Source: Pragia fontium DSM 5563 = ATCC 49100 (GTDB taxonomy: Bacteria > Pseudomonadota > Gammaproteobacteria > Enterobacterales > Enterobacteriaceae). Taken from it: a stretch of 64,000 nt of DNA. Shown here piece after piece: positions 1-64,000 of the stretch. Location: NCBI RefSeq assembly GCF_900112475.1, contig NZ_FOLW01000012.1, forward strand, positions 1 to 64,000. Direction: 5' to 3'. The translations under genes were made by a program, and so were the position numbers. The notes under the pieces were generated by a model that was not told the DNA's origin, ran no database searches, and saw nothing but the letters and a program-made list of their open reading frames with translations. The number at the start of each line of letters is the position of its first letter. Position 1 is the stretch's first letter.

Positions 1-231
1 TACCTCTGACACTGAGAGCTTTGGTGGGATCTTGACTAATAAATGAACGTGATCTAATTGAACATTTAATTCCACTATTTCTATATGGAGCTGTTCACTC
101 AAAATTCTTATTTGTCTGTACACCTCTTTCCCTACATTATTTTTCAATATTCGGAATCGGCATTTGGGCGTCCAGACTATATGGTATTGACAATGCCATA
201 GCACATGCGATGCTTTTTCGAATCTACTCAT
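1..231 (-). CDS. tnpA: IS200/IS605-family transposase TnpA, 3' part outside window
   Basis: The minus-strand frame starting at the ATG at 231 begins MSRFEKASHVLWHCQYHIVW and runs open to the window edge, so only about the first 77 residues are visible. The opening matches IS200-type Y1 transposases (small HUH single-strand transposases). The DHVHLLV stretch near residue 64 contains the HxH metal-binding pair of the HUH fold. The catalytic tyrosine would lie beyond the edge. No disruption is visible in the part present, so the copy may be active. It lies upstream of dcuA, where aspA would be expected by E. coli synteny. Family call is firm; completeness is unknown. Confidence 0.85.
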   Translation of the reverse strand, partial: MSRFEKASHVLWHCQYHIVWTPKCRFRILKNNVGKEVYRQIRILSEQLHIEIVELNVQLDHVHLLVKIPPKLSVSEV

Positions 232-340
232 GGTTAAATCCTTATCAGTTATGGGGATAACAGATTCGGATTTTCCCATGAGTAGCCTTACTGGCAGAGC
301 CTAAAGTCGATAACCACGTCCATAGGACGTGGTATTCAGT
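232..340 (-). mobile_element. Left end of IS200/IS605-like element with subterminal hairpin
   Basis: Between the transposase start and the dcuA upstream region lies a perfect 9-bp inverted repeat, ACCACGTCC (313-321) and GGACGTGGT (325-333), separated by ATA. Subterminal hairpins of this kind are what Y1 transposases recognise in IS200/IS605 elements, and the one here is about 80 bp upstream of the tnpA start, as expected for the left end. The exact cleavage site cannot be fixed without an empty-site comparison; it is probably close to 334-345. Confidence 0.65.
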
Positions 341-446
341 TAGAAATAAAAAATTAACATGCCTTTTTATTATCCAAAGGAACTGGCCAGCCATTCATTT
401 TGTGTTATCTCGCTTTATAACACGTATAAAATCAAGGAAATAATAT

Positions 447-1748
447 ATGTTAGCCGTACAATTCGTGATTGTCCTGCTGGCCATCTACGTTGGTGCTCGA
501 CTCGGTGGCATTGCCATCGGTTTTGCCGGTGGATTTGGTGTACTTGTTCTCACCCTTGTTTGTAAAATTAACCCGGGAAATATCCCATTCGACGTTATTC
601 AAATCATCATGTCCGTTATCGCAGCCATCGCTGCGATGCAGGTTGCCGGAGGCATGGATTATCTGGTCAGCCTGGCGGCAAAACTGCTGCGTAAACACCC
701 TAAGTACATTACGTTTCTTGCGCCTATCGTCACTTACTTTATGACAATTTTTGCCGGCACTGGCCATACCGCATTCTCTACCATGCCGGTTATCGCTGAA
801 GTCGCCAAAGGTCAAGGCATTCGCCCTTCTCGTCCGTTATCCATCGCCGTGGTTGCTTCTCAGATTGCCATTACCGCATCACCGATTTCTGCCGCAGTGG
901 TATTTACCGCAGGCTTACTGGAGCCGGTTGGCGTCAGCTATCTGCAACTGTTAGGTATTTGTATTTCAACCACCTTTACCGCCGTCATGCTGACCGCTAT
1001 CGTCAGTAACTTCCTCGGTTGTGAGTTAAAAGACGATCCGGTTTATCAAGAGCGTCTGGCAAAAGGTTTAGTCAGCGATATTAAAGTGACGGATATCGCG
1101 ATCAAGCCCGGTGCAAAACTTTCCGTGGCGCTGTTTCTGATTGGTATTATTGCCGTGATGCTTTATGCAACGGCGATCAGCAGTTCCGTTGGCCTGATTG
1201 AAAATCCTATTCTGGGTCGTGACCATGCCATCGTGGTCTTTATGCTGACCATTGCCACCATGATTTGTATCTGCTGCAAAGTGGATACCAACGAAATTCT
1301 CAATGCCGGTACCTTTAAATCAGGCATGAGCGCTTGCGTTTGTGTGCTGGGTGTTGCTTGGTTAGGCGATACTTTCGTTCAAGCCCATATCGTTGATATC
1401 AAAGCGTTCTCCGGTTCTTTACTGCAAGAGCACTCATGGATGTTAGCCATCATCCTGTTCTTCGCCGCGACCCTACTTTATTCACAGGCCGCCACGGCAA
1501 AAGCATTACTGCCAGCGGCACTGGCGCTGGGCGTATCTCCGGTTGGTATCGTCGCCTCATTCGCCGCCGTTTCAGCCCTGTTCGTGCTGCCAACTTATCC
1601 AACCTTGCTGGCCGCGGTTCAGATGGATGACACCGGTTCCACGCGCATCGGCAAATACGTATTTAACCATTCCTTCCTGATTCCGGGCGTTATTGCGATT
1701 ACCCTTTCGGTACTGTTTGGATTTATCGTCGGTAATATCGTTCTGTAA
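447..1748 (+). CDS. dcuA: Anaerobic C4-dicarboxylate transporter DcuA
   Basis: The 433-residue product has the same length as E. coli DcuA and matches its family closely. It opens MLAVQFVIVLLAIYVGARLG and carries the conserved VIAAIAAMQVAGG, KYITFLAPIVTYF, TIFAGTGH and QIAITASPISAAVV segments. It is a polytopic inner-membrane antiporter that exchanges aspartate, malate, fumarate and succinate, mainly for fumarate respiration and aspartate uptake. An AAGGAAATA Shine-Dalgarno-like sequence precedes the ATG. The downstream neighbours cutA and dsbD match the enterobacterial order, while the usual upstream partner aspA is not visible because an IS200-like element lies there. Some residues differ from E. 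coli (FAGTGH rather than FAGTGN), so a DcuB-like call was considered, but the overall match is to DcuA. Confidence 0.93.
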   Translation: MLAVQFVIVLLAIYVGARLGGIAIGFAGGFGVLVLTLVCKINPGNIPFDVIQIIMSVIAAIAAMQVAGGMDYLVSLAAKLLRKHPKYITFLAPIVTYFMTIFAGTGHTAFSTMPVIAEVAKGQGIRPSRPLSIAVVASQIAITASPISAAVVFTAGLLEPVGVSYLQLLGICISTTFTAVMLTAIVSNFLGCELKDDPVYQERLAKGLVSDIKVTDIAIKPGAKLSVALFLIGIIAVMLYATAISSSVGLIENPILGRDHAIVVFMLTIATMICICCKVDTNEILNAGTFKSGMSACVCVLGVAWLGDTFVQAHIVDIKAFSGSLLQEHSWMLAIILFFAATLLYSQAATAKALLPAALALGVSPVGIVASFAAVSALFVLPTYPTLLAAVQMDDTGSTRIGKYVFNHSFLIPGVIAITLSVLFGFIVGNIVL

Positions 1749-1759
1749 TTGCTCTGTCT

Positions 1760-1790
1760 AGCCTGAGGCATTCACACCTCAGGCTGCTTT
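1760..1790 (+). terminator. Rho-independent terminator of dcuA
   Basis: A 9-bp perfect stem AGCCTGAGG (1760-1768) and CCTCAGGCT (1777-1785) with an 8-nt loop lies 11 bases after the dcuA stop and is followed by GCTTT. It separates dcuA from cutA-dsbD. Confidence 0.75.
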
Positions 1791-1885
1791 CCCCCATGCC
1801 CATCGCTATTTACTGACAAACGCCCGTTCACCCCGTATAGTGTTTTGCTAAATGCAGTATGTTTTCCCGCCACGAGGTGAACATT

Positions 1886-2230
1886 ATGACGTCCGCAATG
1901 ACTGAAAATCACAGCATTAATACCACCATTGTCCTCTGCACCGCACCGGATGAAGCCAGCGCGCAAGAGCTTGCTACTTTAGTTCTGGGCGAAAAGTTAG
2001 CCGCCTGCGTCACCATTCTGCCGGGAGCGACTTCGCTGTATTACTGGCAAGGCAAGCTGGAACAAGAGTATGAAGTTCAGATGTTGTTTAAGACCAATGC
2101 ACAATGTCAGGAAAACCTGATGGCAATGTTAAAACAGCATCATCCTTATGAAACACCAGAGCTGCTGGCGCTACCCGTCAGCGCAGGCAACAAAGAATAT
2201 TTATCATGGCTCGACACATCACTAAACTAA
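1886..2230 (+). CDS. cutA: Divalent cation tolerance protein CutA
   Basis: The 114-residue product is a CutA1-family protein: [15 protein letters not shown], then [30 protein letters not shown] and [13 protein letters not shown], the full family signature in order. CutA is a small trimeric ferredoxin-like-fold protein first linked to copper tolerance in E. coli; its biochemical role is still unsettled. The start at 1886 is preferred over an in-frame ATG at 1859 because GAGGTGA (1874-1880) sits at correct spacing before 1886 and the length then fits the family (about 112). The 3' end overlaps dsbD by 25 bases, so the two are probably co-transcribed and translationally coupled. Confidence 0.92.
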
Positions 2231-3975
2231 TCGCTTTTTTCTGGCTTGGCTTATTTTGTACCGTATTTGGCGCTCAGGCTGCACTATTTGATAAATCTCC
2301 ATCGCAAGGGAAATTTATTGCCGTCGATCAAGCCTTTGCTTTTGATTTCAGCCAGAATAACCAACATCTCACCCTGAAATGGGATATCGCGCCCGGTTAT
2401 TACCTCTATCAGCACCAGATTAAGATTGTCCCACAAGAGGCAGAGATCGCCCCCTATCAGCTACCAAAAGGCCATAGCCATACCGATAGTTTTTACGGCG
2501 ATACCATTATCTACCAGCAATCCTTATCCATCCCGCTGACGCTCACTCAGGCCAACAATGATGCTGAGGTTATCGTGAGCTATCAGGGCTGTGCTGAGGC
2601 TGGCTTTTGCTATCCGCCAGAAACGCGCAAAGTTCCGCTAAGTGCCATTACCGCAGCGTCAGCCCAAGGGGAAAGCAGTGCCGCGGTTAGCTCGCTGGAA
2701 AGTAGTCAAACCAATAGCCCACAAGATGCGGAAGCAACCCCGCTTCCCTTTTCTCCCCTCTGGGCTCTGGTGATCGGTATCCTTGCTGCCGCAACGCCTT
2801 GTGTATTGCCAATGTACCCACTGATTTCCGGTATTATTCTCGGCGGTCAGCAGCGTTATAGCCTGACCCGTACCTTCTTTCTGGCGTTAGTCTACGTGCA
2901 GGGAATGGCCTTGACCTACACGGCGCTGGGGGTAGTGATTGCCGCTGCCGGTATGCAATTTCAGGCCTATTTTCAGCATCCAGTGGTATTAATTGGTTTA
3001 TCGCTACTGTTTATCCTGCTGGCATTATCTATGTTTGGGGTTTATACCCTGCAACTCCCCTCTTCTCTGCAAACCAGAATTACCGGATGGAGTAATCACC
3101 AGAAAGGCGGTTCTCCGCTAGGGGTGTTTATTATGGGCGCTCTGGCCGGATTAATTAGCTCCCCTTGCACTACCGCGCCGTTAACCGCCATTCTGCTGTA
3201 TATCGCCCAAAGCGGTAATTTGTTAGCCGGCGGCGGTACGCTTTACCTCTATGCATTAGGCATGGGGATTCCACTGATACTGGTTACCCTATTTGGTAAT
3301 AAGGTTCTCCCACGCAGCGGCCCGTGGATGCAGTATGTTAAAGAAGGCTTTGGTTTTATCATTCTGGCGTTACCGGTGATTTTATTGGGTCGTCTGTATG
3401 GTGATGTCTGGGAATTACGCATGTGGTCGGCGCTGGGGCTGGCCTTCTTCGGTTGGGCATTTATTATCAGTTTACGCGCCTCTCAGGGTTGGATGCGCAT
3501 CGTTCAGTTACTGTTTCTGGCGGCAGCGCTGATCGTTACCCGACCATTACAGGATTGGGCCTTTGGCTCTTCTACGGCACAAACCTCAGTCAATGAACGC
3601 AGTATGTTTAGCCAAATCAGTAACCGTGACGATTTACATCAGGCTCTGGCACAGGCCAGAGGTAAAACCGTGATGCTCGATCTCTATGCTGACTGGTGCG
3701 TCACCTGTAAAGAGTTTGAGAAGTATACCTTCAGCGATCGCTCGGTTCAGAATGCATTAGCCAATTCTGTACTGCTTCAGGCGGATGTTACGGCCAACAA
3801 TGAGCAGCATATCGCCTTGTTAAAGAAGTTTCAGGTTCTGGGTTTACCCACCATTCTATTTTTCGATAAGCAGGGTCATGAACTCACCGATTTAAGGGTG
3901 TCAGGCTTTATGAATGCAGAGCAATTTATCGCTCATTTGGAGAAGGTCAAACAACGCAACGACAGCGCTAATTGA
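2206..3975 (+). CDS. dsbD: Thiol:disulfide interchange protein DsbD
   Basis: DsbD moves electrons from cytoplasmic thioredoxin across the inner membrane to periplasmic DsbC, DsbG and CcmG. The 589 residues show all three modules: a signal peptide ending around FGAQA (residue 25); a periplasmic N-domain with the redox pair C129/C135 ([14 protein letters not shown]); an eight-helix membrane domain with TPCVLP (C199) and SPCTTAP (C321); and a C-terminal thioredoxin-like domain with DWCVTCKE (C498/C501). All six functional cysteines are present, so the enzyme should work. The protein is slightly longer than E. coli DsbD (565), mostly in a Ser/Gln-rich linker around residues 150-180. The start lies inside cutA. 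Confidence 0.96.
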
Positions 3976-4046
3976 TGAAAATACCAGCAAACAATCGGCA
4001 AATTGACGGTTTGTTGTGCACTTCATCATTATCCGCATAAATTTCG

Positions 4047-4075
4047 TTGACGAACTCAACGTAATCCTGTTTAAT
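4047..4075 (+). promoter_or_regulatory. Sigma-70 promoter of tRNA-Phe with GC-rich discriminator
   Basis: TTGACG (4047-4052) and TTTAAT (4070-4075) are separated by exactly 17 bases. They are followed by GCGCCCCG just before the mature tRNA 5' end at 4086. A GC-rich discriminator is typical of stringently controlled stable-RNA promoters in enterobacteria. A second TTGACG (4003-4008) with CATTAT (4027-4032) lies upstream and could be an additional promoter. Confidence 0.7.
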
Positions 4076-4085
4076 GCGCCCCGTT

Positions 4086-4161
4086 GCCCGGATAGCTCAG
4101 TCGGTAGAGCAGGGGATTGAAAATCCCCGTGTCCTTGGTTCGATTCCGAGTCCGGGCACCA
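4086..4161 (+). tRNA. tRNA-Phe (anticodon GAA)
   Basis: The 76-nt gene starts GCCCGGATAGCTCAG and ends with an encoded CCA. The acceptor arms GCCCGGA and TCCGGGC pair perfectly. The anticodon stem GGGGA/TCCCC encloses TTGAAAA with GAA at 4119-4121, and the T-arm carries GGTTCGATTCC. It agrees with the E. coli tRNA-Phe sequence as I remember it. The location downstream of dsbD, and the repeats that follow, make it a likely past integration or recombination site. Confidence 0.98.
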
Positions 4162-4524
4162 TATTTAAAGAAACCAGCCTAAGGGCTGGTTTTTTGCTTT
4201 TCAGAACGGACTCTCCATCTTCGATTATTCGTCTCATCCATGAGACTCACCCCTACGGGGCCAATGCTAAAGCATTGTTCAAATCTGTTCCTGACAGATT
4301 TGTCCGAGTCCGGGCACCATATTTAAAGAAACCAGCCTAAGGGCTGGTTTTTTGCTTTTCAGAACGGACTCTACATCTTCGATTATTCGTCTCATCCATG
4401 AGACTCACCCCTACGGGGCCAATGCTAAAGCATTGTTCAAATCTGTTCCTGACAGATTTGTCCGAGTCCGGGCACCATATTTAAAGAAACCAGCCTAAGG
4501 GCTGGTTTTTTGCTTTTCAGAACG
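4146..4524 (+). repeat. 158-bp tandem repeat carrying tRNA-Phe 3' end and terminator (2.4 copies)
   Basis: Unit 1 is 4146-4303, unit 2 is 4304-4461, and a partial unit 3 runs from 4462 to about 4524. Each unit begins with the last 16 bases of tRNA-Phe (CCGAGTCCGGGCACCA), continues into a terminator hairpin, and units 1 and 2 end with a spacer that includes GTCTCATCCATGAGAC. The units are almost identical; one difference seen is CTCCATC versus CTACATC in the spacer. The precise period suggests unequal crossing-over or slippage in a former tRNA-Phe array, or repeated insertion at the tRNA 3' end. The array is not a set of functional tRNAs, because copies 2 and 3 lack everything 5' of the T-arm. 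Confidence 0.9.
4172..4195 (+). terminator. Terminator of tRNA-Phe (first of three copies)
   Basis: AACCAGCC (4172-4179) and GGCTGGTT (4184-4191) form an 8-bp stem with loop TAAG, followed by a T tract. Identical hairpins recur at 4330-4353 and 4488-4511 because they lie in the 158-bp tandem units. The third also sits at the 3' end of the convergent RluA-type gene, where it could act in both directions. Confidence 0.85.
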
Positions 4525-5215
4525 GGCTGGCATGATGGGCTTTGACCCACTCTTCGCTGACGGGATGAACAAAATGCAGCTCACTGGCGTGCAGCATCAG
4601 CCGAGGTGTCCGTTCGGTGCCTGGTAGCAGGCGACCGCCATACAGGTCGCAGCCCCAAATAGGGTGGCCCAACTGCTGGCAGTGAATACGCAGTTGATGA
4701 GTGCGTCCGGTTTCCGGGGTTAGCTCTACCCGCGTCAATGGTAATAACTTCCCGTCTTCCAACTCATGATAAAAGCGTTCAACGACCTGATATCTGGAAC
4801 GAGCGGGCTTACCGTGGATTAAGCAAATTGACATCAGCGGGAACAGCGCCGGGTCTTTGGCAATCGCCGCATCTATCACCCCTTGGTTGTTATCCAGATG
4901 TCCACACAGCAGTGCGCTGTATACTTTGGTCACTGTACGCTGACTAAACTGTCGGCAGAGCGCGGCATTGATAGCCTTATTGCGGGCAATCACCATCAAT
5001 CCAGAAGTACCAAAATCAAGGCGATGAACCAAGGTGCAGCCGGGGAATATCTGTACCAGCCGATGATGCACCGAATCGAGATTTTGCGGATTTTTCCCTG
5101 AGAGACTGAGCAGCCCGGAAGGCTTATTGATAAGCACCAGATGATCGTCCTGATAGAGAATCTCTATCTCGTCATGGCATGACGGGGCAATAAAGGTATC
5201 GATAATCTTAGACAT
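4517..5215 (-). CDS. RluA-family RNA pseudouridine synthase
   Basis: The 232-residue protein isomerises uridine to pseudouridine in rRNA or tRNA. The catalytic block HRLDFGTSGLMVIARN contains the RluA-family HRLDxxTSG motif with the nucleophilic Asp. Other family blocks are ILYQDDHLVLINKPSGLLS near residue 20, KVYSALLCG, and TGRTHQLRIHCQQLGHPIWG. There is no S4 domain, so it belongs to the short RluA/TruC-like branch. Which uridine it modifies cannot be told from the sequence. The last codons run into the third tandem repeat copy (4462-4524), so the C-terminal two residues and stop were probably set by the repeat. It is convergent with tRNA-Phe. Confidence 0.85.
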   Translation of the reverse strand: MSKIIDTFIAPSCHDEIEILYQDDHLVLINKPSGLLSLSGKNPQNLDSVHHRLVQIFPGCTLVHRLDFGTSGLMVIARNKAINAALCRQFSQRTVTKVYSALLCGHLDNNQGVIDAAIAKDPALFPLMSICLIHGKPARSRYQVVERFYHELEDGKLLPLTRVELTPETGRTHQLRIHCQQLGHPIWGCDLYGGRLLPGTERTPRLMLHASELHFVHPVSEEWVKAHHASPF

Positions 5216-5403
5216 CAGGTTACCCGGATAGAGAGTGGAAGCGGATGATAACGAATTTTAAACCGACTGGCGAATCTGGTCGTTCCCCGCGCATCCCTGA
5301 AATTTATCATCTAGACTTGAACCAAAGACGTGGTCTGCGCAGCCATTGTGCTTTACACTGCGCGTTGCAAAAACTGAGTGGATAAACGATTAAGTAGGCG
5401 GTA

Positions 5404-5886
5404 ATGGCAATGAATGGAACGATCACAACGTGGTTTGAAGATAAAGGTTTTGGATTTATCAAAGATGAAAACGGTGATAACCGTTATTTTCATGTGATTA
5501 AAGTTGCCAACCCTGAACTGATTAAGAAAAATGCGGCGGTAACTTTCGAACCCACCACGAATAACAAAGGTCTGTCAGCTTATTCTGTAAAAGTCATACC
5601 AGAAAGCAAATACATCTATATCGCGGGCGAGCGCATTAAACTTACGTCGATCAAGTCTTATCTGGTTTACAGTGAAGAAGTGTCAGCCGATAGCCATATT
5701 GATAAGGAAAATGTGGTGATGTCTGTGGGTATACTGATGAATAGTATCAGACCGAAATCAGCCACTAAGCCTGGTGAAATGCGTTCGCTGAAAAAACTAG
5801 CGATTACCACCTTTCAGGGTACGACGTTAATCTTCTCAGAAGATGAGATAGACGTAGATGCTACTGTGAAAATGCTCAAGGTCTGA
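5404..5886 (+). CDS. Cold-shock-domain protein with C-terminal extension
   Basis: The N-terminal 65 residues form a cold-shock domain: MAMNGTITTWFEDKGFGFIK carries the RNP1-type GFGFI, and RYFHVI matches the RNP2 position. Such domains bind single-stranded RNA or DNA. About 95 further residues follow, which I do not recognise as a known domain. They include IYIAGERIKLTSIKSYLVY and an acidic C-terminus. Proteins with this architecture occur in several enterobacteria with no assigned function that I know of. The start at 5404 is uncertain; an in-frame ATG lies at 5410. The gene stands alone between the RluA-type gene and a tRNA fossil. Confidence 0.8.
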   Translation: MAMNGTITTWFEDKGFGFIKDENGDNRYFHVIKVANPELIKKNAAVTFEPTTNNKGLSAYSVKVIPESKYIYIAGERIKLTSIKSYLVYSEEVSADSHIDKENVVMSVGILMNSIRPKSATKPGEMRSLKKLAITTFQGTTLIFSEDEIDVDATVKMLKV

Positions 5887-6289
5887 TGGCGTCATAAATC
5901 CGGTAGTGATGTCCTCTTATTGCTCTTAGTCGACTATCTGGGAGCAATCACCTCTTTCTACAAATCTGACACGCGTTTTGAAAATCCCTGTGTCCTTGGT
6001 TCGATTATTCGTCTCATCCATAAGGCTCCCCTCTGCGGAGTCAAGCTATGGCATTGTTCAAATCAAGGCACCTTCCCACAACTCCTGAATTCAACTAAAA
6101 TCGTTGTTGTATTCAATATTATGACCTCGTCAGCGCTACGGAAGTCTACCAGTTCCTACCTGAATCCAGTGTTGGTTGGAGCCTATCTGAGGGCTCATCT
6201 TATTCGACGTTATTTTGGGATCGGTTCACTGTCTGGTAGAAGGATTAAGATTGGATCCCCCGATTCTAATTAACCCATGGAGAAGAAAA
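5887..6289. other. Intergenic region with tRNA-Phe fossil
   Basis: No gene is supported here. Bases 5977-6006 match the anticodon-arm to T-arm part of tRNA-Phe (TTGAAAATCCCTGTGTCC with one change in the anticodon stem). The sequence then joins, through the shared string TTCGATT, to a diverged copy of the 158-bp repeat spacer (about 6002-6064, ATTATTCGTCTCATCCA, GCATTGTTCAAATC). The rest up to 6278 has no recognisable feature. Confidence 0.7.
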
Positions 6290-6898
6290 ATGGAATTTGG
6301 GCTGATTTTTGCGATGAGCATGTTTTCACTGAGCATGTCCATCTCACCGGGTCCGGTGAATATGGTGACAATCGCCTCCAGTGCTAACCACGGTTTCTGG
6401 CGAACCTTCCCGTTCGTTTCTGGCGCAACTATTGGTTTCACTCTGTTACTGGTCTTCGTTGGATTTTGGTTCCTTGGGGTGATTGAGAACTATCCGATAT
6501 TTTTCGAGTACCTCAGCCTAGGTGGTTCGGCTTTTATTATCTATGTCGGCTACAAAATTGCCTCGTCGCCTCCTGAGTTAGTGGTGGAGAAAAGCGATAC
6601 TCCCAGCTTTATGCAGGGCTTCCTGCTCCAGTGGCTCAACCCCAAGGCGTGGATCGCCTGTGCCTCTGGCTCAGCACTATTTTCAACCCCGCAGACGCAC
6701 ACTACGTTGTTCACCTTCATCGTAATCTACTTCGTCATCTGCTATCTGTCGCTGGCGGCCTGGGCTGTATTAGGGGATAGAGTCTCAATGCTCCTCAATA
6801 GCGTACTGCGTATCCGTATCTTCAACCTCATTATGGGCGGCATGCTAATCTTAACCGCCTGCTACATGCTTTACTTACAGTTTTTCACTGCTAGCTAA
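6290..6898 (+). CDS. LysE/RhtB-family amino-acid exporter
   Basis: The 202-residue protein has about six hydrophobic segments. It carries the LysE/RhtB N-terminal signature SISPGPVNMVTIASSANHGF and the central LQWLNPKAWI motif. Members export amino acids such as homoserine, threonine, leucine, cysteine or arginine; the substrate here cannot be told. The start at 6290 is chosen because GGAGAAG (6279-6285) lies 4-5 bases upstream. Longer in-frame starts further up have no Shine-Dalgarno and run into noncoding repeat sequence. It stands alone in its orientation. Confidence 0.85.
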   Translation: MEFGLIFAMSMFSLSMSISPGPVNMVTIASSANHGFWRTFPFVSGATIGFTLLLVFVGFWFLGVIENYPIFFEYLSLGGSAFIIYVGYKIASSPPELVVEKSDTPSFMQGFLLQWLNPKAWIACASGSALFSTPQTHTTLFTFIVIYFVICYLSLAAWAVLGDRVSMLLNSVLRIRIFNLIMGGMLILTACYMLYLQFFTAS

Positions 6899-7042
6899 CT
6901 CAGTAAGCATAAATGAAATGAGTTGTTGATAACATTAATCATAGGTATTGGCAGCACGATAGGGAGACCAATCTGGCGCTTTAGATTAACAGGGCGTCAT
7001 CAATGCCTAAATTGAGGCCACTAAGTTATTGGTACATTTAAA

Positions 7043-7070
7043 AAACCAGCCTTTAGGCTGGTTTCTTGCT
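7043..7070. terminator. Bidirectional terminator between lysE-like and lacI-like genes
   Basis: AAACCAGCC (7043-7051) and GGCTGGTTT (7056-7064) form a 9-bp stem with loop TTTA, flanked by A-rich and T-rich sequence. The stem sequence is the same as in the tRNA-Phe terminators. It sits between convergent genes and could serve both. Confidence 0.75.
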
Positions 7071-7087
7071 TCTTCGAATAACGACCA

Positions 7088-8095
7088 TTACAAACCCAGC
7101 TTACCTCTAACAATCACTTTCCCGGGTTTTGCCGCTTTATCTGATGCACGCCTGACCGCCATGCTGACAGCTTGCCAGGCAATTTCTTGCAGGTCGTGTG
7201 AGATGCAGGGGAAATTAAAGCCATAAATTGTGGCATAAGAGACTTCATCAATACTGAATAACGAAACATCTTTCAGCAGCGCTAATTGATGATTAATACA
7301 CGACTTGATAATACCCAAAGAGATCTGGTTATTGCAGCCAACAAAATAGTCCGGTGCCTGATGATGCTTCAAATAGTGGTTGGTCGCGTTATAGGCTTCA
7401 TTCATCAGAAAATCGGCATATAAAATTTCAATATTATCGACATTTCCCTGCAAGGCGGCCTGTAAGCCCGTCACTCTGTCTCTGGCAACGTTAGAGTCTT
7501 CCGGACCGGAAATAATGACAATGTTTTTCGCTTTCTGAGAAAGCAAATAGCGGCCAGCCTGCAAACCACAATCCAGATTATCAATATACACGCCACTACA
7601 GTGTTTAATATCCATTTCCCGGTCGACCAAAATAACCGGAATATTTAATAATTCTAACTGCTTAATATAATCAGGCCGATAAAAACGTTCGGCAGACACC
7701 ACGGATAAAATGATGGCATCGACATTGTAGCCAATCAATTTATCAATAATACGGGCTTCATTCTCTTTTGATTCATAGGAATCAAACAGCAACGTATCAT
7801 AACCCGCGCGATAAGCCTCTTGTGTCATCAGCTTTGCCAGCCCACCAAAGAATGGGTTGGCCATATCAGGACTGACAATCCCGATGGTGTTTGATGACTT
7901 GGCCCGTAAACTACGCGCCGCGGCATTCACCACATAGCCAATTTTATCAGCCGCTTCCAAAATACGCTTTAATGTATCGGGATGAACTTTATCTGGCTGA
8001 GAAAAAGCACGGGATGCGGTAATTTTACTAACATTCGCAATAGCCGCGACATTTTCTAACGTCACTTTTTGTGAACGATTATCTGCCAATTGCAT
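7088..8095 (-). CDS. LacI-family transcriptional regulator of the xylitol/lyxose locus
   Basis: The 335-residue protein has an N-terminal LacI-type helix-turn-helix (VTLENVAAIANVSKITASRA, residues about 11-30) and hinge helix (NAAARSLRAKSSNTIGIVSP). A periplasmic-binding-protein-like sensor domain follows (MANPFFGGLAKLM, VDAIILSV, PVILVDREM). It most likely represses the divergent isomerase and dehydrogenase units, since two perfect 16-18-bp palindromes of LacI-operator type flank the intergenic region next door. The effector is inferred to be a pentitol or pentose such as xylitol or D-lyxose. The start is uncertain: GGAG (8096-8099) directly abuts the ATG at 8095, so the in-frame TTG at 8089, six bases from GGAG, may be the true initiator. 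Confidence 0.88.
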   Translation of the reverse strand: MQLADNRSQKVTLENVAAIANVSKITASRAFSQPDKVHPDTLKRILEAADKIGYVVNAAARSLRAKSSNTIGIVSPDMANPFFGGLAKLMTQEAYRAGYDTLLFDSYESKENEARIIDKLIGYNVDAIILSVVSAERFYRPDYIKQLELLNIPVILVDREMDIKHCSGVYIDNLDCGLQAGRYLLSQKAKNIVIISGPEDSNVARDRVTGLQAALQGNVDNIEILYADFLMNEAYNATNHYLKHHQAPDYFVGCNNQISLGIIKSCINHQLALLKDVSLFSIDEVSYATIYGFNFPCISHDLQEIAWQAVSMAVRRASDKAAKPGKVIVRGKLGL

Positions 8096-8176
8096 CTCCT
8101 TATCAAAAAAGCATCATTTTGTATCATTATATTATCATTTAATCGATTCAGTCACGTAAAAATGACGTCAATACCA

Positions 8177-8740
8177 TCAATATTCTAAACGCTTTACCCG
8201 TGGATCGGTAAAAACATCGAATTCATCACGACTTTCGCTTGAAAACTCAGAAACTACGGCCCCATTTGGCCCAGCTTTAAACCAGTGTAGCGTATCAGGT
8301 GGGATCGTGTATTGTTGACCCGGTGTTAATACGATAAAACGATCGCAGCGATACCACTGCTCATCACCTTCTGGCGGGCTATAAATCGGATTTCCTTGTT
8401 TATCTTGATTTAATGTTAACGAATCATCATCCACCAACAAATAAACCTCTCCCCAACGGCAGCGGAATGTTTCCTGCTTACCCGTTTTTCCTTCAAAGGG
8501 AGGATGTCTATGCTCCGGACAGACCTGATTGGGAAAGAGCACCAGCTCTTTGGCACAATATCTTGCGTCATTAAAGTATGTCAGTAACTGTAACCCTGAA
8601 CGTGGATAGTCAGGTAATCCGAAATGCGCAATTTCAATATTATTTTTTTCATTATCAGTCAGTTGAATATGTGTTTTCAATAAAAACTCAACCGTTTTCT
8701 CTTGATATTGTTTTTTCACGGCCAACCGTTTGTTATTCAT
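8177..8740 (-). CDS. D-lyxose isomerase (cupin-fold)
   Basis: The 187-residue protein matches D-lyxose ketol-isomerases (EC 5.3.1.15), manganese-dependent cupins that convert D-lyxose to D-xylulose and also act on D-mannose/D-fructose. The diagnostic block is CPEHRHPPFEGKTGKQETFR, holding the metal-binding His residues and Glu. It is followed by WGEVYLLV and PGQQYTIPPDTLHWFKAG with the last metal His. The start at 8740 (MNNKRLAV) is preferred to a GTG at 8752 because GAGAG lies upstream of it. It is transcribed divergently from the xylitol dehydrogenase gene and shares a palindromic operator. Its product, D-xylulose, is the substrate of the xylulokinase in this locus. Confidence 0.88.
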   Translation of the reverse strand: MNNKRLAVKKQYQEKTVEFLLKTHIQLTDNEKNNIEIAHFGLPDYPRSGLQLLTYFNDARYCAKELVLFPNQVCPEHRHPPFEGKTGKQETFRCRWGEVYLLVDDDSLTLNQDKQGNPIYSPPEGDEQWYRCDRFIVLTPGQQYTIPPDTLHWFKAGPNGAVVSEFSSESRDEFDVFTDPRVKRLEY

Positions 8741-8757
8741 TTCTACTCTCACACCAC

Positions 8758-8775
8758 AATGATATCGATATCATT
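8758..8775. promoter_or_regulatory. Palindromic operator 1 (isomerase side)
   Basis: AATGATATCGATATCATT is a perfect 18-bp palindrome 17 bases upstream of the isomerase ATG. LacI-family operators are typically 16-20-bp palindromes with a central CG, as here. The same core recurs at 8918-8933. Confidence 0.8.
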
Positions 8776-8917
8776 ATAGGGTAAAGGATAATGATGATAA
8801 TGTGATGAATGAGGCTATTTTTCGGTTGTATTTTACAAAAAACTCCACCATTTAATAGAAATTTAACCTACATCACATAAACACACTAAATTTCGATCTA
8901 ATATCCGAATCATTGCA

Positions 8918-8933
8918 ATGATATCGATATCAT
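8918..8933. promoter_or_regulatory. Palindromic operator 2 (dehydrogenase side)
   Basis: ATGATATCGATATCAT is a perfect palindrome identical in its 16-bp core to the copy at 8758-8775, with centres 159 bp apart, and ends 21 bases before the dehydrogenase ATG. One LacI-type tetramer or two dimers could hold both sites and repress both transcripts, possibly by looping. A TCACA at 8873-8877 between the sites could be half of a weak CRP site. Confidence 0.8.
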
Positions 8934-8954
8934 AAAAATGAAACGGAGAAGATC

Positions 8955-9992
8955 ATGAAAGCATTAGTATTAGAAAAAGCAGGCAAAATATCTATCCAGG
9001 ATTGGCAAAGTCCGGAAGTTCTCGGCGACAATGATGTTGAAATTAAGATTCATTCCGTTGGTATCTGTGGCAGTGATGTCCACTATTATCAACATGGACG
9101 CATTGGCCCATTTATTGTTGAAAAACCGATGATCCTTGGCCATGAGGCATCCGGTACCATCACTGCGGTAGGTAACAAGGTTTCTCATCTGAAAGTGGGC
9201 GATCGGGTTTGTATGGAACCCGGTATTCCTAATCTGCAATCGCCTCAATCACGCGATGGTATTTATAATCTGGATCCTGAAGTCCGTTTTTGGGCTACTC
9301 CACCAATTGACGGCTGCTTACGTGAGAGCGTCATTCACCCTGCGGCGTTTACCTTTAAGCTCCCTGAAAACGTCAGTTTTGCCGAAGGCGCTATGGTTGA
9401 ACCACTGGCAATCGGCATGCAGGCAGCCACCAAAGCAGAAATAAAACCCGGTGATATCGCATTAGTTATCGGTTCTGGCACTATCGGTATTATGACCGCC
9501 CTTGCCGCGCTGGCAGGCGGTTGCTCCGATGTTGTTATCTGTGATGTGTTCGACGAAAAACTGGAAGTCGCCAAACAATATTCAGGCTTACATCCGATCA
9601 ACAGCAAAAACGCCCAAGCGCTTACCGATAAAATCAATGAGCTGACTGAAGGTAGCGGCGTGAATGTTCTGTTTGAGTGCAGTGGTTCAAAAGCGGTTAT
9701 TGCCAATATTTCTGAACATATCGCCCCGGGCGGAATCGCGGTTCTGGTGGGTATGCCCATCGATCCGGCACCGCTGGATATTGTCTCGGCACAGGCTAAA
9801 GAGATTACCTTCAAGACCATTTTCCGCTATGCCAATATGTACCCGCGTACCATTCGGCTACTGAGCTCCGGTAAACTGAATGTTCAGCCATTACTTTCAG
9901 CGACGTTCAAATTTAACGACAGTATTGCTGCCTATGAACGTGCTGTAGAAGGTCGGCCGACTGACGTCAAAATTATTCTGGAAATGGAGTAA
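8955..9992 (+). CDS. Xylitol dehydrogenase (D-xylulose reductase), MDR family
   Basis: The 345-residue protein is a medium-chain zinc dehydrogenase that matches, from memory, the Morganella xylitol dehydrogenase (EC 1.1.1.9) along its length (MKALVLEKAGKI, GICGSDVHYYQHGRIGPF, EPGIPNLQSPQSR, PTDVKIILEM). It oxidises xylitol to D-xylulose with NAD. Catalytic zinc ligands C38, H63/E64 and E149 are visible, and the nucleotide-binding GSGTIG is at 173-178. The structural-zinc loop (residues 88-110) has no cysteines, so that second zinc is absent. GGAGA lies just before the ATG. It starts a plus-strand operon with xylulokinase and an ABC importer. A related substrate such as D-arabitol or sorbitol is possible but less likely. 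Confidence 0.9.
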   Translation: MKALVLEKAGKISIQDWQSPEVLGDNDVEIKIHSVGICGSDVHYYQHGRIGPFIVEKPMILGHEASGTITAVGNKVSHLKVGDRVCMEPGIPNLQSPQSRDGIYNLDPEVRFWATPPIDGCLRESVIHPAAFTFKLPENVSFAEGAMVEPLAIGMQAATKAEIKPGDIALVIGSGTIGIMTALAALAGGCSDVVICDVFDEKLEVAKQYSGLHPINSKNAQALTDKINELTEGSGVNVLFECSGSKAVIANISEHIAPGGIAVLVGMPIDPAPLDIVSAQAKEITFKTIFRYANMYPRTIRLLSSGKLNVQPLLSATFKFNDSIAAYERAVEGRPTDVKIILEME

Positions 9993-9995
9993 CGC

Positions 9996-11507
9996 ATGAC
10001 GCTCTATGCCGGGATCGATTGCGGTACGCAAAGTACCAAAGTTGTCATCGTCGATAGCCAAAAAGCGATTATTTTGGGTGAAGGCAGTGCGCCTCACCCT
10101 ATTATCAGCGATTCATCAGGTCGTCGTGAGCAACATGCCCACTGGTGGACTGATGCATTAGAATCCGCTTTTGCACAGGCTATTCAGAACGCTGGCATCA
10201 TTGGAACAGAAATTGTGGCCCTTGCCGTATCAGGCCAACAACACGGATTTGTGCCATTAAATAGTCAAGGAGAGGTGTTAGCACCAGCCAAACTCTGGTG
10301 TGACACTGAAACCGCGTTAGAAAATCAGCAAATCATTGATGCGCTGGGCGGGCCTCAAGCCGCACTGGACCAATTGGGTTTAATGCCGCAAACCGGTTAT
10401 ACCGCATCAAAAATATTATGGTTCAAGACACACCAGCCAGAGTTATGGCAGCAATTAAGCTGCGTCTTACTGCCACATGACTACTTAAATTTCTGGTTAA
10501 CCGGCAAGCAAATCGCTGAATATGGTGATGCATCAGGGACCGGATTGTTAAATATCCGTACGCGCCAATGGGACGATCGCGTGGTCAATCTGATTGATCC
10601 TGAAGGTCGTCTCAGAAAGGCATTACCCGATCTGATTGCGGCAGAAACCTGCATCGGCACCGTGCTGCCAGAGATTGCTGAAAAACTGGGTATTTCCGCC
10701 ACTACCAAAGTTGCCACCGGCGGTGGCGATAATATGATGGCGGCGATAGGCACAGGGAATATTTCCCCTGGTATTATTACCATGAGCTTAGGCACATCAG
10801 GCACCCTGTTTACTTATTCAGATACGCCTGTGGTGGCGGACTCCGAAATGATCGCCGGATTCTGTTCATCCAATAATGGCTGGCTGCCGCTGATTTGTAC
10901 CATGAACGTCACATCAGCCACCACCATCATTCAAAACTTTTTGGATCTGGATATTCATGCGTTTAATGATGCATTAAATCAGAGCGAACCCGGCGCAAAT
11001 GGGTTGATGATGCTGCCGTTTTTTAACGGTGAACGCGTTCCGCCCCTCCCCCACGCCAAAGCCAGCTTACACAATCTGGATGGTTGTAATTTAAACCCGC
11101 AAAACTTAAGTCTGGCAGTAGTTGAAAGTGCCACTTATGGATTACGTTTTGGCATCGATCTGTTCCGCCAGCAAGGCATTGAGACCAATGAGATTCGTCT
11201 AACTGGCGGCGGTGCCCGCAGTGAAAAATGGCGGCAGATTGTTGCCAATATCATGGCAACACCGGTGGTATGCGTAACGCATAAAGAAACAGCGGCGCTT
11301 GGCGCAGCTATTCAAGCCATCTGGTGTAACACGCTGACCGAGCAAGATGATAAATCAGCCTTATTAGCCAACCTCTGCCAGAAATTTGTCCATCTTGATG
11401 AAACAACCCACGTTGTTCCTGATGCTGACATGGTTTCTCGCTATGAAGTGCTTTATCAGGATTATCTTTCGCTGCTAAAAGCGGAGTACCCAAAGGTGCC
11501 GTTATGA
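9996..11507 (+). CDS. xylB: Xylulokinase
   Basis: The 503-residue FGGY-family sugar kinase begins MTLYAGIDCGTQSTKVVIVD (phosphate-binding loop 1) and has AVSGQQHGFVPL, PHDYLNFWLTG and GDASGTGLLN. ATP-domain motifs are MSLGTSGTLF and LTGGGARSEKWRQI. Length and motifs fit xylulokinase (EC 2.7.1.17), which makes xylulose 5-phosphate for the pentose phosphate pathway. The genomic context supports D-xylulose as substrate, since both neighbouring enzymes produce it. The gene starts 3 bases after the dehydrogenase stop and overlaps the next gene by 4 bases (ATGA), so the genes are translationally coupled. Confidence 0.9.
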   Translation: MTLYAGIDCGTQSTKVVIVDSQKAIILGEGSAPHPIISDSSGRREQHAHWWTDALESAFAQAIQNAGIIGTEIVALAVSGQQHGFVPLNSQGEVLAPAKLWCDTETALENQQIIDALGGPQAALDQLGLMPQTGYTASKILWFKTHQPELWQQLSCVLLPHDYLNFWLTGKQIAEYGDASGTGLLNIRTRQWDDRVVNLIDPEGRLRKALPDLIAAETCIGTVLPEIAEKLGISATTKVATGGGDNMMAAIGTGNISPGIITMSLGTSGTLFTYSDTPVVADSEMIAGFCSSNNGWLPLICTMNVTSATTIIQNFLDLDIHAFNDALNQSEPGANGLMMLPFFNGERVPPLPHAKASLHNLDGCNLNPQNLSLAVVESATYGLRFGIDLFRQQGIETNEIRLTGGGARSEKWRQIVANIMATPVVCVTHKETAALGAAIQAIWCNTLTEQDDKSALLANLCQKFVHLDETTHVVPDADMVSRYEVLYQDYLSLLKAEYPKVPL

Positions 11508-13006
11508 CAACATCAATGGATAATCAGACTCATGAGCTTCTTCGTGTTACCGGGGTAAAAAAATCTTTTGGCCCGGTGGTCGCACTGAAGAATGCCCAAT
11601 TCAGCCTGAAAAAAGGATCTATCCACGCCTTATGTGGCGGAAATGGTGCGGGTAAATCAACATTTCTCAGTATTCTGATGGGATTTATCCAGCCGGATGC
11701 CGGTGAAATCACCGTTAAAGGCCAACGCCATGAATTCCATCATCCAAAAGATGCGTTAAAAGCGGGTATTGCTATCGTTCAGCAAGAACTAAGTACTATC
11801 CCTGACTTAACAATCGCAGAGAATATTTGGTTAGGCCGTGAACCCAGGCGCTGTGGCTTAGTTGACTTCAAAAAAATGAATCAGCTCACCGCAGAACTGA
11901 TGGACGATCTGCACTTTACCCTTTCACCCACTGAAAAAATGCGTAATTTAAGCGTCGCTGAACAGCAGTTAGTGGAAATCGCCAAAGCGCTATCTCATGC
12001 CGATGCTGACATCATCATTATGGATGAACCCACATCAGCCATTGGTGAAGAAGATGCACAGAAAATCTTTGATGTCATCACGCGACTGGCTCAAAAAGGC
12101 AAAGGGATTATTTATGTTTCCCACCGACTGTCTGAAATCTTCCAGATAGCGGATACCTTCTCCATCTTCCGCGATGGCACCTTTATTACCGAAGGTGCCA
12201 TTGCTGATATCACCCGTGAACAATTGATCGAACACATCATCGGCGGTGAATTTAAAGATGAATTTGCCAAGTTCAATCAGCCGACTGATGAAACCATCAT
12301 GAATATCAGTAAGCTAACCTGGAATAATAAAGTCAAAGATATCAGCCTGACGCTAAAAAAAGGCGAGATCTTAGGCATTTATGGCTTGGTTGGCTCCGGG
12401 CGCAGTGAGTTTCTCGATCTTATTTTTGGTATTGAACACGCCACCAGCGGCTCGATCCATATTAAAGACCAACATTTACATCACCATTCCCCTCAAGATT
12501 CCATTAAAGCGGGGATAGCCTACGTGACGGAAGACCGCAAAGACACCGGATTAATGCTCTGCCGTTCAATTAATGAAAATATTAATATCGCCTCTTTTTC
12601 CGCTATTAGCCGGGCAAGTTTTATTAATGAGAAAAAAGAGCAAAACCGATCAAATAAAATGATCAAATTATTTAACGTCAAAACCCCCGATGCCGATCAG
12701 CTCGTTGGCAACCTCAGTGGAGGAAACCAGCAAAAAGTGGTACTAGGCCGTTGGGCTCTTCTCGATCCTGACGTGATGTTATTAGACGAGCCGACCCGAG
12801 GTATTGATGTCGGCGCTAAAAAAGAGATCTACCGGTTTATGTCTGAATTCGCCTTACAGGGTAAAGGCATCATTATGGTGTCTTCTGAATTATCCGAAAT
12901 CATTGGCATGAGCGATCGCATCATCGTCTTTCGTGACGGTGATATGGCCGGTGAGCTTTCCGCCAAAGACGCGACACAAACAGAACTCATGAAGCTCGCC
13001 GTTTAA
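11504..13006 (+). CDS. Sugar ABC importer ATP-binding protein (RbsA/XylG type)
   Basis: The 500-residue protein contains two fused ABC domains, as usual for the CUT2 family of monosaccharide importers. Domain 1 has Walker A GGNGAGKST (about residue 46) and Walker B IIIMDEPTSA. Its usual LSGGQ-like signature is replaced by LSVAEQQLVEIAKAL. Domain 2 has the degenerate Walker A GLVGSGRSE, signature LSGGNQQKVVLGRW and Walker B VMLLDEPTRG. One competent and one degenerate site is normal for RbsA/XylG/AraG. It would drive import of the locus's pentitol or pentose through the permease encoded next. It starts with a 4-base overlap with the kinase gene. Confidence 0.92.
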   Translation: MTTSMDNQTHELLRVTGVKKSFGPVVALKNAQFSLKKGSIHALCGGNGAGKSTFLSILMGFIQPDAGEITVKGQRHEFHHPKDALKAGIAIVQQELSTIPDLTIAENIWLGREPRRCGLVDFKKMNQLTAELMDDLHFTLSPTEKMRNLSVAEQQLVEIAKALSHADADIIIMDEPTSAIGEEDAQKIFDVITRLAQKGKGIIYVSHRLSEIFQIADTFSIFRDGTFITEGAIADITREQLIEHIIGGEFKDEFAKFNQPTDETIMNISKLTWNNKVKDISLTLKKGEILGIYGLVGSGRSEFLDLIFGIEHATSGSIHIKDQHLHHHSPQDSIKAGIAYVTEDRKDTGLMLCRSINENINIASFSAISRASFINEKKEQNRSNKMIKLFNVKTPDADQLVGNLSGGNQQKVVLGRWALLDPDVMLLDEPTRGIDVGAKKEIYRFMSEFALQGKGIIMVSSELSEIIGMSDRIIVFRDGDMAGELSAKDATQTELMKLAV

Positions 13007-13050
13007 GACATTAATTTTCGTATTTATTTTAAAAACCAAGAGAAAAGACA

Positions 13051-14091
13051 ATGAATAGCACTTACTCTGCACCAGCATCGGGAATGTCTTTTTTAGCCCG
13101 TAATAAAAAAAATATGCATAAGTATGGCATTATCATGGCCTTTTTTGCGCTCTGCCTGATTGTTGCCGTGGTTGGGGAAATCCAGGTTGCTCGAGGAGAA
13201 TGGACGAATAACTACTTTCTAAGTCAGGATAATATGTTGATTGTCCTGCGTCAGATTTCCATCAACGGCATTCTGGCGATCGGAATGACGTTTGTCATTA
13301 TTACCGCCGGTGTTGACCTGTCTGTTGGCTCGGTACTCGCTCTCAGCGGTATTGTTGCCGCCCGCTTTGCCACCACCAATGCCGGACTCTCGATTGGCGA
13401 TACCGCCAATGCCGTGATGGTGCCGATGATCATTGCGCTAGGCATCGGTATTGTGTGTGGTTTGATCAACGGAACCATTTTAGCCCGATTCAATTTACAG
13501 CCTTTCATTGTCACCATGGGAATGCTATCTGCCGCCCGCGGCCTGACATTATTAACCACTGACGGCAACCCCGTTTCACAGCTAAACAGCGATTTTCGCT
13601 GGCTCGGCAATGGCTATATTTTTGATATTCCGGTGCCGGTTGTGATCTTGGTGGTGATCTTTGCGCTGGCATGGATTGTGCTGAATAAAACGACCTTTGG
13701 CCGCTACGTCTACGCTGTCGGTGGTAACCCGAAAAGCGCCAGAACCTCAGGTATCAGCGTTATCAAAATTAAAATTCTGGTTTATACCCTGTGTGGTGCT
13801 CTGGCCGGGATCGCAGGTTTAATCCTAACCGCCAGAACCGGCTCGGCACAAACCAGCGCTGGTAGTGCCTACGAATTAGATGCTATTGCCGCCGTTGTTA
13901 TCGGTGGAACCAGTATGTCAGGGGGTATCGGTAACCTTGTAGGAACCCTGTTCGGCGTACTGATTATTGGCGTGATGAATAATGGATTGGATTTGTTGGG
14001 CGTGCCTTCTTACTACCAACAAATTATTAAAGGCGCATTAATTGTTATTGCTGTACTACTCGACCCGTCACGTAAGCAACGACGTGATTAA
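13051..14091 (+). CDS. Sugar ABC importer permease (RbsC type)
   Basis: The 346-residue polytopic membrane protein of the CUT2 permease family (BPD_transp_2) has the motifs GMTFVIITAGVDLSVGSVLA, ARFNLQPFIVTMGM, VYAVGGNPKSARTSGI (the cytoplasmic loop that contacts the ATPase) and AIAAVVIGGTSMSGGIGN. It forms the channel of the importer with the flanking ATPase and binding protein. It lies 44 bases after the ATPase gene in the same operon. An AAGAGAAAAG ribosome-binding sequence precedes the ATG. Confidence 0.93.
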   Translation: MNSTYSAPASGMSFLARNKKNMHKYGIIMAFFALCLIVAVVGEIQVARGEWTNNYFLSQDNMLIVLRQISINGILAIGMTFVIITAGVDLSVGSVLALSGIVAARFATTNAGLSIGDTANAVMVPMIIALGIGIVCGLINGTILARFNLQPFIVTMGMLSAARGLTLLTTDGNPVSQLNSDFRWLGNGYIFDIPVPVVILVVIFALAWIVLNKTTFGRYVYAVGGNPKSARTSGISVIKIKILVYTLCGALAGIAGLILTARTGSAQTSAGSAYELDAIAAVVIGGTSMSGGIGNLVGTLFGVLIIGVMNNGLDLLGVPSYYQQIIKGALIVIAVLLDPSRKQRRD

Positions 14092-14133
14092 TATAATAAA
14101 TAACAACACCCTACAGATAAAAAAGGAACAACA

Positions 14134-15138
14134 ATGAAAAAAATGACAAAAATTGCTGCTCTGACTTCCGCACTATTCGTCAGCAACATGGCATTTGCGG
14201 CACAAGATAATCCGGTCAAAATTGCGGTTTTGATGTACGGCATGAAGGCTGAATTTGTACAGCTGATGGAAAAAGCAGCGAAAGAGCATCCAGCAGTCAA
14301 AAGTGGCGCAGCAGTGATCACGGTTTATGATGGCCGCTACGATCCAATGGTACAGAATAATCAGGCTGAAACTGCTATTCAGACCAAAACAGACGCCATC
14401 ATTATTAATCCGATGGATTATGAAGCAAACATCGATGTCGTCACTATGGCAAATAAGGCAAAAATCCCCGTCATTGTAACGAATGCGCGGTTAAATACCG
14501 ATAAAATGACCGCTGAAGTGGTTTCTGATGACGTGCTCGGCGGTTATATGGAAGCCAAAGCGGTACTGGCAAAAATGAACTGCGAAGGTAATGTTGTCAT
14601 CATTGAGGGACCTAAAGGCGGTAGCGGTGAAATTCAGCGCGGTGAAGGAAATGACAAAGCGATTGCTGAATGTGGTGCGGGTAAAGTCAAAGTCCTCGAG
14701 CGCAAAACCGCCAACTGGTCTCGCGCAGAAGCCATGCCACTGATGGAAAACTGGTTACAGAAACACCGCGGTAAAATTAACGGCGTTATCGCTCAGAATG
14801 ATGAAATGGCATTAGGCGCCATTGAAGCCATTAAAGGTGCCGGAATTGATGTTAACACCATCGCGATTGCTGGCGTTGACGGCGTTTCAGATGCCATTCG
14901 TTCAGTCCAAAGTGGCGAAATGGTTTCCATCCTGCAAGATGCCAACGCACAAATGCAGGGTTCGATTGATATCGCCATGAAATCCGTTAAGGGTGACAGT
15001 TATCAACCACAGTCTGCAATCTGGAAACAATATGCCGATAAACTGCAATGGAATGAAGGCAAAGATAAACGCTATGCTATTCCATGGACAGTGGTGACCG
15101 TTGAGAATGCCCAGCAATTACTTGATGCTCGTAAGTAA
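14134..15138 (+). CDS. Periplasmic sugar-binding protein of the ABC importer
   Basis: The 334-residue protein has a clear signal peptide (MKKMTKIAALTSALFVSNMAFAAQ, cleavage after AFA) followed by a type I periplasmic-binding fold (Peripla_BP_4/RbsB-like): NPVKIAVLMYGMKAEFVQ, TKTDAIIINPMDYEA, AKIPVIVTNARL, GVIAQNDEMALGAIEAIKGAG and IAIAGVDGVSDA. It delivers the substrate to the permease encoded just upstream. The ligand is inferred from context to be xylitol, possibly also D-lyxose, and cannot be read from the sequence. AAAAGGA precedes the ATG. It is the last gene of the operon. Confidence 0.92.
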   Translation: MKKMTKIAALTSALFVSNMAFAAQDNPVKIAVLMYGMKAEFVQLMEKAAKEHPAVKSGAAVITVYDGRYDPMVQNNQAETAIQTKTDAIIINPMDYEANIDVVTMANKAKIPVIVTNARLNTDKMTAEVVSDDVLGGYMEAKAVLAKMNCEGNVVIIEGPKGGSGEIQRGEGNDKAIAECGAGKVKVLERKTANWSRAEAMPLMENWLQKHRGKINGVIAQNDEMALGAIEAIKGAGIDVNTIAIAGVDGVSDAIRSVQSGEMVSILQDANAQMQGSIDIAMKSVKGDSYQPQSAIWKQYADKLQWNEGKDKRYAIPWTVVTVENAQQLLDARK

Positions 15139-15156
15139 CGGTTAATTCATACTAAT

Positions 15157-15186
15157 ATCACAGCGGGTCATATGACACGCTGTGAT
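15157..15186 (+). terminator. Probable terminator of the xylitol operon
   Basis: ATCACAGCG (15157-15165) and CGCTGTGAT (15178-15186) form a 9-bp stem 18 bases after the binding-protein stop. The loop contains the self-complementary GTCATATGAC. The following T tract is weak (TTATTG), so termination may be only partly intrinsic. Confidence 0.6.
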
Positions 15187-15889
15187 TTATTGAAATCCCG
15201 ACTCTCCTACCCTTCCTTTTTCGCCATTCCAGCGCATCATTCAAATAACATCACCACACTACGTATAAAAACAAAAACCACAAATCCAACATATACAAAC
15301 TTGACTTTTTAAATCCCAACACATTTTCACTTAAAATAAAAGATAATCTAAAAAACTGAAAATTGCTTATGGATAATATGATTATTAAAACTATTCCAGT
15401 TAGAATAAAAAACACTAAGAGTTAATTATCAATAATAGAAAATCTCATTTATTCAAAGTAAATCAATTAAAAAAAATGAAATATTATTCAATGATCAACT
15501 TGAATAATATTAGAAAATAAACAATAAATATCATGTAGTTAAAATGAAACTTGGCGATTATACAATCTAGTTACCTTGATTTAAAAACAACATATTGATA
15601 ATTGACACCCAACTTTCCTTTCGTTTACATTATTTTTTCCACGTGATAGATTGAAAAATTGAATAGTCACCCAATGCATTTTTTAATTACTCACATAATA
15701 ACAACGCACGTGATTATTTTCTCTAACATATTTAAAACACCTATTATTCAGATTAATTTCTGAATTTATAGTTCGATATATTCGATCTCGTTATCTATCT
15801 TCCAAATTTAACAGAAGAGCTTTACCCTCCTCTTCTGCTTTATTCGCTGATGCAAAGCTGGGTAATGGATTAAGAGCCGATTCATCACA
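15187..15889. other. AT-rich region without genes before the adhesin
   Basis: About 700 bases of strongly AT-rich DNA with stop codons in all frames and no protein-coding signal. The only structure seen is an 8-bp stem CAGAAGAG (15812-15819)/CTCTTCTG (15830-15837) followed by CTTTATT. It looks like a terminator lying just 50 bases upstream of the adhesin start and may be left from a lost upstream gene. Confidence 0.5.
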
Positions 15890-17068
15890 ATGAAACCGAT
15901 AAATATTTTATTATTACCATACCGCTACTATCAGAGCGTTCTGGCTAGCCTGATACTCAGTTTTCTAACGCTTTCGGCATTTGATGCCCACGCTGCCGCG
16001 TGTGAGTCATGGGATTCAAGCTATAGCCGCAATATCGCAGTGCCGATTATCGGGCCAGGCGTTATTACTGCCGGGGAAGATTTACCGATAGGTTCGATAC
16101 TGTATGCGCAAACCTATACACCAAAGATAGATACCATTGGCTATAAATGCTCATGGAGCAGAAGAGAATTGCCAATAACCATACAGCCTTATCTTCAAGG
16201 CCAGACATTAATATCACCATCAGGCCCGCCAACCGAGTCAGGTAATAAAAGTGTATTCCCAACAAATATCCCGGGTGTTGGCTTGGTTATCTATGTGAAA
16301 AACGCATCTACCGAGTCGACGGGCAAAATGCCCTTTAAATGGAGTCAACCTCCCGTCACTGAAACCAGACTTTTGGCACGGGAAGGTACAGAAAAAACCG
16401 ACAGTATTGCGATAGAATTAATCAAAACCGGGCCAGTGGTCTCCTCAGACGTACAACAGGTGTTAGCATCCTCATTTCCCTGGATTGTCTTGTCTAATGG
16501 TGTCGACTCACCTTTCTCTTTTTATCGCCCTTACTGGACCATACGTTTTTCCGGTGCGGTGAGCATCGTCACTAAAACCTGTCAGGTTAGCGACGTTGAT
16601 GTGAACTTAGGCAAGCACTTACTCTCTGACTTTAGCAAAGTTGGTTCGGCTTCTGAATGGAAGGACTTTCAAATTACGCTGAAGAACTGCCCGCCATTTC
16701 ATGGCTATCAATCATCGCGCTTAAATCTTCATCAAGACGAAATTATGGGTGATATTGGTAGTAATGCCTTTATTAAGAATAAACTCACCATTATCTTCAA
16801 TAGCGTCAATGGTTATCACGACGATTTTACCGCTAAATTAGAGAGTGGCGACAATGCCGCCGAAGGCTTAGGGCTGCAAATAGGGAATAAGAATGAATCG
16901 GTTCTTAATATAAGAAAAGCCAACGGTTACAACACCGGCTTGCCGCTGACTCAAGTCGACGGAGCCAACTATATTATTCCGTTAAAAGCGCGATATTATC
17001 GCTTTGGCGATACGGTTAAAGGTGGCAAAGCCAATGGTGCAATTGCTTACACCATTAATTATTATTAG
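15890..17068 (+). CDS. Orphan two-domain fimbrial tip adhesin
   Basis: The 392-residue secreted protein has a signal peptide ending near AFDAHAA, an N-terminal domain of about 200 residues (AACESWDSSYSRNIAVPIIG onward), and a C-terminal pilin-like domain. The pilin domain starts around SIVTKTCQVSDVDVNLGKHL, has a second Cys in QITLKNCPPF and ends with the YxxNYY-type strand AIAYTINYY. This is the layout of chaperone-usher tip adhesins (MrkD/FimH-like; receptor domain plus donor-strand-accepting pilin domain). No chaperone, usher or major pilin is present nearby, so it cannot be assembled from this locus alone. The Shine-Dalgarno is weak. It may be the last gene of a deleted fimbrial operon. 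Confidence 0.75.
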   Translation: MKPINILLLPYRYYQSVLASLILSFLTLSAFDAHAAACESWDSSYSRNIAVPIIGPGVITAGEDLPIGSILYAQTYTPKIDTIGYKCSWSRRELPITIQPYLQGQTLISPSGPPTESGNKSVFPTNIPGVGLVIYVKNASTESTGKMPFKWSQPPVTETRLLAREGTEKTDSIAIELIKTGPVVSSDVQQVLASSFPWIVLSNGVDSPFSFYRPYWTIRFSGAVSIVTKTCQVSDVDVNLGKHLLSDFSKVGSASEWKDFQITLKNCPPFHGYQSSRLNLHQDEIMGDIGSNAFIKNKLTIIFNSVNGYHDDFTAKLESGDNAAEGLGLQIGNKNESVLNIRKANGYNTGLPLTQVDGANYIIPLKARYYRFGDTVKGGKANGAIAYTINYY

Positions 17069-17173
17069 GGTTACTCAGTAAAGAATCTAGATATGAATAA
17101 AGAAGTCAGCCTGACCTTGCTCACCCACCTAAAACTATTGGATGTTTGAACAAGTCAGGCGTAGTTAAAAACT

Positions 17174-17711
17174 TTACTCTGCGTTTTCTTTCTTATATTT
17201 GTATTCCGGATGCGTTTTGTTTAGTTCGTTTCGTAGTTCGCCGTTGTGACCGATGGTCACGTGGCAAGAAACACAGGCAACCGGATTCTCTGTTTGTTGC
17301 AGTACCTTATAATGCTGATGCATTTGCTGAGATTTAAAGCCATTTTCCTGCGCCTTATCCAACAGCGTTTTATGACACTCCAAACAACCCGAATCATAAA
17401 CAAACGACTCTCGAAGCTTTCTGTGTGACAACCAATCAATTTTATCAGCGTCGGTAAACACCACCTTCACCACATCATTAATGCCCTGTGTACCTTTAGA
17501 CACCAGATAATTCAAGGTACTAGGTTGTTACCATGGGTTGCATCACATGGCATTCACCACAAAACGCCTCACCGCCCGTTAGTTTTACGACTTCGGTCGT
17601 CAACAGCGCAATGCCACAGCTAATCAGGCCAACAACCAGTAAGGTGTTTAAAAATGGCGCATTTGACCTGCTGGAGAAACCCGTTGAAGCAAAAATCTTG
17701 ATTGATACCAT
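17174..17711 (-). pseudogene. Broken NapC/NrfH-family tetraheme cytochrome c
   Basis: Two adjacent minus-strand frames give parts of one protein. Bases 17711-17520 encode a membrane anchor (FLNTLLVVGLISCGIALL) and the first heme site GGEAFCGECHVMQPMV. Bases 17515-17174 continue with NYLVSKGTQGINDVVKVVFT, IDWLSHRKLRE and two heme sites, CLECH and CVSCH. NapC/NirT/NrfH proteins pass quinol electrons to periplasmic reductases and have four hemes. Here the segment that should carry the second CxxCH (about 30 residues) is deleted and the frame is shifted at about 17515-17520. The first 15-20 residues are also foreign, being antisense of a response-regulator gene. Not functional. Confidence 0.85.
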
Positions 17712-17997
17712 CCATAATGCCTTGGCTCTCAGTGAACACCGTGCTCAGTATCAACAAAAAAATCAGACGTTACGTACCAAATTTTCACGACTCACTGTAC
17801 GAGAAAAACAGATCCTGCATTTAGTTCTGGCTGGCTACACTAACAAAATGACTGGCGATAAACTTTATCTGGCGTTACGCACAGTAGAAATTCACCGCCA
17901 TAATATGATGAAAAAGATGGATAGTGATTCTCCGGTGCAATTAGCGCAACAGTTATCCCGTTATCCTGAGTTTAATGAATTATTCCTGATACCATAA
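17650..17997 (+). pseudogene. C-terminal fragment of a FixJ/TtrR-type response regulator
   Basis: From about 17650 the plus strand encodes NGAFDLLEKPVEAKILIDTI, the end of a receiver domain with the conserved KP. A LuxR-type helix-turn-helix follows (LTVREKQILHLVLAGYTNKM, LALRTVEIHRHNMMKKM). The phosphorylated Asp and most of the receiver are missing, because the frame upstream reads antisense through the cytochrome pseudogene. The fragment resembles TtrR encoded at 61282-61887 but is clearly different. It is probably the regulator of a lost respiratory gene cluster. Even if transcribed, it lacks a start and regulation. Confidence 0.82.
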
Positions 17998-18760
17998 AGA
18001 AGCAACAGACTAAATTTTAAATAATAGTTATGATTAATTAGCTTCTTACTCTATGAAAATAATACGCCAGGCTCAGAGATAAATCCGCTAAATGCGAAAA
18101 TATTGATATTTTATTTCTATTAGAATTGCCTTGCTGATGTCTTTCTATTTTTCTTTCCTTTTATTGTAAAACATCGCGTTTTCACCTGAATGGCAAAAGC
18201 ATTTATATGCCACCAACATAAATATATCCTTATAACAAATAAATTTCTCAAATAACCTTACTTGATTAAAAATTGATTATAAAAAACAATACGGTTAAAT
18301 AAAAATCTATAAATCATTTAACGCTCAAAGAAAAACACAGAGTAACAGCATTAACCCAATAACCGATAGAGAAAACAAAAAAAACATAACCACTTAATAT
18401 GTAAAAGTTAAATAAAAATAGAGAAGATTAAGAAACACAACCAAAACACAAATTTAAATAATATTTAAAGATTAAATTATTATGAAAATAAATCATTAAT
18501 CATGATTAAAATTGCATATAAAAAAAGAACCAAAATGAATAAGAAAAATAAATTAAGATTAATACAATTGACAATAAATCATGTCAAACATAAACTCGAT
18601 TTTAAAGTGCTAATAGTAAAAACCAGCATTTTAAAAAATAAAAAAAATAAAAATCATAACCGTGGTTAACCCCATGAATTACACACTATTCATGGAGCAC
18701 ACTTTTATTTTCAACCAATAGTTAAAAAACAGAAAACTGAACAGCAGTCTATTTTTTACA
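17998..18760. other. AT-rich leader region of the exopolysaccharide cluster
   Basis: About 760 bases of very AT-rich DNA with no credible gene. It contains numerous A tracts and the short palindromes ACCGTGGTTAAC-like and CCATGAATTACAC...ATTCATGG (about 18672-18692). High AT content before EPS and capsule operons is usual and favours H-NS silencing. The promoter is expected between 18600 and 18760 but I cannot place it firmly. Confidence 0.5.
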
Positions 18761-18799
18761 TTGGCGATATGGCAGCTGTAAGCCATAGGCGGTAGCGTT
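18761..18799 (+). promoter_or_regulatory. JUMPstart element with RfaH ops site
   Basis: The ops core GGCGGTAGCGT is present exactly at 18788-18798. It is preceded by GGCAGCTGTAAGCCATA, which aligns with the JUMPstart consensus of capsule, O-antigen and colanic-acid operons. In enterobacteria ops pauses RNA polymerase and recruits RfaH, which suppresses Rho and allows long surface-polysaccharide operons to be transcribed. Its position 30 bases before the first gene identifies the downstream cluster as an RfaH-dependent polysaccharide operon. Confidence 0.92.
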
Positions 18800-18828
18800 C
18801 CTAAAATTAACAGAGAGAAAATAAAACT

Positions 18829-19875
18829 ATGCTTCAATATTTAATTTTCCCATCGATTTGTTGCTTAATTATATTATTAATCACCAGAAAAATAGCGATT
18901 AATATTGGCTTGGTAGATAAACCAAACGATAGAAAACATCATCATGGTCATATACCATTAGTTGGCGGAATCGCTATTTACATCTCTATTTTTCTGGCTA
19001 GTCTCTTTATATTAAATACACCCTCTACGCCTAATATAATGGCTTACTTATTGGGTGCGTTCTTACTCTTGTCCGTAGGTATTCTTGACGATTATATCGA
19101 TTTACCGGTCTTACCACGCGTTGCGGCACAGGCTCTGGCGGCTATATTTTTGATGATTGACGGCGTTTATCTGCATTCATTAGGCAATCTGCTCGCTGAT
19201 AATATTCTTATTTTGGGCTCTTTTGGCTATTTGATTACGCTATTTGCCACTTGGGCGGCCATTAATGCTTTTAACATGACCGATGGAATTGATGGACTGC
19301 TCGGCGGGCTCACTTGTGTCTCCCTGATCTCATTAGCGATTTGTTTCGCTCTGGGTGGTCAAGAGGACTTAATGATCTGGTGCTTGTGCCTAACGGCTAT
19401 CGTTGTTCCCTATTTAATACTTAACCTCGGATGGCCGTTTGGCAAAAGCTTGAAAGTATTTATGGGTGATGCGGGCAGTACGCTAATAGGGTTTACCATC
19501 CTTTGGCTACTGTTGCTAGCCACTCAGGGAGAAAACGCGGTTATCAATCCGGTCACCGGATTGTGGATCATCGCCCTACCGCTGATGGATATGGTATTGG
19601 TCATGATTCGTCGTATCAAACAGGGTAGTAGTCCATTTAAACCAGACCGAAGTCACTTACACCATATTCTGATGCAACAAGGTTTAACCGACCGACAAAC
19701 GCTTGCCAGCATTATCATGCTGGCGCTATTCATCGCTGGGTTGGGTATCTTGCTCGAACAAATCCATGTAGGAGAATCACTTTCTCTGATTTTATTTCTA
19801 TTTTTGTTTATGGGTTATTCCTACGTATTAACTCAATTACAACGCCAACATCAAAATAACCTAAAAAAAGCATAG
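18829..19875 (+). CDS. Undecaprenyl-phosphate sugar-1-phosphate transferase, WecA-like
   Basis: The 348-residue polytopic membrane enzyme of the MraY/WecA family transfers GlcNAc-1-P (or a related HexNAc-1-P) to undecaprenyl phosphate and so starts each repeat unit. Family blocks in order: GLVDKPNDRKHHHGHIPLVG, LLSVGILDDYIDLPVLPR (metal-binding DD), WAAINAFNMTDGIDGLLGG, VFMGDAGSTLIGF, and the C-terminal cytoplasmic DRSHLHHILMQQG (HxHH sugar-recognition motif of WecA-type enzymes). It is close to E. coli WecA (367). Because it lies in an EPS cluster away from the ECA genes, it is probably a paralogue dedicated to this polymer. RBS AGAGAG precedes the ATG. Confidence 0.9.
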   Translation: MLQYLIFPSICCLIILLITRKIAINIGLVDKPNDRKHHHGHIPLVGGIAIYISIFLASLFILNTPSTPNIMAYLLGAFLLLSVGILDDYIDLPVLPRVAAQALAAIFLMIDGVYLHSLGNLLADNILILGSFGYLITLFATWAAINAFNMTDGIDGLLGGLTCVSLISLAICFALGGQEDLMIWCLCLTAIVVPYLILNLGWPFGKSLKVFMGDAGSTLIGFTILWLLLLATQGENAVINPVTGLWIIALPLMDMVLVMIRRIKQGSSPFKPDRSHLHHILMQQGLTDRQTLASIIMLALFIAGLGILLEQIHVGESLSLILFLFLFMGYSYVLTQLQRQHQNNLKKA

Positions 19876-19998
19876 TGCGACCTTCAATTCGCTAGCTCAA
19901 CACTCAACATGTCATCCAACGTCAACTTAAATCATCAATTTCGCGTTCAAATTTACCAGACCCAATGTTGATTGATCGTGTATTCAGGTATTTATGGA

Positions 19999-21195
19999 AT
20001 GAAAATAAGAACAACAATAATTAGCTCTTTTATCAGTACAATGATGCTATTAAATGGCTGCACCGTTGAACCAGGTAGCCAACTTCCCACGTCAAATAAA
20101 ACCATTATTGAATCATCCGATACAGAGTTTGATATCAACGACCGAGTCAATGTTTATCCTATTACGCCTCAATTAATCGAGGATATGCGGGTTAATCCTA
20201 TTACAGCTCAAGCTAACCCTGATCTGGATCGTGAACTGCAACACTATGAATATCGCATTGGTGTCGGCGATATTCTGATGGTAACGGTATGGGACCATCC
20301 AGAATTAACTACCCCGGCCGGCCAATATCGCAGCGCCAGTGATACCGGAAATTGGGTTCATTCCGACGGCACCATTTTTTATCCTTATATCGGAAAGCTC
20401 TATGTCAAAGACAAAACCATGCCTCAGGTACGATCAATCATTGCCAAAAAATTAGCTCAATTTATTGAATCTCCACAGGTTGATGTCAGTATTGCCGCCT
20501 TTCGGTCTCAAAAAATTTATGTTACTGGCGAAGTATCGAAAACCGGTCAGCAGGCCATTAGCAATATTCCCCTCACCATCATGGATGCGTTAAATCAAGC
20601 GGGTGGTTTAACCGAACATGCCAATTGGCGCAACGTCACCCTCACCCGACAGGGGGAAAAATATCCAGTATCTCTACAGGCGCTGATGCAAAACGGCGAT
20701 CTGACACAAAATCGTTTACTGCACGATGGGGATATTCTCTATATTCCGCGCAATGACGATCTGAAAGTCTTTGTTATGGGGGAAGTGAAAACACCAAGCA
20801 CACTACTGATGGATCGCAGTGGCATGACATTAACCGAAGCTTTGGGAAATGCAAACGGCATCGACCAAGCCCTTAGCGATGCCAGCGGTATTTTTGTTAT
20901 CCGCTCGCTACAAGGTAGTAATAAACCAGAGAACGTTGAGCAAGTTCAAGATAATGACGAAGACGAGAGCGAGATCCACTATCAAAAACTTGCCAATATT
21001 TATCAACTTGATGCAAAGGACGCTACTGCACTGGTATTAGGCACCGAATTTCAACTACAGCCCTATGACATTGTTTATGTTACTACAGCTCCAGTTTCTC
21101 GCTGGAATCGTGTTATTAGTCAGCTAACTCCAACTATTACCAATATTAACAGCATAACCGAGACCACCCGTTGGATAAAAAATTGGCCACAATAG
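19999..21195 (+). CDS. wza: Polysaccharide export outer-membrane lipoprotein Wza
   Basis: The 398-residue lipoprotein forms the octameric outer-membrane channel for group 1-type polysaccharides. A lipobox LLNGC (Cys21) follows a signal peptide when translation starts at 19999. The body has [71 protein letters not shown] (SLBB) and [19 protein letters not shown], nearly as in E. coli Wza, and ends with the amphipathic segment near RWIKNW. An upstream TTG at 19972 is in frame but would push the signal peptide inward. An acidic insert (QDNDEDESE, about residue 318) replaces a short loop. It pairs with the Wzc kinase encoded next; the usual wzb phosphatase gene between them is missing. Confidence 0.93.
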
Positions 21196-21371
21196 TGATT
21201 AACTCAATGCCGAGTAGTTTGTCTCGGTCATATTTATCGTTCTGCTATCGATAAATAGTTTCTGCAAATTTAATAAAAACCAGCATAAATATAAGTAAAT
21301 GTATTCATCTAAATAAAAATTATTAGCAAAAATAAAGTTTAGGTCGACCCGTCAGGATTAAAGGAATAAGC

Positions 21372-23513
21372 ATGGTAAGCACTCAAAAAAACGTCAATAA
21401 TAATTGGAAAGAAAATGGGGAGATCCACCTAGGTAAAATTATCGGAACCATTGTTGATCATAAAAAATTCATTCTCATCATCACTCTATTTTGTACCACA
21501 ATCGCTATATTTTATAGTTTGCTTGCCACACCAATCTATAGAGCAGATGTACTGATTCAAATAGAAAAAAACACACAGGACAATATATTAAGTAACTTCT
21601 CTGACATACTCTCAGATGATAAGCCTCAATCCGCTGCGGAAATGGAATTACTTAAATCAAGAATGGTAATGGGAAAAACCATCGACGATCTTAATCTCGA
21701 TATACAGGTTTCAGAAAAGAGCTATCCGATTATCGGCAGAGTCATCAACCTACTACAAAAAAAACCAGCTACAACTATCGTGGTGTCAAAACTAGAAATA
21801 CCCGAGTCTATATATGATGAGGAATTAATATTAACTGTTCTGCCCGATGACCACTATAAAATAACCTCAAATAATATTGAGATAAACGGACAAGTCGGCG
21901 TCATCAAAAAACAGAATGAATACACTATTCTAATTAGTGATATTGATGCTGCCGTTGGCACCGAATTTCGTATCAAGCGGTTAGATAAAATTACCGCTGT
22001 TAATAATCTGCTGGCGAATTTTTCGGTCTCTGATACAACAAAAGACAGTGGTGTATTGAAGCTTAATTTTAAAGGCAGAAATAAACATGAAATCCGAAAA
22101 ATCCTCGATAACATCAGCAATAATTATCTGCAACAAAACATTGAAAGAAAATCAGCTGAAGCCGCTAAAAGCCTGGATTTTTTAAATCAGCAACTGCCAC
22201 TGATAAAACAACAATTAGAAGAAGCGGAAGGTAAGCTCAACCAATTTAGACAAACTCATGAATCTGTCGACTTAAATTTAGAAGCAAAGTCCACGTTAGA
22301 ATCTACTGTTGCGATCACATCTCAGCTCAACGAGGCTATCTTTAAAGAAGCTGAAATATCTAAATTGTATACCAAAGAACACCCGGCCTATCGATCGCTG
22401 CTGGAGAAAAAGGAAGCATTACTACAAGAGAAAAACATTCTTAATCAACGAATTGCTAACCTTCCTAAAACCCAGCAAGAAATTCTTCGCCTGACCAGAG
22501 ATGTACAATCAGGCCAAGAAATTTATGTGTCACTATTAAATAAGCAACAAGAATTGAATATTAATAAAGCCAGTAAAGTTGGCAATGTTAGAATCATCGA
22601 TAAAGCAGTTACTCAACCAGATAAAATAAAGCCAAATCCGCCGGTCATTATTGGATTAGCGTTCACCCTGAGCCTACTGCTATCTATTGCCTTGATATTG
22701 GGTAGAGAATACTTCAGACGGTTTATTAATGACTCCACACAACTAGAAAGCCTTAATATTAATATTTATGCTAATATTCCCTTGTCTAAAGCGGAATCCA
22801 AAAAAAACAAAGAAATTCAATCTGATAAAAACACAAATCACATTAAATTACTGGCAGTAAAGCACCCTACCGATCCCGCTATTGAAGCCATTCGTAGTTT
22901 AAGAACCGCGCTCCATTTTGCTTCACAGAATACACTCAATCGGATACTGATGGTCATTGGTGCAACTCCAGGTGTAGGGAAGAGTTTTGTTAGTAGCAAT
23001 CTTGCTGCCGTTGTAGCCAATTCCGGTAAAAAAGTGCTGCTTATCGATGCAGATATGAGAAAAGGCAGTTTGCATAAATCATTTGGCAGAACGCCGGAAA
23101 ATGGCCTCTCTGATATTCTATCAAATAGAAAAGAGATCGCTGATTGCCTATATAACACCCCTGTAGAAGGGCTCGATTTTCTTCCCAGAGGCACCGTGCC
23201 CCACAATCCATCAGAACTATTAATGAATGAATATTTAGCCGAATTACTATTATGGGCAAATAGTCACTATGATCTAGTGATTATGGATCCCCCTCCAACG
23301 TTAGCCACAACAGATTCAACCATAATAGGAAAATATTCTGGTATGAATATTATTATTGTTCGCTTTGAAAAAAATACCATTAGCGAAATTGAATCTTCCA
23401 TTAAGCGTCTTGAACAGAGTGGAGCGATGATTAATGGCGTCGTATTGAATGCTATCCAAAAAAGGGCCGCTAAACATTATAGCGATGGGAGTTATGAATA
23501 TTATATCTATTAA
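21372..23513 (+). CDS. wzc: Polysaccharide copolymerase/tyrosine autokinase Wzc
   Basis: The 713-residue inner-membrane BY-kinase controls chain length and export together with Wza. Two membrane helices flank a large periplasmic Wzz-type domain: LIITLFCTTIAIFYSLLA (about residues 36-53) and PPVIIGLAFTLSLLLSIALI (about 420-440). The cytoplasmic kinase has Walker A GATPGVGKS (530-538), Walker A' KVLLIDADMRKG and Walker B DLVIMDPPP. A Tyr-rich tail at the very C-terminus (YSDGSYEYYIY) is the autophosphorylation cluster. It lies in the wza-wzc order of group 1/colanic-type systems but without wzb. An AGGAATAAG sequence precedes the ATG. Confidence 0.92.
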   Translation: MVSTQKNVNNNWKENGEIHLGKIIGTIVDHKKFILIITLFCTTIAIFYSLLATPIYRADVLIQIEKNTQDNILSNFSDILSDDKPQSAAEMELLKSRMVMGKTIDDLNLDIQVSEKSYPIIGRVINLLQKKPATTIVVSKLEIPESIYDEELILTVLPDDHYKITSNNIEINGQVGVIKKQNEYTILISDIDAAVGTEFRIKRLDKITAVNNLLANFSVSDTTKDSGVLKLNFKGRNKHEIRKILDNISNNYLQQNIERKSAEAAKSLDFLNQQLPLIKQQLEEAEGKLNQFRQTHESVDLNLEAKSTLESTVAITSQLNEAIFKEAEISKLYTKEHPAYRSLLEKKEALLQEKNILNQRIANLPKTQQEILRLTRDVQSGQEIYVSLLNKQQELNINKASKVGNVRIIDKAVTQPDKIKPNPPVIIGLAFTLSLLLSIALILGREYFRRFINDSTQLESLNINIYANIPLSKAESKKNKEIQSDKNTNHIKLLAVKHPTDPAIEAIRSLRTALHFASQNTLNRILMVIGATPGVGKSFVSSNLAAVVANSGKKVLLIDADMRKGSLHKSFGRTPENGLSDILSNRKEIADCLYNTPVEGLDFLPRGTVPHNPSELLMNEYLAELLLWANSHYDLVIMDPPPTLATTDSTIIGKYSGMNIIIVRFEKNTISEIESSIKRLEQSGAMINGVVLNAIQKRAAKHYSDGSYEYYIY

Positions 23514-23585
23514 TATTAAAGATATAATATTAAAGATGATTGTTATCAAACAATCATCTTTAACAAAAAGAGATTAGCTTAAATA

Positions 23586-24629
23586 ATGTCCATCCCAAAG
23601 AACACAATACTTTATATTATTCTGATAAAAATAGTGTACTCTTTTTTAGCAGTTTTTGTATTTTCTCAGTTTTCGTCTCTGGGAGATACCGATGATTATC
23701 TGAATGGCCATTATTTACATCGCAGTGATTTTTCCAGCACGGCCTATCTTATGTCCGTTATTGGTTCATCACTGGGTTCTCTCGGCAGTTTTTTATTCTC
23801 GATTATATTATCTATAATCGGTATTCTCTATATGCTGGAGAAAGCAAATCTTCAACATAGGACATTACCCCTTGTTTTATTGCTTATTGCTTTACCCTCT
23901 TTTGGGGTGTGGACGTCCATATTTTCTAAAGAAATATTTGTACTCTTCTCATTTTGTATTTGCGTAGGCGGGCTGATAGATCAACTCAATGATAAAAGAA
24001 AGTTTTTCTCCATCTTTCAAATTTTTGCATTACTATTATTGACCTTTATTAAGCCCCATTACTCTATTACAATTTACTTTTCCATGTTAACAATATTATT
24101 TTACAAAATTGGAATAAAATCTGAACTTTCAATCAGTTTAAATATAGTTGTATTTTGCTTAGTTATTTTAATATCAATGCATTATATCGATTCAATATTT
24201 GAATACTCTCAAATCATGCCAAAACATTTCTCATCAGATGGTGGAACAACCCGGAAAAATGAATTTTGGCATAATGAGTATGATTTTTTTACCTTTATGC
24301 CAATTGGCCTTCCTATGGCCTTCAGCGGACCAACATTAGTTGAAGCAATCAATAATGTAAAACTATTTCCATTCTTTTTTGAAGGCACTTTCCTATTTAT
24401 TTTATTAGTCTATTACAACTTAACATCCATAATAGTCAGAAAAAAAGTCAATACGCTTGCGCTATCATTATTTTTTTCTTTCACCTGTATGATACTAATA
24501 ACTCACTATCCTTTTGGTTTGTTTAATGCCGGTTCAGCAATGAGATATCGTTCAGGATTTATCCTTCCTATGTGCGTATTCTTAATTTATATGAAACAAT
24601 ATGTCACACAAGGCAGCGCTAAAAATTAG
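23586..24629 (+). CDS. Polytopic membrane protein, candidate Wzy polysaccharide polymerase
   Basis: The 347-residue protein is nearly all hydrophobic helices, with loops containing FSQFSSLGDTDDYLNGHYLH and, near the C-terminus, LFNAGSAMRYRSGFILPM. Wzy-type polymerases are poorly conserved and are recognised mainly by about ten membrane segments, a large periplasmic loop and their position in an EPS cluster. All three hold here, and no other gene in the cluster could be the polymerase. The arrangement GSAxRYR near the last helices is, as I recall, seen in several putative EPS polymerases. The assignment rests on context rather than on a decisive motif. The coding sequence is AT-rich. Confidence 0.65.
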   Translation: MSIPKNTILYIILIKIVYSFLAVFVFSQFSSLGDTDDYLNGHYLHRSDFSSTAYLMSVIGSSLGSLGSFLFSIILSIIGILYMLEKANLQHRTLPLVLLLIALPSFGVWTSIFSKEIFVLFSFCICVGGLIDQLNDKRKFFSIFQIFALLLLTFIKPHYSITIYFSMLTILFYKIGIKSELSISLNIVVFCLVILISMHYIDSIFEYSQIMPKHFSSDGGTTRKNEFWHNEYDFFTFMPIGLPMAFSGPTLVEAINNVKLFPFFFEGTFLFILLVYYNLTSIIVRKKVNTLALSLFFSFTCMILITHYPFGLFNAGSAMRYRSGFILPMCVFLIYMKQYVTQGSAKN

Positions 24630-24635
24630 CCTCAA

Positions 24636-25862
24636 TTAAGCTATATTTTTACTTTCAATTTTTCGATAAATAATAAAGTAACAGATGGCAAATAAAAACC
24701 GGGCAAACACAAACATGATAATTGCACCAACAACGCTAAAAAAGTAAATCATCACATAGCCAAAAATTGCTGATAATACAGAAACAAACAAGGATATGTT
24801 TCTAAATTCCCTGTCCAAACCTCTGGCAAGAAAATAGCCATAGGAGAAAGAGCTCAATATGCCATTAAATAAAATACCCATCGAAAGATAAGTTAAGTAT
24901 AGAGAAGCATTGGTGTAGCCAGGTCCAAGAAAAATATTCACTAAAGCATCACCAAAAAGAATAATGGCAATAATCGGCGGCAAGGAAAGTAGCACATTCA
25001 TCAACAGTAAGGCCTTAAGGGTTCCTTTCCCTTTAACAATCACTGGATAAGCCGCTTTCGATAACATTAATTGAATAGAACCCGCAATGCCAACTAACCG
25101 CATCGCAATAGAATAACTGGCATAGATAGCAGGAGTTGTAAAAGCGCCAATAATCAACAAAGGGATATTACTGTAGAGGTTAGGTGAAAAATCGCCAATA
25201 AAACTATCAAAACCGGACTTTATCTTTCCTAACGTATGGGTAAAGTTAATACTTTCTTTTACGCCAATTCGTTTATATCGATATATAGAGATAACAATGC
25301 CAGTAATAATAAAAACTAAAGCATTAGACATAATGGCATAAGATAAATCATCCGTAGATTTTACAAATAAAAATATCGTTGATATCTGGACTATTCTGGC
25401 AATTAAGGTTGATAACGCGAGGAATTTCATATTTGAAGTTCCCTGATGAAACCATGGCGCAGTTAAATAATAGCCAAAAATACTAATAATATAATATGAA
25501 AGCACGAATAAGACAGTTTGATCACTGGTTGAATAGAGTGTGTAGACAGTAAAAATCACTAGCGAAAAAACCCCAAAAACAAATCTAATCGACTGAGTAT
25601 AAGAATATATTTTCTGCTGGTCTGACTTATTCTGAGCAAGTGCCACATCCCTGACACCGGTAATGTTAGTACTGTAATCGGTTAAAATAATGGAAAATGT
25701 TGATGCCGCAATATAGATAAAATAGATCCCATAACACTCAGGCCCCAGTACTCTTGATAGATAAGGCATAGTTATTAGAGTTACTAAAAGATTGAGAATA
25801 TTTATTGAGGAAAGCCCCATAAAATTAGAAACAGTTTCTTTATATTTGGACAGCTTTCTCAT
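24636..25862 (-). CDS. wzx: Wzx-type oligosaccharide flippase (MOP superfamily)
   Basis: The 408-residue protein has about 12 membrane helices. Its N-terminus is typical of O-antigen/EPS flippases of the polysaccharide-transport branch of the MOP family: NFMGLSSINILNLLVTLITMPYLSRVLGPECYG. It should flip undecaprenyl-linked repeat units to the periplasm for polymerisation. The start at 25862 (MRKLSKYKE) is preferred to an upstream TTG. It is the only gene of the cluster on the minus strand and is convergent with the polymerase candidate (6-base gap). It therefore cannot be read from the ops-controlled transcript and needs its own promoter between 25863 and 25987. This orientation is unusual for Wzx/Wzy loci. 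Confidence 0.85.
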   Translation of the reverse strand: MRKLSKYKETVSNFMGLSSINILNLLVTLITMPYLSRVLGPECYGIYFIYIAASTFSIILTDYSTNITGVRDVALAQNKSDQQKIYSYTQSIRFVFGVFSLVIFTVYTLYSTSDQTVLFVLSYYIISIFGYYLTAPWFHQGTSNMKFLALSTLIARIVQISTIFLFVKSTDDLSYAIMSNALVFIITGIVISIYRYKRIGVKESINFTHTLGKIKSGFDSFIGDFSPNLYSNIPLLIIGAFTTPAIYASYSIAMRLVGIAGSIQLMLSKAAYPVIVKGKGTLKALLLMNVLLSLPPIIAIILFGDALVNIFLGPGYTNASLYLTYLSMGILFNGILSSFSYGYFLARGLDREFRNISLFVSVLSAIFGYVMIYFFSVVGAIIMFVFARFLFAICYFIIYRKIESKNIA

Positions 25863-25987
25863 AATTATAACCAAATTAATATGAAGTTATCAATATTATA
25901 ACTTTTTTCACCTGATATGTAATGAATATTTCTGGCGATGAAAAATTTAGATGCCGACATTAAAATTATCTTAATTTAAGGAAAATT

Positions 25988-27352
25988 ATGATCATCATAA
26001 ATCCGCTAAATATAGCATCATCAGAGGCCTCTATTCGGTCAATGGGATTAATCATAAAATCTGATGCTATATTTAACGAAAGCCTAACCACTCGGCTATA
26101 CCTTTGTTACTTTAATAATGACATTATTATTTCTGAAAACGTCAGCGAACTGGTAGATAAAATCGATGCAGAAATTGATCGGGATGCCGCTGAATTTTAT
26201 ATCAGGTATGGTTTTATATTTCCGCCATTCACCCTATATAAAAACATTTTTCTTATGTCTGCCTATACTGGATTTTCTCTATCAAAACCACTCGAAACGT
26301 GCACTATTCTTCCCGAAAAACCACTACCCGCGGAAGAATCGCGAAACTACTCAGCAAACGTTCAAGATGATTTAATTACGTCGCTAGAAAAAAACTCAGG
26401 GAAATACAACGTATTATTCAGTGCTGGCGTTGATTCATCCGTTCTGTTGGGTATGGCTATTCAACTGGATAAAGCCGAAAACGCAATAAATTGTTTTATG
26501 TCATCCATGCCCGAGGAAAGTCATAAAGCCAAGAAAATGTGTGAATTAAAAGAGATTCCTATTCAAACAATTTCTGTCAGACACGATCTGGAAAATCAGG
26601 CAAATGAATTTTTGAATATCACATCTGAACCGATCTCCGATAAAATCGCATTAGTTATCCCGACCATTATCAACGACCTCAATTTAGATAAAAGTCTTTT
26701 TATTCTTGATGGGCAAGGGGCTGATTCACTCTTCTCTGGCCTACCTCATGATAAATTATATAACTTATATCATAAAAAATTAGTGCGCCTTATTGCCAGA
26801 CCATTCTCTATTTTACCCATATGGGAAAATAAAAAAACCAGAGCTGGCCGCTTATTATACCGGATCACTAAAGTGTTAAAATGCCTCTCATCAACATCAG
26901 ATGAAGAACTACTGGCCCACTCTCTTGTTGAGGAGAGTGATAAAAAAATCAGTAGTAACAATAAAATACTCCAGCAATTCTATAGCGAAATAAACATATT
27001 GAAAAAAGAGCTAAAAGACTTCCATTTAGTTATTCGGTATATATTTATGTTTAGAATATTACCAGCCAGAGAAATGCAAAAATATATTTTATCTCAGCAA
27101 CAAGGGTATCAATTTAAACTACCTTTTTTAGAGACTGATTTTATTAAACGTCATTTCTATATTTCCAGTAATCAATCAATCATTGATAACATATACAAAT
27201 ACCCCATGACTAAGCTAGCTAAGCATTACTGGCCAGGCTTTTTTAAAGACAGTAAAACCAGCCCTTTTCAAGTCGATTTCAATACAGGAAGTCTCGGCAT
27301 AAAAGAATTATCTTTAAATCACATATCAATAAAAACAAAATCGCCTCTTTAA
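25988..27352 (+). CDS. Asparagine-synthase-like amidotransferase of the EPS cluster
   Basis: The 454-residue protein has the asparagine-synthase C-terminal domain: PP-loop LFSAGVDSS (residues 143-151) and the acidic block FILDGQGADSLFSG typical of AsnB-like ATP pyrophosphatases. The N-terminal region (1-125) resembles a vestigial class II glutaminase fold but starts MIIINP, lacking the Met-Cys start whose Cys2 is the glutaminase nucleophile, so ammonia would have to come from elsewhere. Homologues in surface-polysaccharide loci are thought to amidate hexuronic acids. Ugd, encoded 1.3 kb downstream, supplies the uronic acid. Proposed role: converting a GlcA or GalA residue to its amide. An unrelated ligase role is possible. 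Confidence 0.75.
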   Translation: MIIINPLNIASSEASIRSMGLIIKSDAIFNESLTTRLYLCYFNNDIIISENVSELVDKIDAEIDRDAAEFYIRYGFIFPPFTLYKNIFLMSAYTGFSLSKPLETCTILPEKPLPAEESRNYSANVQDDLITSLEKNSGKYNVLFSAGVDSSVLLGMAIQLDKAENAINCFMSSMPEESHKAKKMCELKEIPIQTISVRHDLENQANEFLNITSEPISDKIALVIPTIINDLNLDKSLFILDGQGADSLFSGLPHDKLYNLYHKKLVRLIARPFSILPIWENKKTRAGRLLYRITKVLKCLSSTSDEELLAHSLVEESDKKISSNNKILQQFYSEINILKKELKDFHLVIRYIFMFRILPAREMQKYILSQQQGYQFKLPFLETDFIKRHFYISSNQSIIDNIYKYPMTKLAKHYWPGFFKDSKTSPFQVDFNTGSLGIKELSLNHISIKTKSPL

Positions 27353-27466
27353 TAAAATAAAAAAACCTTAATACCCCATTTCAAACCTGAACTATTTTCA
27401 CTGTTAAATATTTATACAAATTCAAAATCAACCTAATTAATTTGCATGGAAAAAGGGAGATTCATC

Positions 27467-28615
27467 ATGTTCAGGAAAAATAGAAAGTACACTATCGCTA
27501 TCACCGCAAATACCAGTTGGTATTTGTATAACTTTAGAAGGAATACAATAAACTCATTGCTCGACATGGGTTATAACGTTGTCGCTATTGCACCAAGAGA
27601 TAATTATTCAAAACAACTCTCATCGTTAGGATGTCGATATATTCCAATAGACATAGATCAGGGAGGCATGAACCCAATAAAAGACTTCATTACCATATTA
27701 AAAATGGCGATGGTTCTTTACAGAAATCAATTTAATATAATATTAAACTTCACACCAAAAAATAATATTTACTTTTCTATTTTGGCTAAAACATTCAATA
27801 TCGGCGTAATCAATAACATTGCCGGATTAGGCATTATCTTTGTAAAAAAAGGCTTTATTTCCAGACTTTGCACATTACTTTACAAATTTAGCCAACGCGA
27901 TGTCGATAAGATATTTTTTCAAAATGAGGATGACCGAACGTTATTTCTTAAAGAGATTATTCCTGACGCTGAAAAAACCGATCGTGTGCCAGGTTCCGGC
28001 GTTGATTTAACGCGATTTTCAGTCAAAGAAGCCCCTGATGATGGCGTGGTCAGATTCATTCTGGTAGCCAGAATGCTCTATCATAAAGGCATTGAACAAT
28101 ATGTCGAGGCAGCCCGACAGTTAAAAACAAAATATGGTGATCGATGTGAATTCAGATTGCTTGGTTTTGTCGATATCAATAATCCTGCCGCAGTTGCAAA
28201 AGAAAAAATAGAAACCTGGGTCAATGACGGCATTATTAATTATCTGGGCGTTTCCGATAACGTTGAGCAGGAGTTATCTATTGCTGACTGCGTCGTTTTA
28301 CCTTCATTTTATCGGGAAGGGGTACCTAAATCACTGTTGGAAGCCGGTGCCATGGGCAAACCCATAATAACAACCCGCAACGTAGGCTGTCAGGAAACTG
28401 TTGATGATGACTATAACGGCTTCCTGTGCGAACCTCAATCGACTGAAAGTTTAATCGACGCTCTTGAACGAATGATTAGCTTATCCCATAAAGAACGGCT
28501 GGCAATGGGGCTTAACAGCCGTAAAAAAATCGTGCGGGAATTCGATGAAAATATTGTGATCGAAAAGTATATAGAATCCATTGGAATCTTACTCAAGAGG
28601 GAACTCTATCAATGA
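27467..28615 (+). CDS. Family 4 glycosyltransferase
   Basis: The 382-residue GT-B enzyme has an N-terminal acceptor domain ([38 protein letters not shown]) and a C-terminal donor domain with [20 protein letters not shown] and the GT4 E-x7-E motif in [20 protein letters not shown]. It would add a sugar from a nucleotide donor to the lipid-linked acceptor made by the WecA-like enzyme. The start at 27467 is chosen because GGGAGA (27455-27460) is six bases upstream; an ATG at 27446 lacks such a site. It is the only glycosyltransferase seen in the cluster, which points to a very short repeat unit or to extra enzymes elsewhere. The stop overlaps the ugd start by 4 bases. Confidence 0.88.
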
Positions 28616-29781
28616 AAATCGCTATCGCAGGTACCGGCTATGTTGGCCTGTCAAATGGGATCTTACTGTCTCAACACCATCAGGTGGTTGCTCTGGATAT
28701 TGATGCCCGCAAGGTCAATCTGTTAAATAACGGGACATCACCTATTGTTGACCAACTTATCGAAGATTATTTAAAAAATAAGACGCTAAATTTTAAAGCT
28801 ACGCTGGATAAGCATGAAGCCTATCAGGATGCGGACTTTGTTATCGTCGCTACCCCAACGGATTACAACCCCGAAACTAACTACTTTAATACTTCATCCA
28901 TTGAGAGCGTAATACAGGACGTTCTGGCCATTAATCCGCACTGCGTCATTATCATTAAGTCGACGGTGCCCGTCGGATATACCCGGAAGTTAAAAGAATC
29001 CCTTAACGCCGACAATATCATCTTCTCACCAGAGTTTTTACGGGAAGGTAAAGCATTATTCGATAATCTTCATCCTTCACGCATTATCATTGGTGAGCAG
29101 TCTGAGCGAGCCCGTCTGTTTGCCGATTTATTGCAACAAGGCGCCATTAAACAGGATATCCCGGTTTTGTTAACTGACTCGACCGAGGCCGAAGCCATTA
29201 AGCTATTCTCCAACGCTTATCTGGCGATGCGCGTAGCCTATTTTAATGAGCTGGATAGCTATGCCGAATCACACAACCTATGCCCCCGCCAAATTATCAA
29301 TGGCGTTAGTCTGGATCCACGCATTGGTAATCACTACAACAACCCGTCATTTGGTTACGGTGGGTATTGCCTGCCGAAAGATACCAAACAGCTTTTGGCG
29401 AACTATCAAGATGTGCCTAACAATATTGTTTCCGCTATTGTGGAAGCGAATCGTACCCGCAAAGATTTTATTGCCGATGCTATTCTCAGCCGAAAACCTA
29501 AGACCGTAGGTATCTACCGACTGATTATGAAAAGTGGTTCCGATAATTTTCGCGCTTCCTCTATTCAGGGAATTATGAAGCGTATCAAAGCCAAGGGAGT
29601 CAATGTGGTAGTTTATGAACCCACATTGCAAGAGCCGGTATTTTTCCACTCTAAAGTGGTCAATGACCTCAATGAATTTAAAGCGCTGTCAGATGTGATT
29701 ATTTCCAATCGTATGGCTGAAAAACTGGCGGATGTGCAGGATAAGGTCTATACCCGGGATCTGTTTGGACATGACTCATAG
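28612..29781 (+). CDS. ugd: UDP-glucose 6-dehydrogenase
   Basis: The 389-residue enzyme oxidises UDP-glucose to UDP-glucuronate with two NAD. It is close to E. coli Ugd along the whole length: [16 protein letters not shown] (NAD-binding), [25 protein letters not shown], and [19 protein letters not shown] with the catalytic Cys at residue 253, then [15 protein letters not shown]. It supplies the uronic acid for the EPS, and possibly for lipid A or colanic-type modification elsewhere in the cell. It starts with a 4-base overlap with the glycosyltransferase gene, a sign that it belongs to the same operon. Confidence 0.96.
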
Positions 29782-29812
29782 TGGAAGCAGTTGGCTTTGA
29801 TGGCGGGTGTTT

Positions 29813-29844
29813 GGAACAGAGGTGATACATCTCACCGCTGTTCC
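29813..29844. terminator. Bidirectional hairpin between ugd and autotransporter
   Basis: GGAACAG (29813-29819) and GGTGA (29821-29825) pair with TCACC (29832-29836) and CTGTTCC (29838-29844), giving a 12-bp stem with one internal mismatch and a 6-base loop. It lies between the convergent ends of ugd and the autotransporter gene and probably ends both transcripts. Confidence 0.65.
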
Positions 29845-29873
29845 AGTGGCTAAATTTAGTTAACCATCAATCA

Positions 29874-31814
29874 TCAAAACCGAATTCTGAATCCAGCATC
29901 AACCCTGACTGGGGTTTCAACTTTATTACCGTTTTGATAATCCACTTCCGCATACACCGAAGCATGGTTGGTAATAGCAGCATCAAGACCTAAACCGTAT
30001 TTCCCAACGTTACCGGAAAAGTTGTTATTGAAGCCAATGTCATTGATGTCCACTTTATTCGACTTGATAAATTCACGGGCAACGGCCAGTTTCGCGTAAG
30101 GCTTAACCAGCATTTGTCCTGATGAAAACTGGGTACTGAATAATGTGCCAAGTTCCCCCTGAACGCTGTCAGCATTATCAATATGCGCATTCATCCCATT
30201 ACTTAAGGTGTAATTCGCACTACCAATGTTTGAATACTGAACTTTGGCATAAGGTTCTATGGCATAAGTTTGATAAAGCGGAATATTAAAACCACTCTCC
30301 AATGACGCGGTAATCGCATTCTGACTATAGCTACCGGTTCCCGTATTGCCACTGCTCATTTGAGTACGGATTTCATTACTCAAGTGATTACCTTTCAGAA
30401 CGGAATCAATATAGAAACCGGAGATATCCAGATAGGTCAGATAAGCACCGCCACCGTAGCTTCTGATTTCACCATTACCGCCATTATCAAACTTAACGTC
30501 AGAATTACTGTAGGAAGTAAAAACACCAACCAGCAGTTTGCTCTGATTCAAATCAATCTGCTTGTCACCGCCAATTTCCAATCCGTTTAAGGTGTTCTTG
30601 AAAGAAGTATGCTTGTTATCAGAAAGACGGCTGGTATCGTTGGTATAACGAACCCATACTCCGGCATTTCCCGCTTTATCGAGGCTCAAATCACCCTGAC
30701 GTTGGCGAAGGGTGGATAACTCAGCCGATAAGATATGGCGTGGTGCCGCAGCCATATTAAGAACCCCTTTTGCACTTGAGCTCAGCGTTCTATTCACTGT
30801 TCCACTTCCATTTCCATTTCCATTTCCATTTCCCGCGGAGTTTGCATCCCCACTTTCTTGCAAGTCCTCAAGCTTTACCGGAACAGGATTCAAATACCAA
30901 TCGGTACTTTCACCAGACTTAGCGCTATACAATTTGTACTGATAAACACCCAGATCGACCACGTTATTGGCATTCAACAGGCTAAAGTTGGCATCGCCGC
31001 TATTAACATGAACCACCGTCAATGGTGCCGTCGTCTGTGGTTCTTTACCGCTATCATTCACCATCAGACCAAACTGACCCGTTGCCTTATTGGCAATATG
31101 AATAAAGTCACCCATTTTGTCCGCTAACTGAGTCGTGATGGCAAAATTACCCTGACCTGAAAGGTTATTGATCTCTAAACGATTAGGCTGTGCTGCTGGC
31201 GAATAGGCGATCAGGTCAACATATCCGTCCTGAAGAACGAGATTATTGATTTGAGTTATCAGGCTCGTTCCTTTCGTTGACGGCATTGGCGCAAAATCTT
31301 CCAGCTCTCCGTTTAGCCATGTCGGCCCGATTGAAACCGTACCGGCAACATTCAAGTTTTCGATGGTAATATTAGCTGCCTTGGCGGGGTTGTTAGTCGT
31401 GACATCGATAGCGGTGTGATCGGTATTACTGATAGATAGCTTTCCCCCCTGGGCTATATTCAAATAACCAATTGAACGGCTGTCGAAATACATATCCAGC
31501 GAGCCACCAGCATTAACCTGAGTGTTATTAATAACGCTATTCTCTACCGATAGTCTTCCATTTTGATCAACGGTGGTGTCATTGGCACGACCTTCATAAC
31601 GGATAAATATTGTTCCATTATCACGGACGATATTGTTATTGATAATACCGCCGTTCGATACTGATTGATTACCCTGCCCCGCCGTGTTTTCCGGTATTGA
31701 TACAATCTCATTGTTAACCGTAATTCCATCAACATTTTCTGTATAGGCAATTGCACCGCCTGAAAAACCTAAAAATGATGCGCCGATAATATAGGCAAGT
31801 AATGTTTTTTCCAT
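29874..31814 (-). CDS. Type Va autotransporter with short passenger (646 aa)
   Basis: The product has a signal peptide (MEKTLLAYIIGASFLGFSGGAIA) and a passenger of about 310 residues with beta-helix-type Asn/Gly-rich repeats (TVDQNGRLSVENSVINNTQV). A linker and then a C-terminal pertactin-type autotransporter barrel (about residues 370-646) follow, ending in VDAGFRIRF with the terminal aromatic required for outer-membrane insertion. The passenger tail VVHVNSGDANFSLLN is of the pertactin/AIDA C-terminal type. No protease or lipase catalytic motif is seen, so an adhesin or aggregation role is more likely. The linker holds a (Gly-Asn)n repeat encoded by tandem hexamers. RBS AAAGG lies upstream. 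Confidence 0.88.
   Translation of the reverse strand: MEKTLLAYIIGASFLGFSGGAIAYTENVDGITVNNEIVSIPENTAGQGNQSVSNGGIINNNIVRDNGTIFIRYEGRANDTTVDQNGRLSVENSVINNTQVNAGGSLDMYFDSRSIGYLNIAQGGKLSISNTDHTAIDVTTNNPAKAANITIENLNVAGTVSIGPTWLNGELEDFAPMPSTKGTSLITQINNLVLQDGYVDLIAYSPAAQPNRLEINNLSGQGNFAITTQLADKMGDFIHIANKATGQFGLMVNDSGKEPQTTAPLTVVHVNSGDANFSLLNANNVVDLGVYQYKLYSAKSGESTDWYLNPVPVKLEDLQESGDANSAGNGNGNGNGSGTVNRTLSSSAKGVLNMAAAPRHILSAELSTLRQRQGDLSLDKAGNAGVWVRYTNDTSRLSDNKHTSFKNTLNGLEIGGDKQIDLNQSKLLVGVFTSYSNSDVKFDNGGNGEIRSYGGGAYLTYLDISGFYIDSVLKGNHLSNEIRTQMSSGNTGTGSYSQNAITASLESGFNIPLYQTYAIEPYAKVQYSNIGSANYTLSNGMNAHIDNADSVQGELGTLFSTQFSSGQMLVKPYAKLAVAREFIKSNKVDINDIGFNNNFSGNVGKYGLGLDAAITNHASVYAEVDYQNGNKVETPVRVDAGFRIRF
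30806..30834 (-). repeat. In-frame hexamer microsatellite in autotransporter linker
   Basis: TTCCAT is repeated four times in tandem, then TTCCC, on the plus strand. On the coding strand it specifies alternating Gly-Asn residues between the passenger and the barrel. Slippage would change linker length by two residues per unit without shifting the frame. Confidence 0.8.
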
Positions 31815-31970
31815 GATGTTTACCTTTGTAACTCCTGTTGTTTTATAAAAATCTTATTGTATTAATCCATTATATAAATGGTATTACCCGCCTGATGACA
31901 GCAGGTACGGACTTCGTTTGCCGATTACTGTGATGGTGGTTGGCTGGGGTAGATTGGTTTTACGGCCAGT

Positions 31971-32063
31971 CAACTGGTGATGATGACCAGTGAATGGGGA
32001 CGGTTGGTTATTTAAGTTGATATTAATTTTTGATGGTTAAAACAAAACTCCCAGTATTTTAGC
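31971..32063 (-). repeat. Post-immunity-gene repeat, copy 1
   Basis: About 90 bases resembling copy 2 at 32431-32525. Shared blocks include GGTGA.GAT.AC, GGGGACGGTT, ATATTwa, and A.AAC/AAAATCCCAGT.TT...AGC. The repeat lies directly 3' of the frameshifted immunity gene (minus strand), as copy 2 lies directly 3' of the Imm42-like gene. Such repeats could mark cassette boundaries. Confidence 0.6.
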
Positions 32064-32076
32064 TTAGAGTTTTAAG

Positions 32077-32387
32077 CTACATATATTCTTTTCTTAAATA
32101 TACGCAATACCCGTGATTAACTTTTATTAGTTCTGGATAATCAAGTCGTTCAATATGCACATTGATAGTAAAATAATCATCAAAATCGGCAATTACTTCA
32201 GTTTCGACCTCCGAAGCAGTTTCTTCATTACATTCAGTAACCTCACCATTAAAGTAGAAAATAACTGAATTCTTTTATTATCTAAGGATACAGCAATACA
32301 TCTAATGTTAGAGGTTATATTCCTAAGTAAAGCCCTTTGCAAAGGTAATTTTAGATAACTAGGTAAATCAATATCATTCATCATCAT
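32077..32387 (-). pseudogene. Frameshifted orphan CdiI-like immunity gene
   Basis: The minus-strand frame starting at 32387 reads MMMNDIDLPSYLKLPLQRAL and continues to about 32262. At the run AAAA 32258-32261 (TTTT on the coding strand) the reading frame is lost. In the next frame the sequence continues sensibly as YFNGEVTECNEETASEVETE, then DFDDYFTINVHIERLDYPEL, and ends LRKEYM at the stop 32077-32079. Adding one T restores a 103-residue protein. Size, acidity and position behind two toxin/immunity cassettes suggest a CDI immunity protein. No matching toxin fragment is left nearby. The family is not recognised with certainty. A sequencing error in the homopolymer is possible. Confidence 0.65.
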
Positions 32388-32430
32388 AATTCTCTTTATG
32401 ACCTTGCTGGAATAACCTAATCTTACGCCC

Positions 32431-32525
32431 GACCAACGGTGACGATTACTCGTGGACGGGGACGGTTAATGATTGAGACAGATATTTAACACTGACTACT
32501 AAAAGTAAAATCCCAGTTTAAAGCT
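32431..32525 (-). repeat. Post-immunity-gene repeat, copy 2
   Basis: Diverged duplicate of 31971-32063, sharing the order GGTGACGAT, GTGGACGGGGACGGTT, ATATTTAACACTGA and AAAATCCCAGT. It sits 30 bases downstream of the Imm42-like stop codon. It separates that gene from the older frameshifted immunity gene. Confidence 0.6.
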
Positions 32526-32555
32526 GGCTGGGATAATTATACTGTTAACTAATTA

Positions 32556-33107
32556 TTAAAGACTAGAGTAGAAATTTATTGTGGAGTCAACGATATCTTT
32601 TACAATCTCTTTTTTTAAGATTACATCGCTAATATGCGGATCATTTATATCAATCCAATGGTAACCTATATCACCATCACCGCTCAAAGTACTAAGCTTT
32701 GCCCCTAAAATTCTAATCATATCTTTGAAAGAAACAGCAAAAACATAACAACAGTCATCTTCTAAATTATATGTAGATGCTTGGTATTGATAAGATGTAA
32801 CAAAATCATCAGAAACTTCGATTTCCGGATCTACTCGTTCAGGTAACATTGTGCCCAACAGAAAGAAAAACGCCTCTTTCTTTCCCATATTGAAAATATC
32901 CTCACTTGTTATAGGTAAGACCAAGGCATTTCCATTAGATAAACAAGATATATCACCACCCAATGTAGCCACTCTAGCACTATCTGGATACATTCGTCCG
33001 TCTATACAAAAATGAAATAAACCATTCTTAAAGCTCCCTTGCACCTCACTCCACTGAGGTAAGTATTCAATAAGAATAGCAAAATGATTAGGATCACCAA
33101 AAACCAT
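32556..33107 (-). CDS. Imm42-like immunity protein for orphan CdiA tip
   Basis: The 183-residue cytoplasmic protein begins MVFGDPNHFAILIEYLPQWS and has NGLFHFCIDGRMYPDSARV, features I associate with the Imm42 family of immunity proteins. The start at 33107 is chosen because GGAG, provided by the last codons of the upstream toxin frame (TGG AGA TAG), sits seven bases before it. The ATG at 33119 lies inside the toxin frame. The 2-base gap to the toxin stop suggests translational coupling, as in normal cdiA-cdiI pairs. It should neutralise the toxin domain at the end of 33110-34372. The family name is from memory and should be verified. Confidence 0.7.
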   Translation of the reverse strand: MVFGDPNHFAILIEYLPQWSEVQGSFKNGLFHFCIDGRMYPDSARVATLGGDISCLSNGNALVLPITSEDIFNMGKKEAFFFLLGTMLPERVDPEIEVSDDFVTSYQYQASTYNLEDDCCYVFAVSFKDMIRILGAKLSTLSGDGDIGYHWIDINDPHISDVILKKEIVKDIVDSTINFYSSL

Positions 33108-33109
33108 AA

Positions 33110-34372
33110 CTATCTCCATTTCCCTGGCAAACCAAGGATTTTTTTAACATCTGATGGAATATCTTTCTTACTTACGGCTGCGCTTTTATCACCCGTACTA
33201 CCAGACCAATGCCACGTTCCATCATTAGTATTAGTAAATTGGTGCACATTACCATCACTATCTAAAGCATATCTCTTTTTGCCACTAGCCACTGAATTAC
33301 CAAATAACTTAATAGAATCTTTAGGCTCAGTTCCTGCATTACGATGATATCCCATCTGCCCTGGAGTATGTTTGGGATTCGATACATAATTTAACCCATT
33401 GGAGGCTGGAATTGCTGTTGGAGTTGGCAGCGAACTCCCTTTAGCCGACTGATTCTTACCAATCACTCCCAACGCCGCTAAACCATAGCCACCATTAATA
33501 ACAGCCTTCAGTCCTATCTCTTCAAGCGCTTCCTTACCGTTTAGTGCTAGCTTCACATAACTCGGCAAAGACTGGTAAATAGCTCTTGCGCTATCTTCGT
33601 TCTCTGCTAAAACAAAACGATCGAGTTGAGCTAAATCTTCACTGCTTAAATCAGAAAATATAGGTAAACGATTCAAGCTGTTAGCGATACTATTACCAGC
33701 TTGTATCTGTGCGAACTCAGCATTGGCACAAAACGGATCACCTGAACAACTTTCAGCGATAGCTTCTTCTCGATTTTTCTTACTGATTTCTGCATATTTC
33801 TCATAAATAGCTAATTTATCTTCGTCATTTACCTCTGCCTTTATCAGTTCCTTATGCATATCCAAGACATTCTTGGAGCTCAGCGAATTATTCTCCACCT
33901 CAACCCGAGCAGCATTACCTCCACTGGCGATTGACAGTCCATCACCACCGGCCATACCGCCTGCCGCTGAACCCAACATCGTGACCAGATTGCTAATCAG
34001 CGTCTTCTCATCGCCGACCAACTCTGAGGCAGGTTTTCCATAAAACGCTTGCGCCAGCACATCTGAACTCGCGGCAGCAACCAGTCCACCCACCGCTGCT
34101 GCCCCCGGGTTCACACCCTGTGCTGAAGCCAACGCGCCAGAAACAATGGCATGTAACGCAATACGCGCCGCGTCATTACCTTTGGTCGCATCTTTTACCA
34201 GTGCCGCCATATAAGGCGCTGAGCCCGCGGCAAGACCACCGGTGACATTACCGCCCAATACGCCCGCCAGTAATCCGGTTGCCACCGAACCATGGGTCCA
34301 AAACTCACTGCCCACGCCGTACTGTTTATCCACCTCTTTATACTTATTTGAGGCGAAACCGAAGCTCCTCAC
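33110..34372 (-). pseudogene. Orphan CdiA C-terminal module (pretoxin + toxin tip)
   Basis: The frame has no signal peptide or TPS domain. Residues 6-163 repeat the pretoxin region of the complete CdiA (ASNKYKEVDKQYGVGSEFW through VENN at 159-162, about 99% identical in DNA). A different tip follows, ending with YHRNAGTEPKDSIKLFGNSV, KKRYALDSDGNVHQFTNTND, GTWHWSGSTGDKS and LGLPGKWR. This is the classical orphan cdiA-CT arrangement: silent cassettes that can replace the active tip by recombination upstream of VENN. The tip's catalytic family is not recognised. The nominal start is a GTG at 34372 after AGTGAGG; translation is doubtful. It is a cassette rather than a decayed gene. Confidence 0.8.
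33881..34355 (-). repeat. 475-bp direct repeat shared with cdiA pretoxin region
   Basis: Bases 33881-34355 match 36039-36513 at a constant offset of 2158 with only about five mismatches seen. The identity begins at the VENNSL codons and ends abruptly at GAGGCG/GAGGCAA. The pair is long and similar enough for homologous recombination, which would delete the intervening 2.16 kb and put the orphan toxin and Imm42-like genes onto full-length CdiA. Confidence 0.93.
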
Positions 34373-34641
34373 TTCAACAACCCACTAAAACACTTTATCC
34401 CAATATTGTTAAAGAGCAGACAACTGTAACAATGCTCAAACTAAAATTTCATTGTTATACAATTTATTACAAACCTGATAATAAACGTAGCCCCTATTCA
34501 CCATTAAGGAGATTTGATTCCTCACAGATAGTGTAGTAGTGATTAATATTGAGCAAGACCAGTTAATTATTAGACTTGCAATGCAGGTCTAGAGATTAGA
34601 AAAAAATAGCTCCCCCACAGAGAACAGAGGAGCTACGGTAA

Positions 34642-35166
34642 TTAAACAATAATTAATTCACCAGAATAATCAAAAGCCATATTTTTTATATAATGTCGAG
34701 TATCAGTACTCACTGAATGCCGCAAATATTCATAAAAAGTCTTATTTGTTGATTTTATCATTTCTTGATTTTCATCATAGTGATAAACCAGATCTACGTT
34801 ATCTGAATCAGTTAATAAAAAAAAGTACTGAGTTTCACTTTCAAATGAAAATATAAATGGTTTCTGTTTAACTAATTCCCATTGTTGCAATGAACATAGA
34901 TCTTCACAAAAAGAATATTGAAAAAGAATATGTGAGCGAACGCCGTTATTCTGCCTATAGAACATCAAAGGGTCATCCCCAAAAAAACCACCACTACACC
35001 GCCCCATACACAGTAAAAAATCATATAATTGTCCTTTCACCTTGATATCATAAAGGCGTTCAATTTTCTTAATTTCATCCACTGAATAGCCTTTTATATA
35101 ATTAATATCAATTAATAATTCAGGATAAGCTGAATGCAGGTAATTTATCAGTTCTTGATTTATCAT
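34642..35166 (-). CDS. cdiI: SUKH (SMI1/KNR4) family immunity protein CdiI
   Basis: The 174-residue protein has the SUKH-type block YSVDEIKKIERLYDIKVKGQ, then FLLCMGRCSGGFFGDDPL. SUKH proteins are frequent immunity factors for nuclease and deaminase toxins. The ATG overlaps the cdiA stop codon (ATGA, 35163-35166), so it is translationally coupled to the toxin, the standard cdiA-cdiI arrangement. It is inferred to bind and block the CdiA deaminase-like tip in the cytoplasm of the producing cell and its siblings. Confidence 0.85.
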   Translation of the reverse strand: MINQELINYLHSAYPELLIDINYIKGYSVDEIKKIERLYDIKVKGQLYDFLLCMGRCSGGFFGDDPLMFYRQNNGVRSHILFQYSFCEDLCSLQQWELVKQKPFIFSFESETQYFFLLTDSDNVDLVYHYDENQEMIKSTNKTFYEYLRHSVSTDTRHYIKNMAFDYSGELIIV

Positions 35167-38100
35167 GGTCTTTTTCCTGTTGTTCCCTGATACATTTGTA
35201 TATTGAAGTTTTCTCCCATTTCTTCAGCAAATTTAACACCTGAACCATTACAACCATTACACATACCAGGTTTTATTTTAGAAGTGTTCTCAACAGATAT
35301 TTTCACATCCACTTTTTGCCCTGAGTAATTATCTTTCATATAGCTAAATAATTTATGCTCCGCATGATTATAGTTAGTTTGTGTTGTGGATGATGGATAA
35401 TTACGAATACTTTGAGAGTCTTCTAAGATCACTTTATAATTAATACCATTAATATTAACAGACGTAGGCGCATTTCCTTTCCAAGATTTACCACTAACCG
35501 CTAATACATACTCTGTTTTGCCATTCACTGCAATAGATCCTGTTGCGATAGAGATATTATCAACCTTATTACCCTTTATATATATACCTAATTTCCCTCG
35601 AATTTCAGTAACATTTAAAGCATTATCATCAATTTTAGACAAATCATTAACTTTGTAATTAGGAAGAATATCATTGCCTTTTATTGCATTTTTTCCCTTT
35701 CCAACAAGTGTTAAAATCGCCTTAGCCGCTACATACTGAGCCACCTTTGCTTCACTTGTCGGCACACCGCTGGCTACGATTGACGCTGCTTTTTCTAACG
35801 TCATGTCCCCTTTTGATATGACCGCTTCCAGCGGCATCCCAAAGAAATTACCCCATGCAACAATCAATCCTTCCGCTGCATTCTGTCCTTCTGGAATTTG
35901 GCCTTTAGCATATAGTGAAAATGCGTCGCTTATCTCATCCGGCGAAGCTCCACTTTTAACCATCGTCGCACCGATAGTTACTTGCTCCTGCCCGTTATGC
36001 ATCATACCCGGTGTGAAAAAACCACCCCAGCCTTGTGCCAGCGAATTATTCTCCACCTCAACCCGAGCCGCATTACCTCCACTGGCGATTGACAGTCCAT
36101 CACCACCGGCCATACCGCCTGCCGCTGAACCCAACATCGTGACCAGATTGCTAATCAGCGTCTTCTCATCGCCAACCAACTCTGAGGCAGGTTTTCCATA
36201 AAACGCTTGCGCCAGCACATCTGAACTCGCGGCAGCAACCAGTCCACCCACCGCTGCTGCCCCCGGGTTCACACCCTGTGCTGAAGCCAACGCGCCAGAA
36301 ACAATGGCATGTAACGCAATACGCGCCGCGTCATTACCTTTGGTCGCATCTTTTACCAGTGCCGCCATATAAGGCGCTGAGCCCGCGGCAAGACCACCGG
36401 TGACATTACCGCCCAATACGCCCGCCAGTAATCCGGTTGCCGCCGAACCATGGGTCCAAAACTCACTGCCAACGCCGTACTGTTTATCCACCTCTTTATA
36501 CTTATTTGAGGCGGCAATCTTATCGTTGATATCATTCTCTGACAGACCGTTCAGCTCGCCGTTAGCCGCCATTTCAGCCCGAATTTGCTCTTTAGCCTCA
36601 TTCAGCTTACTTTGCTTATAGGCATCCATGGCCTGAGTACCCAGCGCTACCGCCTCTTTCTGGATAGTCAGCTTGTCCTTTATTTTGTCCTTATCAAAGT
36701 TATTATCCAACGCCTGATGCGCATTGTCCGTATCACGGCTCAGGCCAGCAATATCCTGCTGCTGGTTATCTTGGTCACGGATAATAATATCCCCGGCAGC
36801 AATTGCACTGTTAGTTGTGCTGCTGTTTTTATCCGACACTTTACCCATTGACGTTGTCGGCATCGCTGGCGTATTGGCGGTATAACTATCGCTATTTTTA
36901 TCATACTGAGTTCCGGCTGATACGCTCGCGCCATACTGCTTACCCGCCCATTCCGATTGATTCTCAATATCCTTCCAACCTAATGTGCCAGTACTGATAC
37001 GGTTTTTATCCGCATCGGCTTCAGAGGCAATAACTGCACCGTCCAGCTGAGTATGTTTACCCACATTGATATCAAAACCGCTGGAACCAGCAAAAATACC
37101 GCTCTGATCGCGCACTGCATCATAATCATTGGTGATTTTCTCACCGCTGAAGTTAGCACTTCCCTGAGCACCTGGTGCCCCCCAACAAATCGGCGGTACA
37201 CAAATACTGACATTGACACCGCTGGAGGTCTGCTTACTGTCATATTTTGCGCTGTCTTGCTGGCTGCTAATGGTCAGATCGCGCCCAACGTTAGCGATCA
37301 CTCGCTCGCCGGACAACTCCGCCCCCTTAAGGGTGGTATCACGGCCGCTGGTGACGCTTAAGGTTTCATCCGCCTGAATCTGACTATTATGATTAGTTAG
37401 CGAGCTGCCATTTTCTTTGCCTTTGTACTGGCTGGCACCGATCTCAATAGTAAAGCCATTTTGAGTACCACCAAAACCGGCACCCACACCGATACTCTGT
37501 TGATTTCCTGAGTTACTGCTTTCCAGCTTGTCTTTGTCCTGAGCGGCGATCAATGCGATATCCTGACCGGCATTCAGAATCACATTCTTCCCGTGAATAT
37601 CCACGCCTTTACCGCGAATATCCTCAGTCGCATTAATATTGACTGTTTCCTTCGCTTTCAGGGTACTTCCCTGCTGCTGCTGGCTTTCATATTTCTGCTG
37701 TTGTTGAGAACTTCCTGCCGTGGCGCTAACCGTCACCTTCACCGCCGACGGATTCATATTGGACTGAATTGTTTGTGAAGCGATATTCAACGCTGCTTGA
37801 GCGCCATAAATAGCGGTCAAGCGTGGATCGCGCCCATCCTCCGCTGACTGGGCCGCCTTCTCAATCGCTTGAGCAGCGGCTACCGCATAACCTGATGTGG
37901 AAGCGGTAACACCATACTGCGTTGAGCTGGAACGATTTTCATGCAGTGAGCTGTCTTCACTGACATCCATCAGCACGTTTTTACCGCTCAGATTGATCGA
38001 TTTACCCGCGCTAACGTCAGCACCATTAAGCACCACATCTTGGCCCGCCTGTAGCGTCACATTGCCACTACCGCTGGTCAGCTGACTGCGAACCGTACTT

Positions 38101-41100
38101 TGTTGAGTGCTCTCATCAAGTCGGGAGTGATTCTCTTTACGCCAGCCTGCGGTGCCGCTATAACCATCACCGCCTAATTCACCAACGGTGGTGCGGCTAC
38201 CGGTTTCATGTTGACGCACGGTATTACTACCGGAACTCACCCGGATATCACCTTGCTTGGCGGTCAGCATCAAATCATTGACGGAGGTCAGCGCACTGCC
38301 GGCAACATCAATGCTGCCTTCTTTGCTATTGATATAAATATCCTGACCGGTCAGAACGGAAGGATTTTGAGCAGTAACCTGTTTATCACCTTTACTTTGC
38401 GACTTATCCATACCAACAGGTAATACGCTGGAACCGTGATTTGGCCCGCCCCCCATAGCTCGGGTCACTGACCCTAGGGTCGGCGTGGCATCCGTCACGC
38501 TCCAACTACTGCTGCTTGATTTACTGGTACTGTTCTGACTATCGGTTGAAGGGGCAATCACCACATCGCGCTTAGCATCAATGATAATTGACTCACCAGC
38601 ACCTAACCGACTGCCGCTAATCACCACATCACCATGGGTAAGCTTACCGTCAGCTAAACGACTGTCATTGCCGGTGGCATTAAGCTGAATATTGCCGGCC
38701 GCATTGACGTTGCTACCGCTTTGATATTCTCCGTGGGTGGTGGTTTCACTCTTGCTGGATGAACGTCCGTAACTTGTCGGAAGCTGAGTCGGGTTAAACC
38801 AATCCGCTCCCGTGGCCGCCGCTTCATTTAATACATTTTTGGTTTTCTGTACCCCACCATCGTCGGACTTGCCGATATCACGGAAGTTACGCACGCTATT
38901 AATTAGCGGGTCCGAAATGGAAATACCGATACCGCTACTTTTCGATGAGTGAGTAGTTTTTTGATCCACCACATCCCTACCGGGGAGAATGGCAATATCT
39001 TGCGCGGTAACATCAATATGCCCCGTCGCACGAGAGGTATCACCCACGGCACGCCCGGCAACAATATCACTGCCACTGATGGTGGCGGTGTTTCCGGCAG
39101 AAATAACCACGTTACCGCCGGAGGTGCCGACCATACTGCGAGCATCACTTTGATTAACTTGCGCACCGTCAAACGTCGATTTAGTCGACTGGGAACCAAT
39201 CGTGACGCCTAAACCACCGCCGCTAAACATGCCGCTCTTTTTCACTTCTTTCAGACGATAAGTGGACTGTTCCTCAGTAGCCGCAACGATATTGACGTTA
39301 TTCCCCGCCGCCAGTGCAACATTCCCTTCACCAGCCACCGATGAACCCTGTACGGTTAAATCATGACCGGCAGACAGGGTGATATTATTGCCGCTCAGCA
39401 CCGATCCCTTTTCATGGGTGCTATAGTCTTGCTCAACAATACGGGTTGTCTTTTTGGAGAAGGTTTTCTTTTTAACTTTGGTTTCTTTAAAGAAGCGATA
39501 ATCGCTTTCCGTGGCGCTGCTCAGATCAATATCACGACCTGCATACAGCTTCAGATCGCCTTCCGCCTGAACCTCAGCGGCCTGAGCCTTGATATCACGC
39601 CCGGCAACAATTTGTGTATTTTTGCCGCTGCTAATCTCCGTACCTTGCTGGCGAACCGACTCATCAATCTGCTGTTTGCGTTTACCGTGAGTTTCCTGAT
39701 AAACCCGACTTTGGGCGGTCGTCAGATTGACATCTCGCCCGGCAACAAGTGAAGCATTACCTTTCGCGTCCACTTCCGCCGCTTGCGCGTTGATATCACG
39801 TCCTGCGGCGATGGTAAGATTATCACCGCTTTGTAGTGTGCTACTGAGTGCACCTTCGATTTGCGTTTTATTCTTACCTTTCTGAATAGACTGGCTTTGC
39901 CGAGCCACTTCAATATTGACATCATTCCCTGCGGATAGCGTTAAGTTCCCCTTATCAGAGGTGACTTCTGCTGCATGAATGGTTATGTCTTTACCAGCGG
40001 TTAAATTCAATGCCCCCTCAGACTGGATGGAGGCAATATTACCGACTTCAGTCTTTGAAAAACCAATAGTTTGTTGGTTATATAATAACCCTCTTCCACT
40101 ATAGGTATTGCCTGAGGCTCCCCACTGCTGGGTTTCCGTTCGATTAACGATATTACCATCAACACTTTCTATCTCAACCTGCTGTCCACGGATGGTTGAG
40201 CCTATATTGTTAATATCGCCCATAGCCATCATAGATAACGCACCACCCGCTTTTATTTGCCCGGCGTTAACGTTATCGATGGTGCTTTGGCTATCAATAA
40301 GCAGCGAGTTATCCGCCAAAATGCTGCTGTTACGGTTAACAAGTCGTCCACCGTCCAGCTCGACATGGCTACCTTTAATCACGCTGCCATCAAGGGATGT
40401 GACATCGTTTTTCGCCAGATACAGTTTAGGGGCTAATACCGTCTGTCCGTTCACCGTAACCGGTTCCCACCAAACGATACTTTTATTTAGCTGAGCCACC
40501 TGCTGCGGAGTCAGGCCAATGCCAAATGTCAGATTCAGGCCAGCCTGAGCATCCGCTGCATTATCAATCAGGTATTGCATCTGAGCTAAATCAGAACCAA
40601 CGCCATTGATATAACGGTTACCGGTTTGTTTAATTAACGCATCGCTAATATAGCGAGTATCAAACGCCGCATCGCCAAGGAAACGATAATTGAGGTCAGG
40701 GTTTAAGCCTAAACGATCAAGAAAATAGGCCGATCCCAGAAATTTATTTTTATCGGTAAAACGACTATCCGTTTCACGCGGTGCAGACCCCGGCTGACGG
40801 CCTAACAGCGCATAGAGATCGTTAAACAGGCCATTATTCAGTCCACCTAAACCATCCAGTTTCGGATTGGTGGTAATTAAATAAGGACTATCCGGATCAG
40901 AATTTTGCACAAACAGACCATTTAAACCATCAGGTAGTGCAATATTATTTTGTCCGCTTAGCGTAGGCGCATTCAGCGTATGGTTGATATTGCCTGCATT
41001 GGCAACTGCGGTGGTATTGCTGATATCGTTATTAAAACTGGCTTGTAGAGTACCGCCTGCTTGAATGGTTGAGCGATAGAGTTCGGAGTCACCGCTGCGT

Positions 41101-44100
41101 TCAAAGCGGCGCTCGCCGGTGGCAGTGTATGACACTGAGCTATTATCGAAAAAAATTTGCTCCTCACGCTCTTTGTCGTAATAGTAAACCGAGCCATTCA
41201 TGTCAATTGACGCTGCGTCTGGCAGCCACTCCCACTCATAAAAAGAATAGCCACGGGAATGGGTATAGCTTTGATACTGAGTTTCCGTACCACTGAACCA
41301 AGATTGGTTATTAAGTATGTTACCAGATAAGAAAATATCTCGATTAGCCAGAATATTGCTGGCGTGGTTATCCAATAAACCTGTTGAGATAAATAAATCA
41401 CGTCCAGAAGCTATTCTGGCAGATTTTCCATTACTCGTTACTCCCACAGTTGAAATAAAAACGGGTAATTCTTTTGTTTCAGAGCCGAGTAACGGCGCCA
41501 TGTAATAAAAATATCTATCATTAAACCCACCATTCCCATTCGAACCTGGATCAAAATGGTATCGGTATACTCCCACCTCATTTTTATCTAAATCACGCAA
41601 CGGAATATTAGCTTCTGAAGCACTTAACCATTTATATTCCTTAGTTAAATCGCGATCTGATTGAACTATCGATAATCCATTCTGTTCATTCAATAATCTA
41701 GCCGTATTTATCGTAATATCGCCATTAATTGTCTCAATAGTACCCGAACTATTAAGCACTAAACTGTTGGCATGACCCGCAGCATCCTTCTGCATCCACA
41801 AACTCTTACCCGCCAGAATATCGCCTTTAATATTACTGATACTGTTGGCGAACAACCGCATATCACCCGCGGCATATAGCAGTGCGCTATTGGTAATGGC
41901 ATTAGCCGCGCTGAGCTGCAAATCACCACCCGCACCGGTAAAACCATCATGGGTAATTGAATCGCCGCTGGTGAGCTGAATATCACCTGCGGACTGTAAA
42001 TGGCTGTTGGCAGTCAGGCGAATATCCGCAGCATTCACGCTTAAGGTGCCTTCTCCTGCCGTTATCTTGCCCTGATTGGTAAACAACCCACCACTGGTAA
42101 CGCTAACCTCTTTACCTTGCAGCGTACCGGCTTGGCTGATGGTGCCAGCACTACTCAGCGCTAGCGCATTACCTGCCGCAATCGTGCCGCCTTGCACAAA
42201 ATTCTGCTGCAAGTGAATAACCAAGTCAGATAGCGCCAACATTTGCCCTGAATGGCTGAGAGAATCACTGGTTAAGTCCAGACTACCGGCGCTAAACAGC
42301 TTGCCGCTGCTCTGGTTGTTAACCTGCTTGGCATTAACCGAAAGCTGGTCGAGGGCTAATACCGTGCCGCTATTGGTTAGCCCTTGTCCGTTAATCTTGA
42401 CCGTCTGACCTTGCAGTGTGCCCTGTTGGTTAATCTCAGTACCGGTTAATGACAGCGTGCCGTCAGACTTCAGTATGCCTTGTTGATTGATAGCCGTACC
42501 CGTCAAGGTCAGGCTATCACCCGCCGTCAATACGCCCTGTAGCTGTGCGTTTTCACTGGCGTTAAGGGACAAACCTGCGTAAGCCTGGATCTGAGCACTG
42601 GCTAACGTGGTAAATAATGGGGAATCAATCGACAGTGAGCCATTAGACGAGACTAAACCACCCAGCGTCATACTCGATGCCATCAGCCCAATATGTTTAT
42701 CACTGAGTAAACGACTGCCTTGTACAGTATTCAGCGCCTGAGCATTAAGTGACATAGCCTGTTGTGCATGTAGCAAACCGGCAATATCCGCACGACCAAC
42801 CTGTAGACTCAGGCTGCCATCACTAAGTACAGAACCGCTTTGCTCAACCTTCAGCCAGTCATTAGCGGTTAATGTCAGCGTCTGCTGAGAACCGATACTG
42901 CCGGAAAGTGAAACTCCGTTGCCAGTTAAGGTGAATAAGCCACCGGATAATAACGCTCCGCTATTATCCACCGTTTCAGCCGTTATAGACTGCGTACCTA
43001 GCGACTGAATACGGCCCTGATTATTCACTCCGCTAGCGGTAATAACGTTATTACCATTAGTGGCAATGAGTCCCTGATTATCAAGTTTCCCTGCTGATAT
43101 CGTGGTGAGGTAACCTGAATTTATTTCACCCAGATTATTGAGCCTCTCATTGGCCCGGATATTCAAGCTCTGCTGAGCAGAAACGTTGGACTTTGCACCA
43201 ACTTGAATATTATTCGCATCCAATGCCATATCCTGTCCGGCACTAACCTGACCATCGAGCAACAGTTGGGAACCTGTCAGGCTAACGCCGGTGGTTCCCA
43301 TCAGGCGCGAAGCGCTATCCTGCTGTAGCACCTGACGGCTTTTTGCCGTCACCTGTGCCGCAGATAACTGGCTGTTACTCCACTGCTGGCTATCCGCCTC
43401 TAATTGCAGGGTGCCACTCTTGCCCACAATGCTCTGAGCATCAACCCCGGCGGCAACTACGCTATCACTGAGCGTTAATTGCCCCTGGCTATTCAGTGCC
43501 ACATGTTTACCGGATGAGATAACGCTATTTTTGACTTTGGTCTGGCCTTTACTGCTTAAACGGATATCACCGCTCGCCTTATGGTTACCGGTTAAAGCTA
43601 ATTCATCAGCACTGGCGGTTATCGCTCCCTGAGCTAATGTGCTACTCAGCGTCAGCTTACCGTTAACATCCAACTGAACATCACCCTGCCGAGCATTCAG
43701 ATTGCCGAGGTTAACCCCCACGCCTTTATCGCTGGAAACCAGATGAATACGATTGGCATACATGCCGCCCAATGAACCGGTATCTACAGCAATTCTTGGC
43801 GTGCTGTCGGTTCCGGCAATCGGCGTCACTGAACCATCATTCCCAACCCGATTACTTCCGGCAATCACGGTCAAATCCTGAGCGTGCAATCCGGCATTAA
43901 TCTCAGTGGCACGGGAAATAATCGCCACCGAGCTACTTTGGCTGGCATCCAGCCCCTGACCATTGATAGTAATCGAGCCCTGAGTAACGGATAGCGCTTC
44001 AAGATTCCCCTGAGCATCCATCACCGGTTTACCAGTGGTTAACGTGACGTTGGGTGTATTAATAAAGCCGCAACCATCGCAGGTAATCCCATAAGGGTTG

Positions 44101-44528
44101 GCCACCATAACGTTGGCTTGTTTACCCGCCACTTCGGTATAGCCCTGAAGCTGTGAGCGATTTGCTCCTACCACTTCATTGATAATCGCCTGTGCTTCCC
44201 GTCCGGCTTTTAGGTTAGGGTTGTTCTGGATGATGCCGCCGAGCTGAGTCTGATTAAGCGCACCGGTCGCGTTATTCAGTATCAGCCCCTCTTTGCCCAC
44301 GTTAAACTCATGATATTGGTTGTGGGAAATGCCCTGTTGATTTGGCGTAGCGATATTCACCACCGGTACACCGTTAGCGGCCTGCTCAGTTGTCGTATTC
44401 CCGCCCGCCACACTGACACCGGCAGCAACAGCAGGCAGTACCGGTTGTACCGCAAGTAGCCCACTGATCAGGTAGCTGAGTAAACGTCTGGAAGTATTAA
44501 CCGGCAACGATGTCATATTATTGTTCAT
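35163..44528 (-). CDS. cdiA: CdiA contact-dependent inhibition exoprotein with deaminase-like tip
   Basis: The 3121-residue secreted filament starts with a signal (LLSYLISGLLAVQPVLPAVA). A TPS/haemagglutination-activity domain follows (TPNQQGISHNQYHEFNVGKE; GVGANRS-type and ANPYGITCDGCGF motifs, about residues 50-290), with long FHA-type repeats (GRDI and AAEV patterns, residues about 300-2450). Next come a pretoxin region and VENN at 2825-2828. The last 290 residues are the toxin: NYNHAEHKLFSYMKDNY places HAE at 3055-3057, and MCNGCNGSG places CxxC at 3090-3093, the zinc-binding pattern of the cytidine-deaminase superfamily. It is exported by CdiB (gene 13 bases upstream) and paired with a SUKH immunity protein. 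Full length and uninterrupted. Confidence 0.93.
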   Translation of the reverse strand: MNNNMTSLPVNTSRRLLSYLISGLLAVQPVLPAVAAGVSVAGGNTTTEQAANGVPVVNIATPNQQGISHNQYHEFNVGKEGLILNNATGALNQTQLGGIIQNNPNLKAGREAQAIINEVVGANRSQLQGYTEVAGKQANVMVANPYGITCDGCGFINTPNVTLTTGKPVMDAQGNLEALSVTQGSITINGQGLDASQSSSVAIISRATEINAGLHAQDLTVIAGSNRVGNDGSVTPIAGTDSTPRIAVDTGSLGGMYANRIHLVSSDKGVGVNLGNLNARQGDVQLDVNGKLTLSSTLAQGAITASADELALTGNHKASGDIRLSSKGQTKVKNSVISSGKHVALNSQGQLTLSDSVVAAGVDAQSIVGKSGTLQLEADSQQWSNSQLSAAQVTAKSRQVLQQDSASRLMGTTGVSLTGSQLLLDGQVSAGQDMALDANNIQVGAKSNVSAQQSLNIRANERLNNLGEINSGYLTTISAGKLDNQGLIATNGNNVITASGVNNQGRIQSLGTQSITAETVDNSGALLSGGLFTLTGNGVSLSGSIGSQQTLTLTANDWLKVEQSGSVLSDGSLSLQVGRADIAGLLHAQQAMSLNAQALNTVQGSRLLSDKHIGLMASSMTLGGLVSSNGSLSIDSPLFTTLASAQIQAYAGLSLNASENAQLQGVLTAGDSLTLTGTAINQQGILKSDGTLSLTGTEINQQGTLQGQTVKINGQGLTNSGTVLALDQLSVNAKQVNNQSSGKLFSAGSLDLTSDSLSHSGQMLALSDLVIHLQQNFVQGGTIAAGNALALSSAGTISQAGTLQGKEVSVTSGGLFTNQGKITAGEGTLSVNAADIRLTANSHLQSAGDIQLTSGDSITHDGFTGAGGDLQLSAANAITNSALLYAAGDMRLFANSISNIKGDILAGKSLWMQKDAAGHANSLVLNSSGTIETINGDITINTARLLNEQNGLSIVQSDRDLTKEYKWLSASEANIPLRDLDKNEVGVYRYHFDPGSNGNGGFNDRYFYYMAPLLGSETKELPVFISTVGVTSNGKSARIASGRDLFISTGLLDNHASNILANRDIFLSGNILNNQSWFSGTETQYQSYTHSRGYSFYEWEWLPDAASIDMNGSVYYYDKEREEQIFFDNSSVSYTATGERRFERSGDSELYRSTIQAGGTLQASFNNDISNTTAVANAGNINHTLNAPTLSGQNNIALPDGLNGLFVQNSDPDSPYLITTNPKLDGLGGLNNGLFNDLYALLGRQPGSAPRETDSRFTDKNKFLGSAYFLDRLGLNPDLNYRFLGDAAFDTRYISDALIKQTGNRYINGVGSDLAQMQYLIDNAADAQAGLNLTFGIGLTPQQVAQLNKSIVWWEPVTVNGQTVLAPKLYLAKNDVTSLDGSVIKGSHVELDGGRLVNRNSSILADNSLLIDSQSTIDNVNAGQIKAGGALSMMAMGDINNIGSTIRGQQVEIESVDGNIVNRTETQQWGASGNTYSGRGLLYNQQTIGFSKTEVGNIASIQSEGALNLTAGKDITIHAAEVTSDKGNLTLSAGNDVNIEVARQSQSIQKGKNKTQIEGALSSTLQSGDNLTIAAGRDINAQAAEVDAKGNASLVAGRDVNLTTAQSRVYQETHGKRKQQIDESVRQQGTEISSGKNTQIVAGRDIKAQAAEVQAEGDLKLYAGRDIDLSSATESDYRFFKETKVKKKTFSKKTTRIVEQDYSTHEKGSVLSGNNITLSAGHDLTVQGSSVAGEGNVALAAGNNVNIVAATEEQSTYRLKEVKKSGMFSGGGLGVTIGSQSTKSTFDGAQVNQSDARSMVGTSGGNVVISAGNTATISGSDIVAGRAVGDTSRATGHIDVTAQDIAILPGRDVVDQKTTHSSKSSGIGISISDPLINSVRNFRDIGKSDDGGVQKTKNVLNEAAATGADWFNPTQLPTSYGRSSSKSETTTHGEYQSGSNVNAAGNIQLNATGNDSRLADGKLTHGDVVISGSRLGAGESIIIDAKRDVVIAPSTDSQNSTSKSSSSSWSVTDATPTLGSVTRAMGGGPNHGSSVLPVGMDKSQSKGDKQVTAQNPSVLTGQDIYINSKEGSIDVAGSALTSVNDLMLTAKQGDIRVSSGSNTVRQHETGSRTTVGELGGDGYSGTAGWRKENHSRLDESTQQSTVRSQLTSGSGNVTLQAGQDVVLNGADVSAGKSINLSGKNVLMDVSEDSSLHENRSSSTQYGVTASTSGYAVAAAQAIEKAAQSAEDGRDPRLTAIYGAQAALNIASQTIQSNMNPSAVKVTVSATAGSSQQQQKYESQQQQGSTLKAKETVNINATEDIRGKGVDIHGKNVILNAGQDIALIAAQDKDKLESSNSGNQQSIGVGAGFGGTQNGFTIEIGASQYKGKENGSSLTNHNSQIQADETLSVTSGRDTTLKGAELSGERVIANVGRDLTISSQQDSAKYDSKQTSSGVNVSICVPPICWGAPGAQGSANFSGEKITNDYDAVRDQSGIFAGSSGFDINVGKHTQLDGAVIASEADADKNRISTGTLGWKDIENQSEWAGKQYGASVSAGTQYDKNSDSYTANTPAMPTTSMGKVSDKNSSTTNSAIAAGDIIIRDQDNQQQDIAGLSRDTDNAHQALDNNFDKDKIKDKLTIQKEAVALGTQAMDAYKQSKLNEAKEQIRAEMAANGELNGLSENDINDKIAASNKYKEVDKQYGVGSEFWTHGSAATGLLAGVLGGNVTGGLAAGSAPYMAALVKDATKGNDAARIALHAIVSGALASAQGVNPGAAAVGGLVAAASSDVLAQAFYGKPASELVGDEKTLISNLVTMLGSAAGGMAGGDGLSIASGGNAARVEVENNSLAQGWGGFFTPGMMHNGQEQVTIGATMVKSGASPDEISDAFSLYAKGQIPEGQNAAEGLIVAWGNFFGMPLEAVISKGDMTLEKAASIVASGVPTSEAKVAQYVAAKAILTLVGKGKNAIKGNDILPNYKVNDLSKIDDNALNVTEIRGKLGIYIKGNKVDNISIATGSIAVNGKTEYVLAVSGKSWKGNAPTSVNINGINYKVILEDSQSIRNYPSSTTQTNYNHAEHKLFSYMKDNYSGQKVDVKISVENTSKIKPGMCNGCNGSGVKFAEEMGENFNIQMYQGTTGKRP
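36039..36513 (-). repeat. 475-bp direct repeat, cdiA copy
   Basis: This is the partner of 33881-34355 (offset 2158), encoding the pretoxin segment from ASNKYKEV to VENNSL in full-length CdiA. Past the VENN codons the two loci share nothing obvious, which marks the cassette junction. Confidence 0.93.
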
Positions 44529-44541
44529 GATGATTAATCCC

Positions 44542-46209
44542 TTAGAATATCAATCCGATGCGGTAATACATTGATAGTGAATCAGACTTAAGCCAGTCAG
44601 GAGAACTCAATGGTTTTCCCACCGTAAAGCTGCTGTAGTAATGATTATTGTTAGTCGTGAGCCCGATAGCACTTCCCCAGAGCGTACCTGAGGCGTAAGG
44701 ATCCAGACTGTCGTGATGTAGATAACCGCCGTCGACGGCAGCGATGGTATTAATATTGCCCAGCACAGGCAGAGTGGTCAGATTCCAGCTAATTTCATTA
44801 CGCAAATAACCACCGCTGTCGCCCGCCAGATACTGTTCTTTAAACCCTCTGACAGAACTCTCACCACCGATAGTCAGGCGTTCAGAGCCATACAGCCGAT
44901 CCGACGTCCACTGCCCGTACAGACTACTCAACCAAGTGACTTTCTCCGACAGCGGGAAATAGTAACTACCCGACACGTTCCACTTAGAAAACCCCGCCTT
45001 CGGCGCACCAAATACTTTACCGCGATCGTCTTCAGCCCCTAACCACGGCACACCATGGCTATAGGTCGGATTCAATGTTGCAAACCCTCCCCATACTTTC
45101 TGACTATGGTTCACACCAACGCTCACGCTAGAAAGTTTGCGACTGCTACTTTGTAGCAAAATATCATTTAAATAATTTCGACTAATACGATGGGTAATAC
45201 CCAGAGAAAGCCCTGACTTAATATCACTGTCCCGATATAACACCCATGAACTATTTAAACGGTGGGTTTGAGTGTTACCGCGAGAACGCCAGTAAAAACC
45301 GCGGTTTTCAATACTGCTCAGGTAATCGCTATATGAGTAGTTATAATCCAGCAGACCATAACCATAGGGAATGCTGATACCTGTTTGTATACTTTGGGCA
45401 TCGTGGCTGTTGGATAAGTCGCTACTTTTCGCACCGGCAACAAACCATTTATCCGCCAACCCCACTAAATTATTACCGGTGATAGAGGCATTTACCTGCC
45501 CGGTACCGGTGCTTTTTTGCCCACTATTGTCAAATCCTACGTTTAGCAACAGTGGAAATTCCGGCGTCGCTGTCAGATTAACAATAGAAAGCCCCTGCTC
45601 ACTACCGGGTAAAATTTCAATTTGTACCGGTACGTTACGCACCCGATTAATCTGCTCCATCCCTTGTTCAATATCGCGCAGATTTAAAATACCGCCGGTT
45701 AAATGCGGAAAAGCCATTTTAATTTCAGACGTCACTTTCCCTTCAAGGTAAATCGCCTCGAGCTTGCCTTCTAACACCACAATATTCAGCGTGCCTGACG
45801 AGAGATCCTGTTCGGTTAAAAAAGCCCGGCTGGTGATATATCCTCGACTGATATACCAATCGGAGACCTTTTCAACTAACTGTGAAATTTGATTAATGCC
45901 GCTACATTGGTTGAGATAGGGTTGTATTAGCTTCTGCTTTGCGCTTTCTGATAATAATGAAGCCCGTTCAATATTAATCTGAGAAAGTGTAAAACAGGGT
46001 CCCTGAACCTTCTGAGAAGAGGATTGAGCCTGTTGGCGAATGCGTATATTTCGCTCCAAATCCTCTCGCTGCTGTTGGTTTTGCAACAAAATATCCCGTT
46101 GCTGCTGTTGATTATCTTCCCGTTCAGCAGGATTAAGCGGAGCGCAAGATAAATGCGCCGAATAGGCCAATAAACAAACCACTGCAACAAAAGGCAGCGT
46201 TCTTTTCAT
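44542..46209 (-). CDS. cdiB: CdiB two-partner-secretion outer-membrane transporter
   Basis: The 555-residue TpsB/Omp85-type protein exports CdiA. It has a signal peptide (MKRTLPFVAVVCLLAYSAHLSCA), a Gln-rich linker with helix 1 (REDNQQQQRDILLQNQQQRE) and POTRA 1 (CFTLSQINIERASLL...CSGINQ). POTRA 2 follows (YISRGYITSRAFLTEQDLSS, GTLNIVVLEGK), then a 16-strand barrel with the conserved SERLTIGGESSVRGFKEQYL loop (L6 VRGY-type) and terminal MYYRIGLIF. The start at 46209 places the signal peptide correctly; in-frame starts at 46275-46281 would add 22-24 residues. It is the first gene of the cdiBAI operon, 13 bases before cdiA. Confidence 0.92.
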   Translation of the reverse strand: MKRTLPFVAVVCLLAYSAHLSCAPLNPAEREDNQQQQRDILLQNQQQREDLERNIRIRQQAQSSSQKVQGPCFTLSQINIERASLLSESAKQKLIQPYLNQCSGINQISQLVEKVSDWYISRGYITSRAFLTEQDLSSGTLNIVVLEGKLEAIYLEGKVTSEIKMAFPHLTGGILNLRDIEQGMEQINRVRNVPVQIEILPGSEQGLSIVNLTATPEFPLLLNVGFDNSGQKSTGTGQVNASITGNNLVGLADKWFVAGAKSSDLSNSHDAQSIQTGISIPYGYGLLDYNYSYSDYLSSIENRGFYWRSRGNTQTHRLNSSWVLYRDSDIKSGLSLGITHRISRNYLNDILLQSSSRKLSSVSVGVNHSQKVWGGFATLNPTYSHGVPWLGAEDDRGKVFGAPKAGFSKWNVSGSYYFPLSEKVTWLSSLYGQWTSDRLYGSERLTIGGESSVRGFKEQYLAGDSGGYLRNEISWNLTTLPVLGNINTIAAVDGGYLHHDSLDPYASGTLWGSAIGLTTNNNHYYSSFTVGKPLSSPDWLKSDSLSMYYRIGLIF

Positions 46210-46957
46210 GGTCTCTAATAAACCACAAAAACCGATATTAAAATCGACTGATTTTCCACACAATATTTTTTTCATTACCAATCCATAGGTATTAATAAAA
46301 CGAAACCATTCAATTCATCAAGGTTTAATAGAAAAATTTAAAATAAAAATTTAAAATTAATAAGCATTATTCTGAAAGTATAGAGGTATTTTATGACATT
46401 TATAACCTAGTAAAAATACCTGTTTAAATCAATAATTTTCCTAATACCCCAAAGAGGGTATATTGAATTTAAGTTATTAATATAAAATTAAAAATAAAGA
46501 AAAATAAAAAGAAACAACAGGTAGGGACAGTAAACAATCCACTGAAATTATATTTTTAAAACAAACTAATTGGCAATATTATCAGAAGATAGAAACGCTT
46601 ATTAAGCAACATTAATTGCTGCGTATAAATATAAATACAGAATATCGTTATAAATAATTTTCAGTCATTTAATAAGAATCAACCATGCTTATTTCCCCAT
46701 TATTAGCAGGGAAATATCTGGAGACGTTAGAGGCTTTTCACGATCGGCAATGATTCTGATCTCTTTGAAGGGAAGATTAAGCACATAACAACTGACGCGA
46801 ATTATCGGCCATCAGCAAAAACGATTAAGACTAATGGTGGCCGTGGTTGACTATAGAGAAATGGTTTTATAACAGAAGACACAGCATCAGGTCGTTCTGC
46901 CAGTATGGCCGGTTTATCTCGCCACACTAACAGAATACCCAATCTCATTAATCGTTA
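46210..46957. other. AT-rich region upstream of cdiBAI
   Basis: About 680-750 bases without a gene, very AT-rich from 46290 to 46680, which presumably holds the cdiB promoter and could bind H-NS. The hairpin TATTTCCC (46690-46697)/GGGAAATA (46709-46716) with an 11-base loop is the only structure seen. It could end the transcript of the lipoprotein gene on the far side or be incidental. GC rises again after 46720 but no frame there is convincing. Confidence 0.5.
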
Positions 46958-47308
46958 TCAGTTCGGGCAGCGATATACCTGACCGCTGACTTTACTGTCT
47001 AACGGCACAAAATCCGACAAAAAGCTCGGGCCTTGGCCAGAGACACCGTAGAGTACATTGCCACCCATGGCTGCCGCTTTGTTGCGTAGCTCGTTAGTCG
47101 CACTGCTCACTGAATCATATTCACTGTTAGCACCGGATAACCAGTTACTCTGGCTTCCCTCTGCTGAACCCAGTAACTGACACTCGGCACCGGGCTTATC
47201 ATCAACCAATCTAACCTGCTGACCGGCACCGCTTAATGGATTTGAACTGGAACACCCTGCCAGCAGTAACGTTGCAGCCGCAAGGCCTAAGAACAATTTA
47301 TTCTGCAT
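46958..47308 (-). CDS. DUF4156-type lipoprotein
   Basis: The 116-residue lipoprotein has a signal peptide and lipobox MQNKLFLGLAAATLLLAGC (Cys19), then SSSNPLSGAGQQVRLVDDKP, CQLLGSAEGSQ, and ATNELRNKAAAMGGNVLYGV. The xxLRNKAAxxGGNxV pattern is characteristic of DUF4156 proteins, which share a small fold with RcsF-like lipoproteins. No function is established that I know of. The next residue after the lipid Cys is Ser, so Lol sorting to the outer membrane is expected. It is monocistronic. Confidence 0.8.
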   Translation of the reverse strand: MQNKLFLGLAAATLLLAGCSSSNPLSGAGQQVRLVDDKPGAECQLLGSAEGSQSNWLSGANSEYDSVSSATNELRNKAAAMGGNVLYGVSGQGPSFLSDFVPLDSKVSGQVYRCPN

Positions 47309-47489
47309 GTTTCCCCCACATCATATTGAGAATTCCACTCACGTTAACAAAAATCTGAAAAAAGCTTTAGGTATTCACTGCTACCGTTAATCAACATTAT
47401 GATTCGCTATTAACTAACAATAGCATCAGCTTACTCCATTATTTTTATCCGCGCCCGCAATACCAAATAAAGCGGGTTCACGCGTTGAG

Positions 47490-48356
47490 TTATTCACTCA
47501 CTTTCTTAGCCAGCATGGTGGCAAAACGCAGCTTAATGCGTTTTCCTTCAGCATCGGTTTTATGCAGCTCACCTACATCCTGGTTATATTTGATGATTTC
47601 CCAATCTTGATAATAGTGCTTCAGTTCATCGTGATTAAACAGGAAAGAGAACGGCACGCTACAGGGAAAATCCGGCGTCGACATGGCGGAAACAATCAAG
47701 TTATAGCCACCGTTGTTAGTCTTATCCTGCATATTACGGATAATGCCCGGAACCCGTTCTTTATCCAGAAACATAAACACCACGGTGGAAAGAATAAAAT
47801 CGTAGCTCTCTTCAATCGACTGTTGATTGATATTAAATACTTGAGCGGAAAGATGGCTTAACGACTCTGATTGAATCAAGTCCTGAAGCGCGCTGATATT
47901 TTGAGTATTTTTATCGCAGGCCGTAACGTCAAAGCCCAATTTATTCAAATAAAGGGCATTACGCCCGGAGCCGCAGCCAAAGTCTAATGCTTTACATGGC
48001 TTAATATAGCGCACCGCATTTATCACTTCCGAATGGGTTTTAGTCATGCCATATTTCTTCTGGGTATAGTCTTCCGGCAGACAATAAAATGATAATTGGC
48101 ACTCTAAATCAGATGAACAGGAAGCGATCTTATGCCACTCCTGTGGCTTAAGAAACGGGGGCTGACATACGGCTGAAAACCGATCGCGCTGAATAACCTC
48201 ACCATTTTCTTCCAGTAATGCAATATTCAGATTCCCTTTAAAAATCGTGAGCTTAGCCCAGGTTCCGACCTGTGTATTATGCTGCTCCTGAAACATTTTA
48301 GGTAACGTTACCGCTTTCCAAAGTGGCATCTGTTTATAGCAAATAAGATTTTCCAT
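47490..48356 (-). CDS. tehB: Tellurite-resistance SAM-dependent methyltransferase TehB, long form
   Basis: The 288-residue protein has an N-terminal cupin-like domain of about 85 residues (MENLICYKQMPLWKAVTLPK, HNTQVGTWAKLTIFKGNLN) and a C-terminal class I methyltransferase: ALDFGCGSGRNALYLNKLGF (SAM motif I), DFILSTVVFMFL and GGYNLIVSAMST. This matches the Haemophilus-type TehB (286 residues) rather than the shorter E. coli TehB (197), which lacks the N-terminal domain. TehB volatilises or detoxifies tellurite and may act on other electrophiles. No tehA is adjacent. Confidence 0.92.
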   Translation of the reverse strand: MENLICYKQMPLWKAVTLPKMFQEQHNTQVGTWAKLTIFKGNLNIALLEENGEVIQRDRFSAVCQPPFLKPQEWHKIASCSSDLECQLSFYCLPEDYTQKKYGMTKTHSEVINAVRYIKPCKALDFGCGSGRNALYLNKLGFDVTACDKNTQNISALQDLIQSESLSHLSAQVFNINQQSIEESYDFILSTVVFMFLDKERVPGIIRNMQDKTNNGGYNLIVSAMSTPDFPCSVPFSFLFNHDELKHYYQDWEIIKYNQDVGELHKTDAEGKRIKLRFATMLAKKVSE

Positions 48357-48932
48357 ATTAGATCTCTTACTTCAAATTGAATCTACGAAAAAACCATGGC
48401 CAGGTGGATAACAATCAGCGTATTCACAATTCTACTGTTCAACATGAAATACGGAGGTTAAAACATGCCGAACCAATATATAATAGTTGCACAATAAATC
48501 ATTCCACTATTCATTAATCAAACACCGATCACAGCTAGATTAAAAATAAGATAAATCAGTCAATTGACATTAGCTGAAACGAGTCAACTAAAAGAGATAA
48601 ATCTCACCAACAAACGGAATTTCCCCCTAAATAACGTAGCATATTAGCGCTAAAAATCAGGATATTAACTGATGCCGAAACGGCTTATACGGCGTCAACT
48701 TCCCCTATGCAATATTGTTCCATTCACCGACAAAAAGAGACTTATCCTCATAATTCATTTGTGTAAGTATGTGCTCACTTATCAATTCTGTTTTACATCA
48801 TCTAACGAGCTGAATTAAAGGGGTTACCATCACATTATTTGACGAACTAAAAAAATAATTAATTTAAATAACACGATTTTGTTTCCTCATTCGTCTACAT
48901 AAGTATGTTCAACTAACAAAGATGAGTTCCCA
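48357..48932. other. Intergenic region between tehB and the sigma-factor operon
   Basis: The region holds divergent promoters and no gene. A hairpin TGATGCCG (48670-48677)/CGGCGTCA (48690-48697) lies in the middle without a T tract. Near 48890, TTCGTCTACATAA could be the -10 region of an ECF-type promoter (CGTCT) 35-40 bases before the operon start, which would fit autoregulation, but the -35 element is not clear. Confidence 0.4.
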
Positions 48933-49322
48933 ATGAAAAACGCTACCATAAGATTTATTTGCATCGTCATCGTCGCGCTGTTTGCCCTTAGCTTTATAAC
49001 TCAGCAGCTCTGGAATGCGCTCTTGCCGGCAATCTTTAATCTGCCTACCATCAGTTTTCTACAGGCTGCCGGTCTACTTATTTTAAGCCGCCTGTTATTT
49101 GGTCACCTTCTACCGCGCTTTGGCCGCAGAGGATTTGACAGAAGAGCCCTATTTGAAAAATGGCACAACATGAGTGATGAAGAACGTGAGCAATATCGTC
49201 ACCGTTTTGATTCACTCCGCCATGGTCGCTGTTCTGAGCACCATCATGGTCGTCATCACCGACGCCATACTGAAAAAAAACCAGAGTGTGAATGCCCAGA
49301 TACTCCGCATGATGACAAATAA
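48933..49322 (+). CDS. His-rich inner-membrane protein paired with ECF sigma factor
   Basis: The 129-residue protein has two hydrophobic segments: FICIVIVALFALSFITQQLW and LPTISFLQAAGLLILSRLLF, the latter containing a WNxLLPxIFxLPxISFxQAxGLLxLSRLLFG pattern. A cytoplasmic tail with KWHNMSDEEREQYRHRF, a His cluster HHHGRHHRRH and CECPD follows. It ends 3 bases before the sigma-factor ATG, so the two are co-translated. As I recall, similar small membrane proteins accompany ECF sigma genes in many bacteria. The His/Cys tail suggests metal binding. Whether it is an anti-sigma factor or a signal sensor is an inference. Confidence 0.7.
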   Translation: MKNATIRFICIVIVALFALSFITQQLWNALLPAIFNLPTISFLQAAGLLILSRLLFGHLLPRFGRRGFDRRALFEKWHNMSDEEREQYRHRFDSLRHGRCSEHHHGRHHRRHTEKKPECECPDTPHDDK

Positions 49323-49325
49323 ACG

Positions 49326-49877
49326 ATGAATAGCGCCCGTAGTGCTGACACGTTAAGTAAATACTACCGACAGCTGCGAGCTTTTATCCGTAAACGCGTG
49401 ATGACAGCAGATGAAGCTGAAGACATTGTGCAAACAGTTTTTTATCAGTTAGCGAAAGCCGATAGCCTGCTTTCACCAATTGAGCACCTTACCGGTTGGC
49501 TATATAAAACCGCCCGCCATCAAATCATTGATGAAGGGCGTAAAAAGAAAGAAATCTTACTTGATGATTATCTGGCGGATAGCGATGACGACGATGATAT
49601 CAACGATCTTATCTCGCTATTGGCGATCGATAATAGCAGCCCGGAAAGCGAGTATTTACAGAACATATTCTGGGGCGAACTGGAACAGGCGCTTGCTCTG
49701 TTACCGGAAGAACAGCGACAGGCTTTTGAAATGACGGAGCTTCATGGCTTATCATTTAGCGAATTAGCCGAGCAGACAGGGTGTAATATTAATACGCTGA
49801 TGGCGCGTAAACGCTATGCCGTGATGTTTCTACGCACTTATCTGGCCGATGTTTATCAAGATATGCTACAACAATAA
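49326..49877 (+). CDS. ECF-type RNA polymerase sigma factor
   Basis: The 183-residue protein has sigma region 2 (YYRQLRAFIRKRVMTADEAE, DIVQTVFYQLA, WLYKTARHQIIDEGRKKK) and region 4 (LEQALALLPEEQRQAFEMTE, GLSFSELAEQTGCNINTLMA, RKRYAVMFLRTYL), with no region 3: group 4 (ECF). An Asp-rich linker (DSDDDDD) joins the two. It is not RpoE or FecI. It forms a two-gene operon with the His-rich membrane protein. Target genes are unknown; the nearby autotransporter is convergent and separated by a terminator. Confidence 0.9.
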   Translation: MNSARSADTLSKYYRQLRAFIRKRVMTADEAEDIVQTVFYQLAKADSLLSPIEHLTGWLYKTARHQIIDEGRKKKEILLDDYLADSDDDDDINDLISLLAIDNSSPESEYLQNIFWGELEQALALLPEEQRQAFEMTELHGLSFSELAEQTGCNINTLMARKRYAVMFLRTYLADVYQDMLQQ

Positions 49878-49885
49878 TATGACTC

Positions 49886-49923
49886 CCCAGAAACGGTCCA
49901 AAATATTTTCGGCCGTTTCTGGG
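49886..49923. terminator. Terminator between sigma factor and autotransporter
   Basis: CCCAGAAACGG (49886-49896) and CCGTTTCTGGG (49913-49923) form an 11-bp perfect stem between two convergent genes. The loop region adds A/T pairs. It likely ends both transcripts. Confidence 0.75.
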
Positions 49924-49937
49924 TTATCTGTCGTTTT

Positions 49938-52900
49938 TTAGAACATGTACTTAACACCAACGATTGCGGTGGTATTGCTGTAGCCATTCTTACCAAGCTG
50001 CTCAGAGACGTTACCCCAGAGATTAACCTGCTTGTTAATTTGCCCTTCCACACCCAATTTCAACTCACCCAGATTACGCGAACCTTTCTGCTCAACCCGC
50101 ACCTTATCCATGGTTGCACCAAAGTTTTTCGTATTGTGTAACCAGTTCGCTTCAATAAACGGTTGGAATATGCGGTCTTTGCCATGATCGATTTCATGAT
50201 GGCCCTGCCAGTACAAACGGCTACCCAAACGCGTCATGATATTTCCATCGCCAAAGCTGGACACTCGAGTTCCGTTCACTTCTCGGTGATTTTTAGATTT
50301 CACATTCATCCACACTATCTGTGCTTGCGGCTGTAAAAACGTTTTCTCTTCACGCTGTTTATTTTCATTCACCAGGAAGGTATAACCCGACTCCAGCGAT
50401 AACACGACACCCCGTGATTTATACTTTTCACTGTTGAGATACTCGCCGTTTACCCTATGCGTAAACCAATTGTACTGTGCCCAGCTATCTACATATAAGC
50501 CGGTTTTCTCTGCGTCATTGTCATACCAGGTACCATAAATACCGGCGTTATAACCGTCGGTTTCCCCCCGCGCCGAGTATCCGGTAATATTGGAGTCGGT
50601 ATTGCTGCTGGCGTGAACATATCCAAACATCAGCCCCAGATGAGTACGATCTTCACCATTATTACTCCAGCTCGCCATATCACCCCCACCGTGAATAATA
50701 AAACGGTTGGTCTGTGTTTTTAACTGGCCACTGTTGCGAGAACGGGTATGTCCGCCAATCGTCCTTAACCACATGCTGGTTGGCCGATCGATCTCGCCCT
50801 GTACGGCATCGGTATACTGCGGCTCGCCCAAACGGTCATGTAATGTGTGCACAAACGCCATATTCGCGGTGGCGATATTATCCCCGTAAGCCCCGGCTTC
50901 AGGACGATAGATATGATTTTTCCCATTGCCACTACTATTACCCTTATCGCCACTATTACCGCTATCACCATTATCGCCGGTATTGGGTGGCGTGATTTCC
51001 TCTTGCTCTTCACAGTCACCAGCACCATTAACGCAGGTCGAGGTTAAATACCAATTTTTGCTGAGATTGTTTGGATTAGCATCGGTTCCTCGCGCGAGAT
51101 CGTATTCATAAGCACCAGCGACAATACGGTGGTTAGCCGCTTTAACGAAGGTGCCATCAGACAGGCCCTGAACTTCGACTATCTGAATACCATCCAGCGT
51201 TCTTGCGCCGGTTCCTCCCGCATTGATCACTCTGACATTGGTGGTTCCCGAGGTATTCCCCGTCACCACTAAGCGATCGGTCGCCGCATCGTCATAAGCC
51301 AACACCGTGTTATAAACGATGGTTCCGTTATCCCCGTGATAGTTTCCCTGTACCCTCAGCAGATTATGCGCCTCACCTTTACCGATAGTATTGGTATGGA
51401 AAGTAATCAGGCCTGCGTTGGTGGTATTCCCTAACGTCTGTTGATAACTGGCCATGTCCAGCCATGCACCGTTGTCTATTTGGTAATCAGAGTTGGCACT
51501 AAAGGCATTTTTTGCCCCCGCGCGGGCTACCGCCAAACGATGGATTTCGGTCATACCACCATAAGTATTCTGGCCGTTAAACAACGTAGTACCACTGTGT
51601 ACCAGCACGTTACCATAGCCCGAGGTATTGGCATTGAAACGATAACCACCGTTGGTAGCATCAAAGTGGGTATGATTAAATACGATAGTCCCATCGCCGC
51701 CGGTGTTCATTCTCGTGGTCGAGGTATCCCCCAGCTTGATGTCAGAGACATTCAATATACCTGCTACCGTAGCCGCTTTATCCAAGGCCGATCCAATATT
51801 CAACGTTCCTGTTCCTCCCGCCTGCGCGCCAATACTTAACACACCGCCCACAGTCAGGTTTGCTCCTTGGATTAACGTCAACGTACCAATACCAGCATCA
51901 CCAATAATCATATTGCCTAAGTTATTCCAGCGAGTACCTTCATCCTTGAGCAAAACATCGCCTTTAGCCCCGGCAAATACGCCAATCGAGGATGAGCCGG
52001 ACTCCACTGCGCCTTGATTAGCAACAGTCATTTTTGCCATACCCTTGCGAGCCAGCCAAAGTTCGTTGTCGTTTATCCAACGGGAACCGGCATCGGATAC
52101 CACGACCTCACCAATGCCTGTCGGATTCGTGCCGACAAAGGCACCGGAAGAGTGCACCACACCTTCGTTGGTGATGCTCATAAGACCTTTATTACCATGA
52201 CCAATCGATAGACCAATACCCGTATTGGCATCACCAGTCACATTCAGTATGGAACCTTTATCCGCAATGGTCAGAATACCTTCACTGTCTTCTTCAAAAT
52301 TATTAATAATGAAATAACCCGTGACATTTACCGCACCACCATCGCGAATATCTAAACGGTGCTTGGTCCCCTCACTGGAGCCGTAATGAAGAAAAAATCC
52401 CTTATTCACATTCCAGGCTGAGCCTTCACCGGTCACCAAAGCCCAGGAATTAGCCGTATTGGGACGGCCATAAGTATTAGCAATCGTGCCAAGCCCACCG
52501 GTATTCACCACACCACCTTTTTCAATGGTGAGGGTACCCAGACCTTCAAAGCCGACCTTCAGTTCGTTGACGGTATTCAGAGTACTACCTTGACCTGATA
52601 CCAAAACATGACCTTCACTGCCATTATAGTGAGCAAGATGCAGCGTGTTGATATTAGCCAGCGCACCATCCAGAATCTGTAACGATCCTTTACCCGATTG
52701 TCCTACCCGCATTAGTGCATCAGTATCAATGGCAGCAATCTTATTACCGTTAACATCCCGTTCTGCACCTGTGGCAATAATCGTGCCACTGCCGCCGCCA
52801 ACAACATCGCCCAGATGAATAGTATTAGGATTCGCTCCCTTATGCAGCAGTTGTCCACCCTTTTCGAGGCGAATAACGGCCTCACCGTTCTTACCGAAAG

Positions 52901-53315
52901 TCCAAGTATTTCCGTCGGTACCATTAGAGCGAATGGAGGAGCCAATACCACTCACTAAAACCGTGGTTTTAGTATTCGCTTCATAGCCGAAGGTCACGAG
53001 TTTATCGACCAATAGCTCACCGCCGAAGAGAATATTCAACGTCGCATCATTACTGTAAAACTGTTTAACAACGCCAGTCGGCTGGGTCAAGTTAACGCTT
53101 GCGCCATCCTGAAGCATCACCACACTGTCACTAACCGGTAATCCTTTGTCCCAATTAGCCGCTTCGTGCCAGCTTCCGTTAGGCTCCCCCTGCCAAGTCA
53201 CCTGTCCAAAAAAAGCTCGGGATTCAGCCTGAGCATAAAAATTACAGCACAGTGCACCAATAAGAATAACCAGCGGTTTCTTTGTCATACTGAATATCTG
53301 TCTTTGACTTGGCAT
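49938..53315 (-). CDS. Type Va autotransporter, large beta-helix passenger (1125 aa)
   Basis: The product has an extended signal peptide (MPSQRQIFSMTKKPLVILIG, cleaved near FYAQA). The passenger of about 770 residues has the opening WQGEPNGSWHEAANWDKGLP and repeated GxLxIxxGGxVxxxxxxIG-type rungs (GTLTIEKGGVVNTGG; GTLTLIQGANLTVGGVLSIG), then a pertactin-type tail (TDRLVVTGNTSGTTNVRV). A Gly/Asn/Ser linker and barrel (about residues 855-1125) end in TTAIVGVKYMF. The start at 53315 is supported by GGAG six bases upstream; an inner ATG at 53288 also gives a signal peptide. No enzymatic motif is seen, so it is probably a surface adhesin or biofilm factor. Confidence 0.9.
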   Translation of the reverse strand: MPSQRQIFSMTKKPLVILIGALCCNFYAQAESRAFFGQVTWQGEPNGSWHEAANWDKGLPVSDSVVMLQDGASVNLTQPTGVVKQFYSNDATLNILFGGELLVDKLVTFGYEANTKTTVLVSGIGSSIRSNGTDGNTWTFGKNGEAVIRLEKGGQLLHKGANPNTIHLGDVVGGGSGTIIATGAERDVNGNKIAAIDTDALMRVGQSGKGSLQILDGALANINTLHLAHYNGSEGHVLVSGQGSTLNTVNELKVGFEGLGTLTIEKGGVVNTGGLGTIANTYGRPNTANSWALVTGEGSAWNVNKGFFLHYGSSEGTKHRLDIRDGGAVNVTGYFIINNFEEDSEGILTIADKGSILNVTGDANTGIGLSIGHGNKGLMSITNEGVVHSSGAFVGTNPTGIGEVVVSDAGSRWINDNELWLARKGMAKMTVANQGAVESGSSSIGVFAGAKGDVLLKDEGTRWNNLGNMIIGDAGIGTLTLIQGANLTVGGVLSIGAQAGGTGTLNIGSALDKAATVAGILNVSDIKLGDTSTTRMNTGGDGTIVFNHTHFDATNGGYRFNANTSGYGNVLVHSGTTLFNGQNTYGGMTEIHRLAVARAGAKNAFSANSDYQIDNGAWLDMASYQQTLGNTTNAGLITFHTNTIGKGEAHNLLRVQGNYHGDNGTIVYNTVLAYDDAATDRLVVTGNTSGTTNVRVINAGGTGARTLDGIQIVEVQGLSDGTFVKAANHRIVAGAYEYDLARGTDANPNNLSKNWYLTSTCVNGAGDCEEQEEITPPNTGDNGDSGNSGDKGNSSGNGKNHIYRPEAGAYGDNIATANMAFVHTLHDRLGEPQYTDAVQGEIDRPTSMWLRTIGGHTRSRNSGQLKTQTNRFIIHGGGDMASWSNNGEDRTHLGLMFGYVHASSNTDSNITGYSARGETDGYNAGIYGTWYDNDAEKTGLYVDSWAQYNWFTHRVNGEYLNSEKYKSRGVVLSLESGYTFLVNENKQREEKTFLQPQAQIVWMNVKSKNHREVNGTRVSSFGDGNIMTRLGSRLYWQGHHEIDHGKDRIFQPFIEANWLHNTKNFGATMDKVRVEQKGSRNLGELKLGVEGQINKQVNLWGNVSEQLGKNGYSNTTAIVGVKYMF

Positions 53316-53405
53316 AGAACACTCCGTTATACCAAATTAATATAAACAATAATCATTTTCACTTATTAAGTTATAAAAGACCAGTATCGAAGTAAGGTTA
53401 TTTTA

Positions 53406-53672
53406 TTAATTTTTGGGCTTCATGTAGTGAAGAACTGTAGATAAGCGAACCTGCAGACTGGTACTTATCGCTTGCGGAAGATGTCCTTGAGTTGATAAAC
53501 GCTCGATCTGCTTTTCGATCTTGTCTTCATTACCTTTATAGACATATCTGGTCTGAAATGTTTTTCGACATACCAAACAATAATAACGCTGAAATCCGGT
53601 ACGGCTTTTCCCGTGCTTTTTTACCTGAGTTGCATGATTACAATGGTGACATATTGGAAAAGAGTTGTTCAT
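53406..53672 (-). CDS. Solitary InsA-like zinc-finger DNA-binding protein
   Basis: The 88-residue protein resembles IS1 InsA over its full length. A zinc ribbon CxxC...CxxC (C8, C11, C32, C35) includes HGKSRTGFQRYYC, then CRKTFQTRYVY and a C-terminal helix-turn-helix-like part (LSTQGHLPQAISTSLQVRLS). InsA is the 91-residue DNA-binding repressor of IS1. No insB frame, programmed frameshift or IS1 terminal repeats are evident around it. It is encoded on the same strand just upstream of the large autotransporter (90-base gap). That suggests a domesticated regulator of surface proteins, or an IS1 remnant. Confidence 0.75.
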   Translation of the reverse strand: MNNSFPICHHCNHATQVKKHGKSRTGFQRYYCLVCRKTFQTRYVYKGNEDKIEKQIERLSTQGHLPQAISTSLQVRLSTVLHYMKPKN

Positions 53673-54868
53673 GATAAATCCATCGGTACGTTAAATAATA
53701 AAGAGATGTTATTAATTAACGCAAAGCATCCGTATGCGAATATTAAAAACACTTTAACAGAGAAAATATTTTGCACTAAGACAATATAAATTAAGCTTAA
53801 GTTGAAAACCTCAACCCAAATAGCAGGATGAAAATCATTAATACAAAAAATAACATCAAGAAACACAGCTTAAATATATTGAAATTGAATGAACGAGTTA
53901 ATTAATTCTAATAATAAAATTCTATCTAAAATCAATAGTAATTCATGGCTTCCAACAACATCAAATAGATTTAAACGATCGATAACACCACGCTGATAGC
54001 ATACAGCTATCAATATTAATGTAACGATCGAGCAATTCAATTGAATATTAATAGCACGACTTACCTGAATATAAAATACCCTTTAATTTCAATTTGTTAT
54101 ATTTGATTCACTTATAAGGAATTACACATAAACTAATGATGCAATTCACTAAAAACATACAGTAAGAATAAATTATTATTATCAGGAATATTATAAATAA
54201 TATTAATTACACATGCTTTTATTTCAATAAAAACAATGAGCAATCAATGTATTTAAACAAAAACAAAAGATAGCGAATTTCATTAATAATAAATTAACAA
54301 AATTTAAATTAAAATAGATACAATAGTTAATTCCATAACATAAATAATATAAATAAATCACTTGAGAATTATAAATAACATGGACTAACCAAGCTCAACA
54401 ATGGAATACTCCTCCAGTAATTCCATTAAAAAATAAAGCCATCGTTATAGTATTAATAAATATAATTTCCATCATTAATTAATGTATCTATTTTCATATA
54501 ACTCCCAATTTGACATTATCCAATAAGCACATAAGGCCGAATATTCATATTGAGTCATTCTTAGAAAGTTAGCACTGACAAACCTACGATACCGTATACC
54601 AACGAATACCGATTCAATCAGGCCCTTCGGAATAAAAAAGTATTTTCGGTTCTAATCAGATGAAGAGAGAAGTGAAGTGATTTCATTTTTTGACGCCAGA
54701 GATAATAACCCTACGGCATTCCTGACTCATTGTGAGACGGGAAATATTAGAAACAATAGTGATTTACCTTACCCTCCCCATACCAAAGTATAAGGAGGGT
54801 TTATTCACACTGATATTGCAGAAATCACGGCACCTTAATAGCCCATTTTTCCGACGATTTACCAACAA
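53673..54868. other. Long AT-rich intergenic region between two autotransporters
   Basis: Nearly 1.2 kb, dominated by A/T from 53690 to 54540, without a credible gene; a 65-codon frame at 53669-53866 has biased composition and no ribosome-binding site. Toward 54590-54760 base composition becomes normal but no protein match is seen. The region holds the promoter of the InsA-like gene and the 3' untranslated part of the upstream autotransporter gene. It is a strong candidate for H-NS binding. Confidence 0.5.
54771..54800 (-). terminator. Probable terminator of the 1057-aa autotransporter gene
   Basis: ACCCTCC (54771-54777) and GGAGGGT (54794-54800) form a 7-bp stem with inner TA/TA pairing, 70 bases after the stop codon of the minus-strand autotransporter gene. 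Confidence 0.5.
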
Positions 54869-57800
54869 TCAGAACTGATACTTCACTCCCAGCGTTCCTG
54901 CTGTATAGCTATAGTCTTGTCCGTCAAACTGATGAGCAACATTGCCCCATACGGAAAAACTATTGGTAAGTTTACCTTCAATACCAATCTTAGCTTCACC
55001 GATGTCTTTCGCGGTATCACTCTCGTAATGACGCGTACCGGAGGCAATACGATAATCTACTCCATAGTCATTACCATTGTGTAACCAGTTAACCTCAATA
55101 AACGGCTGGAATGTCTGCTGTTGATTAACCGGCGATTTACCTTGTAGATAGGTGCGTAAACCAACCCTTGTCTGCCAGTAATCCTGATTACCACTATCAA
55201 TCGTGCTACCGCGACCATCGTTAACATTATCGGCATGAACCCCCGACCAGATCACCTGAGCCTGCGGCTGAACAAACCATGAGCCATGGGCGTAATCGAT
55301 GATTTTTTGGGTATAGCCAGTTTCCAACGAGGCGCTAAATCCTTTGGATTTATAGTGAATCGTTGAGCGCTGGTCGCCAGTCACATCATTATCAAACCAG
55401 TTGTGCTGTAGCCAGCTGTCAACATACAGACCATTTTGTTGCAAATCCTGATTTGCATACCAGGTTGCATAGGCTCCAAGGTTATAACCATCGATCTGAC
55501 TCTTCGCTGAATATTCGCTCTGCATTGAACGGGAGGTCAGATGAGCGTTCCCATATCCCGCCATCACGCCTAAATGCAAGCGATCCTGACCTGTCAGATT
55601 CCATTGGGCAATATCTCCCCCTAACTGCACCAGCGTCGCGTTAGTTTGAACCTTCAAACGATTGTCCGCCACACGATTTCTTTCCTGTGAACTGACAACC
55701 CGTAGCCACATAGACGATGCCAGCGAACGGTCACCCTGTGCGTGTGCCGTAAACTGAGGTTCACCTAGTCGGTCATGTAACCGTAAGTTAAATAACGTAT
55801 TTGCAACCACCTGATTACCAACGTAAGCACCCACTTCAGGTTCAATCACCGGTTTAGTCTGTGGTAACGGTGGTGGTGTCGGTAGCAACGGATCTGGATC
55901 TGGATCCGGGCCAGGGGGTGGCACAGGGGTAGTCACATATTCAGAACGCAGATACCAATCACCTCCGTTACCGGCAGAATCGCCCTGATAGAGGAAATAT
56001 TCATAACCGCCATAACTAACCCGGCTATTCAGAGTAAACGAGCCATTTGACTGACCGCCGACGTTAATCACTTCAATACCATTAACCGTTTCACCGCCGA
56101 GGCCACCTGCATTATTGATTTGCAGGTAAGATTGGCCGGAGGTATTACCCGTTACCAGCAATTTATCGGTTGCCGAGCTATCATCGTTTAACTCAGTGTT
56201 TAAAATTAACACACCATTATTGCCGACATAATCGCCATTAACCGTCAAAACGCGTCCTGGCATCCCCTGTGGGTCAAACTTGACTGTACCGCTATTTTCC
56301 AGACGATTAACCGCAGAGTCATCGGTAATTTGCCATTGACTGCTGCTATCAATCAGCAAATTGGTTCCGGTGATACTCCCCTTTAGCACTGAAGCATTAT
56401 TCAACTGCAAATTTACCTGACTGCCTTGAGCCGCCGTAATATCACCGGTTGCATTAACCTGATTCATCGTCATATCGGTATTGGCTGAAGCCCCCGCCAC
56501 GATTACCCCGGTTAATCCGCTGATATCCATATGGCTCAGGTTAATGGTACTAAAACCTGCCGTCGATATTGCTGCTCCCTTGTTACTGGTAATCTTGCCG
56601 CCGTTCAGGGTCAGACTGTTGCTTTTACCTGCCGTACCGGCGATCACCTCCAGCGCAGTGGTGTATTCACCGTTCGATTCAAGCGTGACATTACTTCCCA
56701 TCACGGAAACGCCCTCTGCCAATGCCAATGCTGCAGAGTAAAGCCCCCCGGTAGTAATCTTGACTGAATCCAACGTCCCCGTCACTTGCCCGGCGTCAGT
56801 ATAATTACGCAGATAAACCCCACGGGCACTCTCCCCGGAAGTATTAATCTGGCTATTGGTTAATTTAAGGGATGAAGGTGAATAGCTAGAACTACTGCCA
56901 GAAACATATACACCCATTGAGCTGTTGCCCAAGGTAGTAATCACCGTATTATCAATGTCCGCTTTCGCCCCAACAGTCAGATAGACACCGTTAGACGATG
57001 TGCCAACCGTATCAATCGTTGACCGCTTTAACTGCATGGTGTCACAGCCCGTTATACAACTGCGATCAAGGTTCTGTAACCAAATACCATGCCCTAAGTT
57101 AGAACCCGTTGTGGTAATGGCTAAATCGCTTAAATCCAGTTTGGCACTGTCAGCATAGATACCATCCAGTCCGCTAATTTTTGAATTACCACTGAGGGTC
57201 AGAGAACTCCCCTGAGTTATCTGTACCGCACGACGACTATCGGAAATAATCTCTACGTTATCACCTTCAAAAGTGCTGTTCTGATTGATTGATAATGCGC
57301 CCGTTTCCGCTCTGAGGATACCTCCATAAAATTTGGCGCTTCCTTGATTGGTAATCACCATACCGCCACCACGGCCAAATAGCTTGCTGTTATCAATACG
57401 TAAATCAGAACCCGATAACGTTACCGCAACACCGATATTTGATATTGCCTTAATATCGCTATTTTTAAGCGTTCCTGAACTCCCGCTGGTCAGATAAATA
57501 CCAGCAGATGAATTCAGGTTATCGATGGTCAATTTAGTATTATTAGAGGCAAGTAGCGAAAGATAATGGTCGCCACTAATCGTGACATTATTGAATTCAA
57601 CTTCAGCTTTGTCTCTGACGGTAATCGCATTGCCAGCCTCAGGCGTAGACAACGTTACCCCATTCAGAATTAGCTTACTTCCCTCATCGGCGGCAATAAT
57701 TCTGGCGTTGCTGATATCAGAATCAGTTAAGGTAATCTTTCCGCCTTGTTCGACATAGACGCCAGCATCAGCGGCGGTTGCTAAAGCATCAGGAACTTTA

Positions 57801-58042
57801 ATATTGAGATTACTCGCATCAATCTCATAACCAATTCCAGAAGCGATTACCGCAGCATCCGTCAAACCGGTGCCGGCATTAATAAACTCTCCACCATCAA
57901 TACCGATTTGAGAACCATGTACCGAGTCGGCAATAAGTTGAGCAGCAAATAGGGAAGAAGAGCTCGTTGAAAATAACACTGCACTCATCAAACTGATTAA
58001 GTAGCGTTTTTTAAATCCGGCTGCAGATGATTTATTATTCAT
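54869..58042 (-). CDS. Type Va autotransporter, pectate-lyase-like passenger (1057 aa)
   Basis: The signal region is MNNKSSAAGFKKRYLISLMSAVLFSTSSSSLFAAQ. The passenger (residues about 35-735) is a right-handed beta-helix with many short turns such as TLTDSDISNARIIAADEGSK, VEFNNVTISGD and LKLTNSQINTSGESARGVYL. It ends with a pertactin tail (TDKLLVTGNTSGQSYLQI), a Pro/Asp linker (PVPPPGPDPDPDPLLP) and a barrel (about 790-1057) ending TLGVKYQF. Two Cys (CITGC near residue 330) form a small loop, uncommon in passengers. The barrel is clearly related to that of the 1125-residue autotransporter (LHDRLGEPQ motif, WLRVVS, QTNATLVQLGGDIA). Adhesion is the likely role. Confidence 0.9.
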   Translation of the reverse strand: MNNKSSAAGFKKRYLISLMSAVLFSTSSSSLFAAQLIADSVHGSQIGIDGGEFINAGTGLTDAAVIASGIGYEIDASNLNIKVPDALATAADAGVYVEQGGKITLTDSDISNARIIAADEGSKLILNGVTLSTPEAGNAITVRDKAEVEFNNVTISGDHYLSLLASNNTKLTIDNLNSSAGIYLTSGSSGTLKNSDIKAISNIGVAVTLSGSDLRIDNSKLFGRGGGMVITNQGSAKFYGGILRAETGALSINQNSTFEGDNVEIISDSRRAVQITQGSSLTLSGNSKISGLDGIYADSAKLDLSDLAITTTGSNLGHGIWLQNLDRSCITGCDTMQLKRSTIDTVGTSSNGVYLTVGAKADIDNTVITTLGNSSMGVYVSGSSSSYSPSSLKLTNSQINTSGESARGVYLRNYTDAGQVTGTLDSVKITTGGLYSAALALAEGVSVMGSNVTLESNGEYTTALEVIAGTAGKSNSLTLNGGKITSNKGAAISTAGFSTINLSHMDISGLTGVIVAGASANTDMTMNQVNATGDITAAQGSQVNLQLNNASVLKGSITGTNLLIDSSSQWQITDDSAVNRLENSGTVKFDPQGMPGRVLTVNGDYVGNNGVLILNTELNDDSSATDKLLVTGNTSGQSYLQINNAGGLGGETVNGIEVINVGGQSNGSFTLNSRVSYGGYEYFLYQGDSAGNGGDWYLRSEYVTTPVPPPGPDPDPDPLLPTPPPLPQTKPVIEPEVGAYVGNQVVANTLFNLRLHDRLGEPQFTAHAQGDRSLASSMWLRVVSSQERNRVADNRLKVQTNATLVQLGGDIAQWNLTGQDRLHLGVMAGYGNAHLTSRSMQSEYSAKSQIDGYNLGAYATWYANQDLQQNGLYVDSWLQHNWFDNDVTGDQRSTIHYKSKGFSASLETGYTQKIIDYAHGSWFVQPQAQVIWSGVHADNVNDGRGSTIDSGNQDYWQTRVGLRTYLQGKSPVNQQQTFQPFIEVNWLHNGNDYGVDYRIASGTRHYESDTAKDIGEAKIGIEGKLTNSFSVWGNVAHQFDGQDYSYTAGTLGVKYQF

Positions 58043-58376
58043 ACTTCATTCCGTGAAATTACGTAAATTTAAATATCAGACAGTAACTCAATCTATTTCC
58101 TCAGAAAAAACCAGCCAAAAAACATCAATAATAGAACTCATCATTGATATTCCAATGAACCAGCGATTAAGACCATTTGATTTGTTTATCAATAAGATAG
58201 GAATTAACGAGACATGTTAATCACGTTGCGTTATTAACCTATATAGGAGAGTATCTCTAACGAATATCATAAATCCGCCAATTTGAGATTAATTAAGATG
58301 TATTGAAATATTTTCAGATATAGAGCGAGACAAAATTAGTCTATCATCAGGCCAATTCTCAGAATGATGTCTCGGC
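58043..58376. other. Autotransporter promoter region
   Basis: 334 bases without a gene between the autotransporter start and the 3' end of the ParB-fold gene. It is AT-rich and carries an imperfect long inverted repeat, GAGCGAGAC (58323-58331) with GTCTCGGCTC (about 58369-58378). The loop is too long for a standard terminator. Confidence 0.4.
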
Positions 58377-59402
58377 TCAATGTGTGGCCTGATAGGCTAG
58401 CGCTTTGGCTAATTTAGAGTCGTGCTGCGCCAATTTTTTCAGCTTTTTCTGATGAATTTTATTTAACTTCCCAAGCTCTGCTGCGGTTTTCCCTGAGCTG
58501 CCAATAAGTTGGCTATCGGATAGTCCAACCATAACCAAAGCCGCATCATTAAGCGCCCTGATATAATCATCCTGCTGACCCAAATCATAACGGCTAAGAT
58601 CCATTTTTTCATTCAACAGCTGCCCCCAATAGAACTCAAGAAAAGGTACATCCGAGTAGGGCTGACCGGTATTTGGATTGAGATTCTTGTCCGACTTATC
58701 GTAAGAAACACCGCGCAGGTAATACAGCATGGAACGATAAGGATCGTCCTGAAAAGCCGCCATACCCAACGTTTGAGGCAATTGGGCAAACGTAATCGGT
58801 TTTCCTGCTGCATCAATCGGCAAAAAATGCTTTAACTGCGCCATTTTTTGCTCAAATTGCTGGTGACTTAGTGGATTCCCCTCGGCATCGTGAGTTAAAT
58901 TTTCTCCTACCAATACGGCTAATGTCACCTCGCCGCCACCGCCAACGGCATCCCAAAAACTGTTAAAGGCATGATGTCCATCCGTCAGATAGAATTCCCC
59001 CCCGGAGCCAATATCAATGGTATTCATCGCCGATTTATCACTGCCCGGCAATAAAGAACAACGGTAGGAAGAAGGATCGTGTGGTGTAGAGCGTTCACTA
59101 CTGCTCAGCAGTTTACCGGCGCCCTGAACTTTGCATAAATCTTTAAATAATGAGGTTCTATCCTGAGCATAGTCAGCCAAATCACCCGCAATTTGCAATT
59201 TACCCACCGCACTCTGGGTAGGGTGTAATTCACGGAGTTGCACCTGAATAATATCACCCGCTTTAGCCAATAATCGGTTATCCAATACTTGTGCTCCCAA
59301 AACAGAACCGGAATACAGCCCCAGCCCCGAAACAACGATGACGGCAAATACCATAGGATATAAGTAAAGCGGATAAAATTGTTGGGAACGCATGCACTCC
59401 AT
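58377..59402 (-). CDS. Secreted ParB/Srx-fold (ParBc_2-like) protein
   Basis: The 341-residue protein has an N-terminal signal or anchor helix (FYPLYLYPMVFAVIVVSGLGLYS). It then has IIQVQLRELHPTQSAVGKLQ and FYLTDGHHAFNSFWDAVGGG, the two main blocks of the putative ParB-like family (ParBc_2), whose core resembles the ParB/sulfiredoxin fold. The rest contains FLEFYWGQLLNEKMDLSRYD and a Lys-rich C-terminus. These periplasmic or exported proteins have no demonstrated role that I know of; nuclease or nucleotide-dependent activity has been proposed on fold grounds only. The start could be 59402 or 59393. Two cysteines (in DLCKVQG and YRCSLLP) could form a disulfide. Confidence 0.72.
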   Translation of the reverse strand: MECMRSQQFYPLYLYPMVFAVIVVSGLGLYSGSVLGAQVLDNRLLAKAGDIIQVQLRELHPTQSAVGKLQIAGDLADYAQDRTSLFKDLCKVQGAGKLLSSSERSTPHDPSSYRCSLLPGSDKSAMNTIDIGSGGEFYLTDGHHAFNSFWDAVGGGGEVTLAVLVGENLTHDAEGNPLSHQQFEQKMAQLKHFLPIDAAGKPITFAQLPQTLGMAAFQDDPYRSMLYYLRGVSYDKSDKNLNPNTGQPYSDVPFLEFYWGQLLNEKMDLSRYDLGQQDDYIRALNDAALVMVGLSDSQLIGSSGKTAAELGKLNKIHQKKLKKLAQHDSKLAKALAYQATH

Positions 59403-59608
59403 CCCTGCTTACTTGGTAAATTTAAACGTTAATGGATATGAATAAACTATAGACCCTGATAATCGATTTCTCGAATGAAGAGCATAGAGGGATAAAAAGA
59501 AATCAAACCAAGAAAACGTACAACGGCAGAGCAAAGCTGTAGCGAGCAGAATATCCGTAATACCGCTAGTTATCCCTGATATATCGTCCTGAGAAAAGGC
59601 ATTTTGAA

Positions 59609-59932
59609 CTACGCTTTATCAGCGCCGATTAACCACCAGTGTAACGGATAACCTTTTTTCACCCCAGTTTTCATCACTAAACCCTCTTCCATCAACTTCA
59701 ATAAATAGTAGCGAGCCTGATAAACGTTTATCACACATGTTTCAGCGATATCATTGGTCGTTGGGGCGATTTTACGTAATACGTCATCACTAATATCATC
59801 GCCGATAGTCACTTCATGCTTAACGGCTGCATATTTAGTTGTGCACTGTTCGGCCAAAGCTTCTAAAACTTCTTGAGTAATCGCTGCGCCCTTAGTCATT
59901 TTCTGAGTGGATTCACTATTATTGGTCATCAT
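59609..59932 (-). CDS. Small protein with possible winged-helix fold, function unknown
   Basis: The 107-residue protein is not recognised. It opens with a polar N-terminus (MMTNNSESTQKMTKGAAITQ). A stretch with the rhythm of a winged helix follows: IAPTTNDIAETCVINVYQARYYLLKLMEEGLVMKTGVKKG, in which TTNDIAETC...VYQARYYLLKLMEEGLV resembles helix-turn-helix plus wing as in small FaeA/PapI-like or MarR-like regulators. It ends YPLHWWLIG. It is encoded alone on the minus strand. A regulator role is only inference. Confidence 0.6.
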   Translation of the reverse strand: MMTNNSESTQKMTKGAAITQEVLEALAEQCTTKYAAVKHEVTIGDDISDDVLRKIAPTTNDIAETCVINVYQARYYLLKLMEEGLVMKTGVKKGYPLHWWLIGADKA

Positions 59933-60204
59933 TTACCCTCTACATTCCCAGTATAAAATCATATCGCTGGGAGTATACACTAGTCGTAAAACTTTTATCT
60001 ATCAGTGAGTAACCACTCTTTTTCCTTTTGTGACCCCAATTAAATATCGGAAAAAAACCGTCCAACACCCTAATGCGTTGCATCCTTTTTCAAAGTATGG
60101 TGGAGAAATCCAACAACACTAACTTTAACATTGCTTCCAAAGAAGAGGCCTTTATCACATCGTGCCTTATACCTCTGCGGCACTACTCTATTTTACTCAA
60201 TCAA

Positions 60205-61164
60205 TTAGCCTAATTGGCGCACCGGAGTACCAGCCAGAAAAGCCTGAATATTCTCTACTGCCTGCTGGAAATAGCACTGATAATTACTGTCTGCAACATA
60301 GCCTAAATGCGGAGTCGCCAACACATTGGGTAGATTCCGAAAAATATCATCTTCCGGTAATGGCTCAATATCAAAAACGTCGATACCCGCACCACCAATT
60401 TGCTGATTATGCAGGGCATTAATCAGCGCATCCCGATCGACAATGGCCGCCCGGGAAGTATTAATTAAAAATGCACTTGGCTTCATCAACGCAAATTCAG
60501 CTTCGCCAATCAGACCACGAGTACGTTCACCCAGCACTAAATGAATCGACACAAAATCGCTATGTGCCAACAAGGCCTCTTTGGATGGGGCTAACATAAC
60601 GCCAACTTCACTCGCCCGTTCCTGAGTCAGATTGTGGCTCCAGGCAGAGACTTCCATCCCGAAGGCTTTAGCCACCTGAGCAATTCGGCTGCCTATTTTC
60701 CCCAAGCCAAGTAGACCAAGACGCTTACCGTTTAACGTTACACCAACGGTGCTTTGCCACGGACCATTATGCCGAAACGCATGATTCTCTGGCACAATAT
60801 GGCGAGCCAATCCCAGAATAAGTGCCCATGTCAGTTCCATGGGTGGCTCAGAACTGCTGGCGGTGCCACACACCGTGATACCTCGCGCCGTTGCCGTTTT
60901 CACATCAATAGAAGCATTACGCATTCCGGAAGTAATTAATAACTTTAGATTAGGCAATCTGGCCAGCAGCCCAGCGGTGAAAGGGGTACGCTCACGCATA
61001 ATGACAATAATATCGCAGTGCTCAATCGCTTTAACCAACGCATTTTCATCAGTGAAATGCTGAGACAGGGAAAACACCTCGACCCGATCGCCTAACGTTG
61101 ACCAATTAGCCATCGATAAGGCTACATTCTGAAAATCATCAAGAATTGCGCATTTCAATTTCAT
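60205..61164 (-). CDS. D-2-hydroxyacid dehydrogenase family protein
   Basis: The 319-residue NAD(P)-dependent oxidoreductase has the N-terminal catalytic domain (CAILDDFQNVALSMANWSTL), the nucleotide-binding LNGKRLGLLGLGKIGSRIAQ, the LINTSRAAIVDRDALINAL block with the active-site Arg, and DIEPLPEDDIFRNLPNVLATPHLGYV with Glu and catalytic His. It belongs to the SerA/LdhA-like family but to the subgroup with DDFQ at the start. The substrate (glyoxylate/hydroxypyruvate-type or another 2-oxoacid) cannot be assigned. It is adjacent to the ttr locus but there is no evidence that it takes part in tetrathionate respiration. Confidence 0.87.
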   Translation of the reverse strand: MKLKCAILDDFQNVALSMANWSTLGDRVEVFSLSQHFTDENALVKAIEHCDIIVIMRERTPFTAGLLARLPNLKLLITSGMRNASIDVKTATARGITVCGTASSSEPPMELTWALILGLARHIVPENHAFRHNGPWQSTVGVTLNGKRLGLLGLGKIGSRIAQVAKAFGMEVSAWSHNLTQERASEVGVMLAPSKEALLAHSDFVSIHLVLGERTRGLIGEAEFALMKPSAFLINTSRAAIVDRDALINALHNQQIGGAGIDVFDIEPLPEDDIFRNLPNVLATPHLGYVADSNYQCYFQQAVENIQAFLAGTPVRQLG

Positions 61165-61281
61165 AGGTTGAGTCCTGTTTATCAGTTCATCACGATGTCA
61201 GTTAGGCGCCAAAAATGTACCGCAGAATCAACAGAAAAACGTGGCTTAGCGTCTGAATTCTGTCACAGAAAAGATAACTTT

Positions 61282-61887
61282 TTATTCAGATAACGGCCTA
61301 TCTTTTAACGTGCCATACACGGAAGCCAGCTCAGCAACCGTTTTAACATTCAGTTTTTTCATTAAGTTAGCCCGATGAACTTCTACCGTTCGCAGTGAAA
61401 TACTTAACTTATCGGATAACTGTTGGTTCTTATATCCCTGAGTAATCAGAGAAAACAGCTCTTTTTCCCGGTCAGTCAGACGTTGATACAATCGCTGATA
61501 AACCAAGGTATTTTTTCTCGTTACTGAAATCTGTAAGGCGTCCTGCAAAGCAATTGCCAACGCATCCCCATCGACCGGCTTCTGAAAAAAATCTACCGCT
61601 CCTTTTTTAAAGGCATCCACGGCCATCGGTACATCCCCCTGACCGGTCAAGTAGATCACGCTAAGCGGGCTGGATTGTTCATTCAGAATTCGTTGCACCT
61701 GTTGACCACTCAGGCCTGGCATACTGCTGTCCAGAATGACGCAGCCGGGTTGCTCAACATCTACTTTTTGCAGGAAATCCGCCCCACTGGCATAAACCTC
61801 AGTCTGAAAATCATATCCTTCCAGCATAAACTTTAGAGAGTTCCGTACCGACTCATCATCATCAACAATATGAATATTCGTCATCAT
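61282..61887 (-). CDS. ttrR: Tetrathionate response regulator TtrR
   Basis: The 201-residue FixJ/NarL-type regulator has a receiver domain (IHIVDDDESVRN acidic pocket, VILDSSMPGLSGQ with the phosphorylated Asp, YLTGQGDVPMAVDAFKKGAV, FQKPV) and a LuxR-type HTH (LTDREKELFSLITQGYKNQQ, SISLRTVEVHRANLMKKLNV). It is phosphorylated by TtrS and activates the divergent ttrBCA operon in response to tetrathionate. The start at 61887 (MMTNIHIV) fits the domain boundary and GGA spacing; an upstream extension to 61932 lies inside ttrS. It begins 7 bases after the ttrS stop. Confidence 0.9.
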   Translation of the reverse strand: MMTNIHIVDDDESVRNSLKFMLEGYDFQTEVYASGADFLQKVDVEQPGCVILDSSMPGLSGQQVQRILNEQSSPLSVIYLTGQGDVPMAVDAFKKGAVDFFQKPVDGDALAIALQDALQISVTRKNTLVYQRLYQRLTDREKELFSLITQGYKNQQLSDKLSISLRTVEVHRANLMKKLNVKTVAELASVYGTLKDRPLSE

Positions 61888-61894
61888 GTGTCCG

Positions 61895-63676
61895 TTACTG
61901 TTCGTTATCAATAAATGGAAAAGTGACTTCAACTCGACAGCCGTGGGGCGCTACATTACACATTTCCATATGGCCGTGATGGCTTTTCACCACATCCCGG
62001 CAAATCGCTAAACCCAGTCCGAGCCCTTCAGCCTTAGTCGAATAAAACGCACTCTGCAAAAGCGCAGGTTCAACAGCGAAGCCCTCTCCACTATCAGTGA
62101 CCCGAACAACCAGCTGTTGAGGAGTAAAAACCAGTTCAATAGCAATCGTCGCTGATGGTGAACATGCCTGATTACAAGCATCAATCGCATTTTTTATGAT
62201 GTTTAAAATCAATTGCTGGAAGCCCACCGGGTCAATCCATACCGGCCGGCCTTCGCCTTCATGACTAACGGTTACGCTAATCGCGCTTTTTTCCAGCTCA
62301 TATCGCAGCAGTAGCAAAGTATCATCAATAATATCGGCAACATCACTCCATTTTTTTTCACTGGCTCGCTTATTAATTAATCCCCTGAGACGTTGAACAA
62401 TATCGCTGGCACGCATCACCTGATGCTGAATATGTTCCAGTACCGGCTGGAGTTCGGTTACCGGCTTGCCTTTATTTACCCGTATCAAACCACCCTGACT
62501 GTAGTTCTGAATCGCCGCTAAAGGCTGGCTGATTTCATGGGCAATGCTTGCCCCAAGTTCCCCGACAATGGCTACCCGCTGAGCATGTTCCAACATTGCA
62601 ATTTTTTCATTCAACTCATTCTGAACTCTCAATAAACGTTTCTGGTTTTTGTTAAACCGATACTCCAGCAGAAAATGGTAGCCGTTCAGTACCACAATCA
62701 AAATAATCAGCAGCCAACCCCATTGTTGATTGGCCTTTAACCAAACCAGCGCTTCCTTCCACCACGGGTTTTGCAGCGGATGTATGTCCAGATCCTGATA
62801 CAGTTTATCCACCGTTAATTGGCTAATCGGCGTGGTCCAGCCAAGGGAATCGGCGGCAATCGCTGCGGGATGATCTTCAGGCAGTGCCAGCAAGGCTCGA
62901 GAAATTTGCTTTGCCAATGCCTCCGATGTCTTACCGGTTTTCGCAAATGACCAGTTCGGGTACAAACGCGTCGATGCCTGACAGGGAAAGCCATCAGGTG
63001 CCCGATTATCCAACACGCGATAATTTTTTCCGGCAATCAACCCTTCACGCACCATATCTTCCAGTTGGCAAATGGGCAGCACAGCCCCTTCTACATCGCC
63101 ATCACGCAGTTTGTAAACAATGGCATCTAACGGAAAACCGGTAAAATCAATGGTTGAAAAGAATCGCTCGGGATCGTGCCCTGCCTGCTGCATTTCCCGC
63201 TTTAAGGTCAAATATCCGCCAAATGCTATTTTAGATACTGCCGCGACTGATTTACCTTTCATATCGCTTAAATGCTGGTAGGGCGAATCTGCGCGAACGA
63301 CAAAAGCAGAACCGATGGCTTGTGATGTTCCTTCCTGATATCGGCTACGCAACGTCGCTAACCATGAAAGTGGGTACTGACGTCCTAACTGAACTGACTG
63401 CCCTGGATTGGTAATAATAAAATCAATATCCTGAGATTTTACTACCGCAGCCATTTGCTCCAGCGTATAGGGGTGAAGTTGAAAATGCGCGTTAGGAATA
63501 CGCGCCGTTAGCCAGTCCATCAGTGGCTGCCAGCGTTCAATTGCCGCGCGGTCTCCGCGCGTCGCCAAGACACCAACATTAATCGTCTCAACCTCAGTCG
63601 TCGTCGGCACCTGAGCCAATGCCGAACAACAAAACATCACCATCACAATGCTGATTGTTTTTATATAGCTAACCAT
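61895..63676 (-). CDS. ttrS: Tetrathionate sensor histidine kinase TtrS
   Basis: The 593-residue membrane kinase has a signal peptide (MVSYIKTISIVMVMFCCSALA) and a periplasmic phosphonate-binding-like sensor domain (INVGVLATRGDRAAIERWQP, IITNPGQSVQLGRQYPLSWL). A membrane helix follows (WLLIILIVVLNGYHFLLEY), then a HisKA domain with the H-box GASIAHEISQPL (His about residue 380), and HATPase_c with N-box NIIKNAIDA and G-boxes DSGEGF and GLGLGLA. This is the TtrS architecture known from Salmonella, sensing tetrathionate in the periplasm. The start at 63676 is preceded by AGGGTAG; an upstream ATG at 63715 would add 13 residues without a ribosome-binding site. Confidence 0.92.
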   Translation of the reverse strand: MVSYIKTISIVMVMFCCSALAQVPTTTEVETINVGVLATRGDRAAIERWQPLMDWLTARIPNAHFQLHPYTLEQMAAVVKSQDIDFIITNPGQSVQLGRQYPLSWLATLRSRYQEGTSQAIGSAFVVRADSPYQHLSDMKGKSVAAVSKIAFGGYLTLKREMQQAGHDPERFFSTIDFTGFPLDAIVYKLRDGDVEGAVLPICQLEDMVREGLIAGKNYRVLDNRAPDGFPCQASTRLYPNWSFAKTGKTSEALAKQISRALLALPEDHPAAIAADSLGWTTPISQLTVDKLYQDLDIHPLQNPWWKEALVWLKANQQWGWLLIILIVVLNGYHFLLEYRFNKNQKRLLRVQNELNEKIAMLEHAQRVAIVGELGASIAHEISQPLAAIQNYSQGGLIRVNKGKPVTELQPVLEHIQHQVMRASDIVQRLRGLINKRASEKKWSDVADIIDDTLLLLRYELEKSAISVTVSHEGEGRPVWIDPVGFQQLILNIIKNAIDACNQACSPSATIAIELVFTPQQLVVRVTDSGEGFAVEPALLQSAFYSTKAEGLGLGLAICRDVVKSHHGHMEMCNVAPHGCRVEVTFPFIDNEQ

Positions 63677-63779
63677 ATCTACCCTAATTTTCTGCCGTAG
63701 ACTTGCCTTCATCACACACTTTTAACTGACAGATTAACCGGTTTTAATCTGACTGAGAGAAAAAGTCTGGTCACTTCTT

Positions 63780-63793
63780 TTGTTTTAGATCAA
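63780..63793. promoter_or_regulatory. FNR-like box between ttrS and ttrB
   Basis: TTGTTTTAGATCAA differs at one position from the FNR consensus TTGAT-N4-ATCAA. It lies in the ttrS-ttrB divergent intergenic region, about 102 bases before ttrB. In Salmonella the ttr operon needs anaerobic activation by Fnr as well as TtrSR, so this site is a good candidate. Confidence 0.65.
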
Positions 63794-63894
63794 CAAAGCC
63801 TGAGACATGTGGGAAACCACAATAGCCACTTATCATCCTGCTGCTGACAATGGTGCCATTCCAACCTCTCACGAGCCATTAACGGGATATCACT

Positions 63895-64000
63895 ATGGAT
63901 AAAAATAAACGCAAGCTGTTATCCGGCCTCGGATTAATTACTGCCGGAGCCGCTTTAATACCGGTGACTTCCGCTGGCGCAGCGGCACTTTCCCCATCGT
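63895..64000 (+). CDS. ttrB: Tetrathionate reductase iron-sulfur subunit TtrB, 5' part
   Basis: Only the first 35 codons are in the window. They encode a Tat-type signal peptide: a polar start with NKRKLLSGLG, a hydrophobic core LITAGAALIPV and a small-residue end. The divergent position next to ttrSR and the similarity to the Salmonella TtrB leader (SKRQFLQ...) identify it. TtrB is the periplasmic 4Fe-4S electron-transfer subunit between TtrC and the molybdopterin subunit TtrA. As in Salmonella, the twin-arginine motif is KR instead of RR. The gene continues beyond the right edge. Confidence 0.82.
   Translation, partial: MDKNKRKLLSGLGLITAGAALIPVTSAGAAALSPS

Follow-up and report, generated by a model that had tools for sequence, protein, structure and literature searches.

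The gene at 25988-27352 of the window, that is, of the whole stretch of 64,000 nucleotides of Pragia fontium DSM 5563 = ATCC 49100 analyzed here, raises the question of what an AsnB-like enzyme does in a surface polysaccharide cluster when the catalytic cysteine of the class II glutaminases is missing from it. The original prediction was that this enzyme could amidate a hexuronic acid made by way of the Ugd of the same cluster, using free ammonia or a separate glutaminase, and so give an uncharged hexuronamide in the polymer. The gene and the parts of it discussed below are the following:

25988-27352, plus strand: asn-like gene of the AsnB family (PF00733), 454 aa, no working glutaminase domain (ORF translation, family profiles)
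25978-25982, plus strand: AAGGA resembling a ribosome-binding site, upstream of the asn-like ATG (sequence)
25988-26341, plus strand: N-terminal 118 residues, read as a putative shrunken class II glutaminase remnant with no Cys2 (weak structural match)
26420-26440, plus strand: PP-loop motif SAGVDSS, residues 145-151 (translation, five-member alignment)
26708-26728, plus strand: second pyrophosphate-site motif DGQGADS, residues 241-247, with Gln where AsnB has Glu or Asp

Reading frame and N-terminal half

The translated protein starts with MIIINP and carries the motifs SAGVDSS and DGQGADS. It belongs to the PF00733 superfamily (Asn_synthase over residues 139-431, 57.5 bits, gathering cut-off 21), which was matched in 5/5 homologues. 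Upstream of the ATG there are eight in-frame codons and then a TAA (25961-25963), and a gap of 113 bp separates the gene from the divergent wzx, leaving no alternative start that would supply Cys2. The claim that the protein lacks this cysteine was true but understated, since most of the glutaminase domain is gone. An ordinary AsnB with a missed start or a frameshift, which the odd N-terminus taken alone would suggest, was rejected given this stop, this gap and the occurrence of the same short form in five genomes, and is regarded as extremely improbable. The internal TAA reported for the match in Rahnella was its own stop codon at the edge of the match, and that ORF is intact (455 aa).

When the protein was compared with its own genome, the sole match was itself (E 0.001). 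The PF00733 search of the same genome also retrieved the canonical AsnB, as two hits on an ORF of 555 aa that starts with MCSIFG, and one further weak hit, on an ORF that we take to be MnmA.

The extent of the loss was estimated by several comparisons. Since the synthase match of the control AsnB starts at residue 211, about 118 residues of the asn-like protein stand in place of about 205 of AsnB. In the profile-profile alignment with five full-length AsnB proteins, the family aligned from column 154 of the AsnB profile onward, and TIGR01536 aligned to the protein from model position 148 of 517, scoring 43.4 bits against a curated cut-off of 267.1. Homologues, in which the original prediction had proposed to look for Cys2, showed a short glutaminase domain in the alignment of all five members, and the families GATase_6 and GATase_7 were matched in 0/5 of them (E up to 1) as against 5/5 AsnB controls. 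The Cys2 and class II glutaminase domain of a glutamine-hydrolysing asparagine synthetase are thus both absent.

A model of the N-terminal 118 residues alone reached a mean pLDDT of 85.5. TsnB9, carbapenam synthetase and beta-lactam synthetase were top-ranked for it, weakly (best E 0.012), and the best structural alignment gave a Z of 4.8 and an rmsd of 6.7 over 108 aligned residues. This segment may be what is left of the glutaminase domain, shrunken and no longer catalytic, a reading that is drawn mainly from its position, the profile alignment and the identity of the top-ranked folds, because the fold matches are weak. A separate glutaminase was also sought: none of the ten scanned ORFs, of which eight belong to the cluster and two lie upstream of it, matched a glutaminase family, and no such gene was recognised in the Budvicia and Rahnella blocks described below when their translations were read by eye.

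Adenylating half, predicted fold and homologues

The adenylating half keeps its principal motifs. DGQGADS, K404 and the P-F-L stretch were invariant in the alignment of the five members, and the first Ser of SxGxDS was kept in four of them, being Gly in the metagenome-assembled genome (MAG) of Rikenellaceae. The original prediction had called the synthase motifs intact, and both are indeed present, but DGQGADS is modified: SGEGADE was found in 5/5 AsnB controls and DGQGADS in 5/5 of the short group, so that the acidic residue characteristic of AsnB is replaced by Gln throughout. Among 24 long-frame relatives from Bacteroidales, this position was occupied by Asp or Glu in 23, the 24th sequence being cut off before the motif. 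The Glu of SGEGADE, which we take to be residue 348 of E. coli AsnB, presumably matters for the formation of the acyl-adenylate. On sequence grounds, an invariant Gln in its place could mean altered or lost chemistry.

The full-length structure model was built from five sequences and had a mean pLDDT of 82.6; it was the only good one of five models, the other four ranging from 55.9 to 68.2. Its best Foldseek match was TsnB9 (7ylz; E 6.9e-10). In pairwise comparisons, in which Z values within 1 count as tied, the model was aligned with TsnB9 (Z 18.4, rmsd 4.7, 387 aligned), human asparagine synthetase (Z 18.1, rmsd 4.2, 322 aligned), beta-lactam synthetase (Z 17.5, rmsd 5.1, 343 aligned), carbapenam synthetase (Z 17.5, rmsd 5.1, 361 aligned) and E. 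coli AsnB (Z 16.2, rmsd 5.0, 334 aligned). The predicted fold is therefore of the AsnB type, and a shared fold alone proves no function. The likeness to AsnB in the PDB emerged from fold comparison only: the single-sequence search found no AsnB relative there, and the profile search gave nothing convincing (E. coli AsnB at E 0.14, TsnB9 at 2.8).

The five members come from the window genome, Budvicia (63% identity), Rahnella (48%), Psychromonas (39%) and the Rikenellaceae MAG (25%). The reading frames of the Budvicia, Rahnella and Psychromonas copies are intact, and their ATP-site motifs are kept. Such genes are rare. Matches were obtained in 3/392 genomes of the family at E 1e-10 (own, Budvicia and Rahnella), in 2/394 of the order at E 1e-15 (own and Psychromonas) and in 1/369 of the class at E 1e-15 (own), while another draw of the order at E 1e-10 returned 1/59, namely Psychromonas, from which the query itself had been taken. 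When 60 relatives were drawn and searched at E 0.001, three matches resulted: to the own genome, to Psychromonas and, weakly, to a full-length AsnB of 631 aa (E 8.5e-4). In the order of the MAG, 20/344 genomes matched at 1e-12, its own and 19 others. These 19 contained 24 matches, 23 of them on open frames of 590-687 aa and the remaining one on a 347-aa frame situated where a contig ends; by a script count, 21/24 start with MCG. At the limits used, no homologue was found in plasmids (protein search), in E. coli genomes (DNA search only) or in viral contigs (protein patterns). A scan of genome contigs detected no relative with the single protein and four with the alignment.

In a maximum-likelihood tree of 32 synthase domains, the five short proteins fell on one side of a branch with 100/100 support. 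The branch that parts them from AsnB is very long. The row of the Rikenellaceae MAG is also long, and its position within the group is unsure.

The polysaccharide cluster and the supply of sugars

The asn-like gene is encoded in a surface polysaccharide cluster, whose other genes in the window are:

18829-19875, plus strand: WecA-type initiating GlcNAc-1-phosphate transferase (TIGR02380, 413.1 bits against a cut-off of 326.05)
19972-21195, plus strand: wza, outer-membrane polysaccharide export protein (family profiles)
21372-23513, plus strand: wzc-like tyrosine autokinase/chain-length protein (under the Wzc equivalog cut-off)
23586-24629, plus strand: probable wzy polymerase (assigned only by position and conservation, no family being matched)
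24636-25874, minus strand: wzx flippase (PF01943)
27446-28615, plus strand: PglA-like GT4 glycosyltransferase (family profile, structure match)
28612-29781, plus strand: ugd, encoding UDP-glucose 6-dehydrogenase and sharing 4 bases with the GT4 gene

The presence of Ugd in the same cluster was thus confirmed; its product scored 346.3 bits with TIGR03026 (cut-off 189.8) and 712.7 with the equivalog PRK15057, just under the 757 required. The GT4 is the sole glycosyltransferase recognised in the block besides the initiating enzyme. Its nearest solved structure is an alpha-1,3-GalNAc transferase, presumably PglA, and its gene lies beside the asn-like gene in each of the four gammaproteobacterial genomes (in Psychromonas as a fragment only). 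In the E. coli O158 and CP53 clusters, related GT4 genes were found that adjoin or lie close to ugd-type genes and epimerases. The ten ORFs scanned contained neither an aminotransferase nor any other amino-sugar family, and they contained no B-protein peptidase of the lasso type.

The block wza-wzc-wzy-wzx (opposite strand)-asn-GT4 is common to the three enteric genomes. Identities to the window in Budvicia and Rahnella, respectively, were 72 and 62% for wza, 64 and 41% for wzc, 73 and 54% for wzy, 75 and 55% for wzx, 63 and 48% for the asn-like gene, and 82 and 64% for the GT4. The chromosomal flanks differ, with an rsmI-like gene in Budvicia, and mltC and an Orn/Lys/Arg decarboxylase gene in Rahnella. 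Only the Rahnella block has, between wza and wzc, a gene for a wzb-type low-molecular-weight phosphotyrosine phosphatase (14081-14536 of that locus); the wza-wzc interval of the window (21195-21372) has no room for one. The Psychromonas asn-like gene lies between two transposase genes, and the adjoining GT4 fragment is 59% identical to the GT4 of the window. In the Rikenellaceae MAG, a GT2 gene is located just upstream of the asn-like gene, near the contig end.

Over the kilobases 23000-27999 the GC content was 31-37%, as against 43-45% over 28000-31999. Acquisition of the asn-like block is likely on sequence grounds rather than proven, because GC also varies upstream of it (27-45%). A tRNA-Phe gene is present in the window at 4086-4161, about 15 kb upstream of the cluster, and others were seen near the Rahnella block (19125-19200 of that locus) and near the CP53 E. 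coli cluster with the related GT4 (14526-14601 of that locus); tRNA-Phe genes are possibly common entry points for such islands.

Other loci surround the cluster. Upstream, at 17174-17997, a 154-aa LuxR-type regulator ORF corresponds to response regulators that are longer, and only to their C-terminal part, while an ORF of 113 aa on the opposite strand matches part of a NapC/NirT cytochrome; both are probably gene remnants. Directly downstream of ugd and convergent with the cluster is a pertactin-type autotransporter gene (29874-31814, minus strand). A locus resembling those of contact-dependent inhibition (32556-44528, minus strand) encodes a filamentous haemagglutinin of 3121 aa with TPS and PT-VENN domains, followed by a weak SUKH_6 match (23 bits, cut-off 27), an orphan PT-VENN module and an Imm42 immunity protein.

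The claim that Ugd supplies the uronic acid was upheld in part. It fits the window cluster, and a UDP-glucose-dehydrogenase-like protein was found in 4/4 gammaproteobacterial genomes (above the TIGR03026 subfamily cut-off and below the equivalog cut-offs). However, the Budvicia and Rahnella blocks contain no ugd and, on reading of the translations, no wecA, and the UDP-glucose dehydrogenases of these two genomes are on contigs other than that of the block. An obligatory partnership was rejected at the level of the block: as ugd is adjacent to the asn-like gene in the window only, it is not a conserved partner. In Psychromonas, a ugd 74% identical to that of the window and an epimerase-like gene are located about 13 kb from the asn-like gene. 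The window genome and Budvicia carry a second Ugd-like gene beside what we take to be galU and a nucleotide-sugar epimerase gene, and the epimerase of the window genome is 66% identical to that of Psychromonas. A route through UDP-GalA would be conceivable on this basis, and it is put no higher because no NCBIfam model was matched at 1e-60 by any of the three epimerases that were compared. In addition, UDP-ManNAc dehydrogenase was detected in all three enteric genomes (818-825 bits against a curated cut-off of 459).

Proposed function and comparison with known systems

In the chemistry of the superfamily, a carboxylate is adenylated and then attacked by a nitrogen. The best explanation, to which we give a probability of about 0.48, is that the asn-like protein is catalytically active as an amide ligase of the asparagine synthetase superfamily, does not depend on glutamine and modifies the polymer of the wza/wzc/wzx/wzy cluster. 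Its PP-loop domain would bind ATP-Mg and adenylate a hexuronic acid at its C6 carboxylate, either in the repeat unit or in a precursor, this acid being GlcA or, by epimerisation, GalA; a nitrogen nucleophile would then displace AMP to form the amide, and Wzx, Wzy and Wza/Wzc would flip, polymerise and export the amidated polymer. With its glutaminase half reduced to a stub, the protein cannot itself hydrolyse glutamine to supply this nitrogen, and we slightly prefer an amino acid or another organic amine to free ammonia. In favor of this explanation are the match to PF00733 in all five members with none to the GATase families, the invariant motifs, the AsnB-type predicted fold, the conserved block, the position of ugd in the window cluster and about 13 kb away in Psychromonas, and the precedents for amides in surface glycans. 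Against it are the lack of ugd from the blocks of Budvicia and Rahnella, the invariant change of the AsnB acid to Gln, a model built from five sequences that was good in one case of five, and the failure of the PDB single-sequence search to find AsnB; the closeness of the GT4 to an alpha-1,3-GalNAc transferase speaks against a uronic acid in the repeat.

One branch of the best explanation, counted within it, has free ammonia or the ammonia of a separate glutaminase as the nucleophile, giving a primary hexuronamide; this branch as a whole is rather unlikely. Hexuronamides are known products of AsnB-family enzymes in polysaccharide clusters, as described in the available part of PMC7468200, and canonical asparagine synthetases and the related PesC also take ammonia, according to an excerpt of PMC13060819. 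However, the ten ORFs scanned in and just upstream of the cluster matched no glutaminase family, none was recognised in the translations of the Budvicia and Rahnella blocks, and the shortness of the glutaminase domain throughout the five members would fit a change of nucleophile no less well. Activation of another acid, such as an amino acid, a hydroxy acid or ManNAcA instead of GlcA or GalA, for instance to acylate an amino sugar, was considered rather unlikely: the location of ugd outside the Budvicia and Rahnella blocks, the GalNAc transferase nearest to the GT4 and the UDP-ManNAc dehydrogenases argue for it, whereas the ugd of the window cluster and that of Psychromonas, together with the lack of aminotransferase and amino-sugar families in the scanned ORFs, argue against it. 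The very long branch from AsnB, the invariant change from acid to Gln and the Gly at the first PP-loop Ser of the MAG would also suit a dead, structural or regulatory relic, or a PP-loop enzyme of other chemistry; this is improbable, given that copies of 63, 48 and 39% identity still have intact frames and retain the ATP-site motifs.

The amidation of a hexuronic acid was supported in part: the setting and the enzyme class fit an amide-forming enzyme of a surface polysaccharide, but a primary hexuronamide was not singled out. It is one of at least two possible products, because the known makers of hexuronamide bear a glutaminase, ugd lies outside the block in Budvicia and Rahnella, no glutaminase family was matched in the ten ORFs scanned, and the best-known relatives that lack a working glutaminase, the beta-lactam and carbapenam synthetases and the lasso cyclases, use an amine and not ammonia. 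A further reading, rather unlikely, is that the five members form a separate class of surface-glycan ligases which join an amino acid or another amine to a uronic acid, and in which the AsnB fold is combined with a miniaturised non-catalytic glutaminase domain and an active site switched from acid to Gln.

Among known systems, asparagine synthetase B shares the fold of the synthase domain and the PP-loop with the asn-like protein, which differs from it in having no GATase match, no Cys2, a Gln in SGEGADE and a TIGR01536 score far under the cut-off. The beta-lactam and carbapenam synthetases are AsnB-like enzymes with an inactive glutaminase-like domain that join an amine to an adenylated carboxylate, and a catalytic Tyr-Glu dyad reportedly belongs to their type. 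The asn-like protein resembles them, on the predicted model and the profile search, in its AsnB fold and in the loss of the glutaminase active site. In contrast, their N-terminal domain is larger, the aligned range reaching residue 213-218 as against 118 residues, and they act on antibiotic precursors, whereas the asn-like gene sits in a polysaccharide cluster. The TsnB9 hydroxyamidotransferase was the best Foldseek match, yet it has 576 residues and 12% identity, and it serves a different pathway.

To our knowledge, the ligases that form uronic acid amides are mostly unassigned, apart from WbpS/WbqG and the serinol-phosphate ligase of Campylobacter. Enzymes of the WbpS/WbqG type keep Cys2. 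In the available part of PMC7468200, WbpS, WbqG and PGN_1234 are AsnB-family enzymes of surface-glycan clusters that form carboxyl amides of uronic acids, PGN_1234 by a mutant presented there and WbqG by citation, and the makers of hexuronamide are a different AsnB group, one that bears a glutaminase. The asn-like protein shares the superfamily and the type of cluster with them and is nearest to them in its proposed function, but it is not one of them: compared by profile, it scored 34.7 bits with TIGR03108 (eps_aminotran_1) against a cut-off of 816.9, and it has no GATase match. In Campylobacter HS:19/HS:02, HS19.11C/Cj1438C are described in an excerpt of PMC13276843 as forming, in an ATP-dependent manner, the amide of GlcA with an organic amine, serinol phosphate, in a GlcNAc-GlcA polymer, a chemistry like that proposed for the asn-like protein. 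The b-Cool locus contains an asparagine-synthase gene, for which the portion available of PMC12407052 describes no separate test, and its glycan has two GalNAcAN residues. Uronic acids amidated with ammonia, serinol or many amino acids are listed for many bacterial surface polysaccharides in the accessible portion of PMC10609480; glycine, alanine, serine, lysine, glutamic acid or serinol occurs on those of E. coli O91, Haemophilus type d, P. mirabilis O28 and O27, Klebsiella K82 and S. boydii O8. The portions available of PMC7198725 and PMC7305143 contained nothing on such a glutaminase-less enzyme. The rare and compact block described here offers a single defined gene and a repeat unit that is probably small, and may be useful for probing a switch of nucleophile from ammonia to an amine; an amine-joining class, if true, would make the amino-acid amides of many enterobacterial polysaccharides accessible to genetics.
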